A stretch of DNA of 64,000 nt from Chondrosia reniformis (lineage: Eukaryota; Porifera; Demospongiae; Chondrillida; Chondrillidae): positions 8,122,001 through 8,186,000 of the forward strand of contig OX359190.1 of assembly GCA_947172415.1 (NCBI GenBank), read 5' to 3'. Position 1 is the stretch's first letter. Each line of letters begins with the position of its first letter. Under the pieces are notes generated by a model. It ran no database searches and had not been told where the DNA came from. It worked only from the letters and a program-made list of their open reading frames with translations. This document shows positions 1-64,000 of this stretch, one piece after another. A program made the translations under genes and the position numbers.

Positions 1-1085
1 ATTGTATATGTATATATATATTATACGTACATAGTATAATATAGCTAAATGAAAAATGCTAGTTAATTAATATACATTTAGCTGTGTTTATTGAGCAATG
101 CTTTCCATTATTATATTAAACATTTCCTTACCCACTGAATGTTTAGTATTCATCAATTGAGAACTTATTCATATCAATATAAATACGTATGTACCTATAA
201 TTATCAGATTTGTAATTGGAGTTATAATATTCCAATAGCCATGTAAAATCCTATATAATAAATGGTTTCCTATAAAGACACAGCAAAGTTATGTATTACA
301 TACATGCAAATGTATGAATTAAAATCTGCAATACCATTATATGCTATACAAATATTTTTCCTAATATACTGTATGAATAGGTTCGCAATTAATGTCCAGA
401 CATCTGTATATATACCCATTCAAGGTAATCTTTTCTATACGTGCATCAACAATTTGGGTTGTTTTAATTTTATTGAAGGATTCAATTGCAAGTATGTACA
501 TGCGTATTTTGTATGCTATAGGATATCTTCCTTTGTTAATTTCTAAGATAATTATATAAGTATATATTTTTTGTCTTGCATGCTCTATAACTGATTAAAA
601 TAAAAGTATACATAAGAAAGTATATTATACATGCCCTATTGAAAACAGTGGGTAGCCAGTGCCACTTTAAGGGAATATTAATTATAATGTTATATATAAT
701 TATAAATCAATCCAGCTGATCTAATTGACTCAGCAATGAGACATGTTCTGTATATGTAGATTCAGTAACAGAAACATACAAACATTAATAAACAAATATT
801 TATTATTATTTGGATTGCGCATACAGCTGCAGGTTGTTACTAAATAAAGAACATTTATAACTTAATAGTACGTATAATTAACTTAAATAATTTATATGTA
901 GGAAAATGTGCAATTTAACTCAGATTTTAAATGTATATAGAACTATATATTTCACCTTCCCTATGTATAAAAGACTAATTTGTCATGCAGGAATGTGAGC
1001 AGTATATATAACATTACCTTAGTACGTATATTGTAACTTGTACTGTATTATATAGCAGGTATCTACGTACTTATATTATATAAAA
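1..1085. other. AT-rich intergenic DNA, no gene seen
   Basis: The stretch is dominated by TA-rich sequence and short stop-riddled frames. The longest open frame (262-546) has skewed composition (Tyr/Ile/Phe-rich) and no domain-like pattern. I see no splice-consistent exon chain, RNA gene or mobile element with clear ends. Confidence 0.6.
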
Positions 1086-2170
1086 GGGCATTTCACATAA
1101 TTTAAGCATTTCAGGTCAATAAACAAATAAGAGAGGCAAGAAGCAATCTGTATCAATTGTACAATGTATAAAGCATAAGCACTTCCAATTTATAATCAAT
1201 TCAGGTAAATTGATGATCAAAAGACAATGCAATGACAGTAAATGAGTGTCAAAGTAATGAATGCAAGCACATTCAGTAGATATAAGGAAAATATATTTAT
1301 CCATTTATTATATAATATATATAATACCTTAATCTACACTTATTACGGGTTGTATGTGTACATACTCTTACTCTGATTTGTATAGGAAGGTACATATTAA
1401 AGAGCATTTTGATTCACATAAATATGCATTTCATGATCAGTAAATAAATAAGAGAAGCAAGTAACAAATTGCGGGAATATACTGCATATAAACTTGCTTG
1501 AGAGAATTGGACTTATTATTCTTTCCATGTATATATCATCATGTAGTTTCTTCAATTCAAGCCTCAATTACTCACTGTGTTAATTCCTATACTATATTGT
1601 CAAGCTATTGATGGTTACTCCCCTTGGTCTCAATATGGGTATCACCAGGTAAAGACATCAGATACTGAGGGAGTGCTAGACAATGGCAGAGCATCAATGC
1701 AAGTTGCATACTGTCTCCAAGATTTGTAAGTTAAATCAAATAGCTTAATTCAATTATAACTTCGATTCATACCTATTAGGAAACTTGACATTCACTCGGC
1801 TTTTCAATTGTATATATCACACATTTACGTACACTTCCAGCTATCAATTTATGAAATCGATGTACAAAAGACAAATTAAATGACAGTAAATGAGTGTTGA
1901 AAAAATGAATGCCAGCGCATTCAGTTTGTTATAGGAAATTCCATTTGCACCATTATACACATGTATAAATTTATATCATACATATATATATGAATCAATA
2001 ATTATATATTTAATTATACTTACCTATGACGTATAAACTCTAACTTATAATCTGAAGCTTTAAAAGGCCTTTCACATAAATATATAAGCATTTCAGGTCA
2101 ATAAACAAATAAGAGAGACAAGAAGCAATCTGCTGCAATTTTATTATTCTTTCCGTGTATATAGATCATC
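1086..2170 (+). repeat. Tandem duplication of carboxypeptidase promoter-proximal DNA
   Basis: A block containing TTTCAGGTCAATAAACAAAT and an AGAAGCAATCTG-like string occurs near 1110-1150, again diverged near 1430-1470, and again at 2090-2135 just before the real exon 1. A second block, with ATGACAGTAAATGAGTGT, recurs at about 1230 and 1885. The DNA upstream of the carboxypeptidase has therefore been copied in tandem at least twice, and one copy carries a dead exon 1 (1541-1725). Confidence 0.75.
1541..1725 (+). pseudogene. Dead duplicate of carboxypeptidase exon 1
   Basis: This stretch is nearly identical to the functional exon 1 at 2171-2356, with the same signal-peptide region and the same sequence up to the splice donor. 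It cannot encode the protein. The start codon is followed directly by TAG (CAG in the live copy), and one T is missing just before the GTAAGT donor, which shifts the phase. The high identity suggests a recent tandem duplication. It could still act as an alternative 5' untranslated exon, because the donor is intact. Confidence 0.8.
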
Positions 2171-5100
2171 ATGCAGTTTCTTCTTTTCAAGCCTCAATTA
2201 CTCACTGTGTTAATTCCTATACTATTTTGTCAAGCTACTGATGGTTACTCCCCATGGTCTCAATATGGGTATCACCAGGTAAAGACATCAGATGCTGAGG
2301 GAGTGCTAGACAATGGCAGAGCATCAATGCAAGTTGCAGACTGTCTCAAAGATTTTGTAAGTAAATCAAACAATGTTATACACTCTGCAGATTCTTGGTG
2401 TAATTAAGTGGGCCCCAGAATTACTTAAAACTAAGATATAATCAGATTTGAATCGTTTTATCACTGGATGGAAATTAATTACACTGTAGCTAGGGACCAA
2501 AATGTATTGCACAAATGAATCCTAGAAGGGCCACACAGCATGTCTGTTTTTGTTGATATATTTTGTATTCTATGTCATTCAATCAACATGATTCTTGAAT
2601 GATTAGAAGGTGATTAGGGATTTCATTTTATCATTTTAATTGGATTTTAACTTCCCATCCAAATAAACTTAAGCTTAGCTCAATTCCATGCAGTGACTAG
2701 TTATAGATATCATACACAACAATTATATGTGACTTGATCGATAATGAACCCTATATTTGTAAATACTGTATAATTATGAATCTATCACAATGCATATGCT
2801 ATTATCTTATTTGTAGTATCCACTGCACAGTATCTATACTTACTTCACTAAAACTTTGCCTCAAATGTATGAGCATCTTGGAGTGTACCATTTGGAAACT
2901 ATTGGAGATACTCCAAATCAAAACAAAATAATAGCTGTACGCATCACAGGGGCGAAGCATAATGACGAAGTTCAACAAAGAATATACATTCAGTGTCTAA
3001 TTCATGGAAGTATGATTTTATTTAACAAATTCAATATAGCAATATAACACGATCAACTATATTATACTTGTTCTAATTCAGGAGAATGGGCAGCAGGTAC
3101 AGCCTGTATGTGTTACACTCGTATCATCTTGAATAACTACGAGAAGATGACAAATGGAGGGAAAGTAAAAAATGTGAGATATATACTATATATAGATATG
3201 TATACAATTCACTACTATTATGAATATTATATTTGTATTTATATACATAATGTGTATAGAAGTATTTTGAGAGATTCCAAGCTGTTGAGTTTATAATTGT
3301 CCCAGTTGTCAATCCAGATGGATATGAGGTATGCTAACATACAAGTGCATATTGTAAATACGTATAGAGGCATATTATATTTAAAACATTATACATATAT
3401 AGAGGCATATTATATTTAAAACATTATATATACGTATATGCATTTTAAAGGTAATTGTGAGTATATATACAATTCACACACACACCTTTCTATATATATA
3501 TATATGTATTGTATACAGTTTACATGGACAGATGGACCAATCAGCAGTTCTCAGGCTAAACGCCTAATGCCTCGTTTGTGGAGAGCGAATTGTCGTCCAA
3601 AATGTAATAAAAAAAACCCTGAAAAATCTTCAGGAGTTGATCTCAACCGAAATTATGATATTTATAAAGATATAGCGAAGGTATATATATGTATGTATGG
3701 ATTATGTAAAACTAGCATGAAAAACCTAAAACACCATTTTCCTACATGCTATGCCTATTCTGTAAAAAGCCTATAAGGCCTAGGGGAACTAAACCTGGAG
3801 AGAGCTTTAGATGAAGATACATGCAGGAGTCTTTTCTTTCTTCTTTCGAATTTGTCTTTATCTTGATCTTGATCTTCTATGAATCCTTGGTATGTTTTAT
3901 ATAGATGTCCATTGTCTCTATATAACTCTTAGCTCTATAATAAGCAATAAATCTAAGTGACTCATATGTGTATGTATATAGACCTAAAACAGTCTATAGA
4001 ACTTCAGAGAGATTTTCAATAATATAGCACCAGAGTTTCTACATACACATATCAGTCTCATACACGTATGTACATACGTATATAGTGCAAAATTGAATAC
4101 TTGATTTAGCTACCTAACCTACAATTAAGTAGAAGCCCCTATATAGTCACAAGGATTTTGTGGATTTAAGTTATAGGCTATGACCATGTCTTGCCTGGAT
4201 ATACAATGGATATATGTACATATACATGTAATATAAAGTGTAAGTGTGACCGCTAACCATTAATATAATGTTTGGGCTTTCTTAAAATTTTACAATTTGC
4301 AAATGCTTGGTGGTTGAAATTAGAAGTCCTATGGTATGTATTCATTAATGTATCATGATCTTAATATTTATAGAAATCCTATGATAGAAAACTAAGGCTT
4401 TACAAAGAATATCAGGATACCGGGGATAGAGACAAGTATCTACAGCTAGTGCTGGATTCAAATCCAGGTTTACCAATAAAAAACCCTGAAATGGAGACTG
4501 TAGCATTGATAAAATTCATCAGAAAAATCCACCCCATTACTGGAATGGTAGATATTCATACAGCAGCGCAAAGTGTCCTCTACCCGGAGAGTGAGTGCCT
4601 TTGATAAATTTAGTAATTAATATAATAATAATAATAGATAATATACATTATTGTACATATTCCTTACTGTATAAATTTCTTGAAAACATGGTTAACTGAT
4701 ATTTTCCTAAAAACATGTATACATAAAAAATGGTTGTCAAAACTTGCAGTTGTAAATAATTATATATATATTATATATGAAGTCTGCAGTTTTTGTCCAT
4801 AATTGTTACTATAATAATTATATGCTCCATGCTGTTTATATACGTACATATCATATATATTTTACATATACATACCTGCGATGCAGTTAAAAATAGGAAA
4901 GACAATCATTATATTGAAGAAGTAGCTAAAAAAGTTGCTGAAGCTATGTCAGAGTTTGGGGAGGTATATAATTAAAATATATTATCACTTGTCTTGTATA
5001 TATATTATATTTAATATCAACAGCATACATAAAGCGATCTTACCTACATATATAGGCCTTTTTATATTATCATTCACTTTTTGTCCCAACGTTGGAGATC

Positions 5101-6271
5101 TAGACTGGGCCCCATAAATATAGGGTGCTAAACATCAGCCATATAATTATATTGTGATTATATATAACAAAAAGATTACTACATATTTATTCCATTCCTT
5201 TCAATGAATGGTTTTCTGCATCAGTACGTAGTAATTTACTGAATTTTTGAATTGATAAATATTTATACAATATACAGACTTTTGAACCTAAAAAAATAGC
5301 AATTCCTAAGGGAAGTGGCATTGGTGGATCATTGCTACAATGGTGAGATTTTTCCAGCAGTGTTAACAAAGAAAACAACACAAGCTTTACATATACACTA
5401 TTATACCTTAAATAATATTCCCCACTTTCAACCTGTTGGTATTATAGGATGTTAAACATGTGAGTGTACTTATGTATGCTAAATAATAACAAACTACATG
5501 TAGCCATGGAAAACATTAGCTATCTCCATAGATCCCCTAGGCTGTACTCCTTCACCATAAAGTATATATATATATTGCTTGTACAAGGCCTACATGCAAT
5601 CAATTACAACTTGCAATCCTGTATGAAAGTCCCTGCAAATGATACTATACACAGTCATATATCAGATTCTATACGTGTATGCAATTTGCAGGGCTACCTC
5701 AAAACAACATGGAAGCAAGAAACAAAACCCAAGAATTTGGTGTATAGCCATGGAGCTTAGAACTCACATTTCAAAAAAAGACATTAAAAGATTTGTTCCA
5801 CCAAAAGAAAAGGTACGTGTACGTACATGCATAAGATATAAATCCTTGGAAGTCGAAATTGATATCAGGCAAATACTTTCAAATTGTTAAATCTATAGTA
5901 AACATGTATTTCTGTAGACTCCAGGACCTATATATAGATGATGGCCAAGACCCTTAAAACTGTTTACTGGTACATATGAACATATATAGTCTACAGAGTC
6001 TACTACTGTAGGTGTGTATAAATGTAATTGATATGCAATGTTGTCCAGTCACGATCTATAAACTATTTAACTGAATGTCAATTTCACTTTTAGCAGGAGA
6101 CCATTTTGTCATTATAATGCAGATGTAGTTATCCTATAGTTGGACTGTTTTGCACTGTGTATTTGTTTCCTGTACTTTGCTTATGTATAGCTACCTGATA
6201 TGCTCGGAGATGCAGCAAGGGGATTGCAAGCATTTATCAGGGAAGTATTGGATTGGCCAGAGTACCAGTAG
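2171..6271 (+). CDS. Secreted M14-family zinc carboxypeptidase, 10 exons
   Basis: Exons: 2171-2356, 2817-3009, 3082-3173, 3272-3328, 3519-3680, 4374-4590, 4887-4963, 5278-5342, 5692-5812, 6191-6271. Phases agree throughout, giving 416 aa. The N-terminus (MQFLLFKPQLLTVLIPILFC) is a signal peptide. Metallocarboxypeptidase landmarks appear in order: HGREW (zinc His and Glu, formed across the exon 2/3 junction), VNPDGYE, GVDLNRNYD (substrate-carboxylate Asn-Arg), DIHTA (third zinc ligand) and MELR (catalytic Glu). The family removes C-terminal residues from peptides, here presumably outside the cell. The pro-segment between signal peptide and catalytic domain is only about 35 residues, against about 90 in digestive procarboxypeptidases. 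The loop that carries the substrate-capping Tyr248 in CPA reads IPKGSGIGG and appears to lack that Tyr. The pocket region (GGSLLQW) has no Asp as in CPB, so an A-like hydrophobic preference is inferred. The family call is secure; the substrate is not known. Confidence 0.9.
3775..3905. repeat. Copy of dispersed repeat family A (intronic)
   Basis: Contains the family hallmarks: CTAAACCTGGAGAGAGCTTT, a GATGAAGATAC-like string, a TTTGTCTT run and CTATGAATCCTTGG. It lies in an intron of the carboxypeptidase. It is related to better-preserved copies at 9885-10075, 34150-34345, 35825-36015 and 38020-38215. Confidence 0.6.
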
Positions 6272-6819
6272 ACTATAGCAGTGTTTTGACTATAGAATTT
6301 AAATAGCTATTGTAGTTTTCATATACTAACACTTTCATTATCATAGCTACAGTTAACTGTCTGCAGCTATAGTTTTTCCAAGGAATGTCATGTTGTTCAT
6401 ATGTTGCATGTATGCATGCTATATTGTTGCAAATATCTTTCTTTCTTAAAACTTAAACTAACACTATAAAATATTAGGATACATGCCTGTTAAGCTTATT
6501 TTTCAGATTCCATGAAAAACAAGGTATAGGCCAATCTTCATGAAAGTATTCTCAGTGTGTTATCTTATCGACTCAATTGGTGGTAATTATTATATTAATT
6601 AAGTGATGAAAAAATGATATATTGCCATGTCTGCCCATAAAATTTACACACTATATAACAAAAACATGTCCAAGTATTTCAAGGATGGTGGGGGGGCAGT
6701 CCCAGAGGTTTTTAACTCACTTCAAATACAGCTACCTGACAGAAACATATAAACAGAAACTAATTCACATAATCAGAAACATCCCAAAAATAAAGTAGCT
6801 ATGATGACAATGTCCAAAT
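6272..6819. other. Convergent 3' intergenic region between carboxypeptidase and TEN1
   Basis: This holds the 3' ends of two convergent genes. It has AT-rich sequence, no open frame worth calling and no repeat with clear ends. Confidence 0.5.
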
Positions 6820-7639
6820 TTAATTATACTGCTTTTGCAATCGTTTTTCTCTCATCTGTCTTGCCTTATGAAACATCTGAACATTCAATCCATCAACACA
6901 TCTATGAGTGCGTGGGCAGAAGCCTACAGATGCACACAAAGCTTCAAAACCATCACAAAGCTCTGTTTCTCCTATAAACTGAAACAATGATCCTTTTCTA
7001 TAGATAAGATATGATAATCACTGGACATTATTATATACATCAAACAAACCAAGTCTTCTTTCATATATATATATATATAACTTTTATACCTTATATCAAC
7101 AAATTGAATAATTGTCATCATTATTTAGTTTCTGGATTTACCCCACCCACTCATGTCTCCTGAGGAGCTCAAAGAGCTAACAAAGTTCACTTAATGGGAA
7201 CCAGTGACCTTAGTCACTCAATGATAAGACAGTATTATCTATATTGGGGGAACCCCTTAGCCATGGGCTAATTCACAGTGGGTCCAGGTTACAAATATAT
7301 TATTATAATAGGGAGTGGGGTGGATTCAAAAGGAGACACATGAGTGGGTGGGATAAATCCAGAGTCTAATGATGATGTCTGAGCTCAAGATCAGCTTTTG
7401 ATCTTAAAGTAAAAAGCTTAGAATACTCACGAAAAGGGAAAAGGCTCTATGTATTTGGTGTTTACTGCAAAGCAAGACTTCCCATCTCTGATCGCTAACA
7501 AGGACTTGTGAATATCATAAGACTCCAGATAACCAATTGTTTTTATGTAAAGACCTGATAAATTATCTGAAGATAATACTGCAAGCTCAGACACAGTGAA
7601 AAATTTGGCTGAAGATACTTTGGACGACGTACCAGTCAT
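6820..7639 (-). CDS. TEN1: CST telomere complex subunit TEN1
   Basis: Two exons are clear: 7431-7639 (MTGTSSKV start) and 6820-6978 (ending QKQYN). The protein resembles TEN1 over its length: LYIKTIGYLESYDIHKSLL and KYIEPFPF correspond to the OB-fold strands around human RTFGRLCLYDM and TKLVEPF, and CVDGLN then MFHKARQMREKRL matches the C-terminal helix. TEN1 binds STN1 within CST, which fills in telomeric C-strands and aids replication in the nucleus. Exon 1 ends in phase 2 (donor GTGAGT) but the last exon begins in phase 0 (acceptor TTCAG), so one short internal exon between 6979 and 7430 must be missing from this model. That interval also holds a MITE-like element (7130-7365). The start is the only Met in frame close to the promoter. 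The protein family is judged from pattern alone, but the match is consistent end to end. Confidence 0.8.
7130..7365. mobile_element. MITE-like inverted-repeat element, family C
   Basis: Its ends are inverted copies of TCTGGATTTACCCCACCCAC; the right end reads GAGTGGGTGGGATAAATCCA. A direct relative with almost no interior lies at 22790-22850, and another copy is at about 31330-31500. It carries no coding capacity, so it would be non-autonomous. It lies inside the TEN1 intron. Confidence 0.75.
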
Positions 7640-7798
7640 CTACGAGACCAGGATCGTATCAGCAAAATGGCGGAAGTGATGATTTGGCTCGTGACTATCA
7701 CGTGACATCTATATGTTCTCTACAAAGACCATTGTTCGTGGTAGTAATCTGTACATTTTCTTCGACAAACTACAGCAGATAATCGACATATCCGGGTT
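7640..7798. promoter_or_regulatory. Bidirectional promoter of TEN1 and P4HA
   Basis: Only 159 bp separate the two divergent start codons. The segment contains AAAATGGCGGAAGTG (7664-7678), a composite of a YY1-type AAAATGGCGG site and an ETS-type GGAAGTG, and a palindromic E-box CACGTG (7699-7704). It is richer in GC than its surroundings. The factor assignments rest on vertebrate motifs. Confidence 0.65.
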
Positions 7799-10700
7799 AT
7801 GCAGTTGGTATTAGGGATGAGTTCTACTACTTTGTTGCTGCTGTGTAGTTTAGGAGTGGTTATTCCATCTCTTGTCTGTGGAGAAATGTTTACAGCCCTT
7901 GTACATATGGAAGGACTGGTAGAGTTAGAAGAACAATTAGTGCAACACCTAAAATCCTATATAAGGAAAGAGGAGGAACGATTAGGAGAACTTAAGAAGT
8001 AAATATACATATCCAGACACACTTATAAGGACAGATTAGTATGGCTTGAGTGAAAGCTCCCAGTAAAAACAGCAGTTTTATGTACTTTAACGTGTAGTAT
8101 GACCTAGCTCTCTCACAATATAACTTGTAGTGATATTGTCTCGTAAACCCACTCAAGGGAATCAGTTGTGGTGGTCTTATCAGTTGTATCATTTAGCTAT
8201 GCTAATCTTTTTATCTGAAATGTTAATTCTCTTTAGGTCTCACTTTAATGGCTCTTTGACACGATCACCATTCATTCAATTTCTTCCTAAGTTCTCCAAA
8301 GCCATATAACTTAGGTAGTTTACATTATAGTCTGAAGTTTTGGTTACTTTGATAAATTTGGTAATTGAAATAGTTGAGCATCAGCAACACAAGTATTAAC
8401 AGAAATTGAATGTTTCAACCGGAGGCCTTCGTCAGCTGCAATCATCCATCAATTTACAATCATTGCTGATGAAGACCTCCGGTTGAAATGTTGAATTTCT
8501 GTTAATACTCTTTGTTGCTGATGCTCAACCATTTCAATTACCACTATGAACATGACAAATAAATCTTGTCATTTCTGAATATGTATGTCTAATTCTATGT
8601 CTATTTCAAGATGTATTGCACACTCACTTAATGCCCCTCTTATCTGTTAATTAGGTTTTTAGCTTCAGCAGAGAATGCTCAAAGTTTGCCAAGAAATGAA
8701 CCAAGAGAGCACCTCTACCACCCGACCAATGCCTTGGCTGTCATTATGCGGTATCACAGTGGATGGGACCAAAAACTGTCAGAATATGTCTACCAGGATA
8801 ACTCTCATGGTATGATGTAATGATTAAAACTGATATCACTGATCATAGGGTATTTGGATATGCCGTATGGTCAAAAAATTTGGTGAGGAATTTTATATGC
8901 GGCACATTGGCAGTTTTGAGAGCAATCCGCCAATATTTCAACTACCAAACTACACCAAACAACAACTGCCTCGTCAGTAATATCCACCAAATGCATAATT
9001 TGAGTAATCTGCCAAATATTCTTCTGCCAAATTTCCATGCAGCCATACAGTATTTCATAATGTAATAGAATAAGGATTTCTTCTAACTACGTCGAGCTTA
9101 TCTTTCAAAAGGATCATCTTTTGATTTTTAGAGCGTCTAAAGACAGTTTTGTTGTCTCTTCTTCTTGATTGTCAGATGTTTTGACCCCAACGGTCTTCTT
9201 CAGTGACTTACAAAGATAAATAATCCTTTCAAAAGATAATCTATTATTGTAATGTCAATTTACAAATTTCTTACAGCTTTTATATTGACATTCCAATAAT
9301 AGATTACAATTTATTTTTTCACTGCATTATGTATGTATAGATACTGAAAAGGAGAGATTACCATATTTAGATGCAGAGTCTCCCCATAACTTGCAATCAC
9401 ATATTTAACTTAATATTTCATGAATTATGCGTTTCCTTTAGATGTATACTTTACAAGTTACCCGTCTACACTTTTGACCAAACTCTGTTCCTAATTGAAT
9501 TTCCTACATTTTCACAGTCCAACAGTACTGTATTTTGCTGTGTATATCACTATGTTTGTAATATTTGGGCATTTCTGTGATTACTTTATCAAATAGAAAC
9601 CCTGGAAACTGTATACAGTGTAGTTTGAATTTAATTATTGAATATGTTTAAGCATATGTATTGCAACATATATGGTTTTCTTATAAATACAGTTGAAGCC
9701 CTACAGTGTATGCTACACACAAGGCCATGTACTACACAGTGTAGCTACCGACCTCATGTCCGCCATTAGTAGGAAATTGGTATCAGATCCTATTTGGCAT
9801 CACATCAGTTGTGATGGGACCGTTATTAACTGTAAAAGTTTAATATACATACCTGTTTGTGTATATAAGACCCCTATAGACTGGGAATTCCACCCTTCAT
9901 CAATGATCTTATCTTCTTCTATGAGTCCTTGGCTCTCTGTACTCAGAAACAGCTGTCTGGCCCAATGGAGAAGAAGAGAAGTAGAAGGAGAAGACTCTTG
10001 TATCCTCACCCAAAGCTCTCACTAGGTTCAGTTCCCTATAGGCCTTTTACTCTAAAGTAGATGTAGCATGTCTTGTTAGATTAAAGCGTGTGTAATAGCA
10101 AGCTTTACTTGCTGCCATTTTTGATTATGACATCACTAATTATATTGATGGTTATTGAAGCTGAACTGAGATTGATTTATGAATTATAGACTTCATCTTT
10201 GACCTTTGTACCTCTGGGCCTACCTTGACCTCTTCCCATTAAATTCCTGGAGCCCTTTCCTTGGGATTCAGTTCACCTTTTCTGTTGTTCAGTTACAGGA
10301 TTCTGTTTTGACTTGTTTCTGCAGATCTTATGTCTGCTGTGGCTTTGGAGAAGTATCGCTTTCCTTCAAAGGAGGACTACTCTGGTGCAGTGACTGCTAT
10401 CATTCGACTGCAAGACGCATACAAGATTAGTCCCAGAAACCTGACACAGTCTATTTTGGGGGAGAGGCAGGCCATTAAAGTGACAACCAGAATTTGCTTT
10501 GAAATAGGTGAGTAAGCTATTTATATTTGTTGCTGACAAGCTGTATCTCCAAGTACGATAAGAATTACATTAGAAATCTTTAAAAACTGGGCAATTTTGA
10601 AATTCACTGGTCCAGGAGCGCTTTACTTCGGTTATTGACCTACGTATGTATGCTAGTTTACTGCTCGAACCTTCCTTTGATCTTTCCTTTGATCCTTCGT

Positions 10701-13700
10701 TTGATCCTTCCTTTGATCTTTCCTTTGATCCTTCCTTTGAACCTTCCTTTGATCTTTCCTTTGATCCTTCCTTTGATCTTTTCTTTTGATATCTTTGATC
10801 CACCCATAGGTAGAGAGGCCTATTATCTAGAGAACTATTGGCACACTAAAGAGTGGATGTTGGAGTGTCTGAGGAAAATGGATGAGGAGAATGATTATGA
10901 AGATGTCAGCCTACCAGAAATTTATGACTTTCTGGCATTTTCTGAATACAAAGTTAGATGATTTCAATGGCACATGATCTCTGTATTACACCAATCCCAT
11001 CTATTAACACCAACTGACACACTCAGGGTCTTCTTTAGCAACAAACTTTCAGTGAGGGAAGGCCTCCTGGTTGAAATGTTACATTTCAGTTTGTAGACCT
11101 GTGTCACTGATGCTCGGTCATTCAATTGCTGTTATAAAAGCAGCCAATATCCTTATCATTTTATCAATTGAAATACTGTACGTTGTCCTTTTTATCACTG
11201 AAAGAAATACTAAATCTTGAATATATCTTTAGAAGATCTTGTCCTGGAAAATACTTTCGATTAAATAAATTCTCTCAGATTATTAATCAGAAGCTGAATA
11301 TGAATCCCATTTACCATGTCCATGCACTCAGCACTAGTGAGTCAACAGTGTGGCCACTTTATGGCCATAACATGGCAGCTTTCGCAAGGCTGGCCATCCG
11401 GTGCTAATTCTAACAATTTAAGTGTGCGTCTGAAGTTTTTAGTTTTACTGTTAAATCAAAAATGTTAATTCTTTTTTGAATAGGTTGGTAACCTGCGCAA
11501 AGCAATGCAATATACGAAGGACATTTTGCAAAGTGGTAAGCTCGTTACTGTATTACCTGTGGTAGTGTGTTAACTTTTACAGCAGTCATTGCATGTCGTG
11601 AGATCTGCTACTTTCATGGATCCACCACTTTCATGGATCCACCACTTTCATGGGATTTACTGTTAGAACTTTCAATTGGCACGGTAGAACATTGTGTGTA
11701 CATTATCTTTTGAAAGGATCATCTTTTGACTTTTAGAACGTCTAAAGATGCAGTTTTGTTGTCTTTCTTGATTGTCAGACATTTCGACCCCGAGGATCTT
11801 CTTCAGTGTCTGAAGAAATCCTTAATCTATTATTGTGTGTACATATGCTTAAAAGGAAGTTAATTGCCCTCTTGGATTGTGTTATGTATGTATTATTTCA
11901 CCTCCTATGTATTGTTCTTATGACCCGTCTTCTTGTAGACCCCACTCATGAAAGGGCCTTGAGAAATTTAAATTTTTTTTCGGAACAAATGAAAGAAGAT
12001 CCTGAAGCATTTAACAGAGTAGTTACAGAGCAGACAAGGAATGTATATCCTGAAACGTTAGGCTATGAGGAGCTGTGCAGAGAAGCAAAGCCAATTGTAA
12101 GTTCTGTTAGCGGTTGTGAATATCTAAGAAGTACAGAAGTACAGTCAGTCCTTAGCACATAAGTCAGGGCAAATTTTCCGCCGTGAGACACATTTTTACG
12201 TGTGAAATACAAGCGTTATATACAACTAATAATTACCGTATCTTAACATTAAAAGTGTTACCCTATATATCATTAGATGTAGAGATTGTACGTAGTTGTA
12301 GTAGAGTTGCTGGTTTGTTGTTTGATGACCTATCCCTTTCGAAAGTCTGGGATTTGGTAACTTAGCAACTCCAGAATACTACCCAGTGCTACTGATGAGG
12401 AGTGGTATTCTCTGAAAAGGTCTTCTAGCACATTGGTATAGTTATGAGTATGTATAGTCTACTGTTCTAAGACTTTTCTTTCAATATCTAAGAAGGTCTG
12501 TGTTTACTGAAGTCTGACTGCCTTTGTCCTTCAGCCAAAGGAGAACCATCACAAGATGGTCTGCTTCTATTTCACACATAAGAACAATCCTCGTCTTATT
12601 CTCCGCCCAATTAAAGTGGAAGTAGCTCACTTAAAACCAAGAATTTGGATCTTCAAAAAGTTTCTTTCTGAAACAGAAATGGCTCGTCTGAGGGAACTGG
12701 CTGTACCCAAAGTAAGGAAGCCTCTGTGGATGTACGTACATAGCCTTCAATGAGTGGATCATTAATTTAGCAGTCTTTAGTGTATATTGTTATTGTAAGG
12801 GAATTTGCCATTTGATATATTCATAGCTAAAACGAGCAACTGCTAGAAATTGGAAAACGGGAGAATTTGAACCGGCTGATTATAGGATTAGTAAGAGGTA
12901 CAGACAATGATGAATGATTTAAACCATCAGCAATGGAATGGATATTCCTAAATTAAAATAGCCACAATGACACACTAATTATAATATTTGATTAGTAGAA
13001 ATTGAGGTCATAGTTATAGTATTTTTCTGTTAACTTATACATAGTTAAATCGTGCCACAATATCTTCTGAGAACGGTACTCTTGTATATGCTGACTACAG
13101 GATAAGCAAAAGGTAGGAAAAACCGTTTTCCATTGCTGATGAACCTTATATATGTGCAGCATTACTTGTTACACTATACCTTTCAATTTCTCTTTGTTTT
13201 TTGTCTAATATTTTCTCTTTGATCTTATATTTATTGTCATCCTCATATACTTATTATATATATACAGTTGTATCTGTATTATCAGGTACGTACCTCTCTT
13301 GATGATAATAACTGTTAGCAAGTTCTAAAAGTTAATTTTAAACCATACTGACCTGTAGACCTGTCTATGCGACCAGATCCCATTAGTGACTGGTTCCACT
13401 GTACGTACTTTTACTGTTAGTTTATTGCTTTATTGTATCCTCATCTAAAGCTCTCACAAGGTTTAGTTCCGTAAAGGCCCTTTACTCTAAAGTAGATATA
13501 GCATGTTGAAATATGGTGTGCTAGATTATTCATTCTTTACTACTGTATGATTCATCTTACCATTTGAACTCCTCTGAGATTACATGTTTTGTGGACTCGT
13601 GGTTTAAACCTCTTAAAATCTTTTGTTTTTCTTCTACTGCTATAATGTTTGTAATCTCCTCTTTCAGTGGTTGGCTCAGTGAAGATGATGACGAATCTAC

Positions 13701-15810
13701 TGATATTGTACACAGGATAAATAATAGGATTGACGATTCCACAGGTCTCTCCATGGCAACAGCAGAGGACCTACAAGTAGTGAATTACGGAATAGGTGGA
13801 CATTATGAACCGCATTATGATTTTGCAAGAGTAAGAATAAGTTGGAATTCCTGTATAGATGTGATACATTAAATTTGTATTTACTAGCATATATTTTGCT
13901 GATTCTGTCCTCTGAGACAAATCGAGCTAGGATACCAATTTTGATAACTCCCTTCAGGGCTGTATGCAGAACTTGGGGCCAGAGGGGGCAAAATTAAAAT
14001 ATTCAAAATTTAGTGGGGGCAGTGGTATGAGGGTGTTGAAGCAGTTTAGGGGGTTTCCAAAAGTCTAGGGGGGGGGCAAAATCAATCCTGGGGTGGGGGG
14101 GAGGGGGCGCAAATGCCCCCCTTCCCCCTCTATGCAGTCCTGCCCTTTAATTTTTATATTATATATTTTTTAATAATCCATTCACTTTTGTTTATGTATG
14201 TTATGTTAATTTTATGAGTGTCTGTTCTGCCTCTTTCCATTTCTGCAGAAGAATGAAGATGCCTTCTCAAGATTGGGGTGGGGTAATAGGATATCTACTC
14301 TACTTATTTATGTATGTGGTGAGCCTCTTATACGAGACACTCTCCTAAATTATAGCAAACTAACTCTAAAACCACTTTTTAGGGGCTGCCCCTATACCAG
14401 TTGTAGCACGTCTAGGTTCATATGTAGTTTTTATATATGGCACTATTTGAGAGGCTTAAGTATTTTCTACTGTTCTCTATACTTGTGAGGATATTTAAGG
14501 TCCTAGAATTGAAAAGTTTACGACTTAAATATAAACCTAACAATGTGGTCAGATAATTTGAGTGTAGGGAATGCGGCCTTGACTTTTTTAACTCAAATTA
14601 TTTCATGTGTGTATATATGCCTTGGATTAGGGGATAACCTGTATAAAGTTAATAGTTTCTAAGCTGTCTGCAATGAAGATGCTTCACTGTACTTGGTAAT
14701 GCAATCTATATGCATAGCTACATATATGATTATGAGGAGTTTTGTTATATTTGAGTGTTTGCGTTGTTAGATGAGCAATGTAACGCTGGGAGGTGCCACG
14801 GTGTTTACTGAATCTGGAGGCAGAATTATACCTTACAATGTGAGGAGATGTGGTAACTAATATGTAATAAGGAGTAATTTTAGTTGCGTTCATTATGATA
14901 GATAAGTTTATTGGAGCTATCTGCAACAAAAATTGAGCTATGTAGATTGAACGTTTCGACCCATAGGTCTTCATCAGCAATAATCAATATAGCTTAATTT
15001 TCGTTGCAGATAGCTTTGATAAACTTATCTATCATAACTAATATGTTTGTCATACATACTTACATTTATATGTATTCATTATTGTGACCTATTTTACAAC
15101 TTTGTGATGACATTTTTGTTCATATGCTGATAAAAAATTCTCATACATTGTACATTCATTAGCTATCACTTGGTTTACCGTTGGGTTTCCTAATGCCTGA
15201 TTCAGATGAACTGATGTTTCACACATTGAATGCTGACAGTTCTAGTATTTATAGGTATAGTATATACGTAGGTTTCCATTAGTTTGCCATTTACTTGCTA
15301 TGATAAGGATACAGGTAGGTTATCTTTATCACAATAAGTAAATGGTATAGGGGTATCTTTTCTTCCCTTTTCCACTGGGTCAGACACCTGTTTCTGGGAA
15401 TTCCCTCCTTCATCAGTGACCCTGGGTCTAAATCTTTGTCTTCTTGTTATGTACATATTATACTACTGCTCCTTTAACTCTGATATTGTATGTATGTATG
15501 AGTCTAGGGTGATGCAGTGTACTGGTGGAATATGAAGCGTTCAGGTGAGGGTGATATGAGAACAAGACATGCAGCCTGTCCAGTGCTAGTAGGAACCAAA
15601 TGGGGTGAGTGTCTTGCTTAGCAAATTGTGTACTGTAATATTATTATTCCTATGGAGGGGTTATAAACCATATATATTCCTCTATGCCTATAATAGTATG
15701 TTACTAAATGTTAATCAGTGTATGCTGTCGCTTTTGTAGTCTGTAACAAGTGGATTCACGAGGCTGGGCAGGAATTTAGAAGACCATGTTCGTTAAATAA
15801 AAACAAATAA
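7799..15810 (+). CDS. P4HA: Prolyl 4-hydroxylase subunit alpha, with mutually exclusive exons
   Basis: Exons: 7799-7998, 8655-8809, 10325-10507, 10810-10952, 11484-11535, 11939-12096, 12535-12711, then either 12827-12897 or 13045-13112, then 13668-13830, 14249-14311, 14771-14839, 15508-15604, 15740-15810. With the first alternative exon the product is 533 aa, essentially the human P4HA1 length. It has a signal peptide (LLLLCSLGVVIPSLVCG), the N-terminal P4Ha_N domain (HLKSYIRKEEERLGELKKFL), the peptide-substrate (TPR) domain, and a C-terminal Fe(II)/2-oxoglutarate dioxygenase. The ligands are HYEPHYD (His429, Asp431) and TRHAACPVLVG (His499), with the 2-oxoglutarate Lys509 in GTKW. The enzyme hydroxylates X-Pro-Gly prolines of collagen in the ER as an alpha2-beta2 tetramer with PDI, stabilising the triple helix. 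Exon 10810-10952 uses an unusual GTTAGA donor. Introns carry several foldback repeats. Confidence 0.95.
8361..8541. mobile_element. Foldback element, family B, with hammerhead-like core
   Basis: This is a near-perfect inverted repeat: the left arm begins GTAATTGAAATAGTTGAGCA and the right arm ends with its reverse complement. Each arm carries the family core, CTGANGA then a CC..GG stem then GAAA: CTGACGA on the minus strand near 8436 and CTGATGA on the plus strand at 8466. It lies in intron 1 of P4HA. It has no coding capacity. Confidence 0.75.
9885..10075. repeat. Copy of dispersed repeat family A
   Basis: Hallmarks run in order: GGGAATTCCACCCTTCATCA, ATGAGTCCTTGG, AAACAGCTGTCTGGCCCA, TGGAGAAGAAGAGAAG, ACTCTTGTATCCTCA, CAAAGCTCTCACTAGGTTCA, GTTCCCTATAGGCCTTTTAC, and a tail ending in TAGATGTAGCATG. 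The same order occurs at 34150-34345, 35825-36015 and 38020-38215 (reverse), with fragments at 13435-13505, 15355-15440, 24100-24165, 26165-26235, 31545-31610, 31775-31845, 32595-32705 and 36650-36780. It is a short interspersed element without coding capacity. Confidence 0.7.
10679..10800 (+). repeat. CCTTTGAT-type minisatellite in P4HA intron
   Basis: Tandem, imperfect 12-mers of the type CCTTTGATCYTT end within about 10 bp of the acceptor of exon 10810-10952. The run is pyrimidine-rich on the sense strand, so it forms the polypyrimidine tract of that exon. Any length change could affect splicing. Confidence 0.8.
12827..12897 (+). CDS. P4HA: P4HA alternative exon 'a' (71 nt)
   Basis: Preceded by TTCATAG and followed by GTACAG. 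It translates as LKRATARNWKTGEFEPADY followed by RISK and a split codon, which becomes Ser when joined to exon 13668-13830. It enters in phase 0 and leaves in phase 2, exactly like exon 13045-13112, so including both would break the frame. It corresponds to human P4HA1 exon 9a/9b (LxRAT...YRxSKS). Confidence 0.88.
13045..13112 (+). CDS. P4HA: P4HA alternative exon 'b' (68 nt)
   Basis: Preceded by ACATAG and followed by GTAGGA. It translates as LNRATISSENGTLVYADY followed by RISK and a split codon. It has the same entry and exit phases as the exon 148 bp upstream, and shares with it the L-x-RAT start and the ADYRISK end, while the middle differs in sequence and by one residue in length. It is a tandem exon duplicate used as a mutually exclusive alternative. 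Confidence 0.88.
13970..14145. repeat. G-rich repeat in P4HA intron
   Basis: Contains several poly-G runs (GGGGGGGCAAAATCAA, GGGGTGGGGGGGAGGGGGCG) followed by an inverted C run (TGCCCCCCTTCCCCC). Related G-rich text with the same GGGGGGCAAAATCA motif occurs at 29980-30060. It is a likely non-autonomous repeat and a possible G-quadruplex former. Confidence 0.55.
14881..15040. mobile_element. Foldback element, family B, with hammerhead-like core
   Basis: The arms TAGTTGCGTTCATTATGATA and its inverted copy (ending TATCATAACTA) enclose, on the minus strand, CTGATGA-A-GACC-TATG-GGTC-GAAA-CGTT. The stem of this copy is a perfect 4-bp GACC/GGTC pair. It lies in a P4HA intron. Confidence 0.75.
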
Positions 15811-16341
15811 TGACAATTTGGTGACCTTTCAAAATCTTTCAAATTTCACTGTCGTTGTCATACCACTTTGCTTAGTGATATATTTATCTTAATTTGATAA
15901 CAGATTTAATTTTATGCATAACTTTATTTTAGGCATGTATTCATGTGAATGTCATGTGATTTTCATGTGGTTGTTGTGGTTGATAGAAAGTTGGTAATGT
16001 TCATTCGTCTGGAGAACATAAAGAGTAAATTGCAGTGATCACTGATTATGTGCTGAGCTGGTAAAGCTATATATGTATTGAATATTGTACAGGTAAATTT
16101 ACCAAAACTACAATAACATACAGTACATGTATATATATATTCCCAAGGTTAACTACCAGCTACATAGGTACACATTTTGGTACATTCATACAGGATTACA
16201 CATGTACGTATAGTTGATGATAGTCTTCTTATATGTATACCAGATCCACAATGATATGTACGTAGGTATTATGTATAGATAATGAAAAGAGAAATTACAA
16301 TATTTAGATGCAGATTCTCCCCAAAATGTATGTGTACGTAC
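15811..16341. other. Convergent 3' region of P4HA and CFAP96
   Basis: Holds P4HA 3' sequence (AATAAA overlaps the stop region) and the probable last exon of CFAP96. The best candidate for that exon is 16039-16066 on the minus strand, reading FTSSAHNQ then stop, with the right entry phase. A repeat fragment at 16266-16330 resembles 9330-9400. Confidence 0.45.
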
Positions 16342-19327
16342 CTTTGAACATTCTGAGCTTTTATTGATGTCGTAGGTTTGGATTTGGGACCTGGAGATGG
16401 TCTAAAGATCTTTCTTTCTCCATCACCCTTTTCAGCTTTCTGCTTTCCCAGTAAATAAGGATCCTCTGAGTGCTTGGGATACGGATCAAATGTTCCCGCC
16501 TTGCACCCACAGGGCTTCTTAGCCGGAGAGCTTGGCTTAAAGGGCATGAGCTTCTCCTTTGAAGTCTTTACTTCCTTTACTGGTGGCAAGGCTATGAGAA
16601 GTGTGTATCACATGTTCAATGATACATACATAATGTTGTTTCATTTGTACATATACGTATACAGATATTGTTTGAAAATGCGCAATATACAAAGGAATGG
16701 AGTATATACATACGAATGTACATAAATATGTTGTATGCACAAGATATTAATGCAGGAGATAAAATATTAAACATAATATATACGTAGGCATTCTGCAACC
16801 TATATACGTATGTAAGATGCTAAGCTCACGTTTATCTACTCTAAAGGGGTTCTCTGTGAAGTAGCCTTTGGGATGACTGTTTAGCTTGAATGATCCACCC
16901 TGCATCTTCTTAGTGTGACTCTCCTGTTCTTTCTATGTATACATAATCACAAATCCTATTGTGTACATATGTACGTACTATATACATGAATAATTGAAGT
17001 GATAATCAAACCACAAGTAATTTATAATCAGTTAAACATCATAAAGAGGGAAGAACACGAAAGAAGCAATTGCTAGGAATTGAACCCAGTGCTCTGTCAC
17101 TGAGCTACAACTGCCACAGCAGTATGTACAGTATACGTATGTAATTGCCTACTGGCACCTTATAATGGGAATTGAATGCTTGCATCTAAATAATGGGAGA
17201 TTACAAGTTTTACAATGCTCGTATGCCATATTAATTTAACACTTCAGTATACTAGTCCGTACACCTCACCACTTGTCTCGCATTCTCTTAACCACTATTA
17301 TATACATTACATAAGGATGTGATCAACCAAGTGACTAAAGTCTGATCTTAGTACATATATAAATTTAGGAAAGGGTGGAACTGTTAGCATACGTAGACAG
17401 GACATAAATCCACTTGAAGATGCACATTTTAGTACTGGAGACTTACCTTTCTCATTTCCTTTGCACTGTCATATGGCTCACTCTCATACTTGTTGTACTG
17501 GCCAATAGTTACAGCAACATATCTATACACAACCACAGAATATATAAGGATAATACCATGTACGTATCTATCTACGTATCATTGTACGTACCTATGCATC
17601 TACTTACGTATGTACGTAACTTTTCATGCTATCTGCATACGTATGTACATACATACACCATAAATACGTAGGAGGATAAGATAAGGCAACATACATATAT
17701 ATTTAATATGTTTTATGTTGCTGTTGCTCAATAATACCTCTGGATTAAATCATGATAGCAACAAACAACCCTTATCACTTCATACATACATATGTACGTA
17801 CACAAGTAATGGTGAGATACTAAAGCTGTTGTACGCACCCATATCCCGTTCCCTTCTTGCCAGGAGTGGTCATAAAGTTCTTTCCAGGAGACTTGTACTT
17901 TTCCCTTTCCTTGGTAGTGGCACTGAAGGCTGACACTGGACCACTGATAGTCCCATAGTGGCTTCCCATACCAGAACTGTGTGAGGTATAGGAGAAACTG
18001 ACTAATGGCTATCTTGAGTATTCAGCTTAACAACTGTCACAAAAAGAGGGATCTTCTTCTTCTTAGTCAAACTTCAGAACTACTATTTCATAAATGCAGT
18101 TAATTCTCACAGAATCACAGGTACATATCATTAAAAGACTAACTAATAAAACAGCTTTTACATCAAAGGAATTGGATCACAGAAAAAATAACTAATTAGT
18201 TCGACAGCCAGATGTATCCTGCTGTTGATAGATAAAAATACATCATTGTTAAATGGTTACTTATTATTTCTATAAACAAATAATCCAGGAAAATCATTTA
18301 GTCTGTAATTCAGTGACAGAACTTCCTTTGGAGGATGACCAATTTTCCTCTAGGTTAAGTAGAGCCTAATCGATTGAATTTATGCAATCGTGCAAGATCG
18401 CTGGTAGAGCAAGATCGCCAATATATTTGAAAAGATAGGGAGTTAAGCGATCTGTAATAAATATGAAATCCAGAGTGTTATAGAAACTTACGGCTTTTTG
18501 GTTCCATCTGTTGGTATGAAAGCTTTTCCCAGATTCTTTTCTGCCTGCTTTAGCCTCTCCTGTCGTCTTACTTTGACTGAATCACTGTAAGACTCCCCTT
18601 CCATAACTCGATCAAAAGACTTTCCAAAGTAACCAGTTTGGTAGGCTGTCTTGGACTTTGTGTTGCCAATTAGCATCTGCTTACCCTTGTAGGCTCCTCC
18701 ATTAAATGGTTCTGTGTAAGAGAGTACTTATAAATTATCACATCTCATCTTTGAGCTAGTTCATTTTTAGTCTTTGAGGGTTGAAACGTCCAACTCTCCG
18801 TCTCTAGATGCTAATAAGACTAAAAATTAATCATTTCAAAGATAGATTTGGTGCAATTTGAAGAAATCTCTATCGTCTTATCACATCTCAATTTTAAGAC
18901 TATGAACTACTATAGAAAGCTTGAAGATTACATGCTACATGGAATGTGCTATTCTGTCGTTTTCATTTAACCAACAAATCAATTCGCTTCAAGATATGGC
19001 TTTATCCATAATCATAGGCACACAACACTTAATATCACAGACTCTATGAGTGTGGTACCAATAGCGATACGGAAATGTTTTGTACTTTTTCACTATGATA
19101 AGAGGATAGCAATAATATGAGCCAATATAGGACACCTCACTAATACGTACGTACCGCTGAACGTTTACGTTAATCATTTTTAAAAAGATTCTTTTACTAG
19201 AAGTAGATATCATAAAGAATTCCTTACTGTTAACGTTTGGCTTATAAGGGTCTCCAATGTTAGTGTATCCAAGCTCGCTAAAAAGACCCGTCCGCTCCAT
19301 ATCAGTCTTCGCCATCTTGCTTCTCAA
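16342..19327 (-). CDS. CFAP96: Cilia- and flagella-associated protein 96 (C4orf47 family)
   Basis: Exons on the minus strand: 19228-19327, 18492-18711, 17839-17976, 17447-17522, 16830-16932, 16342-16591, all in consistent phase. The last listed exon ends in phase 2 with donor GTACGT, so a short terminal exon remains; 16039-16066 is a candidate. The protein follows vertebrate CFAP96 closely: DMERTGLFSELGY at the start, KQMLIGNTKSK, NLGKAFIPTDGTKKP, GSHYGTISGPV, EKYKSPGKNF, PGKKGTGYGY, PKGYFTENPF, and a conserved PSSPAKKP then KAGTFDPYPKHSEDPYL block. The family is a small structural protein of motile cilia and centrosomal microtubules. An X-box lies immediately upstream (19333-19346). The start may be Met at 19327 or the in-frame Met at 19315; the closeness of the X-box favours 19315. 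Confidence 0.9.
18735..18890. mobile_element. Foldback element, family B variant
   Basis: The arms pair loosely: TTTTTAGTCTTTGA against a TAAGACTAAAAA-type right arm. The centre carries GGGTTGAAACGTCCAAC. Related centres occur at about 40800 and 52880. It lies in a CFAP96 intron. Confidence 0.6.
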
Positions 19328-19332
19328 CCCTA

Positions 19333-19346
19333 ATTACCATGACAAC
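19333..19346 (-). promoter_or_regulatory. RFX-type X-box of CFAP96
   Basis: On the minus strand the site reads GTTGTCATGGTAAT. This is an imperfect palindrome close to the RFX X-box GTTGCCATGGYAAC (12 of 14 positions by eye). It lies 6 bp upstream of the first possible start codon of a ciliary gene. RFX control of ciliary genes through X-boxes is established in animals. Confidence 0.65.
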
Positions 19347-19731
19347 CAATACGCAACACAAAATGTCTGCCAATTCTAGATGTTCGACTCCCTTCCTATA
19401 TATAGCTGAAGTTTCCCATCTGGTCATCATTTTATCATATAGAGACCCCCTTGTCCAGGATACTGACAATCATCAGAAGTGAGAGCGTATTCCACCAATG
19501 GCAGTTGAAATAGCTAACAACTAGCTACATTTCCAAGCCACCCCTTGCTTCTGCAATGCAACCAAATAGACATAAAGCAATTAGGTTGACATACAAGCAA
19601 AGGCGTAAGGTTCACTGGGACTCCAAATTAGACAGCGTCACAGTTCAAGGCCTGGCTAATGGAGTAACCACTGACCTAGAGGGGGACTTGGGCTTGTGGA
19701 GACTCATGACATGTCTCTCTAGTGGTCAGCT
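19347..19731. other. Intergenic, no gene seen
   Basis: Ordinary-composition sequence leading into the minisatellite. I see no domain-like reading frame. The open frame at 19556-19834 runs into the repeat array and is not credible. Confidence 0.5.
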
Positions 19732-20456
19732 CTCCTTTGCTCTTCATGCATCCTTTGAATGCCTCCCTGCTCCTTTGCTCTTCATGCATCCTTTGAATGC
19801 CTCCCTGCTCCTTTGCTCTTCATGCATCCTTTGAATGCCTCCCTGCTCCTTTGCTCTTCATGCATCCTTTGAATGCCTCCCTGCTCCTTTGCTCTTCATG
19901 CATCCTTTGAATGCCTCCCTGCTCCTTTGCTCTTCATGCATCCTTTGAATGCCTCCCTGCTCCTTTGCTCTTCATGCATCCTTTGAATGCCTCCCTGCTC
20001 CTTTGCTCTTCATGCGTCCTTTGAATGCCTCCCTGCTCCTTTGCTCTTCATGCGTCCTTTGAATGCCTCCCTGCTCCTTTGCTCTTCATGCGTCCTTTGA
20101 ATGCCTCCCTGCTCCTTTGCTCTTCATGCATCCTTTGAATGCCTCCCTGCTCCTTTGCTCTTCATGCATCCTTTGAATGCCTCCCTGCTCCTTTGCTCTT
20201 CATGCATCCTTTGAATGCCTCCCTGCTCCTTTGCTCTTCATGCGTCCTTTGAATGCCTCCCTGCTCCTTTGCTCTTCATGCGTCCTTTGAATGCCTCCCT
20301 GCTCCTTTGCTCTTCATGCGTCCTTTGAATGCCTCCCTGCTCCTTTGCTCTTCATGCGTCCTTTGAATGCCTCCCTGCTCCTTTGCTCTTCATGCGTCCT
20401 TTGAATGCCTCCCTACTCCTTTGCTCTTCACGTGTCCTTTGAATGCCTCCCTACTC
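19732..20456 (+). repeat. 38-bp minisatellite, about 19 copies
   Basis: The unit begins CTCCTTTGCTCTTCATGC and ends CTTTGAATGCCTCCCTG, 38 bp in all. It repeats nearly perfectly about 19 times; the last copy is degenerate. One position alternates between CATGCATCC and CATGCGTCC in blocks: seven A copies, three G, three A, five G. Such blocks suggest multi-unit expansions. No spacers separate the units, so it is not a CRISPR array. Confidence 0.95.
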
Positions 20457-20987
20457 CTGTCACTCTAAAGACATGTATCCTACACGTGGACCCTCCTGTA
20501 GTCTTTGTAATTCCTACCAAGCAACCTGCAAGCATATTTAACACACTGAGGTCATTCTACGTGATCAAGTTTTGAAACAGTTTTGGACATCTCTAAGGTC
20601 CCTATACTCTGTTTGACTTTGTTTGAATTTTATGGCATGCCATTATGCGGCTTAATTCATGCCACTTACTAGCATACAACAAATGCACACATAACGATAA
20701 ACATGCACTAATATGCATATAAACTTGGGTGTAAATACATTAAAAATCAAGTTGTTCACAGTCTGCATGAGCATCATACACACATGTCCCAAATAGAATA
20801 CTAAACAGGAAGCAAATAAACATCTCAGGCTACTTCCTGAAAATACATTGCAGGCCACTTCCTGAAAATGTAAATTTGCAGACACAACAATATTACGCAA
20901 TAGATCTAGTCACGTGCAAAACTAGGTTGCGTAACATTGTAACAATAGGTCTTTTGTGTGGTCTGTCTCCCAATTGACCTGCAGACG
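20457..20987. promoter_or_regulatory. Upstream region of the sulfotransferase gene
   Basis: 531 bp between the minisatellite and the sulfotransferase start. It contains a direct duplication (CAGGCTACTTCCTGAAAATA and CAGGCCACTTCCTGAAAATG at about 20827 and 20852, with ETS-type TTCC cores) and an E-box CACGTG at 20912-20917. The minus-strand frame here is not convincing. Confidence 0.45.
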
Positions 20988-22214
20988 ATGAGCAATAAGA
21001 AAAGATTGAACCTGTGTTTGGCTTTAGTTGGTACTATGCTTCTGATCTACCTTGGAACTACGCGAATGCCATCTTCCAAACAAATTGATACTAATGCAGT
21101 TAAATATCCTGGAGTTAATGTCTATCCACCCGATACCGTGTCCCTTAAGGATCTAAGCTGGGAACAAGCTAGATTTAGGCCTGTTAGCGTTAGCAAGACT
21201 GTCACTACCACGACTTTTAACACAGCTGACATGGTTAGTACAATCGTCTATGATAAAAGCAAACAAAGAGTTATTGCTTGTGAAAGAAAAGTCGCCTTTC
21301 CCAAACATGTCGTTCCGTGTAATCGATGTCCCCTAATAACAAATGGTCTTTATCCTCTTCTACCTGAAGAAGCGATAAAAAGTGTGGAGACTTTCATCTT
21401 ATTTATCGGTTTCTCCAGAAGTGGTAGCAGTATCCTCGGTGCGCTTCTCGATGCTCATCCTCATGTGGTTCTCTCTAATGAATACCTGTTAATTAGCAAA
21501 GTTGCAACTGGCAATTCCAAAGACCCAGTCTTCAATGACCGGAGAACACTTTTCTCTGCATTATATAACCAACAACGATCCTTACTAAACAATTCCTTAA
21601 TTAGCACTAGCAAAGGTTATTCGCTGTACATACAGAATTCCTATATGGGAACTTACAAAGATACAATTGCTGTTGTTGGGGACAAGTCTGGAGCTTATAC
21701 TAATTTCGTACACCTGGGAAATAAAAGTTACTTCTTTGAAATAATTGAACACTTGGGAAATGTTGTTAAAGCTCCTATCAAGTTTATTAATCCTGTTAGA
21801 AACCCCTTTGACATTATTGCTACACAGATGCTCTATGGATTGGGAGGCAAAGAACTGAGGGCCGAAGCCAACACTCATAAAATTATTTTGGATCCAATGT
21901 ATATTGACTGCAAAGTTAAGCAATTTGAGAAGGAGATTTGGTCTATTGTAGAGATCTGTAAGTCCCAGCGGTATGAGGTTCTACATGTACATCTTGAGGA
22001 CTTAGTGGAAAGTCCACGAGTTGAATTATTGAAAATTTGTAACTTTTTAGGTGTCTCTTGTCCTGAAGATTACATCAGTGCATGTACAGATAAAATATTT
22101 AAAGAAACTTCAAAAACAAGACACTCAATAGAGTGGCCCAATGAAGCTTTAGACAAAGTACACTCAATCATTCAATCAATTCCATATTTGAAGAGATATT
22201 CTTTTTATAGTTAG
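20988..22214 (+). CDS. Single-exon Golgi-type sulfotransferase (408 aa)
   Basis: The ATG at 20988 gives a short basic cytosolic tail (MSNKKR) followed by a hydrophobic segment (NLCLALVGTMLLIYLG), the type II membrane topology of Golgi sulfotransferases. An upstream in-frame GTG at 20958 is not a plausible start. The PAPS 5'-phosphosulfate loop is FIGFSRSGSSILG (Gly141 onward) and the 3'-phosphate loop is NPVRNPFDIIATQ (around Pro269). The family transfers sulfate from PAPS to carbohydrate or protein substrates; the acceptor here is unknown. A CNRCP pair of Cys lies before the catalytic domain. The gene is intronless in a region where all its neighbours have introns, which suggests an origin by retroposition or a single-exon family expansion. 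Confidence 0.88.
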   Translation: MSNKKRLNLCLALVGTMLLIYLGTTRMPSSKQIDTNAVKYPGVNVYPPDTVSLKDLSWEQARFRPVSVSKTVTTTTFNTADMVSTIVYDKSKQRVIACERKVAFPKHVVPCNRCPLITNGLYPLLPEEAIKSVETFILFIGFSRSGSSILGALLDAHPHVVLSNEYLLISKVATGNSKDPVFNDRRTLFSALYNQQRSLLNNSLISTSKGYSLYIQNSYMGTYKDTIAVVGDKSGAYTNFVHLGNKSYFFEIIEHLGNVVKAPIKFINPVRNPFDIIATQMLYGLGGKELRAEANTHKIILDPMYIDCKVKQFEKEIWSIVEICKSQRYEVLHVHLEDLVESPRVELLKICNFLGVSCPEDYISACTDKIFKETSKTRHSIEWPNEALDKVHSIIQSIPYLKRYSFYS

Positions 22215-22535
22215 GTCATAGAAAGAAGGACTGGTTGATTCATTACTGTGTATATAAGCTACAATTTCATATGGTGGTGGACAGACCCCACTATGCTCCA
22301 CATGGCGAAAATCAGATGGCCCTGATTTGATGGGTTGACGAGGAGGTGTATAAGGGCGTTTTATTATTCATTAATAGATCATATATATAGGTTTGCACAA
22401 ATACTTTTTTAAGACGCAAAAATACACCTTTTTCTTTATCAATTATGTATGTACCAACAAATTGTGAAATAAAATCAGCATCAACGAATACAGTCCTCCT
22501 TTAATAACTTGTATATATCAAATACGTAGGTTGAA
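22215..22535. other. Convergent 3' intergenic region
   Basis: Short region between the sulfotransferase stop and the stop of the CD225 gene on the other strand. It has possible AATAAA-type signals (AAATAAAATC near 22470) and no gene. Confidence 0.5.
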
Positions 22536-25345
22536 TTAATATATATGATAGTATCTGGAGTGCCTATTAGCATTGATCATTACAACAGCCACAGGAATTG
22601 CAATCACACTTAAAATGGCAGCTACAATTGATAGCAAGTTACACAGCAGAGCGGCCCTTCCACTACGCCTGGCTGCCTCATAATCTCTCTGAGAGTTATA
22701 TTTGACAGCCTGCAAGGTAAATTAAAATTATTTGACCATATGTATATACCCTGAAATCTAACAAATAAATAAATAGACATCATTTAACTCTGGATTTTAC
22801 CCCACCCACTCATGTCTCCTGAGGAGTGGGTGGGATAAAATCCAGAGTTAAATGGTGATGACATCAAAGCTTTAAGATCAGCTTTAGATCTTGAAGTATA
22901 CCTTAAAGTTTAGGCTATTTTTTCAAATAAATATATAGATAGATACGTAGGCGCATGGATAGTTACATAATTATTGATATTAACAGGAGAGCTGCAATGA
23001 ATTTTTTCTACTGTCTATATAGTCAAAATTTCAAACTACGTATATATATTCAATATATTTATCAACCAATTAGTATTACTAATGCTAAATATAGAAATAT
23101 CATTTACAATCATGACTTACTGCTTGTGAGAATAAAAGGGCTGGAATGTTAAATATTAGACAGACCCCTCCAAAGAAGAGGGTACAAAGAACACACAGTA
23201 GCACTGACAGAGTGTGGTAATCTGGTGCATTAGATGGGGCGACCACAAGTCTTGCCCGAGCTGGCTGACATATAATCACACTGTTCTGCAGAGAGAGGTT
23301 GGACTGTTACAACTAACCTTCACACAAACACATGTCAATAGTATATACTTGTCTTGATCACAGTAATATTAATAAAAAGAAAATTATCTGTGGATAAATA
23401 TCACAGGATCAAATCTCAGGTTTCATATGGCATGAAACCTATTTGAACAGCCAGGTTTCAAGGGTGCTCAAGTATGCACTAATAGATTAATTTCACGGTT
23501 TTCATGTTTTTAACAGCCCCCTTTCCTAGTTTATACAAACTCTCATATCTTTTGAAACCTGGCTGTTCAAAGAGTTTCAAATAGGTTTCGTGACTTCTGA
23601 TTTGATCCTGTGTATATATATAGTGCATGTATTTGGTAACTGAACTGACATGGGGGTCTCTATACATTAGGAAGGCTCTCATAAGGGGGACTTACATTTG
23701 CTCTAATAATAGGGGGTCTCTGTACATTAGGAAGGCTCTCATAAGGGGGAGGTTCTTGTTGCTGGTTCATTATCGGTGGTAGGGTATTAAACAAGGGCGG
23801 AGCTTGATGTGGAATAGGTGGACCTTGTGGGGGGAATCCAGAATTGATGTCTGCCACATAGCTGGGTGGTGGATGATCTGGGGGAGAGTCTTCATGGCTG
23901 GTATCTAGGACACAAAATGGTGAAAGCTAGATTTTATCCACAATATGTACAATTAGAAGTAACTTCATACTGAAACATCTAAACATTTCCACATGAATAT
24001 TCAAATGTTTTATATACTGCATTGTGCATGCTGCTCTCCTGTGACTAGAATAAACACATAATTTACAGCATTGGATGAGGTTTGGTATAGTTTCGTTTTT
24101 TTGTGTTCATTCTCTCCACTGGGTCAGAAAGCTATTTCTGCAAGCATTTCCTTTGAAAGCTCTTAGCATAAAAATAAGTCATTCCTCTGTATATAGATTT
24201 TCACACAATGTCATACACTTGCATGTGTTTATGTAACTACAATTGCAAGCCTTTTCAGAGTCGATTTTCTATTCTACACACAGATCTACGTAACATGTTT
24301 ACAGCTTATATAAGTACATATATCATGATATCAGAACCACAATGGTTTCATGCTTATATCTTCCTATAACAGTAAACACAATACTGTGTTCAGTGAGAAC
24401 ACAAACAATTCAAGGAATACAAATGTCTCACAGAGGACAAAACAGACAAGTAATAGATCATCAAATCTTCAAATAACTTATTCACTTAACACAATTTAAA
24501 TATTATCTACCAAATGTAACCACCTCTATTAAAAACTAGTGATTTCATCTATACAGAGATGCTGATAACGCTGCACTCAATTGTAAGGTGAAATGTGACC
24601 ACGTTTACCAAATGAAAGGAAATTCTAAAAATCCTTACAAAGATTCACAATTTCAGTTTTAAGTTCAAAGTATCAGATTACATGTCCTATGCTTATAGGG
24701 TAATTTGGAATATGAGGTAGCATTTGAAACAACTCATGAACAGTTTTTGTCAATAGGACTTGTGGCATATATATAGATTGGACTAGCTTCATGCAGACAA
24801 AAAATCATTCAGGAAATCACAGCAACAATCCTAATTATAGACCCAGGCGTTTAGCTATATTAAAAGGTAACTGAAGACCCCACTTTGGGGAGAACGCCTT
24901 GAACCTATAGTTTATGTACAAAAGGTTGCATATCCCAAGTGTATATGGCGCAAACTCTAACAAGGGTAAACACTTCAATTATTGGTATCAGTGATAGAAA
25001 ATACACTATATTTATCAACTCAAATCGTTGTCAAGATTCATATATATTTACCGACAGAATAAAGTATCGTCGAGAGATATATATTCGGTGGCGCAGGTCA
25101 GTCAGTACTTCATCATTCATTCATTGATTCATTTTATTTTACAACAGGAAATTCTTATTTCTGTAATAGAGCTATATCGACAACGTAGATAGTCGACGTA
25201 ACGTACACACTTCGAAGGCGCTAATCCTTCAATAGAGTTTGAAAATAAACGTAAAATTAAAAGTAGTTCTCACAAAAGAATAAATTAAAACTAGAACATT
25301 AAAGAACTCACCATTTATTAGTGGTTTATATTCATGATCAGCCAT
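22536..25345 (-). CDS. CD225/dispanin-family membrane protein A (193 aa)
   Basis: Exons on the minus strand: 25312-25345, 23696-23904, 23121-23285, 22536-22709; phases agree and the protein is 193 aa. The start is MADHEYKPLING. Residues 12-81 are Pro-rich with PPPSY and EPPPYESL motifs, which are PPxY-type ligands for WW domains (Nedd4-like ligases). Then comes a CD225 domain: PDYHTLSVLLCVLCTLFFGG (start of the first, re-entrant or membrane segment), a short loop with KYNSQRDYEAARRSGRAAL, and a second membrane helix LLSIVAAILSVIAIPVAVV. The family includes IFITMs, PRRT2 and SynDIG and acts at membranes, often on fusion or trafficking; the exact role here is unknown. It is tandem and co-oriented with a second CD225 gene at 26779-28928. 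Confidence 0.85.
22790..22850. mobile_element. Minimal copy of MITE family C
   Basis: The left end CTCTGGATTTTACCCCACCC is followed almost at once by its inverted copy (GAGTGGGTGGGATAAAATCC). Only a few bases of interior (about TCATGTCTCCTGAG) remain. It lies in intron 3 of CD225 gene A. Confidence 0.75.
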
Positions 25346-26778
25346 GTTGTAAACGGAATGAATTAGCTATATCAACCAGTAGATATATAGAAAAGCGTTT
25401 ACGTAGACAGATGTAATATATCACTATTATATACGTATATCTACATTTAGAAACCTTTTGAATGCAAACTAAATTGGCGGCAATTAGGAGATGAGGAAAT
25501 ATATTTATATAAAACTCTGAAAGGTAAAAGACCTTTTAGAAATGTCATGAAATACTTAAACAAAAAACAATCTACAAGAAATGTGATTGAGATAATACAT
25601 CATTATACAAGGGTTAAGGGATAACAAAGTTATATATCTATATAATAACTGTTGTATGGTAACTCTCATTATAAATCTTATTCCACTGATCATGTTGCTG
25701 TGGGCTATCTAATTAGAGAGATCCGAGATACTCACTCTGTCATTCCTCATTTTACTCAATGCGAACTAGACTTTATAGCATCCACCATGTAACTCTAACA
25801 CTATAATCATTTTACATTTGTCTTTGTTCTTTTGCACCTCCACTGGTGTGTTTTCAACAACAACAATAATAATAATATATATATGGATTAGATGAAGATC
25901 AAAAACTTTTGCCATAGTTTAGCAAAAGTACTAGTATAATTATATAATCTCTTGTTTATACAGAAACAGTTGGTGAAGGGTGATCATGACTGTACATATT
26001 CATATAGTTTCTATATAATATTATTATATATATATACGTACTCGTGGGTCTATATAGACTAATATACACGTATTATTATTGTACTTGTGCAATTGTTCTG
26101 ATGTACATCTTTCCTGAGCATTATAATTATATATAATGTATATATCAAAGACTTAAGAATTGTAATAAGACAAAGACTCCTAGGGTCACTGATGAAGGTT
26201 TTACATGAAACCCCTGCCTGGTCCTTGCAATGGAGAAATGGAGAATCTTATGTTAGTCTATTGTGTTTGTTCCCTATAGCCTCTATGCTTTTCCCATGCA
26301 TGTTTCATGATTATATTGTGGTTTAAAACCTTTCATGATAAACTGAATGTGTATTATTTATATTGTATATATGTACATACTATACATATATATAGACAAG
26401 TTTAATATGTAATTACAATATATAATAATAATAATAATAATAATAATGTTATTACTATATATCAGTGACTATATATAATATATAATTTAGACAGAGTGTA
26501 AAACTTATTGCTATTTTATGGACATTGTATTAATATATAATATGTATTAATATTTTAAGTAATAATTAGCATTTGTACATTACAACTGTTGACAGATATA
26601 GAGTATTTATCTTATTTTCGCCATGTTAACTACTGTGTTTGTGTACATTATGTGTACAGGCTACCCCCTGCAAAGGGGATAAAGCCCATGGGTGATTGAT
26701 TGTATTAATATAAAAAGAATATAACAAATTACAGTTTGAGGAAATACAGTATAGTCATTAAAATAAAAGTATATGGTC
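25346..26778. other. Intergenic region between the two CD225 genes
   Basis: Very AT-rich, with TA, AAT and ATA microsatellites (for example AAT repeats near 26428-26448) and a family A repeat fragment at 26165-26235. I see no coding exons. Part should be the promoter of CD225 gene A. Confidence 0.5.
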
Positions 26779-28928
26779 TTATATTAGAGACATACCAGCA
26801 CATGTACTTAAGACTATAATCATAGCAATGAGCACCACAATTCCGCCAAAAAGTGTAATTAAATTCAGGAGAGTGACAATTGCCATTTTCCATGAGTCCT
26901 TTGTTGGTTTTCCCTTTTTTTCATCATGATATGCCTAGGAGTAGAAAATAAGAGAGTTTAGTATATGGACCCACCAGTTATATGAGTAAAGACATTCTGC
27001 ACATGCATATAGCCTCCTGTGGTCAATGATGGCCAGCTACCTATTGGTTAAGATGACTCCTCCCACCGGAAATGGGTTGGATCTCTGATTATCAGTTTGT
27101 TCTGATATGTAATTCACCACTAATTCATGCAAAAGATCATTAATTACTTTCTTTGCAGTTAGTATAAGAGGGAAAACATGAATGGAGCATTGCTTTGGCA
27201 ACTGTAGCTCAGTGACAGAGAACTGGTGGTCATAACCAGCTGTCCTGGATTGGGTTCTTAGCAATTGCTTCTTCCATGTTTTTCTCTCTTCTCCTCCATT
27301 GGTTTGCATGATAATGATTATTGGGTGGTTTGATTATTTCCAATTATGCATGCGACTACAAGCTATAAAGGCATATACCTACGCACATGGGTACACATAC
27401 GTACTTACCCAGAATGCTAGCAACATAGCTGGGACGGTGATCACTAAACAGAATGGATTAAGGCAGAAACAGAGCATTGATAAAACCACGGAGAGGGAAA
27501 CTTGATCCTGAGTGAATGAATGATCGGTTTCTGAGAAATTCTTCTTGTGTCTTCTTCGACGTAATGTCTGTGTATAAATGAATAGCTAATATGTACAACC
27601 TTATCTCACACGTCAATTCATATATTATAAATCAATTTGTATATTATTCACAGATGTACAATGATAAGAAATTTCACAAGTTTGCTATTATTTGAATGAA
27701 ATTAAAACTATAAATACAGATAGCAGCATGTTCTCATTTCTATTTTTCTGGTTTAAAACCAATATCAAACCCTGACCATTCAAGGCTAGCCCAACTAATC
27801 TTTAACCAATATACGTATACCAGTACCAGTAGCATGTAGATTAAATATACAGTATACACATGTTGATGTGATAGAAATAGTCACAGGGAGTTAATTATTA
27901 TATGTTTGGCCTACCAAGTGAAGTCTGAGGTATGTTTGGAGACCAAATATAGTATTTCAGCATGTATTTGAGTACATGAATTAGATGTATTAGAGTCGCA
28001 TGCTTACCCTTCTAAATCTACAATTTCCAAAATAGCTGTGAGAGAAGCTTGAAAATCTTGATAATATTGAGAACCTGGATACCTTTGAGAGGGAAGATTC
28101 GGATCTTTTCATGGATCGCTGGGATGCCTGTGTAGTAATGGGCTTGGGCGATAGATGCTGACTTCTTTGTGAGTTATTTTTACCGAGGGCCCAATTATCA
28201 TCAATTTCTATTTCCATGACAACAGGATTGGCATTTGATACACCTGGTGCTACTGTTAGAGACGGCTGAGTTGTAATAGGGGCAGTCTGTACAATAGTAC
28301 TACCTGACTCTTGAGATTCAAAAGTTGACTTAGTGTGTTTGCTTTCTGGGGGAGTGATCATTAAATTTGGAATATCAAATGTTGTAGAGGATTTGGATGA
28401 CTTGAAAGTTATTGTTATGCTTTCACTGGCAGTCTCAAGCTGATCTTCACCGGCAGTCTCTAGATGATCTTCACCGCCAGTCTCAAGCTGATCTTCACCG
28501 GCAGTCTCAAGCTGATCTTCACTGGCAGTCTCAAGCTGATCTTCATTGGCAGTCTCAAGCTGATCTTCATTGGCAGTCTCAAGCTGATCTTCACCAGCAG
28601 TCTCAAGCTGATCTTCACCGGCAGTCTCTGGATAATCTTCACCGGCAGACACTAGTTTTCCCTCAGCAGCAGTGGTAGAGGATGCCGCCACACTAGTTTG
28701 GTCCTCAGCAGCAGTGGTAGAGGATGCCGCCACACTAGTTTGGTCCTCAGCAGCAGTGGTAGAGGATGCCGCCACACTAGTTTGGTCCTCAGCAGCAGTG
28801 GTAGAGGATGCCGCCACACTAGTTTGGTCCTCAGCAGCAGTGGTAGAGGATGCCGCCACACTAGTTTGGTCCTCAGCAGCAGTGGTAGAGGATGCCGCCA
28901 CACTAGTTTGGTCCTCAGCTTGTTCCAT
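26779..28928 (-). CDS. CD225/dispanin-like membrane protein B with repeat N-terminus (411 aa)
   Basis: Exons on the minus strand: 28008-28928, 27409-27567, 26779-26934, phases all zero, 411 aa. After MEQ come six identical 14-residue repeats (AEDQTSVAASSTTA), then nine 8-residue repeats of the type GEDQLETA, all acidic and Ser/Thr-rich. A Ser-rich linker (about residues 160-307) ends in a basic RFRR/TLRRRRHKK stretch. Two hydrophobic segments follow: QVSLSVVLSMLCFCLNPFCL and IVTLLNLITLFGGIVVLIAM, separated by a charged loop AYHDEKKGKPTKDSWK. Exon structure, spacing and the Cys-rich first segment match the neighbouring CD225 gene, so the two are probably paralogs. The N-terminus is predicted disordered and cytosolic. 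The CD225 call is weaker than for gene A because the signature residues are diverged. Confidence 0.75.
28430..28660 (-). repeat. 24-bp coding tandem repeat, about 9 copies
   Basis: Encodes the GEDQLETA repeats of CD225-like protein B. Variation is mostly at the first residue (Gly, Asn, Ser), with single changes to YP and H. The reverse strand is also open through the array, an effect of repeat length divisible by three. Confidence 0.9.
28665..28920 (-). repeat. 42-bp coding tandem repeat, 6 copies
   Basis: Encodes six AEDQTSVAASSTTA repeats. The copies appear identical at DNA level, so recent homogenisation or expansion is likely, and the copy number may vary between individuals. Several frames on both strands are open through the array, which is an artefact of the repeat. 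Confidence 0.92.
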
Positions 28929-31714
28929 TACAAGAGTTCTTCATCCAATACTGTTGATGGTTTTCAGTGTACACACTGTATACGTATATGGAACAAATGA
29001 TTAAGTTACATTGACCACTACAGTAACATCAAAGAGACCAACTGACAGGAATTATAAACTAATACATACATATATCCTTGTTATGGGCAGAAAGTGTATA
29101 TAGATATGTATATCACAGGACATTATCAATTAATAAATGGTTAGTATACATGTTATTGTAATCATAATTTATGTGTAGCATCGTAAAGTGGTGATTGAAT
29201 ATTTTTAGAGGGAAAGACAATAATATTGTTTAATGATGCAGTTTGAGTTAGGTAGAGGTACAAATGATCCAAAATCAATGTTTTGATTTTGAAACGTGAC
29301 TTATAGCCATTGTCTTAATGTTTCATAACATCAAATATATTTCAATGTACATATATACTTCCATACCTATACACAGCTAGTAGCCTCATGGATCCTATTA
29401 CTATATATACTACATTAATTATATCACAAATTCTAAAAATAAAAGTAATACAGCTACTTTGAACTTTGGTAGCAAATTAAAAGTATAATCAAATTCCATA
29501 TTGTGACGGAATGCCAATATTATACTACTGTATTTACATATACAGTGGACAATACAAACATCAAGTACAAAGTGATACCTTGCACTTGATATACATTTGT
29601 ATAATATGCGTTAATTAAAAGAAATCGCTCATGCCAATAATTACCAGTCAATCATGTATGGGTTTTAGTTCTTATGGGGAATTTGCACATATCATTACTT
29701 ATTATCGCATATAAAGTATTCTGTTTAAATAACACAAAAACAAAAATTTACACTTTTTTGCAAAAGTTTCAAAACAAGTCCCATTTAAAAGGAGTAATAC
29801 AGATATCTACAGACTCTATAATGTCTACACATATTTCAACAATCGGATGCATATGGACAGACATACTACTACCCACACTTCAGTGTGAAGGAATTACACT
29901 CATAACAACACTATTAGTAGTCTAATCAAACAGACAAGACCACAATAGGTGATTGAGGAATCTCTAGAAACCTTTTCAAGGGAGGGGGGCAAAATCATGG
30001 TATGCTGAAATAAAGGGGGCAGAGAAGTTTGGTGGTGTTGCATTGGGGGGTTGATTAAGGCTCAGACAAATCTGCCTGGAAATACTTTCACAAGTCAACA
30101 ACACTTGTAATTTCCTTAATAACAGAATCAATATTTGTTTTAATGGACCTAAAAAGACTTACAGTAATACCCAGTCCATGCTTTTTGAAATTTAGTTTTC
30201 AATAAGCACATACAGTGATGTTATAGCATCACTATTATTGAGTGTACAACAAATTTTGGAAAATTCAAGGAATGGTACAAAATCTAATTTCTGATGAAAC
30301 CTAATAACGTTATCATTGGCCACTTAAAGTATGTGCATACAATATTTTAGAGTGTTGAGTATTCTATCAACAGTATGTACGTATATAGGTCTTTACTGAT
30401 AAACTGCAGAATACTTTGGTCATTTGCTCTTAAATGTTTTAGCCAATACAAGGAATTTCTGATGAATGGTGAGGATTATAGTGTGATACCATCATATTCA
30501 AGTAAACGCATGGAGGGTTTCTATAGAAAATATCACAAGGGAAGGGTACTAATATGATTTGAGTCAGTGACCTAGTTCAATACATTTGCTATTAAAAATG
30601 GACCCTGCACTAAACATAGCTTTCTTGTTTACATAGGCATACAATGTCCTCCTTGTGCATACATACTTAACATTAGCTCCTACCATCACACAGAATGTAG
30701 CACTAATCACAACTACAGAATTTACAGGTTTGAGACACTTTTGTTATATTTTTCTAGACACAAATATTTCAGAATTCAAAGTTTCCCATTTTTAGTTATT
30801 GATGATTAACTTTTCTCAAATTTGTTCACAGACTTAGGTATTTGTTGGTAAATACATGATCAAATAAGGTAGCTTATTAGTCTGTGATGTAATACCAGTA
30901 GTTAACAACTTTATATTGTAGATTGGAGAAGTGACAGGCTTTGACAAAAGTATTTAATCATAAGCCTTGTGCTTGCTTGTGTAATTTTGTGGGCAAACAC
31001 TTAGTGAATAGATTATGTATCTAAATATAGTGTGCAGCCTACAATGTGTGGCTTTATATATAAAATGGTAATACAATAGTTTTCTCTTTCTTTTCTTCTC
31101 TATTGGGACATGTATTAGAAAATTTTGAAACAGTATACTATGTACATTTTGAATCAATACAACTGTAAACTATTTATCATACTGTGTAATATACATTTTG
31201 AAAATGATTTATTATGAGTTCTAGAGACATTGAAAATGATGAAACATTGGAATAACAAATAAAATTCAACCTTTAACACAAGTACAACAATGGGAACTGT
31301 AATGTCTTACTTCCATTATATACCATACAAAAGCAGCTGTTTGTGGTTCAACCATCCCTTTGAGTGGTAAAGGGAGACTTAGTTCCCATTAAGAGGACTT
31401 CAGGTTTGCTCATTAGCTCATTGCACTCCTTGGGAGACATGAGTGGGTGGGGTAAATCCCGGTTCAAAATAATGACATAAAGGATTTTGTTTCTAGATGC
31501 TCATTTTTTAATTAATTACATTTTTCTTACATGCTACATCTACTTAGAGTAAAGGTCTACAGGAAACTAAACCTAGTGAGAGCTTTGAATGAGGATGCAT
31601 GCACAATTAGTGATATAAAACAGAAACGTGACGTCCCTTGTTAGTGGATGAACCCTCTTTTACTCACATATTTCATGGTAGTAAAGACAGCTTTATATCC
31701 ACCACTCAATCGTT
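28929..31714. other. Long intergenic region, repeats only
   Basis: Upstream of CD225 gene B. It holds AT-rich sequence, a G-rich repeat fragment at 29980-30060, MITE family C at about 31330-31500 (GGGAGACATGAGTGGGTGGG) and a family A fragment at 31545-31610. Open frames here are short and compositionally random. Confidence 0.5.
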
Positions 31715-31765
31715 TTATCATAGATTATATAGACTACGTAAGTTTACGTAGTCTATATAATCTAT
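31715..31765. repeat. Perfect short palindrome
   Basis: ATAGATTATATAGACTACGT is followed, after a very short centre, by its reverse complement, giving arms of about 22 bp including the TACGTA ends. A family A fragment (31775-31845) begins just after it. Confidence 0.75.
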
Positions 31766-32063
31766 GGTTTTATTAAAGGCCTATATAATATATAGGGAAC
31801 TATACCTAGCGAGAGCTTTGGATGAGGATGCAATAGTCTTTTTGCATCATTATCCTCATGTGTATACTATCCAGCACTCTATAGAATACACCTACAGCAG
31901 TTACTTTTCTATCTACGAAAATATTAGATGCTATTGTCAAGCAAATAATTCGCACGAGACGTGCAAGTTTGTGGCAACCTGTGAGTGATATAATTCAATT
32001 TACTTTTCTTTATGCAGCTTACAGGACAAGACAGATGTCCCGAAAGAAGGTATAAACAGACAT

Positions 32064-32076
32064 TACGCATGCGCAC
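32064..32076. promoter_or_regulatory. NRF1-type palindromic motif
   Basis: TACGCATGCGCAC resembles the NRF1 site YGCGCAYGCGCR and stands out in CpG-poor DNA. It lies 19 bp before the ATG of the small frame at 32095. A CRE-like TTACGTCA lies at 32459-32466, past the end of that frame. Confidence 0.4.
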
Positions 32077-32094
32077 GAGCTACACCTTTCTAGC

Positions 32095-32379
32095 ATGTCA
32101 ATTAGTGAGTTTAGCTGTAAAGTAACATTCAAGACCGAACCACGTGAACAAGAATTGCCATTTGAAAGTATTAATGCTGTAAAACCAGGATCTATACTTC
32201 ACTTAAATACCTTCAGTAGTTTTCTAGTCAAGAACAGCTGGGGTCCACCGGTAACTTGTTGGGGATACGCGTCCAGAAAGACCCTCCCTTATAAGGAAGA
32301 AGATCAATTAGGGGTTATTGTAATCTCGGTTGTACTTTTTGATACAGGGGGTTATTCTGTCTTCAATCGGGCAAACTAG
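32095..32379 (+). CDS. Possible small gene, 94 aa, unrecognised
   Basis: The open frame starts MSISEFSCKVTFKTEPRE and ends SVFNRAN. Composition is balanced (Gly, Pro, Trp, charged residues; stretches such as VKPGSILHLN and GVIVISVVLF), unlike the Tyr/Ile-rich noise frames nearby. A CpG-rich NRF1-like motif precedes it. I recognise no family, signal peptide or membrane helix. It could be one exon of a longer gene or a chance frame. Confidence 0.3.
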   Translation: MSISEFSCKVTFKTEPREQELPFESINAVKPGSILHLNTFSSFLVKNSWGPPVTCWGYASRKTLPYKEEDQLGVIVISVVLFDTGGYSVFNRAN

Positions 32380-33107
32380 TCACATCTATCGACTTTTATA
32401 TGATCAGCTTAGCTAGCCCCGCAAGTGTGAACTTTTACACCCCCAGATAGCGACTCGATTACGTCATGAAGAACACCTAGAAGTGTGTCAATGTGTGTCA
32501 ACTGCTTAACTTCAAAAACAAACCCGTAACTATATGGCATGAATGTTTACCTTTACATACATTTGACAAATCATGTATACTGTCTTCTGATCTACTAGAA
32601 TAAGACAAAGATTCTCACATGAAGGTGAAGCTGTCTGGCCCAGTGGAGAAAACTTGTATCCTCATCCAAAGCTCTCACTAGATTTAGTTCCCTATGTAGG
32701 CCTTTCTTTATTAATCATTTTCCTCAATGCTATTTCATCTGTAGATATCAGTACATAAAGTAAGTCAGTGTGTACAGTGAAACGAGATGGTATCACATGG
32801 TTAGTCTAGTATAATCAGACCATTTTGCCTTTGCAAGCTTATTCTTAACAGAAGTAGAGATAAGGAAAAGGGACTGGCTTTGTGAGACTACTCTCCTGCA
32901 CATGGTGTAGGCCCTAGGCCTGTAATATATTCATTTCATGTTGTTCCATTTCAAAAATCCTTGCATGAAAGATCTGGTGACACACTCTAAATGTAATCAC
33001 CATGAAATCCTGACTATAATTAACCAAATTAAATGTACTGTAACATAAAGCGTAATACAATAAATAGATGCATAATAATACTGATTGGCATATATAAAAA
33101 AGGTTAT
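32380..33107. other. Intergenic region downstream of RHEB
   Basis: Contains a CRE-like site (32459-32466), a family A fragment (32595-32705) and the RHEB 3' region. No coding exon is seen. Confidence 0.45.
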
Positions 33108-36100
33108 TTAAGAAATGGAACACTTGTTTCCTGTATCAATTCCTTCTCCACTCTGTCTTTCTACTTCGGTTAAAATAGTCTTAAAAATTTCACGAGCATC
33201 CTAGGATAAACAGCAATAGAATAAGTTTGGATGAATGCAATAAGATGAGAAAACTTCGAAAAAGTGGTAATGCCAAATTGCTAAAAAAACAAGTACTAGA
33301 CTAAATGAGAAAGTTCACAAAACACTATTTTTACTCGTCTCAATCACTGAAGAAGACGCTCAGGATCAAATGTCCTATTCTAAATAAAACAAACTGTGTC
33401 TCTAGGCACTCAAAAGACTAAAAGATGAACCATCTCAATGATAAGTTAAGCCACATGTGTAGTTGGTGTAACAGCATTTACACTACACTGTACTAACTAA
33501 AAGAGTATCACAAGAATATAATATCATTACCTTTAGAAACTTTTCAGTTCATAAAAAAACACTTTTTTGCTTGTGTCAACATTACACATACCATTTTCAT
33601 GGGCTGGTCACATTTTGAGATTTCAGTGTGTGTGTGTGTGTGTCTAGTTTAGTAGAGGGGCTTAGAATTATCATTAATTGGGAGACAATAAGCAGGACTA
33701 CTTCAAATACAACTCTTGGTATAAAGATGAGTCATGAAATATATTCAGTTTGCACTACAAAGCTACGTATATTTAAGCTTATGAGCCAAATGAAGTAGAA
33801 AATAGTGAATATTCATCTTTCAGGATTAATAACAAACACAAAAGGATAGTTAATTAGTCTAATTGGCCACAGTGCTACTTCTGAAGTCAACTTATGGCAT
33901 TTATATAACATGCTTTATGAGCTGCTAAGACAGCAACAATTCACTATTCATCCTAACATAAACAGTAGAATGGTTTGTAATGCTATTTCAACAGCAACAG
34001 TTCACCATTCTACCTAACAGTAACAGTAGAATGGTTTGTAATGCTATTGCAATATTAATGGCACACACCAATTAAGCGTTTCTATCAAAACATTCACAGC
34101 TTGTAATGCATATGAACACACTGTACAGTGAAGCCTTTCTACACTGAACACCAGACTCACAAAGATCAAGAAGAAGACAAAGATTCCCAGGGCCACTGAT
34201 GAAGGTAGGAATTCCCAGAAACAGCTGTCTGGCCCAGTGGAGAAGAGGGAGAAAACTCTTGTATCTTCATCCAAAGCTCTCGCTAGGTTTAGTTCCCTAC
34301 GTATATGCCTTTTAGATGTATCATGATGTGCTAGATTATTCATTCTTATATATGTAACAGTTACAGTTCACTAACAGTATATAATAACCTAAGAGATATA
34401 AGTACAGTCATTTCTGCTACAAACAAACAGATCACAGATAGGTACTTTCCAGGAATTAATTAAAATAGGCTTCTTAACAATATGTCTTCCTTATCTGTCT
34501 GGGTAGTCTTTCTTATGACACTGCACCAAGATTATTGTCTCAGCAATATATAGGATTTATGCTTCACATGAGATGGAGTCAGAAATGGTTTCAATGCTGC
34601 AGGAGAATTTCAATTGACTTTATAGGTTTTTCACAACTACGTACTTGCATATTTGTGTGTACATCAGACATTTTGTATTTCTTTCAAGAACATTTTTAAA
34701 AGGTGAAGTATACATATCATTTGATCTGTGCAAACTGACATTCTTCTATATGATGGGGGAATATCCCTCCTACAGGTCAAAGGTAATCAAGCCTGCACAT
34801 TTTCATAGCAATGAGAGATACGTACGTACCAGGGTTTCTTTCAGGGGGAGGACAGAGGGGGTAATCCCCCCCCCTTGAAAATGACAAATGTTATATGCTA
34901 TATATGTGAATCAATGCCACATATGAAATGGAGAGTATTAGTCAAAGACATGCAAAAAGGAGATAGTAAAGCTAGAAAGAAAGTTTCTCTTAGGGTAAGG
35001 GAAATATTTGTCCCCCTTTGGGGAAATACTTTGCCTCTCCCCTTGAAGAGAGTTTTTAATAACAAACAAACATAAGGAGCTACATAGGTTGCCCCTTCAA
35101 AATTGCACCCCTCCCCTCAGAATATTTCTAAAGGATACCCTACGTATATATTTCCATCAACACTTTCCATCTTACACCACCTGTTAGGGTGTGTGTTATC
35201 TCAATTCAACGATACCACACATGGTATACATAGGCTGACCCAAAGAGTCTAAACACAACAACTTGGGTTTTAATTAGTTTTCTTACATCATATTGCTTAG
35301 CTGAAGCCTCAATGAAGGAACATTTCCACCTGTCAGCCAAATCCTTTCCATCTTTTGTTGTGACAGTTCTAAGAGGTCAAGGTTGGGTTTTCAATAAGGA
35401 AATTTCATGCATGATACACCAATAAACAATTTATATGTGATCATGTTTTTATAGATATACATAGTACATACCAACGACACTGTATAGTACTTACTTATGT
35501 ATATAACAGTTGGTTCTTAACAAAGGATATGCATGTGTGTGGTAGTTCTTGTAATAACTATTATAAGAAGCAGTTTTCAGTGTCAGTCTTAGGCATTTAC
35601 GTACACATACAATACGAAGATATACATCAACTTTAAAATACAATTGAAAATCTAAAAGTAAAATTAATTCAAAAGGTTAAAGAAAGAAAGTGTAAACTAC
35701 GTAGATGCACATACCTCTGTATATGGAGATCCGTTTTGTTCCCTACTAACACTGTAGGAACACTAAAATCAAGATCAAGGTAGATATGTATGACAGAAAT
35801 AGTTCACAAACACACTTATGTATGCCAAGGATTTGCAAAAGATCAAGAAGAAGACAAAGATTCCTAGGGTCACTGATGAATGGTGGAATTCCCAGAAACA
35901 GCTGTCTGGCCCAGTGGAGAAGAGAAGTAGAAGGAGAAAACTCTTGTATCCTCATCCAAAACTCTCACTAGCTTTAGTTCCCTATAGGCCTTTTACTCTA
36001 TAGTAGCTATAGCATGTAAGAAAAATGATGTATCAGAATATTTATGTACAGATAACATATTCTTACATACGTACGGTACGTACAAAAAACGTTTACATTG

Positions 36101-38793
36101 CGTGCGAAATGTGCTCGTACTTCGATCGAATTGGGAGCGATTTTCACGCTAAATGGCATGATGAAGGGAGCGAACTTCTACGCAATTTCAATAGTACTTC
36201 GATCGAATTACATACGAAATGGCATCGAAATTAAGCGCTGACGATTTACACACGTTAACAAGATGTTTAATAAAAATCAACACCTCAAACAACCGATTGC
36301 TGACGATTAACAAACACTATTAATACTCGAGTATTTAGCTTTGAAATTATTACCACTTCAAGAAGTGTTAATAATTTCAAAGCCAAATACAAATTGAGAG
36401 CGAATTTCGATAGAAATTCGTCCATAACTCGCACGAATAATCTTTGACATTTTATCGTAAGATGTTCGTAGGTTAGTCGTAGTTTGATGGTATTAAAAGC
36501 GTAGAATGTTGGAAATCGATTGAAGTTCGATGTAAACCTTATTTTTGTACGTACCGTACATAGCTAAACGTATATATTGAGAGTACAAACTTGCCTACAG
36601 TAGCTAAGGCTTTGTATATGAGACTCCTAGATTTAGTGCAGATTGCTAGGGACTTACAAAAGGGGCATGAAAGCCAAAACTCTCAGGTTTACTGATGAAG
36701 GATGCAATTTCCAGTTACACTGTCTGGTTCAGTGGAAATGGGAAAAGTGCATCCTCATTTAAAGCCTTACAGAAGCTGTGTACACAAGTACAAAACAATT
36801 CTAAGAAAATAGTGTCTAAAGTTTTCGTATGTTTTCTTAGCTGTGAATGTCACTTCTGTCTACGGGAAAATGGAGTTTTAGACTTTCAAAGTATTAGCCA
36901 AGGATACACTTATTTTACCAAGCTTCACAACTCAATTCATAGCTACGTACATAAGAAGTGGCTATTAAGCTCAAGATATCACCTTAAATCCTTATTTAAT
37001 ATTATCCTGACGCCTAGAGTCCTTGAGTATGTAAATTTGGAATCCAATCTTGTAAATATGTTCATATGTATGTACAGTTCAACTTCATAAAGGTTTATTT
37101 CCCAATCAAACATATTTTTACTCATAAAAATAATTTTTCCTAATTACTGCATAGATACCAGCTAACTTTATTACTAACTTATTGTTTCCTGTCATATCCA
37201 AAATTTTCTCATGGATAATTTGAACTACATCAAAGCTGTGGAGAAGGACAAAAATACAAAGTTCAAAGGTTCAATCTTTAGGAGTGCATACATTTGGCTG
37301 TAATTACTTTCAAGTTAAGAAGCCATTGAGATTTAGACTTATGAGGCTTATCTCTGAGGTAATCTATAATAACCACAACTTATTCCCATATACACCTTTA
37401 GCATGTCAAAGCAGGACAGGTGTTAAAAGAGATAGGACCTGTATATATTCATACAGGTGTCTATGTATAGAAGAAATCACAGCCAATCTAAAAGCATTGA
37501 TATCATCATTATTGAACTCTGGATATTACCCCTGCCCATTACAGGTGTATGTATATCAAGATACAGGTGTTTATATAGATAAAATCACAGAAATGAACAT
37601 AACATACATATACGTACTTGCTTCATGTTTTTAGAGGATAAATTTTGGGTTAACCTTGACTTATCATAATTCAAGGTGTGTACAGTTTGTTATGACTGTT
37701 ACATGATTTATATGTGACAGTTATGGATGGAAATAAACAGGAGCAAGGTGTTTTAGATGACTCATGAATCTACATATGTTGTTACACTATAGTTATACAT
37801 ACATGTTATATATACGTACACATATGGTCAAGTCACAGATGTATGAAAGTCAAATGGATGTCACATGCACATCACATGACTGTCATGCAGCCTCTACCTC
37901 TTCTGAGAAGTTGTGGAATATACTAAAACATATCCATGCACATTAACTGCATAATTTTGTGATAAAATGGAATATTCATCCTAAAAGGGAAGAATAACTA
38001 AATAAAACCTAATACACCACTTTCCTACATGCTATGCCTACTCTATAATAAGTTAACCTATAGGTAACTAAATCTGGTGAGAGCTTGGGATGAGGATACA
38101 GGAATCTTCTCTTTCCTCTTTTGTTCCACTGGGTCAGACAGCTGTTTCTAGGAATTCCACCCTTCATCAGTGACCCAGGGAATCTTTGTCTTTTTCCTGA
38201 TCTTTGTGAAACCTTAGATTGAATCCCACGTACACTTAGTAATTGAATGGTTGTGAACAGAAAATGGAAACTTAAAGCAAACTCTCCTATAATTACAACA
38301 CTTCTGCACACAAATATTTCCTGAATAAGGTACTCCACATGAATCTAGTGTATCTTACCTGTCCAGCCGTGTCCACCACTTGAAGTAGGTACTCCTGACT
38401 GCCAACTTTAAAGGACTTTTCAAATGCTAAAATATCAGAGAACATATTGGTGTGATCACATTTCAATCATGTGATGGCATGATCTACGTAGCAGGGTCAA
38501 TTACTGTACAAAGGATTTCCTTTACTTAAATAAACCATAGATACACGAACAGCGTTGCCCTGTTATTGTCTGTGTATCTATGAATGCACAGCTACTTGCA
38601 CTTACTATTCTCAATGGTGGGGTCATAATAGTCCGGAAACTGGTTATTTACAAACTGAATTGCCAGGGAACTCTTTCCTGTCAAAAATGGTAAAATATAA
38701 GTGAGCGCACATTAGATACGGTAGTCATGGCATGACCATCTTACCAACTGATCTAAAACCCATAATGCATATTCTACGAGATTTCGGCGGCAT
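33108..38793 (-). CDS. RHEB: RHEB, Ras-like GTPase activating TORC1
   Basis: Exons on the minus strand: 38745-38793, 38606-38677, 38359-38426, 37898-37980, 37179-37235, 35715-35762, 35287-35368, 33108-33200. Phases agree and give 183 aa (human RHEB has 184). G boxes: GFRSVGKSS (G1, keeping the Rheb-specific Arg instead of Gly at the P-loop), YDPTIEN effector (switch I), DTAGQ (G3), VGNKTD (G4) and EASAK (G5). The C-terminus is CSIS, a CaaX box suited to farnesylation, so the protein should sit on endomembranes. RHEB-GTP activates mTORC1 and is inactivated by the TSC complex. One intron uses a GTTAGT donor. Introns are large for this window and hold family A and B repeats and a CpG-rich MITE (36066-36560). 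Confidence 0.96.
33350..33435 (+). mobile_element. Family B element fragment with hammerhead-like core
   Basis: Carries CTGAAGAAGACGCTCAGGAT followed by CAAATGTCC, then TCTCTAGGCACTCAAAAGAC. One arm ends GATGAACCATCTCAAT, as in the elements at 40745 and 52845. It lies in the last RHEB intron. Confidence 0.55.
33625..33646 (+). repeat. (GT)n microsatellite
   Basis: About ten uninterrupted TG units in the last RHEB intron. Confidence 0.85.
34150..34345. repeat. Copy of dispersed repeat family A
   Basis: Well-preserved copy: CAAAGATCAAGAAGAAGACA, CACTGATGAAGGTAGGAATT, AAACAGCTGTCTGGCCCAGT, CTCTTGTATCTTCATCCAAA, CTCTCGCTAGGTTTAGTTCC. It lies in the RHEB intron between 33201 and 35286. Confidence 0.7.
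35825..36015. repeat. Copy of dispersed repeat family A
   Basis: Contains GATCAAGAAGAAGACAAAGA, CCTAGGGTCACTGATGAA, GGAATTCCCAGAAACAGCTG, CTGGCCCAGTGGAGAAGAGA, CTCACTAGCTTTAGTTCCCT and a TAGCATGTAAG tail. Same orientation as 34150-34345. It is the most complete copy with 9885-10075. Confidence 0.7.
36066..36560. mobile_element. CpG-rich MITE-like element with TACGGTACGTAC inverted ends
   Basis: The left end reads GTACGGTACGTACAAAAA then CGTTTACAT. The right end, reversed, reads GTACGGTACGTACAAAAATA then AGGTTTACAT. The roughly 490-bp interior is much richer in CpG (TTCGATCGAATT twice, GCGAAATGTGCTCG) than flanking DNA and contains subterminal inverted copies (GCTTTGAAATTATTA). It carries no open frame of note, so it is non-autonomous. 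It lies inside the largest RHEB intron. Confidence 0.75.
38020..38215. repeat. Copy of dispersed repeat family A (reverse)
   Basis: Inverted relative to 34150-34345: TACATGCTATGCCTACTCTA, GGTGAGAGCTTGGGATGAGG, CCACTGGGTCAGACAGCTGT, GGAATTCCACCCTTCATCAG, TGACCCAGGGAATCTTTGTC. It lies in a RHEB intron. Confidence 0.7.
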
Positions 38794-38850
38794 TGTCGCA
38801 AAATGAGGATCTCCCTAAATTATTTTAAAGAGGGTGTGGCTTAAGAAAAT
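38794..38850. promoter_or_regulatory. 57-bp bidirectional promoter of RHEB and MLX
   Basis: The start codons of the two divergent genes are separated by 57 bp, so their 5' untranslated regions must be tiny or overlap. The interval contains GGGTGTGGC, a KLF-type box, and no TATA element. Shared control is inferred from the spacing. Confidence 0.7.
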
Positions 38851-39373
38851 ATGGCTGAACGAAAGCCCAGTTGGTCTGGATCAGAAGTTAGCCTTATTAT
38901 GTATTTAGAGATATAAAATTACCTTACATTAAGTGGTAGGTATAACATTAAGTTACAATATACTGATAGATTAGCTGATTTCTTGTTTGTAGTACTCGGC
39001 TTTGTACAGCCAATCACCATTGTCTTCGCCCTCCCTAAAGAATGCATCAACACCGCAGTCAAGCTTCATGTCTTCTTTTCAATCAGATATAACGGTAAGA
39101 TTTAAAAGTATATAAAAGTATATGTCATATTCTAACAAGCAAATTACTGATCTCATATATTCCATGTATTCACACCATAAGTCACTAAGTTTTGTATAAT
39201 GTATGTAATTTTTATAAAGCACACACAAACACCTCCCACTCACCCCACTCAAGATGCAGCAGTACTACGTATGATGATCTATACTCTATGTGACTTGTAA
39301 ACCAAACCTGGCTGGGCCATCTTTTTCTGATTTCAGTTCTTTGTATGGCATGTCACAATAATAATAATTATTA

Positions 39374-39444
<71 letters not shown>

Positions 39445-42400
39445 AGTTATCAATAACACTATTTCCTGTGCCATGACTTGAATGTGAACACCAACTCTCA
39501 CATTTAACTTTATCTAGAAAAAGTCTTTTAAATGTTTAGGTCAGAGTTAAATGTTTTTACCACCCAGTGTCACGCCACTCCCACATACTTTTGTATATAC
39601 ATAAATTTGAGCATATTTGCCATTTCTCCTTTTCCCTCTTGATAGCCTGTCAGTTATGACTGCCCTGATCCCCATCAACAAGCAATGTTTGTGAAGCAAT
39701 ATTCAGGAGGTACTTGTGTGTGTATGTGTAGATTTACATATATGTACTTAAACTTCTTAGCCAGTAGTCTTTCTGTGTTTTGGTTTGCAGTGATAGTGTG
39801 TGGATTCTAGCCAGCCCTTTGAAGGCAAATGACATCACAGAATAATTAATTAATGATACTGTGATTGTCATGTGATAGAATAGTGATGTTGTTTATACAT
39901 ATGTAGACTGTATTTACAGTGCCATTTACTATGTTGTATTAAATGATTTTGTAATTACAGAAAAGCATTTGTAGTAAATTGTAGCAATTTATCAATTTTA
40001 TTCATTCTTAAGTGTACATCTAAGTAGTCTACATGTACGTACATTGATGTCAAGAAATGTCAAAGGCCGTAATTTAAAGTGGAATACTATAGGCAGGTAT
40101 ACAAATGGAGGTACTGACAGACAGTAATCATATTGTGAGTGAAGCCATTGTTTTCAATCTTCAGATATTGACGAAGATGAAGACTTTGATGACAAATCTG
40201 GTATATCCAATGTATCACGAAAGGATGTTCACACGCTGAACGAACAGAAGAGGAGAGATATCATCAAGAGTGGATATTCAACACTTGAAAGGATTGTCCC
40301 AACATGCAAACCCAATCCAGGAAGCACTCGACTCAGCAGGGCAACAGTACTGATGAAAAGTGAGCCACTGTCACCATGCACAGATTCTCTATACCATACA
40401 TTCACGATGGCAGGTGAACTAGTAACAAGTACATACATATATTAGCCTTTAAAATGATATGACAGTATATTATGCAGTTAAACAACATATGGGTATATTA
40501 TGTATTTTTGAAAACCTTTCATTCCAATGTATATATAATAAAAAGTAGTAGTCATGGAAACTGTATACGTTTCTGCATGAGTACACCTCAATACGTATGT
40601 ATGTACATCTAGCTGCTGACTATGTTGCTTACTTGGAGGAACAGAAAAAGAAACAGGCAGTTAAACTGGAAGAACTACGTAAGGAAGTGAAAACTTTGGA
40701 AATTATGAAGGAGTAAGTTAGATGATAGGAATTTTTTCTAGCTGCGTAAAGCTTATATTTCAGATGGTTCATCTTGAGCCTCTAGAGATGCAGTTTGTTT
40801 CTTGAGGGTCAAAATGTCCGACTCTCAAGAAAACAAACTTTGTCTCTAGATGCTGAAGTTGGACCGTCTGAGGGAGTACGTAAGTTGTTTAGTAGAGTAA
40901 ATTCTCATAGTTATTACGACCCTCCTAAAACCTAGGCTAGCTACGTATATAATACATAATGTATCATATCCTAAAACAAGAGTACACAAAATTTTATTTA
41001 AATAAGAATCGTGAACATTTATTCTAAGGACCTTGTTAAAATTTCTATCCTCGAAAATATCTTACTATACAGTACGTATTCTGCACCTGATCACTGGTTT
41101 ACTGTGCCACTTCACTACACCTGATCAGGACAGCATATTAAGCAGTCTCATTCCCACACGACTGCAATTTTAAGTGATTGTCGTACTTTGATAATGAGAA
41201 TGTCTATATACGGATTGTGTCAAACTTTCATATGTTTCATCTTTCTCCCTTAATTATTCATCTCATCCTCTCCCAATTTGGCGTACTATATTATAACGTA
41301 ACTAGGATTCCGAATATGTATGTATGTATCTTCCTCCTCATTAAATGTAACACTCTATCTGTCCATTTGTTTGGATAGAAACTATGAACAGATTGTGCGT
41401 GCACAGAGTCAGCAGGTGCGAGGTATGGGTGGCGTAATGAGATCTTCACAGCAGATACCTAATGACATCAAATTTAAATTGGTTAGCAATTATCTTTAAA
41501 ATAATGACAATACTAACACCAGAAATTAGAATAGAGTATTAACATAACTTTAAGGTTACAATAGGTGAATAATAATAATATAATAGAATACAGTTAAGTA
41601 GTTATATAGGTCATTGAAATATATGATATTGTAACTGTACATATTTTATATGTAAGTACATTGTTATTATTAAATGTATGTATGCATATATACTATATAT
41701 TTGGTAACTAGACTATTGTTCAGTTGTTATGTTTTCAGTTTTTCCAACTTTCATGCTTGAACATTTATGCAATCTAGTGTCCCATGTCTGTGGGAAATCA
41801 CTCAGGCATTAAAGTCATATATTAGAGGAATTTCCTACACAACAAAATCAATTTGTACAGGATACTATTAATTTGTAATACATACGTATGTCTACTACAC
41901 CTACATAAAAGCCAGCAAAGAAATTATGAAACCTATTAAATAAATAACAGAATTACGTATGTACGTATGTACACATAAACTCACTTGTAGCAGCCCCCAT
42001 TGTTGAGAATTTATGTACATACGAATGTATGTAAGTGTGTCTTTATATTTATTTATATTTTTACCAGTATCATAAATTGACTGGTTAAACCTTGATTGTT
42101 TACTTGGCTCTTGTACAGTTTGAAGGTATCATGAACCAACTCTTCCAGTCATTTGACTCTCTTGTTTCCATGGAAACATTTGATCAACTCTCCAGCTGTG
42201 TGATATCTTGGATCGAGGAGTATTGCTCACCTAAGGTATGATGGTCTCTTGGGCTGGTAGTTATCAAAAAATGGCGGCCAAGAAGACTACATTTTGTTTT
42301 TTCACAATTAACATGCTTTGTGTGGAGCATGTTCAACTTTTGGGTTGGTTATTTAAAGACAATTTACAACTTTGATGAACCTGCAAAATGGGGGACTTTA

Positions 42401-42973
42401 AGATCTGGAGCTGATCTTAAAACTTTAATGTCTCATGATCTACCTATACTAGTTTGCATGTTAGCGCTAGTTCATTTGAAAAAAGAAGAAGAAATGAATT
42501 TTGGAAATTGGCCTATTGCTAGTTGACCACTTTGCAAGCATTTATACATGATTGAAAATAGGGGGGTATTTGTTGCATTCATAATGAAAGGTAGGTATAT
42601 ATTTGAGCATCAGCAACACTTATATTAGAGAAACAGAAATTTGAACGTTTCGACCCGTAGGTCTTCTTTAGCAATAGTGTTGCTGATGCTCAAATATTTA
42701 CCTACCTTTCATGATTGAAAATATCAATACGTAGGGCAGACATGTTTTTCGGCCATCCCTACTTGACGTGTAATACAGTATTCTTTGATATGATATTCAC
42801 CCTAAAGCTGTAGATTACATTGCATATTAAGTATGTGTAATTATAGATTGCATGTATACGTACAATTATTATTATTGAATTCTATTCTACAGAACTCACA
42901 TAAAATCACTCTAGAAGAATTAAACAGACTTGGAGTGCTAAAATATACTCACAGTAGTCATGTGACTAATTAA
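38851..42973 (+). CDS. MLX: MLX, bHLH-leucine zipper partner of MondoA/ChREBP and MAD
   Basis: Exons: 38851-38886, 38993-39094, 39646-39709, 40165-40359, 40613-40712, 41379-41481, 42119-42235, 42893-42973, phases consistent, 265 aa. The Ser-rich N-terminus is poorly conserved. The basic region is HTLNEQKRRDIIKSGY (H-x3-E-x2-RR for E-box reading), helix 1 continues STLERIVPTC, helix 2 is LSRATVLMKTADYVAYLEEQ (built across an exon junction), and the zipper is KKKQAVKLEELRKEVKTLEI. The C-terminal dimerisation/cytoplasmic-localisation domain typical of MLX follows (FEGIMNQLFQSFDSLVSMET, CVISWIEEYCSP). MLX pairs with Mondo proteins to drive glucose-responsive transcription and with MXD/MNT to repress. 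Two introns use GTTAGC donors. The first exon is the least certain, since it relies on such a donor. Confidence 0.93.
39362..39443 (+). repeat. (ATT)n microsatellite
   Basis: About 25 ATT units in an MLX intron, read as poly-Asn on the opposite strand. A variable-length locus is expected. Confidence 0.92.
40745..40875. mobile_element. Foldback element, family B variant
   Basis: The arms CAGATGGTTCATCTTGAGCC and CTCTAGAGATGCAGTTTGTT are answered by AACAAACTTTGTCTCTAGAT and GACCGTCTGAG. The centre carries TGAGGGTCAAAATGTCCGAC. It lies in an MLX intron just after the zipper exon. Confidence 0.65.
42580..42714. mobile_element. Foldback element, family B, with hammerhead-like core
   Basis: The left arm (ATGAAAGGTAGGTATATATT, TGAGCATCAGCAACACT) and right arm (AGTGTTGCTGATGCTCAAAT, ACCTACCTTTCAT) are almost perfectly inverted. 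The core on the minus strand is CTAAAGA-AGACCTACGGGTC-GAAACGTT. The outermost arm (GAGCATCAGCAACAC) is shared with the P4HA intron element at 8361-8541. It lies in an MLX intron. Confidence 0.75.
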
Positions 42974-43690
42974 ACTTGCTATTAAAAGATTATCACTTCC
43001 ACATTAATAATTGCTTATTCAACTTGAAAATTTTTATTGTTTGTGTATTTCATAAGTTATCCAGATAGATATATACACCATATTTGTCCAAATAGACCCC
43101 AGGCCTCTATTCAGACAAATACAATACATGTATGAAAATCAGACCTTCATGTAGAAGTTATGTATAATGTCTTACTATTGGTGACAATTGAGTTATAAAA
43201 ACAAACAGAACCATTATCATAGAGTCTGAGCTTTTACAATTTCAAGTCACGCCAATGGCAATTTTAAACAAAATTATATGATATACATATTGCTATTGCA
43301 AATCACTCTTGCTAAGTGGATCCTCTGATGTACATAACGCAAGAATGGTTATCTCGTAAACAGAGTGTATACCACATGTGGCACGGTTAACTAACCTGCC
43401 AGGCACTCAGAATTCTCGGAACATCTTTGTCGTCGATTAAGTGTAATATCCGCCAAGCATAATATGATATTGCTTCTACAAGACGTCCGCAAGAAAATAA
43501 CGTAAAACAATGGATTGCGCAACTGCATGAATACGCTATTATGGGTACGTAGTATAGCGATACTATTCCGACATGTATACATTATTCCGACATATAAATA
43601 CATTATATATAAGACCAGTTCTCTTGTCTTACCTACATTTGCGGTTAGTGTATACGTAGTGCTTAGCCTATTTGGAAAATTTAAGAGGAG
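42974..43690. other. Intergenic region before the receptor kinase gene
   Basis: Contains a repeat fragment (GGCCTCTATTCAGACAAATA at about 43102) related to the inverted repeat at 55165-55228, and the promoter of the kinase gene. The minus-strand frame 43391-43603 shows no family features. Confidence 0.45.
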
Positions 43691-46600
43691 ATGAAAATAA
43701 AAGTCACTGTTTATCTTCTACTACTGAAGGTGCTTTTGGATAACATTCAAGTTACTGGTGAGACAGAAAAAAATTGAAATTGGATGAATTTACATTATTT
43801 TTGAAACCAAACATGTAGGTAATGAAGGAAGCGAGTTCTGGTTAGCTGTTCCACCCAACATAGTAGCAGGAGATATATATAGAAATGAATTTGTTCCACT
43901 CTTCTATGTAACTACTAATGAGGATACTCCTGTTCCATTTATTGTCAGATTTCGCTTAACTGGCACTCCCACCACACACATGGTCACCAAGGGAGAAATT
44001 GTTAAAATTGAAGTACCATCTGACCTTAAGATCAATTATCAGAACCTTAGAGGCCAAGGGAATGACATGTCTATACTCATCAATGCAACTGATGGTAGGA
44101 ACCTCATTGTCTATGGACATAATGAAGAAATGGCTTCCACAGATGCTTTCCTTGCACTTCCGAAATTTCAAACTACTTCAGGAATATATGAATATTATGC
44201 AATGTCAGTAGGAGACAGTGATCAATTTGCTGGACCCTTGGTTGGCTTTGTTGTTATTGTTATTAATGAAGATAACACTGATGTTAGAGTTACACCAACA
44301 CAGAATGTAGTTACATTTTTTGGCATAAATACTTTCATAACTGCTGGAGATACGAAGAGAAGAAGGAGAGCTAAAATGGGTGAAGTGTTTACCTTTGTTG
44401 CTTCTATGGGGGATCTTACTGGCACTAGAGTTGTAGCAGACAAGCCAATAACATTCTTGACTGGTCATGAATGTGCATTTGTTCCATTAGAAAATATAGC
44501 TTGCGATACTTTACTTGAACAAATCCCACCTACAGAAATCTGGGGGTATACCTTTGTCCTGACACCACTTGCAATTAGGGAAGCCAGTGGATTCAAATTT
44601 GTAGCAAGCAATGATAGAACAGCTGTTGAAATATCATGTAATGACCAGAATGGTAATAATGTCCACCAAGAAAAGTTTACTCTAAATGCTGGAGAATTTA
44701 ACTTTAAAATTTATCCTAAGACGTATTGGTGCTATGTCAATTCAAATCTTCATCTCTTGGTTGCTACAATCTCTCTCGGATACACTTTTGATGAGCCTAT
44801 AACTGAAAGTAACCTTGCTGATCCATTTCTCCTCATGATTCCACCAGCTAGCCTTCTGAAACAAAGTTACACCTTAATATTCACCCAAAGTGATGCAATA
44901 GGTTCCTTTGTGGATGCTGTAAACTTTGTGCCCTTTATAAATTTCTTTATATTTGCTAATGATTTGGGAAATGAGAGTCTTCAGTTAAGCTATGGTGGTC
45001 GCACCCTAGATTCTAGCAGAATACAGTTTCATGCAATTAATAATTCTGATGGCAATACAGTTGCCTATGGAGCAACCTACCAACCTCCAGTTAATCCATC
45101 AGATCCAGCCAGTGTTTTTACAGTACATTCAGAAAACACTATTGGAGTGATAGTGTATGCTTTCGCTAGAGAGACTTCCTATGGATATCCCGGTGGAATG
45201 AGTTTACATGTACATCCTCTTGTTGAATCTGGTATGTATGTTTGCACATTTATCATGCAAATTTAATTTTATGATTTTGATAAATGTGTCATATAGATTA
45301 TAATGCTAGCTAATTAATTGGGAAATGGGAGTCTTGATAATGAATATAATGGCTGTACACCTTGTTTGAGTGGTATTGGTTTTGAAATTGCACTAAAACA
45401 TTTAAAAGTATACATTGCACTGATCATCAATTTATAAATTTCATTGAGTGTATCTTGCATATTTGAAATTTTGTGGCTTCGATATCAGTATGTATGTCTC
45501 AGATATTTAAGAACGTATATATGCATATCAAAGTAGTCTAAAGTTAATCCGTTCTACTATGTTATATATATATATTACCTTAGTATATTGTAACTTGTAC
45601 TGTAAATATAAATATCTACAGCAAGTACATATACCATGTATATATGTATGTGAAATATATTATATATACAGTAGAATCTCAGTATAACGAAATTGCTTAT
45701 GTCTTGGTATAGTGAAGTACTTTGCTAGCCCCAGTAAAAATTGTATACTTTTATGTACATTCAATATAGTGAATATTTGATATATATATATATATATATA
45801 AGGAACTTATTTTGGTCCCCTTTGAGCTTGAGATTCCACTGTACAATATGTACGCATATACCCTTTATAGCTGTATGTTTATACAGCTATATATATAGTG
45901 TGTGTGCATGTACGTATGTATCAGAGAGTACGGTAGTACTCTCTAAGTAGGAATGGCCGGAAGAAAAAAATGGCCGCCCTATCCAATGTATTAGCAATCA
46001 ACACCTCATAAATCGCCAACGAAGCGATTTTCGGATATATTCGGTTATTTGCAGCGATTAATGCACGTTTTCCTAAATGCCAAAACATGTTTCGACGCTC
46101 TACACGCTCTATAGCGTTCAAAAAGCGGCTAACTAGGAATAGACCCACTTCCAAAATTCATTTTTTCTTCTTCTTCTTCTTCTTCTTCTTCTTCTTCTTT
46201 TATTGAATAGACTAGCGCTAATATGCGAACTTATGCGGGCACGTACTAGTTATAAATCGTCATAGATATTTCGGAACTAGGGAATAGACAGCCCTAAATC
46301 TGAATGCGTTCTACAATAAGCATGTTAATTGTGAAGAGCGAAAATTGTGGTCTTCTCGGACGCCATTTTTTAATTAAGAGATCATGGTTTTAGGCATATT
46401 TCTCTTGTCTAAGACGTTATTTTGAGATCTTCGCCAAGAAAACTTTCAAATCAATTTAAAACAAGTAATATTAAGAGAAAAAAAGGGGGAATACAAGTAA
46501 ATAAAAAACATTTACAAAAATGATGTTAGAAGTAGTAATGGCAGTGTTCACTAATACATCTGCAAAAAGTATCGAAACAAGACACTGATTATACGATAAG

Positions 46601-49600
46601 GCTAATCATACAGAAGTTGCATATATACTGAAATTTAAGTAACTTAACCATACACTTCTGTGTTTGGGCGCACCATTCCTACTTAAGGTTAGTGCGCCCA
46701 AACACAGAAGTGTATGGTTAAGTTACTTAAATTTCAGTATATATGCAACTTCTGTATGATTAGCCTTATCGTATAATCAGTGTCTTGTTTCGATACTTTT
46801 TGCAGATGTATTAGTGAACACTGCCATTACTACTTCTAACATCATTTTTGTAAATGTTTTTTATTTACTTGTATAAATATCAATCAAAATATTTGTGTTT
46901 TGATATTTTGTTTTCTGTCACTCCAGTTTGTTCCATTAAATCCATTGTGAGTGATAATCAATTAACAATCACTGAAGGTGAAGAAAGTGAATTTGAAATT
47001 GACTTTTTCATGTCATGTGATGACTCTGGAATTAAACTTGAATGGTCTGTTTCTAGATCTGAAAGACTTGGTACGTAAATAAGTTCTTCCGGGTACCTTC
47101 ATCCATATATATCCAAAAAAGAATTAATACTGATTTTATTGGCTAAGAAATACTATGTATAGAGCGATATAATAGCACATATATAATACAGATTGTAAGC
47201 TAGATCACGTGGCATATCAATTAAGTTTACACACCGAGTAAACTCTGCAGTACTGATATATGTGTTACATACGTACCTAAAAGCTCTGCAGTCCCAAATA
47301 CAATATAATATATGAACTAGGTTTTATTTTGTAACTGCCACCTAAAGATTTTGTGATTTATACAAGGTGTCAGCCCTGGTAAAGTGTAATTACCTGACAT
47401 TCCACAAATATAAAGTTATCTTTTGGACAACAGCAATCATAGTTAAACTTGAGCTCTCCCAAAGGATTCTTTCAGATGTTAAACAATATATATTCACAGA
47501 AGCTCCTCCTATGTACATACGTATATGTGCATATATATGTATTGACTGGTACATGTATTATAAAAAGCAGTCTTATTGATCAAATTTTATTGTAGACAAT
47601 GGATGTAATGGTCAACTGGAGTTCCGCCAAAATAATGAAACTTATAATGGTAACTACCCTTGGCATACCCATGGAGCTTTTGTAGCCAAAGAGGATGATA
47701 TTGTCAGTTGTAAAAACCAAACTATCCTGTACAAATTGGAGGCCTTGTTGGTAGCAATGCAACAGAATGCAACGGATGTAAAAATCCGTGATTATAGATC
47801 TCTTACAGTAGATGTGACTTTAATTGACAATGATGGTATGTATTTATATCTTGCGATTTGTACACATACATGCATGATATATAAAGTTTGTATATACGTA
47901 TATGTAAATTAGTCTTTGCAGTTTCTCTGAATTTATAGAATTGTACGTTAACTTTGTGGTGAGATTATTGCCAGTGTTCAAACAAGAACTGGAGGTAAAT
48001 GTGAAATTACAAGTGGAACTACAACTAAATACAACATTTGATGAATTCACAGTGTTTGCCAATTGTACTGCAGAAAAAGGTAAGCATACAGTATACGTAT
48101 ATAGAAAATGTTATTCTAATACCAAGAAGTTTATATATATAGTTCATATATTACCTATAATATATAGAATAATGATTTATCTAACTGCATCACCATCGAA
48201 CTTGTATTATCTATTGAATCATCTTTCAACTTTTAGAGCATCTAATATTTACCTAATTGCTTACTGCAATAATTCACCTCTCAATTTTAATAGATGCAGT
48301 TGTTGATATTTTAAAAAATGACTTAAGCTTATCACGTGCACCACAAAAGCAAAGCAATCATGTTCTTAAAAAGTGTAGCAAAGTTTTTAGTTATCCAGTT
48401 AGCTTCCAGCCTAATAATGAATCGATGATTAGGAAAGGTTTAAGAGTATGGCCAGCTTCATTTGTTTTGACTGTCTCTGATTACTACAATGACAGTGAAC
48501 AAGTAAGTCTACCATTATCACTTCAATGCAATATTTATCCGCCCAAGGAAAGAAGTTCTATAGTTGGAAAAAATGGTACAATGAAAATTGAAATTTGGGA
48601 TTTCAAAGGTACGTATATACATAAAAATGATATCAATGATACATTAGGATTTTGTTTGGAATCTACTTACATGTGGAAAAATATATTAATGTACTGTTAA
48701 CATTATATACATTAGATATAGCGAATAGTATTATACATATATATTATTAGAATGGTATTTTGTAACTTGCACTGTATATAAACCAATGATAAAGCATGTG
48801 TATTAATATACTAATTTGAAGAAATTTTGAAATTGATTCATATACAGTATGTATGCATTAAGAGAGGTTGTATATATTTATTGTTTTATATCTTCCAGAA
48901 TTGCATGTACTATATACATGTGAACAAATGGAGTTTATTGCAAGAGCCTGTGCAAAGGCTATGATGAGGAAATATTCACTGTAAAAATATTATGCCAAAC
49001 CAGCTGGACTGCGGTCACTTGGTTGGTTTGGCGTAATACTTTTCCAGTGAATATTTCCCCATCATAGCCTTGCACAGGTTCTGTGCAGCTAACTCCATTT
49101 GTTCTTTGTGAGTACTCAGTCTTGCATGCTTAGACTATATAGCCTTCACCTTCAATTATTATGAAACCATAAGTGTTTCACTTGTGGTGGATTGATAAAT
49201 GAAGCCAGTCACCCAAGCTCACCACCCAAACTCACCACCCAAACTCACCACCCAAACTCACCATCATTGAAGTGTACCACACGAGCCCAAATGAGGGCGT
49301 GGAACAGTTACCTGCAGCTGCATGTGGCTCAATTTTTATGGATAATTTTTTCATCTTGGATGACTGGGAGGCGATCTCTCCATGGTTGCCAATTAATAGG
49401 ACTTTAGTCCCCCAGGCAAGATTACACTGTGGTCGCTTGGCTGGTTTGGCGTAATATTTTCCAGTGAATATACATGTAGCCTCCATAACTTGATAAGAAC
49501 TAATTTAGTAGTTTTTGAATTCTATCTATTGTATACACTATACGTAGATGTTCAGATTCAATTTCTAGAAAGACATGTATACGTGCAGAATGGAACTGAT

Positions 49601-52600
49601 GCAGTTGAATTAGGATTAACTACTAATATCCGACTGGAAAGAATACATTTCAATGTAACTATTGCCTGCAATTCAGAAGAAATTTGTAAGTCCCTAGGCC
49701 TATATAAATATTTTGCATTGCAAGTTACAAAATGTACATATGACTCAAAGAATGAACAATATTACTTCAAGTTGAAGTAACATGAACTCTATATACATAC
49801 CTAACCTTGGTATCACTACATGTATATATATATAACTTGTACTGTATATATGCCTATTATAATGCTGGTATTCTCGGAACACATGAATCATTGCATAGAG
49901 CTAGAGGAAATGGTTTACTGTAACAGTTATTAATTAGTTAGATCAAGCTACTCCACATGCAGCTATAAATAGGAAATGGCAATTAAGCCTCATCACAAGT
50001 GCATGGCACGATTTTCTTATAAATTGTTAATTGAGTTTCACTTGGTCTAACCTTGAACTTTCATTGCTTAAAGAGAGTATACTCCCTGTATTGTAAATTG
50101 TTCAAGTTTTTCTTTTAATATGTACGTACATGTAGGTACATGTGTAGAATGGACGAAATGATTATTACCCCATAAAAGAGTTTACAAAACAGAAAATCAG
50201 TCATTTTTCATTAAGACTTATAATAAATTGAATTAGAAAGTGAATATGTTTTCCTTTCAAAAGTTTCAAGCCCCCATTGTATTATAATATACATACATAT
50301 GTATATTACAAAGCTACTAGCTATTAAAAGTCAATCTTAGGCAGGCTTATTTAATCATCACAGTAACAGTAGTATCTAAGATTGACCTATACCTATACAT
50401 TTGTGAAGAAATAAAGACCAAAAAATTGCATGATAGAACTGGCCCTCGATCTTTCATAGTAATACTAGTACTTACTTTGCATTGTACGTAATATATAAAT
50501 GTATTCTATTTGTAACTTCAAAGACTTGTATATTCTTCAGTTGAATTTCTAGTAATTGGCCAAGATATCTTACCAACATGTACAGTTATCAGGGAAATCA
50601 GCTTTCTGGATCCCCAAATACAGCAGTTTTTACTATTTACCACTGACTTTGCAGCAAATCCATCCTCTATAAATTGTTGTATAAAAAATCTTTCAGTATC
50701 AAATGGGATAAGGATTGGTAAAAGAGAATGTGTCACAATTCAGCTAATTGAAATATGTATGTTTTAATTTAGACATAGACTGAAAAGCATTTCAATTGCA
50801 TCTTATGTATAGGTGTGAATGAAGTCAATTATTATGTTTAGCCAATTTATGCATTATTAAAAATAGAATAAATTGTATAAGTATATATTTATTGGTTTTA
50901 ATAATGTATATATATAGTTCCTTGAGTATGTATAATATGTTGAAGTGATAGGGCTTATTTGTCGCGACCATGATGAGATATGAAGTTATTGAGCAACATT
51001 CAAAAGATTAAATTTTATTGTTGCTGTTGCTCAATAAACTTCATATCTCATACTAGTTATGTTATACATAATAGACACATAATTATACTAATATTAAGCT
51101 GGTGTTTTATTCAATTATATAGCAATGCATGATTTCAGCTAGGTAACACATGTACTTATATACACCAAATGCATATGTATATATATGAAGCTTCCTAGCT
51201 GGTACTTCTATGTAAGTATATAATCATATGCATGTAATAGCACAATGTACTATGTATATTATATATAGTAATTAATGTGGTGTTTGAGCCAGAAGAGATT
51301 TTGGTTAATGAAAGTGGACTTGCTATACTTACATTACAAAGTCAAAATTCAAATGTAAGAAGATTTAATGTCAGTGTGGAATGTGGGATGACACCCTTCA
51401 TTTCCAAAGGTGAATTGTTTATTTTAATTTCTCAGCTTAAGCAAAACATTCATCCACAAGTTATATGAGAAGATAATGACATTGTAGTTAGATATACGGT
51501 ACGCATATACTGATATACGTATGTATATTTACTATATATTAGCTTTCATATCATAACTATTATTGTAACAGAATGCAGATCATTTCGACATAAAATTCTT
51601 TATCAACTGCTATATATATCAACACTTGATGAGTACATTAAAGTTAAAATGTTATGCATATTATATAAGTCGCAGTTGTGATCTACTCGAAAGTTATATT
51701 GGTGAATACTAATTGCATATGTAATTATATTTGTTATTTGTTATATATTTTATATGCCTAGGTGAAAGCAACTTTGTGGAAAGCTTTACATTTAATGGAG
51801 GAGAATCTGAAACAAGGATGCATGATCTTTCTAGCTACATTGAATCGCTGCCTACATTTGAATGCTATCTTCTAGAGAATGCGATGCCTTATCTTACTAT
51901 CCAGGGATATGATGGAAAACTTGTCAGTAACCACTCAAAGTTGACAATAAAATTTGTGATCAACGTTAACATTGATGATTGTAAGTTTTTGCACTGGTTT
52001 TATTGATAATAATTATATAAAATATTGTGTATACGTATATACATGTATACCTTATATAAATATTTATGTTTGTGTGTAATGTGTAACAACTTATATATCA
52101 CGTTACCCAGGACAACCGGGTGATATCTGGGGTGTTATAAACCACACTTGAACTAGTGATAAATGTTATATCACCAATAGGCCTACTCATGTTTACTTAT
52201 CATCACCTTACAATACCTTATCATTGATTCAAGTCATATACGTGATATGTACATTAATTATATACCACACTCAAGTGTGAAGCTAAGTGATATCCGCCCT
52301 CGACCTTTGGTCTCAGGCAGATATCACTTATGCATCACACTTAAGTGTGGTATAACTACTACGTATATATAAATAATTTATTATATTATTACATTTCATT
52401 ATAGCAATCATGGAAAGGAATACTATTATACTACCTCTGGCCATATCTATTAGTGTGCTAGTATTAATTTGTTTGCTTGCTACTCTGATTATTGTGATGT
52501 CTGTTTACAGGATCAAGTTAAAAAGTAGAAGGTACACATAAATTACATATTGTGAATGTACGTATATATTCATTATGCATGGTGGCCCATATATATATAT

Positions 52601-55600
52601 ATATCACTTCTGCAATTGTGATCCAAGAAGTAATAATATTATATATATGTATGTATGAATTGATTTATGTTCTTGTAATTCACTGTACTCTGTGTGATCC
52701 AAGTGTCCACAACAATGGGATGTAAGAAGAGTTCCGATATCAAAGAAATGAAAAAGAAATTTATATATTAAAATTGAAAGGATTTCTCTAATGCATTTTA
52801 AATTCTAATATTGTCAATAATCTTTTGGATGGTTCATATTTAAACTCTTTGAGTGCAGCCTAGTGGGGTTGAAACGTCCAACAAAAGATTTACTAAAGTG
52901 TGTCTTTAGGTGCTCAAAGATGAACCATCTCCAATTAAAAGAAATCATTATTTTATTATTTGCTAATAATATACTGTACATTTATTCATTACTTTTGTAA
53001 CATTTAGAAGAATGTGCCTACTGCAGGAGAGGAGATATACAGTAAGACAGGGTAGCACATGCAGTATTTTACATTGTATATGTTTGCATGCATGTATGTC
53101 TATAAATCCATTTTGTAATTAAAACAAAATTTTACTACTCAGCCATATTAAAAATACAAATTTAAAAAATTGTTATATCATTATACATTTTGTTCTGTTA
53201 TGTATATGCATGTAGCTACAGATGCTAAGCTTAATGGAAAGAGAGGAAGAGTGGGAGATACCTCTGGAAAAACTGGTTATGATTAAGCAACTTGGAAAAG
53301 GCAATTTTGGTGAAGTACAATTGGCCTACATTTCACCTGATATAAAAAAGGAAAGGGCAAAAAGTTACATGGAAAAAACAAAGTACAGAAATCCATGCAT
53401 TCCTCCCAACCTAGTTGCTGTCAAGAGGTTAAAAGGTAACATACATTTGAATTGGCAAAAATATATTTTATTATTATATTTTAATAATTTTAGGATATAC
53501 TACGATAGATGAACAGATATCATTTATTGATGAGATGAACGTAATGAAGAAGGCTTCAGATGGAGAATGTCCTCATGTTGTCAACATAATAGGTTGTATG
53601 ACTACTTCTACTCCATTTTGCATCGTAATGGAATATGTCCCCTTTGGAGATCTGAGATCTTTTCTAAGGAAGATGAAAGATGAGGTTCATTATTTTATAT
53701 TAGCATTAAACACATGAAAGTACACGCAGAGATTCTTGTTCTATATATAATAACTATATAATACGTATATAGCCATGCGGAAACCAAAATTCATTTTAGC
53801 AGTTATTTATATGCATGTTAAACAACAGCATAATATTATCTTTTTAATTTGTTATTTAGCTAATCTTGTACCTGAACTTAAGATTTAACTCTATTTTCAA
53901 TATCAAACAACTGCATGACTGCTGCATGTAAAAATTATGATCAGGAAGATTACCTATTTTTACCAAATACACATTTCTTAGAAAAAGAAGGAAGTAATCA
54001 TGGATAAAGAAGTGGAGAGGGTTAATCTTTATGTTGAAAGTGTTCCCAATGCTAATCAAAACGATGAATCAGTTAATGATGACTACACAAGTTATGGAGT
54101 GATAACTGTTGAAATGAATGATTTCTTCTCCTTTGCTTACCAAATTGCATGTGGAATGGTAATTTTACTAATATGAGATTAAGTATATATTTAATTCTAT
54201 TATTTTTTATGTCAACTCAGCAACATTTGTCTTCCCTTGGAATTGTTCACCGAGATTTGGCTTGCAGGAACATTCTGGTTGACTGTGGAAAACTTCTCAA
54301 AGTGTCTGACTTTGGATTGAGTAGAGAAATTGAAGATTACTACACTGCATCATCCCTAACAAAATTGCCAATCAGATGGATGGCACCGGAAAGTATTACA
54401 CATCAAAAGTACTCTGAAAAGTCTGATGTGTGAGTGCAAATGAGAAACAAATCAGAAATTACACCTTTTCCTATATAGCTGCACTATGATATACTATTAA
54501 TTATATTATATATAGCATATAGATTGGGTCTCACATGCATATATGTAAAGTATGCATGGCCGGAGATGGCATATCAGGGATATATATATACAGTACCTGT
54601 CATGCAATTTAATTATATACATACTAGCTGTATAATAATAGCATATAGATACATATATACCATAAAGAATTTAGACATATATATATCATTTTTAACTTTC
54701 TATATATAATTTGTTGTGTTATACTGCTATGGAAAAGTCAAGATCTAGTTTGTCAATATTAATATTGTTTTTAAAAATTTTCTTACCATGAGTATATGCA
54801 TGAATTATGTATACGTATATAATAAAGTTAAGCTTTTATATAGATGGTCATTTGGAATCTGCATTTGGGAAATTTGTACTTTGGGTAAGTATAATAAGCT
54901 TCTTAAAATTTACATATACGTATAATATAGTGCATATAATTGGTTGATTGTGATAATGATAAGCAAAAAATAATTATGTAATCACCGGAACGTATTACAC
55001 AAAACCAAGTGACCTCAATCTAATCTTGGTTAGGGGGACCAAAACCCTATTAAATTGGCAACCACTGATCACCATCCAAGAGGTTTGACGTAATACATTC
55101 CAGTAATTATTTGAATATATATCATCATGGACTTTGCACAGCTCATGCAGTGCAATTATATACCGTATATGTCCGTATAGAAGCCAGGCTCAAATAGAGG
55201 CCCGGGCCTCTATTCGGACATATACGGTAACTCCTCTATAGTTCACTCCCCTATATTTAGTTCATATATATATTATTGTATGCATAATATTGTATATATA
55301 GGGGCTGTTCCTTATCCTGGTATATCAAATGAAGATGTATTCAACATGATAAAGTTGGGATACCAGATGAGTAAACCTGATGGGTGTAGTGAAGAAAGGT
55401 GAGTACTGTATATCTTTTTTACATACGATTAATTGGTTTTGGTGTAATAATATTATGTATTCTGTATATATGCATATATAATACATTATATACTTATATA
55501 CATGCTTGATACACACGTGCATATATGTATATATAGTTATGATGATATGCTTTTGTGCTGGAAATGGGAGCCTTCAGAAAGGCCAACCTTTCTTGAGTTG

Positions 55601-55708
55601 AAGTCACACTATGAAAGCATTATTGAAGCAAAGCAGGAAGGGAGCTATTTGGATTTCAATACAATTTTTCAAGACAGTACCACAACAGAAGGAGAGCGTA
55701 AAGTGTAA
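43691..55708 (+). CDS. Receptor tyrosine kinase with IgGFc-binding-like N-terminus, 1433 aa
   Basis: Nineteen exons: 43691-43757, 43819-45231, 46927-47070, 47596-47835, 47939-48079, 48294-48608, 49548-49685, 50541-50756, 51269-51409, 51762-51980, 52405-52531, 53008-53041, 53216-53435, 53494-53684, 53982-54158, 54221-54429, 54844-54884, 55302-55398, 55537-55708. Layout: signal peptide (KVTVYLLLLKVLL); a roughly 470-residue IgGFc-binding-protein N-terminal-type domain (starts NEGSEFWLAVPPN); four two-exon modules (about 494-1011) resembling diverged Calx-beta sandwiches, with many N-glycosylation sequons; membrane helix (IILPLAISISVLVLICLLAT); juxtamembrane; and kinase. Kinase motifs: LGKGNFGEV (near 1092), VAVKRLK, a kinase insert, HRDLACRN (Asp about 1273), SDFGLS (Asp about 1291), twin Tyr in the activation loop (EDYYTASS), PIRWMAPES. 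All catalytic residues are present. The short tail holds SYLDF, a possible SH2 docking Tyr. It is a plasma-membrane receptor; the ligand is unknown. Donor GTTCAT after 53684 is weak. Confidence 0.92.
45665..45840. repeat. AT-rich repeat segment in receptor kinase intron 2
   Basis: Begins ACAGTAGAATCTCAGTATAA and ends GAGATTCCACTGTACA; the ends are short inverted copies (TACAGTAGAATCTC versus GAGATTCCACTGTA). It encloses a TA microsatellite (45780-45800). It is probably a small non-autonomous element. Confidence 0.55.
45946..46688. mobile_element. Putative TA-targeting element with AGTAGGAATGG ends
   Basis: The left end TA-AGTAGGAATGG (near 45946) is answered by CCATTCCTACT-TA (near 46676). 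TA flanks both sides, as for mariner-type target duplications. The interior is CpG-richer than the flanks, has a TTC microsatellite (46167-46198) and no transposase. Unexpectedly it also contains the left arm of the 183-bp inverted repeat whose right arm lies outside it. Confidence 0.55.
46491..46874. repeat. Near-perfect inverted repeat, 183-bp arms, 18-bp loop
   Basis: Left arm 46491-46673 and right arm 46692-46874 are equal in length and appear fully complementary by eye. The loop is CATTCCTACTTAAGGTTA. The right arm ends 52 bp before exon 46927-47070 of the receptor kinase. The transcript would form a very long intronic hairpin. Confidence 0.93.
48922..49104. mobile_element. Foldback element with GCCAAACCA/TGGTTTGGC core
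   Basis: The left arm (GAACAAATGGAGTT, GGCTATGATGAGGAAATATT, TATGCCAAACCAGC) is answered by TGGTTTGGCGTAATAC, GAATATTTCCCCATCATAGC and CCATTTGTTC. A partial second copy of the right half follows at about 49430-49485, and a diverged relative sits at 54976-55105. It lies in the receptor kinase intron before exon 49548-49685. Confidence 0.7.
49205..49265 (+). repeat. Short tandem repeat (CTCACCACCCAAA)
   Basis: About four to five copies of a 14-bp unit in a receptor kinase intron. Confidence 0.8.
50950..51058. mobile_element. Foldback element in receptor kinase intron
   Basis: ATGAGATATGAAGTTATTGA, GCAACA is answered by TGTTGCTGTTGCTCAATAAA and CTTCATATCTCATA. The string TTGCTGTTGCTCAATAA also occurs at about 17718, so it is probably a dispersed family. 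Confidence 0.6.
52261..52354. mobile_element. Foldback element with TACCACACT inverted ends
   Basis: TATACCACACTCAAGTGTGA, AGTGATATC is answered by GATATCACTTA and CACACTTAAGTGTGGTATA. The terminal TA suggests TA target duplication. A related segment at 52095-52160 (GGGTGATATC...ACCACACTTGA) suggests nested or tandem copies. It lies 50 bp before the transmembrane exon. Confidence 0.65.
52845..52935. mobile_element. Foldback element, family B variant
   Basis: The arm GATGGTTCATATTTAAACTC, TTTGAGTGC is answered by GTGCTCAAAGATGAACCATC. The centre reads GGGGTTGAAACGTCCAAC. It lies in the receptor kinase intron after the transmembrane exon. Confidence 0.65.
54976..55105. mobile_element. Foldback element in kinase-domain intron
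   Basis: TAATCACCGGAACGTATTAC is matched inversely by GTAATACATTCCAGTAATTA. The inner CCAAGTGACC...GGTTAG resembles the core of the element at 48922-49104. Confidence 0.5.
55165..55228. repeat. Inverted repeat CCGTATATGTCCG/CGGACATATACGG
   Basis: Two arms of about 13 bp enclose AGGCCCGGGCCT, itself a palindrome. The inner GGCCTCTATTCGGACA-type text recurs at about 43102. Confidence 0.75.
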
Positions 55709-56932
55709 CTCACTCTTATAATTAATTAATTGCTAAAATTCCTCAAGTAAATTTGTTACCATACACATACAAACATACATATTTTGTCCCTAATAACCGA
55801 TATAATTAGTCTTGCATGTCTAAGGGAACATTCTGTAATGTTTTTGTTGAAATGTACTTTGCTTAAAGGTTGACGTCACTACATTTTAAGGAAATGTTTG
55901 TTTATAAACACATAAATGTCATGTACATCTTGTTCTCCTGTAAGTACCACAACCACAGGACAGTCGTCACACTCAGTGAAGACTTGTACATTCAAATAGT
56001 ACTTAGTATAGAGTGTGCAACATGAATATTCCAAATTTATGATCATGGAAATGATAAATAAATGTCAACCTCGCAAGTAACAGTTATTACAAAAGTATTG
56101 TTTGACAATTTTTGACAATATTTATTTTTAACTTAAATGTTCATTTCTGCTGACATTTAAGGGTCATACAATCTTTCAGTTACAAACGATAGAATACGAC
56201 TCTAAATACTCATTGTGTTATTCCAGTTGCTGCGATTATGCTTAGTAACTGTCAATAATCAGTACCTTCTACACAGCAATGAGCCTTTACAGTACTACTC
56301 TAAACACTTACACTTACATTTACAAGTTTCATTCTCTTTCCTTCATAAGAGTCATAATTACTCCCTCCTTCCTCCCCAGTAGGGAGGAAGTGAAAAAAGT
56401 TAACGATCCTTTGATATTTGCCGACTGCGGTTAACAATGGCAAAGTGACCCGTGGAGGTACGAGAGATATCATCTCGGAAGTCGCGCGGACTCACGGCTA
56501 CGAAAACGTAAACCTGAAGGAGGACGTCGGAATGCAAGCGTGTACTGTCGTCGGTAAAATAATATCTGTGGAATGCGCTTAGTGCCGCAGGCTGTACTAT
56601 CATTTTTGGGTGCGAAGTGCAGCTATATACGTATACGTAGTGACAAGCTTATTAAGTCAACTTACAACTCTGAGCATAGACAATTGTGTGTTTCTTTGAC
56701 TGTGCTTCTATAGAAGTTCACAAATACCTTTTATTTTTGAGTTATCGATGTATATTTGTCTAATTCTCAGGCCGTTCCAGTTGATCGAATTTAAATCGTG
56801 ATCGTGAAGTTCTTGACCACGTCTTCAGAATCCTAATCGATTGACAGCCATTTTATTCTATAAAATGTTGTATAAATGAATACACTATAACATAATACAT
56901 AAATATTGTACTAATTAGTATACTAAAGACTA
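55709..56932. other. Convergent 3' intergenic region
   Basis: Between the stops of the receptor kinase and the Kelch-ROCO gene. Bases 56340-56640 are clearly richer in GC and CpG than their flanks (GGAAGTCGCGCGGACTCACG) and may be a transposon remnant or an unmethylated island. A 67-aa minus-strand frame there has no recognisable family. Confidence 0.45.
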
Positions 56933-59900
56933 TTACAAATGAAAAAGAAGAGAAAGGTGCTTGTCCTCTTGCAGTTTCTGCAGAACCTCTTCATGTATTG
57001 GATACTTGACAGATGTATCCTGAAGCACTTTGCAAAACAGCCTCAATGTCTCCTCTGTACCAGTACTCAGGAGGTGACGGAGAAAGATTACATTGGATTC
57101 TTCTCTGCTCTTTGCTGCTTTGATTTCATCGTACACCTTGTCTGTAATTAGTGGCTTTCCGCCCATTCCCTGGTACAGTTCGTTGACTATGTTGCGAATG
57201 GCGAGGTTTTCTAAAAGGTAAACCCAGTGTTTGGCCCGTAAGGTCTGCTTCCAACTGCCTCCTTCACCATCACACTCTCCCGAGTTGTCAGATGGTGCTG
57301 GCTGTCTAACAACTTCAGGTCCTCCAGTACAGGTAGACTGGTCTTTATAGAGAAGGAACTGGTCTCCATCAAATTCCACTTTACCAGCCACGCTCAACTA
57401 CGTATACAGAAGAAGATATAAAAATCACAAATTACTTGTGTCAAAAAAATAACAATAATAACATATTAAATAGAGTCAGTAGCAGCAAGATTAGAATTGC
57501 TACATTTGTGATAAGGTCTATTTTGTTGAATACATAATATGCAAACTTACATTGGTGTTGCTGTCCTGTTCCTTAGCAACCCAAACCAACTCTCTTGGAG
57601 ATAACGACTTCACCTTGTTCAGTCTGGTACACAGACCCTTTCTCTGGTTGCCACCTTCAAATCGCAGTAGATGCAAACTGAAGCCCTCACAATTCTGGTG
57701 ACTGCAAATGACCCCGTCCTCTAAAGAGGCTTTCTCTTCAAGAAACTCTGCACCAAATACTACCTCACTCATGTAACAAATGCGCTCGTACATCTCATTT
57801 CTGATGTGCCTGCAGAGCTCAGACAAAGACAGCTCTGTGTTTGGAAAGTCCTCAGGAACCAACAGTTGAAGTTGAATGAGGTCTTCCTTTTGGGAAAGAG
57901 CAATGTGGGCATCTTCTTGTGTGAAAATGAACTGTCTACTGTCAGACTGCTTGTGGCAGTACCTCCACTGCTTTCGTCTCAACTGCAATGGCCTTACTTC
58001 CTCCTCGTTTAAAACCTGTCTGCCACTTGCAATATCTACAGCCAGTCTGTGGAATAGACCAGTTGGTACACAGCTGTATCTCTCATATTCATCAGATTGG
58101 AATGAGAAAGTGAATCCCAAAGTGGCCACAGATGCTTCAGGTAGGTGGATCTGCCTCTCAGGAAGGACTGCGGGAATGAAGTAGTGTGTCTCCTTCTCCC
58201 TCACTTTGGCTGCAATACCAACATTTACTAGGACCTCCAGGAGCCATCTTGTTGGGATGTCAGCATCAATGCCTAGCTGCTGAAACAAAGCCTCAGAAAC
58301 AGCTTCAGAAATCACACCTTTTTTAATGAATTTGCGTAGCTCTGGACATGAGGATTCTCTTGGGCCATATTGGACCGATAGCACTTTGGACATTTCCTTG
58401 TACAGAAAGGTCGCATCTGTACAGATCCACTGCTCTTTGTACTCACTCAGGTCAAAGTACACATAGAACCGAAGGCTGTGAAACAGGTTCAGCAGTGCAA
58501 GGAGCTGTCCATCAGCATCTTCAGCTTGGATAAATTGGCATCGGATGCAGAACTCTTTCATTTCTGTGAACTTCCACATCTTCTTTTTCACGCTAGATGT
58601 GATTACTTGCAGGCAGAACCAAACTTTGGGGACTTGCAGTGTTAAGCGATTCTTGCCATCTGAAAGTAGAGAGCGAAGAACATTTACAACTTTACGAGTG
58701 TGCTCCTTCAGTTTGCTGTCTCCCTGTAGCTGACTGTCCACTACAAAGTAGCTATCAGCACATTTGTAGGCAACCTCTTTTGGGGGGAATACCCTGTTGC
58801 TGTCATATGGTTTGTTGTCCATTTCTTCTAAAACCTTCTCGTTGTGGTCCAGTAGAGCTCTCTTAGCTTCAGGATCTTTGGGAAGAAGGGAAAGGTGAGT
58901 GCCAACAAGGAAAATGCGAAGTTGGGGCTCAGTGGCAACATTGAATGCTTCCAACTGCCGCTTGCTCTTCATGGACATTGTGTAGGCAGCTGTAATGGAC
59001 TCCTTCATCAATTCCCAGGTTGAACGGCTGTTGGCACTCTCCACTTCAGTGACTCCATCTTTACAGTAAGCATTGATGTACGGATCTGTCAACCTCTCTG
59101 AAGCTTTAAAGACGTGCAGAAAGTTGCAGGGAAAGTCCAGTAGGAGTGGAAGGACATTCTGAAAGGAGGGCTGGCCTCCTGTGTCCAGCAGGTAAATGAA
59201 CATACATTCCTTCTCATCAGAAGTGGCTCCAGTGGGAATACTATGCTTCTGTAAGAATCTCTCCCTGGCCTGGTATAGTAACAGTAAAGGGTCCTGGTGT
59301 ACTGGGGAAGGACTAGAGTTACTGGGAAGGGCTTGTGTGGCAGCAGTCAGAGATGGATTGGGAGAGACATCAGACTGCACTGTTGTTGACTTTCTCTTAA
59401 ACAGCTTTTTGACTTTGCCCAACAAAGTCAATACTCTTGTGTTACCTGCTGATGTAGCTTGTCGAGGCGAGTATTCTGTGATGTGTGGAGTGTTGCTGGG
59501 AAAGGTCTTTGTCTTCTCCATATCAATTTGGGAAATAAGCTCACCTAATTTGTCATCATCCAAAACTTCCCAAGACGACCCAATGGCAATGCCTTGTGCA
59601 ATGGTGGCCACTTCAGGGGCTTCCAGCACTCCAGTGCTAGTTTTGTCTTCTCTTACTGTGTTGTGGAGCAGGTAGTGCTTCAGTGAGGTTTTACCAACAC
59701 GCGAACCTCCTGTGAGGAAACAGCAGATAATGTTCACTTCAACTGAACCATGTTCATCTATGGCCTGTTTATACCATTTAGGATCCTCCTGCAGGTAGAG
59801 CACAGAGAAGGAACTTATTACACTACAGGTTTCATACATTTTCCATGAAAGTATGTCATACATTTACATATACCAACTTTTATCATATCATATAGCATAG

Positions 59901-62671
59901 TTAGATCACAAACAGACAATAAAGCAGCTACCTACGTATGTAAATGTACATATGACATACTCTCGTCTGATAATACTTTCTCCAAATCAATGTATAACTG
60001 GTCAATAAAGCTAATTAAAAATGGCCACAGGACCACAAGCATTACAACTATTTCCACACTTTAACGAGTAAACGGATCCCCAAAAACGTATCTATTTGTC
60101 CAATTAAGTACGTACATACGTATATCTGCAAACTGATATTACAATTAGCTGACTGTGTATATGGCCAGAATGTGTACATTCTCCCAGTTAATTAGATAAT
60201 TGCTACATAGGAATATGTACTGCTGTTTATTATTGTCATTGCCAAACTTCACATTAATTACTTTTCAATAGTTCACCCACAAAGGGACAGTCTGTGTTTA
60301 TAAACAAACATTCTTTTGACAATTCAGTCAATAGGTCAATACTGTTGGTGATGCTTAGCTTTAGGAAAACTAGCAAGAAGCATCTTTAGAGAACAGTCAA
60401 TTCAGCCAAGTAATACAGTCAATACCCGACACCTCTTCAAAACATTCACTGACACATTCATTTGACTTCTGTTTACCTTTCACTTGCTTTGAACAAGAAG
60501 TACTTAAGTATTTAATAAAAACGTGGCAACTCGCTTTTTTATAATAACAGACAAAATCAACGGCGCCCCAAAAATTAGGCTACAACTTGTTGAATACTAA
60601 AACAAAATGGCCGACTTCGTCTTATGATGCTTCCGTGCCTAGCAATTAATTCTCGCTTCTTGCTGTTAGGAAGCAGTTTATTAACAACTAACATTTCTGT
60701 ACTACCAACATCTTATAACTAATCACACGAACCTACACAGGACGAGAAATTAACATACGTACGTAGTACGCGATAATAAACAGTTTAACTACAGCGGATA
60801 ATACTTGAAACGCTTTCCTCTACATTCTCACTTTAAATACAAAGAACAAGAAGACTTAACAGTCTTCGTTAGTGGAAACAAGATAACACTTAAACTCGTG
60901 AGAGCGTTCGTAGAAGACACTAGTAGGAGAACATTAGAACGATACAAGTCTTGTTAACATTGACACGCGCTTCATGTACACTGAGCGCACAAGTTAGGTG
61001 ACTCTAACGAAGGAAATAAAACCTTCTAATGTTTCTATTTGAAGGAGAAAGTGAACGCGAAGCGCGCAACGAATGTTAACAAAACTTGTAATACTTAAAT
61101 AAGTTTACTAACCTTAACTGCAATGTCGTATTGTACAGCTCTTGTCTGACGTTCTACTCCTCCAAATGATAATCCTCCAATGGTGAGAAATGTTGTTCCG
61201 TTGAGGGAAGCCGTACAATTGAAGGGATAAGACGTTTCTTCACTAATTCGTGTCCACTTCTCCCTCTCGAAAATGAAGATTCCTTTTGGACCTACTAGGA
61301 CTGGTAGCGTACTGTATTGTAATAGTGAACTGTCCTGTGGTGCATACTCGAGCTGTTCCCAGTGATGTACATCATTTGTTGTAAGTGAAGCCATAAAATT
61401 CTTCTTATTCATTCTCCAAAAATATCCATTGTAGTAGTAGTAGATGTAAATGTATTCACCACACAATGCCATGTGGTGTGATGATAATGGTACAAGAAGT
61501 TTCAGATTCGACTGTATCCATATTCTTTTGGTAATATCCAGGAATTCAATTGTGTCTACTTTTTCGCCATATGCTCCTCTTCCTCCTCCAGACACAATTA
61601 CTAAGTCTTCAAATGCAAGAACACCTGGACTGGATCGGGCGGTGTGCATTGGAGGATATAGTACTTTCCATTCTTTGCCTGTCCATGTCACTAGATCGTT
61701 TGTAGGAGTGCCTCGAGTGTCTTCACCTCCTATTAAAGTAAACTGGTTTCCTATGATGGCTGCTCCACTGCGAGAATGAGGAGGTCGGGGTAGTGCTGAC
61801 CATTTAGTGTTTCTAACATCGTAAACCTGAACCTGTTCCTCATCGCCTCCATAGACGAAAACACTTTGATGATGTACTAGTGCTTTAGCTAAGGATGTTC
61901 CAAACAACATTTTGGGGATATTTGTGGATTTGAGGAGATGACCTCCTCCAGCTGTGAGGAGGTCACTGCGAAAGACCTAATTGAGATAAGAAACATTTAC
62001 TGATTGAAACGTGTCTGCTTGGAAACTATAAATTAGCACACACGGATATGTAAGTTTTCAGTAGCAGTTTATTACCAGAAACCTTTGAGTTACAGTCTGT
62101 AACATGCAGTCTTTTTGTACAAAGTCCAACTTAACAGAATGTAAAGAGTCATTTCAGCGTTTACTGTCTAATAGTCTATTAAATCTGAACCTCCTCAACG
62201 TGCACTAGTTAAACATTCTGCCACTATATGGACGAGCCGCGTACTTCGCTTTCTAAAGTGTTCCTTAGAAGCCTACGAATTTCAAGGTTGCATTTCGCTA
62301 GCCAGTTTGAGCGAGGTTTTGCATAACCCATGCAACTGTGTCGCAGTGTTCTAAAGAAAGAGACTTTGGGAAAGGGTCTCTGAAAGCTATTCTAAAGGAG
62401 TGATACTCTCGAGTAATATCAGCTTAGGATAACCACTCTTTCAGCCTGGCGAGTTGGACGCATTTCAAAGACTGAGTTTACAAGACCTGGCTAGATATTT
62501 CGCTGAATTGGACTATTTCTGGTAACGAGTTCCATACACTGGCAGAACATGTAGTTCGCTAAATTAAACTGAACTCATTTTGACCGGTGAAAGGTTAGCG
62601 ACTGTGAGTCTATATAGTAACATCCACTTCTACGAGAAACTGAATAAATAAATAAACTCACTTTAGACATA
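56933..62671 (-). CDS. Kelch-ROC-COR (ROCO) protein with C-terminal CARD-like domain, 1191 aa
   Basis: Exons on the minus strand: 62663-62671 (ATG TCT AAA only), 61113-61976, 57551-59788, 56933-57397, all phase 0. N-terminal beta-propeller of Kelch type: GGDEEQVQVYDVRNTKW, IGGEDTRGTPTNDLVTW, VSGGGRGAYGEKVDTIEFLD, TIGGLSFGG. Then a ROC GTPase: P-loop TGGSRVGKTSLKHYL (about 317-331), switch II LLDTGGQPSFQ, and LVGTHLSLL in place of NKxD. The COR domain follows (FHSLRFYVYFDLSEYKEQWI; ISEAVSEALFQQLGI; YFIPAVLPERQ). The last exon reads as a CARD (WVYLLENLAIRNIVNELYQ, DKVYDEIKAAKSREESNVIF, TGTEETLRLFCKVLQDTS). ROCO proteins are GTP-regulated scaffolds; a CARD implies homotypic signalling in cell death or immunity. 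The Kelch-to-ROC join crosses a 1.3-kb intron with a GTTAGT donor but a strong acceptor and matching phase. Two separate genes remain possible. Confidence 0.78.
59789..61112 (-). other. 1.3-kb presumed intron between Kelch and ROC exons
   Basis: No exon is visible. It contains a YY1-like AAAATGGCCGAC at about 60604 and several CpGs between 60590 and 61080, a pattern also seen at promoters in this window. That leaves open a separate ROCO gene starting here, or an internal promoter. Confidence 0.45.
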
Positions 62672-63145
62672 GAGAACGAATAAAGAAAAACTAAACTGGA
62701 GTGTCACTGGTATTTCTATATCTTCTACTATCACAACTGTGATTGCAACTATAGCAACGCCTGGTATGCAGTGGCGGTAATCCCTTTGATCTCAGCGTGT
62801 AGCACTCAAAAATGGCGGTTCTCACGCTCTTCCGGTATTTAGCTAGTCACACATATATGCCTTTGGATTAGTGTTGCTTTGTGTGGTATTGTAATATATT
62901 AGTTGGACCTGCCATGATATACTAAAGGACTATTACACTGAAAGTAGATAGGCATATGATACAAGTACATAGTAGTCTCTCCAGCCAGTGGAGATCCCAT
63001 GTTCAGGTAGGGTAGTGCTGATTCTGTGAGATCTCCATTCCATAGGACCTTAATAAGGAAGTACTAATCCAATGAATAACATTATGAACCCTTAAGTTTA
63101 TTCATTGGTATATTAATGTTATTCATCTGTTTTCCTTCCCTGCAG
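62672..63145. promoter_or_regulatory. Divergent promoter region, Kelch-ROCO and collagen genes
   Basis: Contains AAAAATGGCGG (62808-62818, YY1-type) and CTTCCGG (62829-62835, ETS-type) within 30 bp, the same pairing found between TEN1 and P4HA. The region from 62870 to 63140 is plain AT-rich sequence ending in a good polypyrimidine tract and acceptor (TTTTCCTTCCCTGCAG), so the collagen gene may have an upstream exon here. Confidence 0.5.
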
Positions 63146-64000
63146 GTGTAAGTATGACTGGTAGCTACCAATTAAAGGATGACATCTACTTCTGTATTAT
63201 TTGCAACAGTGTTGGGTCCACTGGTGAATATAACTGTGATGATGTTCTCCCAACAAGGTCAGCAAGGTCAGATGGTCCCCCAGGTCCACCTGGATCAATT
63301 GTGTATGTTTGTTAAAGAAAACTGTCAGAAAGGAAAAAATCATGCAAGTGGATCCTGAGAAAGTGACAGAGCAGTAACCATGGTAACCATGGAGTCAGTG
63401 GTGCTTGTGATGATTCAATATTGTATCTCATACCTTATATTCTCTCACAGTATGCATTATAAGCGAGGATGGTTCTAGGGGTCCCCTGGTCCTCCTGGAG
63501 CAAATGGCTTGCAAGGGCAAAGAGGAGAGAAAGGTCCAGTTGTAAGTAAATTTACCTACAGTTTGGATCACTCTTTAAAAGTGTAAACTTCCTCACATCA
63601 GGATGATCCTGGATCAAAAAGAATAGACAGAGAACTAGGCAGGTCCGGTGACCCTGGTCCAGTTGGCGATACAGGTCCCAGTGGTCCAGCTGGAGCTGCT
63701 GTGAGAATACAACTTAGTGAGAAACTAGGTTAGATGTGATGGAAAAATTGTTGCATTAATTAGGGTCTTCCTGGAGAAACTGGTTTGGAAGGTTACCCGG
63801 GTGCATGTGGTCCTGATGGAACCAATGGTAACCCAAGGCGAAGAGGTGAACTAGGTACCCAGGGACCTTCAGGCAAAGATGGTATTCCAGGTGTCCCCAG
63901 AGGGGCAGGCCCTAAGGGTGAGAGAAGTGATCCAGGAGGGCAAGGTAATCCTGGAGCACCACATCCACCAGGAAGTGTAGGTGTGGGTGGACCTATAGTG
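63146..64000 (+). CDS. Collagen-like gene, 5' part; runs off the window
   Basis: Exons: 63146-63300, 63479-63541, 63602-63700, 63764 to beyond 64000, all joining in phase 0. The first exon has a non-collagen stretch with four Cys (YFCIICNSVGSTGEYNCDD) and then Gly-X-Y. Later exons are Gly-X-Y in register (GSPGPPGANGLQGQRGEKGP; GDPGPVGDTGPSGPAG; GLPGETGLEGYPG). At least eight Gly positions are replaced: Arg (AGA or AGG) six times, Ser (AGT) once, His (CAT) once. No stop or frameshift is seen inside the exons. Gly replacement normally destabilises the helix, so this is either a decaying gene or a collagen with an interrupted helix. Translation could start at the ATG at 63154, or the exon could be internal. 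Confidence 0.75.

Follow-up and report, generated by a model that had tools for sequence, protein, structure and literature searches.

The window analysed here, a 64,000-nucleotide stretch of DNA from the sponge Chondrosia reniformis, raises the question of how an IgGFc_binding domain came to stand before a tyrosine kinase, and whether the two belong to a single gene. The current work suggests, with a probability of roughly three in four, that the locus is one intact demosponge gene encoding a single-pass receptor tyrosine kinase (RTK) built by phase-1 exon shuffling, with an IgGFc_binding head, a stalk of four modules, and one close paralogue that has a CAP head instead. The first-pass annotation of this DNA had stressed that such an architecture is not known in vertebrates, a remark that is off target for a sponge. 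In the PMC literature (titles, beginnings of abstracts and some passages, with the CAP head covered more narrowly), no description of a receptor tyrosine kinase headed by IgGFc_binding was recognised.

The gene model comprises 19 exons on the forward strand (43691-55708; Table 1), free of stops over 1433 codons, starting with an ATG at 43691 and ending with a stop codon at 55708. A leader is followed by a 1413-nt exon with the IgGFc_binding domain, eight alternating exons, a transmembrane exon and the tyrosine kinase. The putative leader in exon 1 and the putative transmembrane helix in exon 11 are indicated by hydropathy (exon 1) and by reading of the sequence. All 18 introns are GT-AG and introns 1-10 are in phase 1; by our arithmetic, ten such introns in a row have a probability of about 1.7e-5 if the three phases are equally likely. 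The alternation of short and long phase-1 exons, each a multiple of three, had already been pointed out in the first-pass annotation, and the lengths and phases of the model bear it out.

Table 1. Exons and other features of the receptor gene, in window positions.
Feature	Position	Strand	Basis
Exon 1: ATG and hydrophobic leader resembling a signal peptide; phase 1 out	43691..43757	+	model; hydropathy 2.6
Exon 2: IgGFc_binding head (aa 23-493), phase 1 in/out	43819..45231	+	Pfam PF17517
Conversion tract against head L053 of an IgGFc+Calx-beta gene, 156 bp, synonymously identical	44196..44351	+	
Perfect inverted repeat (two arms of 183 nt, spacer of 18 nt); dispersed element within intron 2, 52 nt upstream of exon 3	46491..46874	.	
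Exon 3: module 1 first half, 144 nt	46927..47070	+	gene model
Exon 4: module 1 second half, 240 nt, C-terminal LTVDVTLIDND	47596..47835	+	gene model
Exon 5: module 2 first half, 141 nt; 43% identity to paralogue exon	47939..48079	+	gene model
Exon 6: module 2 second half, 315 nt	48294..48608	+	gene model
Exon 7: module 3 first half, 138 nt	49548..49685	+	gene model
Exon 8: module 3 second half, 216 nt	50541..50756	+	gene model
Exon 9: module 4 first half, 141 nt; top window module against the genome's own Calx-beta HMM	51269..51409	+	
Exon 10: module 4 second half, 219 nt	51762..51980	+	gene model
Exon 11: transmembrane helix, 127 nt, phase 1 in / 2 out, alike in paralogue	52405..52531	+	
Exon 12: juxtamembrane	53008..53041	+	gene model
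Exon 13: kinase N-lobe, glycine loop, VAVK	53216..53435	+	model, Pfam
Exon 14: kinase, helix C to hinge	53494..53684	+	model, Pfam
Exon 15: long tyrosine-bearing insert between helices D/E, start of helix E	53982..54158	+	by eye
Exon 16: catalytic loop HRDLACRN, DFG, activation-loop YY, APE	54221..54429	+	model, kinase search
Exon 17: kinase C-lobe	54844..54884	+	gene model
Exon 18: kinase C-lobe	55302..55398	+	gene model
Exon 19: kinase end, short tail, stop	55537..55708	+	gene model

The kinase domain matches PF07714 at 1.8e-81 (273.7 bits, cut-off 23.1) over profile positions 2-256 of 258, and with the transmembrane exon it supports the earlier assignment to the RTKs. GKGNFGEV, VAVK, HRDLACRN, DFG and APE are all present by eye, and the kinase is active-looking, with a long insert between helices D and E. 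Among 2564 PDB sequences matched by the kinase domain, an EGFR chain ranks first (2.4e-79), and human RET (2.3e-66) and FGFR1 (2.1e-60) are among the best; no orthology is claimed. Four RTKs of the same genome (L042, L043, L045 and L046) share the wider kinase class, with catalytic exons about 53-64% identical. Neither IgGFc nor the module array was seen in 9 kb of each. These four, among six relatives of the wider class, have SRCR-like ectodomains, assigned by eye and with no Pfam call: L042, L043 and L045 appear SRCR- and FN3-like, and L046 SRCR-, Ig- and LDLa-like.

A far closer relative, the paralogue on contig C9, was compared over the sequence L040 from position 1601 on; its last exon and stop lie beyond this piece, and its kinase exons were compared unspliced. 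Like the window gene, it has an eight-exon array in phase 1 (150/255/141/333/132/180/159/249 nt) and a transmembrane exon of 127 nt, and at the corresponding position it carries a head with a leader. Identity between the two genes is 75-89% in four kinase exons, 34% in the transmembrane exon and 25-43% in the eight module exons. The heads differ: the spliced C9 head matches CAP (PF00188) at 2.5e-16 (61 bits, cut-off 21.1) over positions 1-117 of 117, whereas that of the window gene is IgGFc_binding. The closest kinase paralogue appears to have kept the array but to carry a CAP head. Because the paralogue repeats the eight-exon phase-1 pattern, this pattern is not due to chance, and exon shuffling, as proposed in the first-pass annotation, is supported by the phase-1 two-exon modules together with the same array in the paralogue. 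A search of this genome with the array at E<=10 returned 11 matches, namely the eight exons of the window and three in the C9 copy. As far as searched, the window gene has one close paralogue; the expected paralogues with varying numbers of modules were not found, the sole other copy having the same number and another head.

The modules had been read in the first-pass annotation as diverged Calx-beta repeats. Pfam Calx-beta (PF03160) matches none of the four window modules at E<=1, and NCBIfam gives no match on the array. With an HMM of 11 Calx-beta units from this genome, window module 4 scores above each of its 200 shuffles, and the other seven of the eight modules do not. When the eight modules are pooled in one profile, which assumes that they are related, the score against Calx-beta is 27.7 (probability 33%; 38 columns, in the first half only); the controls reach 12.9 in the best of 30 column shuffles, 11.0 with the reversed profile and 9.2 with a four-sequence FN3 profile. 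Modules 3-4 pooled score 23.2 over 104 columns, with controls of at most 13.7. Taken singly, module pair 1 scores 16.5 (16.8 in the best of 30 column shuffles, 17.0 reversed), and module pair 4 scores 17.9 (21.2 against the reversed profile). In addition, the mid-domain intron of the modules coincides with the split site of the Calx-beta domains of this genome. Because of the pooled comparison and this split, the four modules are likely, though not proven, to be diverged Calx-beta domains; each half contains at least one cysteine. On this point the earlier reading is weak: direct Pfam matching and seven of eight shuffle comparisons do not back it. They may instead represent another two-exon, beta-rich domain whose resemblance to Calx-beta is convergent. 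The empty Pfam search, the failure of module pairs 1 and 4 to exceed all of their controls and the shortness of an alignment that presupposes relatedness all favor this alternative, but the pooled scores lie far above their controls and the shared split site also speaks for Calx-beta, so that convergence is rather unlikely.

The head exon, exon 2, matches PF17517 at 2.3e-40 (139.2 bits, cut-off 25.6) over aa 132-379, covering profile positions 2-229 of 297 only, and this agrees with the domain named in the first-pass annotation; in the genome search the match lies at C2:8166145-8166882. An AF2 model of the head reaches pLDDT 88 and pTM 0.90. Against PDB folds, 5 of 1141 matches of the model have E<=0.001, none of them global, and the TM-score normalized to query length does not exceed 0.16 among the 50 best; the head profile finds no relative among PDB sequences up to E 1. 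To our knowledge, sponges have no IgG, and the name of the domain is uninformative about its ligand here.

The genome contains at least 56 IgGFc_binding matches, and 45 of these heads were included in a tree. The window head groups in one clade (100/100) with eight heads of IgGFc+Calx-beta genes (L047, L050-L055 and L057), which are 71-78% identical to it. In these genes, unlike the window gene, Calx-beta units above the Pfam cut-off follow the head, as judged by coordinates, and no kinase lies nearby among the matches listed. Between the window head and that of L053, 50 consecutive amino-acid-identical degenerate codons show no synonymous change, a run reached in 0 of 10000 permutations. Judged by these permutations, the 156-bp tract common to the two heads shows the mark of gene conversion. 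By coordinates and by eye, at least three of the 56 matches are followed, on their own strand and within 30 kb, by a listed kinase match: the window head, C9:5659174 and C5:7126536. The match at C9:5659174 precedes the kinase of the paralogue by 16 kb and was considered as its head, but ruled out; Calx-beta and VWD frames follow it, and then the CAP head. No recognizable ectodomain was found in the 3 kb before the kinase downstream of C5:7126536.

The receptor apparently arose by fusion of an outer domain of the adhesion type, common to matrix-like proteins, with a tyrosine kinase. Phase-1 exon shuffling would have brought together the leader, the IgGFc_binding head, the four two-exon modules, the transmembrane helix and the kinase. 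We infer a surface location, a ligand and signalling for the product. The head may bind an extracellular matrix-like or cell-surface ligand; clustering of receptors would bring the kinases together, and these would phosphorylate each other on the YY of the activation loop and on the insert tyrosines, after which SH2-type effectors could act. The first-pass annotation had raised the possibility of microbial or mucus-like ligands, with which the protein would be a pattern-recognition receptor kinase. The ectodomain does diverge far more than the kinase between the paralogues, and a figure on pattern-recognition receptors of Halichondria panicea includes IgGFc-binding and Calx-beta among "other domains", but its legend does not tie these domains to kinases (PMC8242945). 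Moreover, the nearest heads precede Calx-beta repeats, and a more distant IgGFc head lies near Calx-beta and VWD, a context that reads as matrix or adhesion. A microbial or mucus ligand is rather unlikely, and a matrix-like or cell-surface ligand is proposed.

Sponge aggregation factors are among the systems that bear comparison. They are secreted proteins with Calx-beta repeats and VWD, and Calx-beta and VWD also lie near one IgGFc head of this genome. The window gene would be linked to them through Calx-beta and differs from them by its membrane helix and kinase and by the lack of any Pfam Calx-beta or VWD match. Aggregation factors are described, in passages of PMC10815962, as proteoglycans with Calx-beta that play a role in allorecognition. 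A bold proposal, to which we give little credence, is that the receptor is the signalling partner of the sponge's own aggregation-factor-like matrix: conversion would keep its head matched to the IgGFc+Calx-beta heads, for a like-with-like reading of self, and exchange of heads on a fixed stalk and kinase would supply new inputs. If true, this would supply the kinase step, so far missing, by which aggregation of sponge cells or their recognition of self is signalled into the cell.

According to passages of PMC8662651, RTK families are thought to owe their diversity to the shuffling of outer domains. In our view, the exchange itself has seldom been caught. The two sister receptors, with stalk, membrane helix and kinase in common, apparently different heads and phase-1 joints, together with the conversion tract common to the head and a matrix-like gene family, make head exchange testable in a living sponge; they also provide a candidate connection of Calx-beta matrix proteins with signalling by kinases.

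Whether head and kinase belong to one gene was judged from gene structure. Exon 2 ends in a phase-1 donor that fits the phase-1 acceptor of exon 3, as in the paralogue despite its different head, and such a donor is also found in all seven sister heads inspected (of eight; L057 was left out). In L024, by eye, the head runs without an intron into a Calx-beta-like first half. A filter for first exons in intron 2 (an ATG, at least 15 codons and a phase-1 donor of a few common patterns) retained one start, at 45753, with a low hydropathy of 1.3. Read on beyond its donor, exon 2 meets an in-frame stop within 35 nt (stop at 45264-45266), and the frame of the C9 head also closes soon, by eye, so both head exons could end as separate proteins. 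It is nevertheless improbable that a secreted IgGFc_binding protein (43691 to this stop) lies before an RTK with an unseen first exon, and a CAP gene likewise beside the C9 receptor: the closing frame, the length of intron 2 (1695 nt, with a dispersed element and a 183-nt perfect inverted repeat) and the many IgGFc_binding matches of the genome make a stand-alone neighbor conceivable, but the matching phases, the direct joint in L024 and the single poor alternative start all argue for continuity. The head and kinase would accordingly be parts of one gene, a fusion that rests on gene structure, and would be read as a single transcript. Sequence similar to the intron-2 element is also present in L019, L029, L034 and L044.

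The gene model at 43691-55708 comprises 19 exons and 1433 codons with zero stops. Every one of its 18 introns is GT-AG, and the first ten are phase 1. An IgGFc-binding domain and a tyrosine kinase in one model, as claimed in the first-pass annotation, were both recovered by Pfam in the predicted protein (IgGFc_binding at residues 132-379, 2.3e-40; PK_Tyr_Ser-Thr at residues 1086-1400, 1.8e-81). The two-exon phase-1 modules proposed there also stood, with exons 3-10 forming four pairs. The kinase motifs GKGNFGEV, VAVK, HRDLACRN, DFG and APE can be read by eye, as can a YY pair on the activation loop and an extended insert between helices D and E. As the gene comes from a sponge, vertebrate architectures are not a relevant yardstick. 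The genome comprises 117,379,552 bases in 15 contigs, the window being C2:8122001-8186000.

Parts of the receptor gene and other features in the window and at related loci
Feature	Position	Strand	Observation
Leader	exon 1
Head	exon 2		1413 nt
Four modules	exons 3-10		two exons apiece
Transmembrane exon	exon 11		127 nt
Kinase	exons 12-19
Sulfotransferase domain	20949-22214		in open frame (Sulfotransfer_3, 3.4e-10)
Repeat frame	27990-28940	-	repeated EDQTSVAASSTTAA-type units; no Pfam match at E<=0.001; apparently a coding minisatellite
Helix-loop-helix frame	40143-40445		HLH 1.3e-7; Max/Mlx-like by eye
Inverted repeat	46491-46874		just 5' of exon 3; 18-nt spacer
Inverted repeat	48955-49071		exon 6-7 intron; 48-nt arms, 92% complementary, 21 nt between
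GTPase-like frame	57518-59863	-	781 codons; P-loop GGSRVGKTSL by eye; no Pfam match at E<=0.001; possibly Roco-like
Kelch frame	61095-61976	-	open frame with Kelch repeats
Head-module frame	L024:1135-2688		IgGFc_binding frame runs stop-free into Calx-beta-like first half (by eye)
Tandem repeat	L064:564-1515		long; more than one frame readable; near the IgGFc and Calx-beta gene of L047

Paralogues with varying numbers of modules did not emerge. A search with the array at E<=10 gave 11 matches, of which 8 were the window's own exons and 3 lay on contig C9, with none elsewhere; in this one other copy (locus L040) the array is again split into eight exons, each of them phase 1, and the transmembrane exon is likewise 127 nt long. 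The kinase exons of the window gene also had their top identity on C9, at another site (84% for the catalytic exon). Four kinase exons, compared unspliced and with the L040 piece ending inside the last exon, are 75-89% identical between the two receptors; for the eight module exons the figure is 25-43%, and for the transmembrane exon 34%. The array and the size of the transmembrane exon are common to both genes, whereas the window receptor probably carries an IgGFc_binding head and the C9 receptor apparently a CAP head. Leader and head on C9 form a CAP domain over three exons, the last of which ends in phase 1; once spliced, this head matches CAP over positions 1-117 of 117 (2.5e-16).

The joint between exon 2 and exon 3 is a predicted one. 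Gene structure argues for one gene, to which we assign a probability of about 85%: the phases of the two exons match, the C9 paralogue is arranged alike with a different head, and intron 2 offers a single poor leader candidate under our first-exon filter. Moreover, phase-1 donors were found at the ends of all 7 sister heads inspected, and at L024 a head appears by eye to be fused directly to a module. The less probable reading, in which head and receptor kinase are two genes, draws on the head frames of the window and of C9, both of which would close soon past the donor, and on intron 2, where a dispersed element carries an inverted repeat that is perfect over 183 nt. Related sequence occurs at four loci (L019, L029, L034 and L044), and therefore this element at the head-stalk joint is probably MITE-like.

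The modules of this single predicted receptor had been described as diverged Calx-beta repeats. Calx-beta was absent from the Pfam matches of the window protein. Many of the Calx-beta matches listed for this genome start at profile position 49-55, and four Calx-beta loci can be read as short halves of about 45 residues and long halves of about 67-75 residues, although the script took phase-1 exons only and agreement in phase is no independent test. The short and long pairs of the receptor resemble this split. Each half is a separate exon in the receptor, while in the genes of those four loci a long half and the following short half are often in one open frame. In a local HMM built from 11 Calx-beta units of this genome, 14, 7, 7 and 0 of 200 shuffles per module equalled or bettered window modules 1-4, and 62, 1, 1 and 15 those of the paralogue, a weak sequence link for single modules. 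Aligned to Calx-beta by hhalign, module pairs 1-4 scored 16.5, 16.8, 16.5 and 17.9, against 16.8, 14.5, 15.2 and 13.3 for the best column shuffle and 17.0, 12.0, 9.2 and 21.2 for the reversed profile. The eight modules pooled scored 27.7 (E 4.6e-4, probability 33%) over 38 columns, position 2 aligning with position 2; none of 30 column shuffles exceeded 12.9, the reversed profile gave 11.0 and an FN3 profile 9.2. The pooled profile scored above these controls, Pfam gave no Calx-beta match, and the modules are probable but unproven Calx-beta derivatives. All 8 modules of window and paralogue have at least one cysteine per half; a disulphide within modules would be a guess.

There are 56 IgGFc_binding matches genome-wide. 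Forty-five heads were aligned, one from the window and the others from 44 loci. A head-like frame was present in 46 of the loci fetched, of which L027 (score equal to L026) and L039 (same place as L035) were omitted. In the tree, the window head grouped with those of eight IgGFc and Calx-beta genes (L047, L050-L055 and L057) with support 100/100, and most branches inside this nine-head group lacked resolution. By coordinates, Calx-beta matches follow on the same strand after all eight sister heads, with a gap of about 10 kb at L057. Protein identity to these heads is 71-78%, and DNA identity is uneven, at 85-100% in blocks of 44200-44379 and 50-67% in blocks of 44860-45219. Against L053, synonymous differences occur in 106 of 329 amino-acid-identical degenerate codons, and 50 such codons run without one at 44196-44351, a length reached in 0 of 10000 permutations. 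The same test gave 0 (L050), 1 (L055) and 11 (L057) of 10000, and an unconvincing 370 to 827 for L047, L051, L052 and L054; at the nucleotide level, the longest run was reached in 0 of 2000 permutations for all eight. We read this pattern as gene conversion inside this gene family. The AlphaFold model of the head is mostly beta and confident (mean pLDDT 88, pTM 0.90). No global match and no sequence relatives of the head were found among solved structures.

Six regions 5' of kinases with catalytic exons about 53-64% identical (L041-L046) were read by eye. L042, L043, L045 and L046 show SRCR-like exons, joined by FN3-like ones in L042, L043 and L045 and by Ig- and LDLa-like ones in L046; L041 has FN3-like pieces and transposase-like frames, and L044 was uninformative. 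Judged from these readings, the kinase class carries several ectodomain kinds, with the IgGFc/CAP pair as one of its branches.

Receptor tyrosine kinases bind a ligand, cluster, trans-phosphorylate and recruit SH2 proteins. By analogy, a putative ligand would bind the head, with the module stalk as a spacer; receptors would then cluster, their kinases would trans-phosphorylate, and SH2 proteins would be recruited after phosphorylation. The kin of the head suggest a ligand in the extracellular matrix or on the cell surface rather than IgG, which to our knowledge is absent from sponges. Demosponge aggregation factors carry Calx-beta and have been linked to allorecognition (PMC10815962). The ectodomains of receptor kinases have been described as products of domain shuffling in a paper whose main text contains neither 'Calx' nor 'IgGFc' (PMC8662651), and the receptor figure of PMC8242945 includes IgGFc-binding and Calx-beta among other domains, with no tie to kinases there. 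On C9, 5' of the CAP head, L039 (C9:5658500-5667999) contains IgGFc_binding followed by Calx-beta and VWD frames, unspliced, which are possibly one aggregation-factor-like matrix gene.
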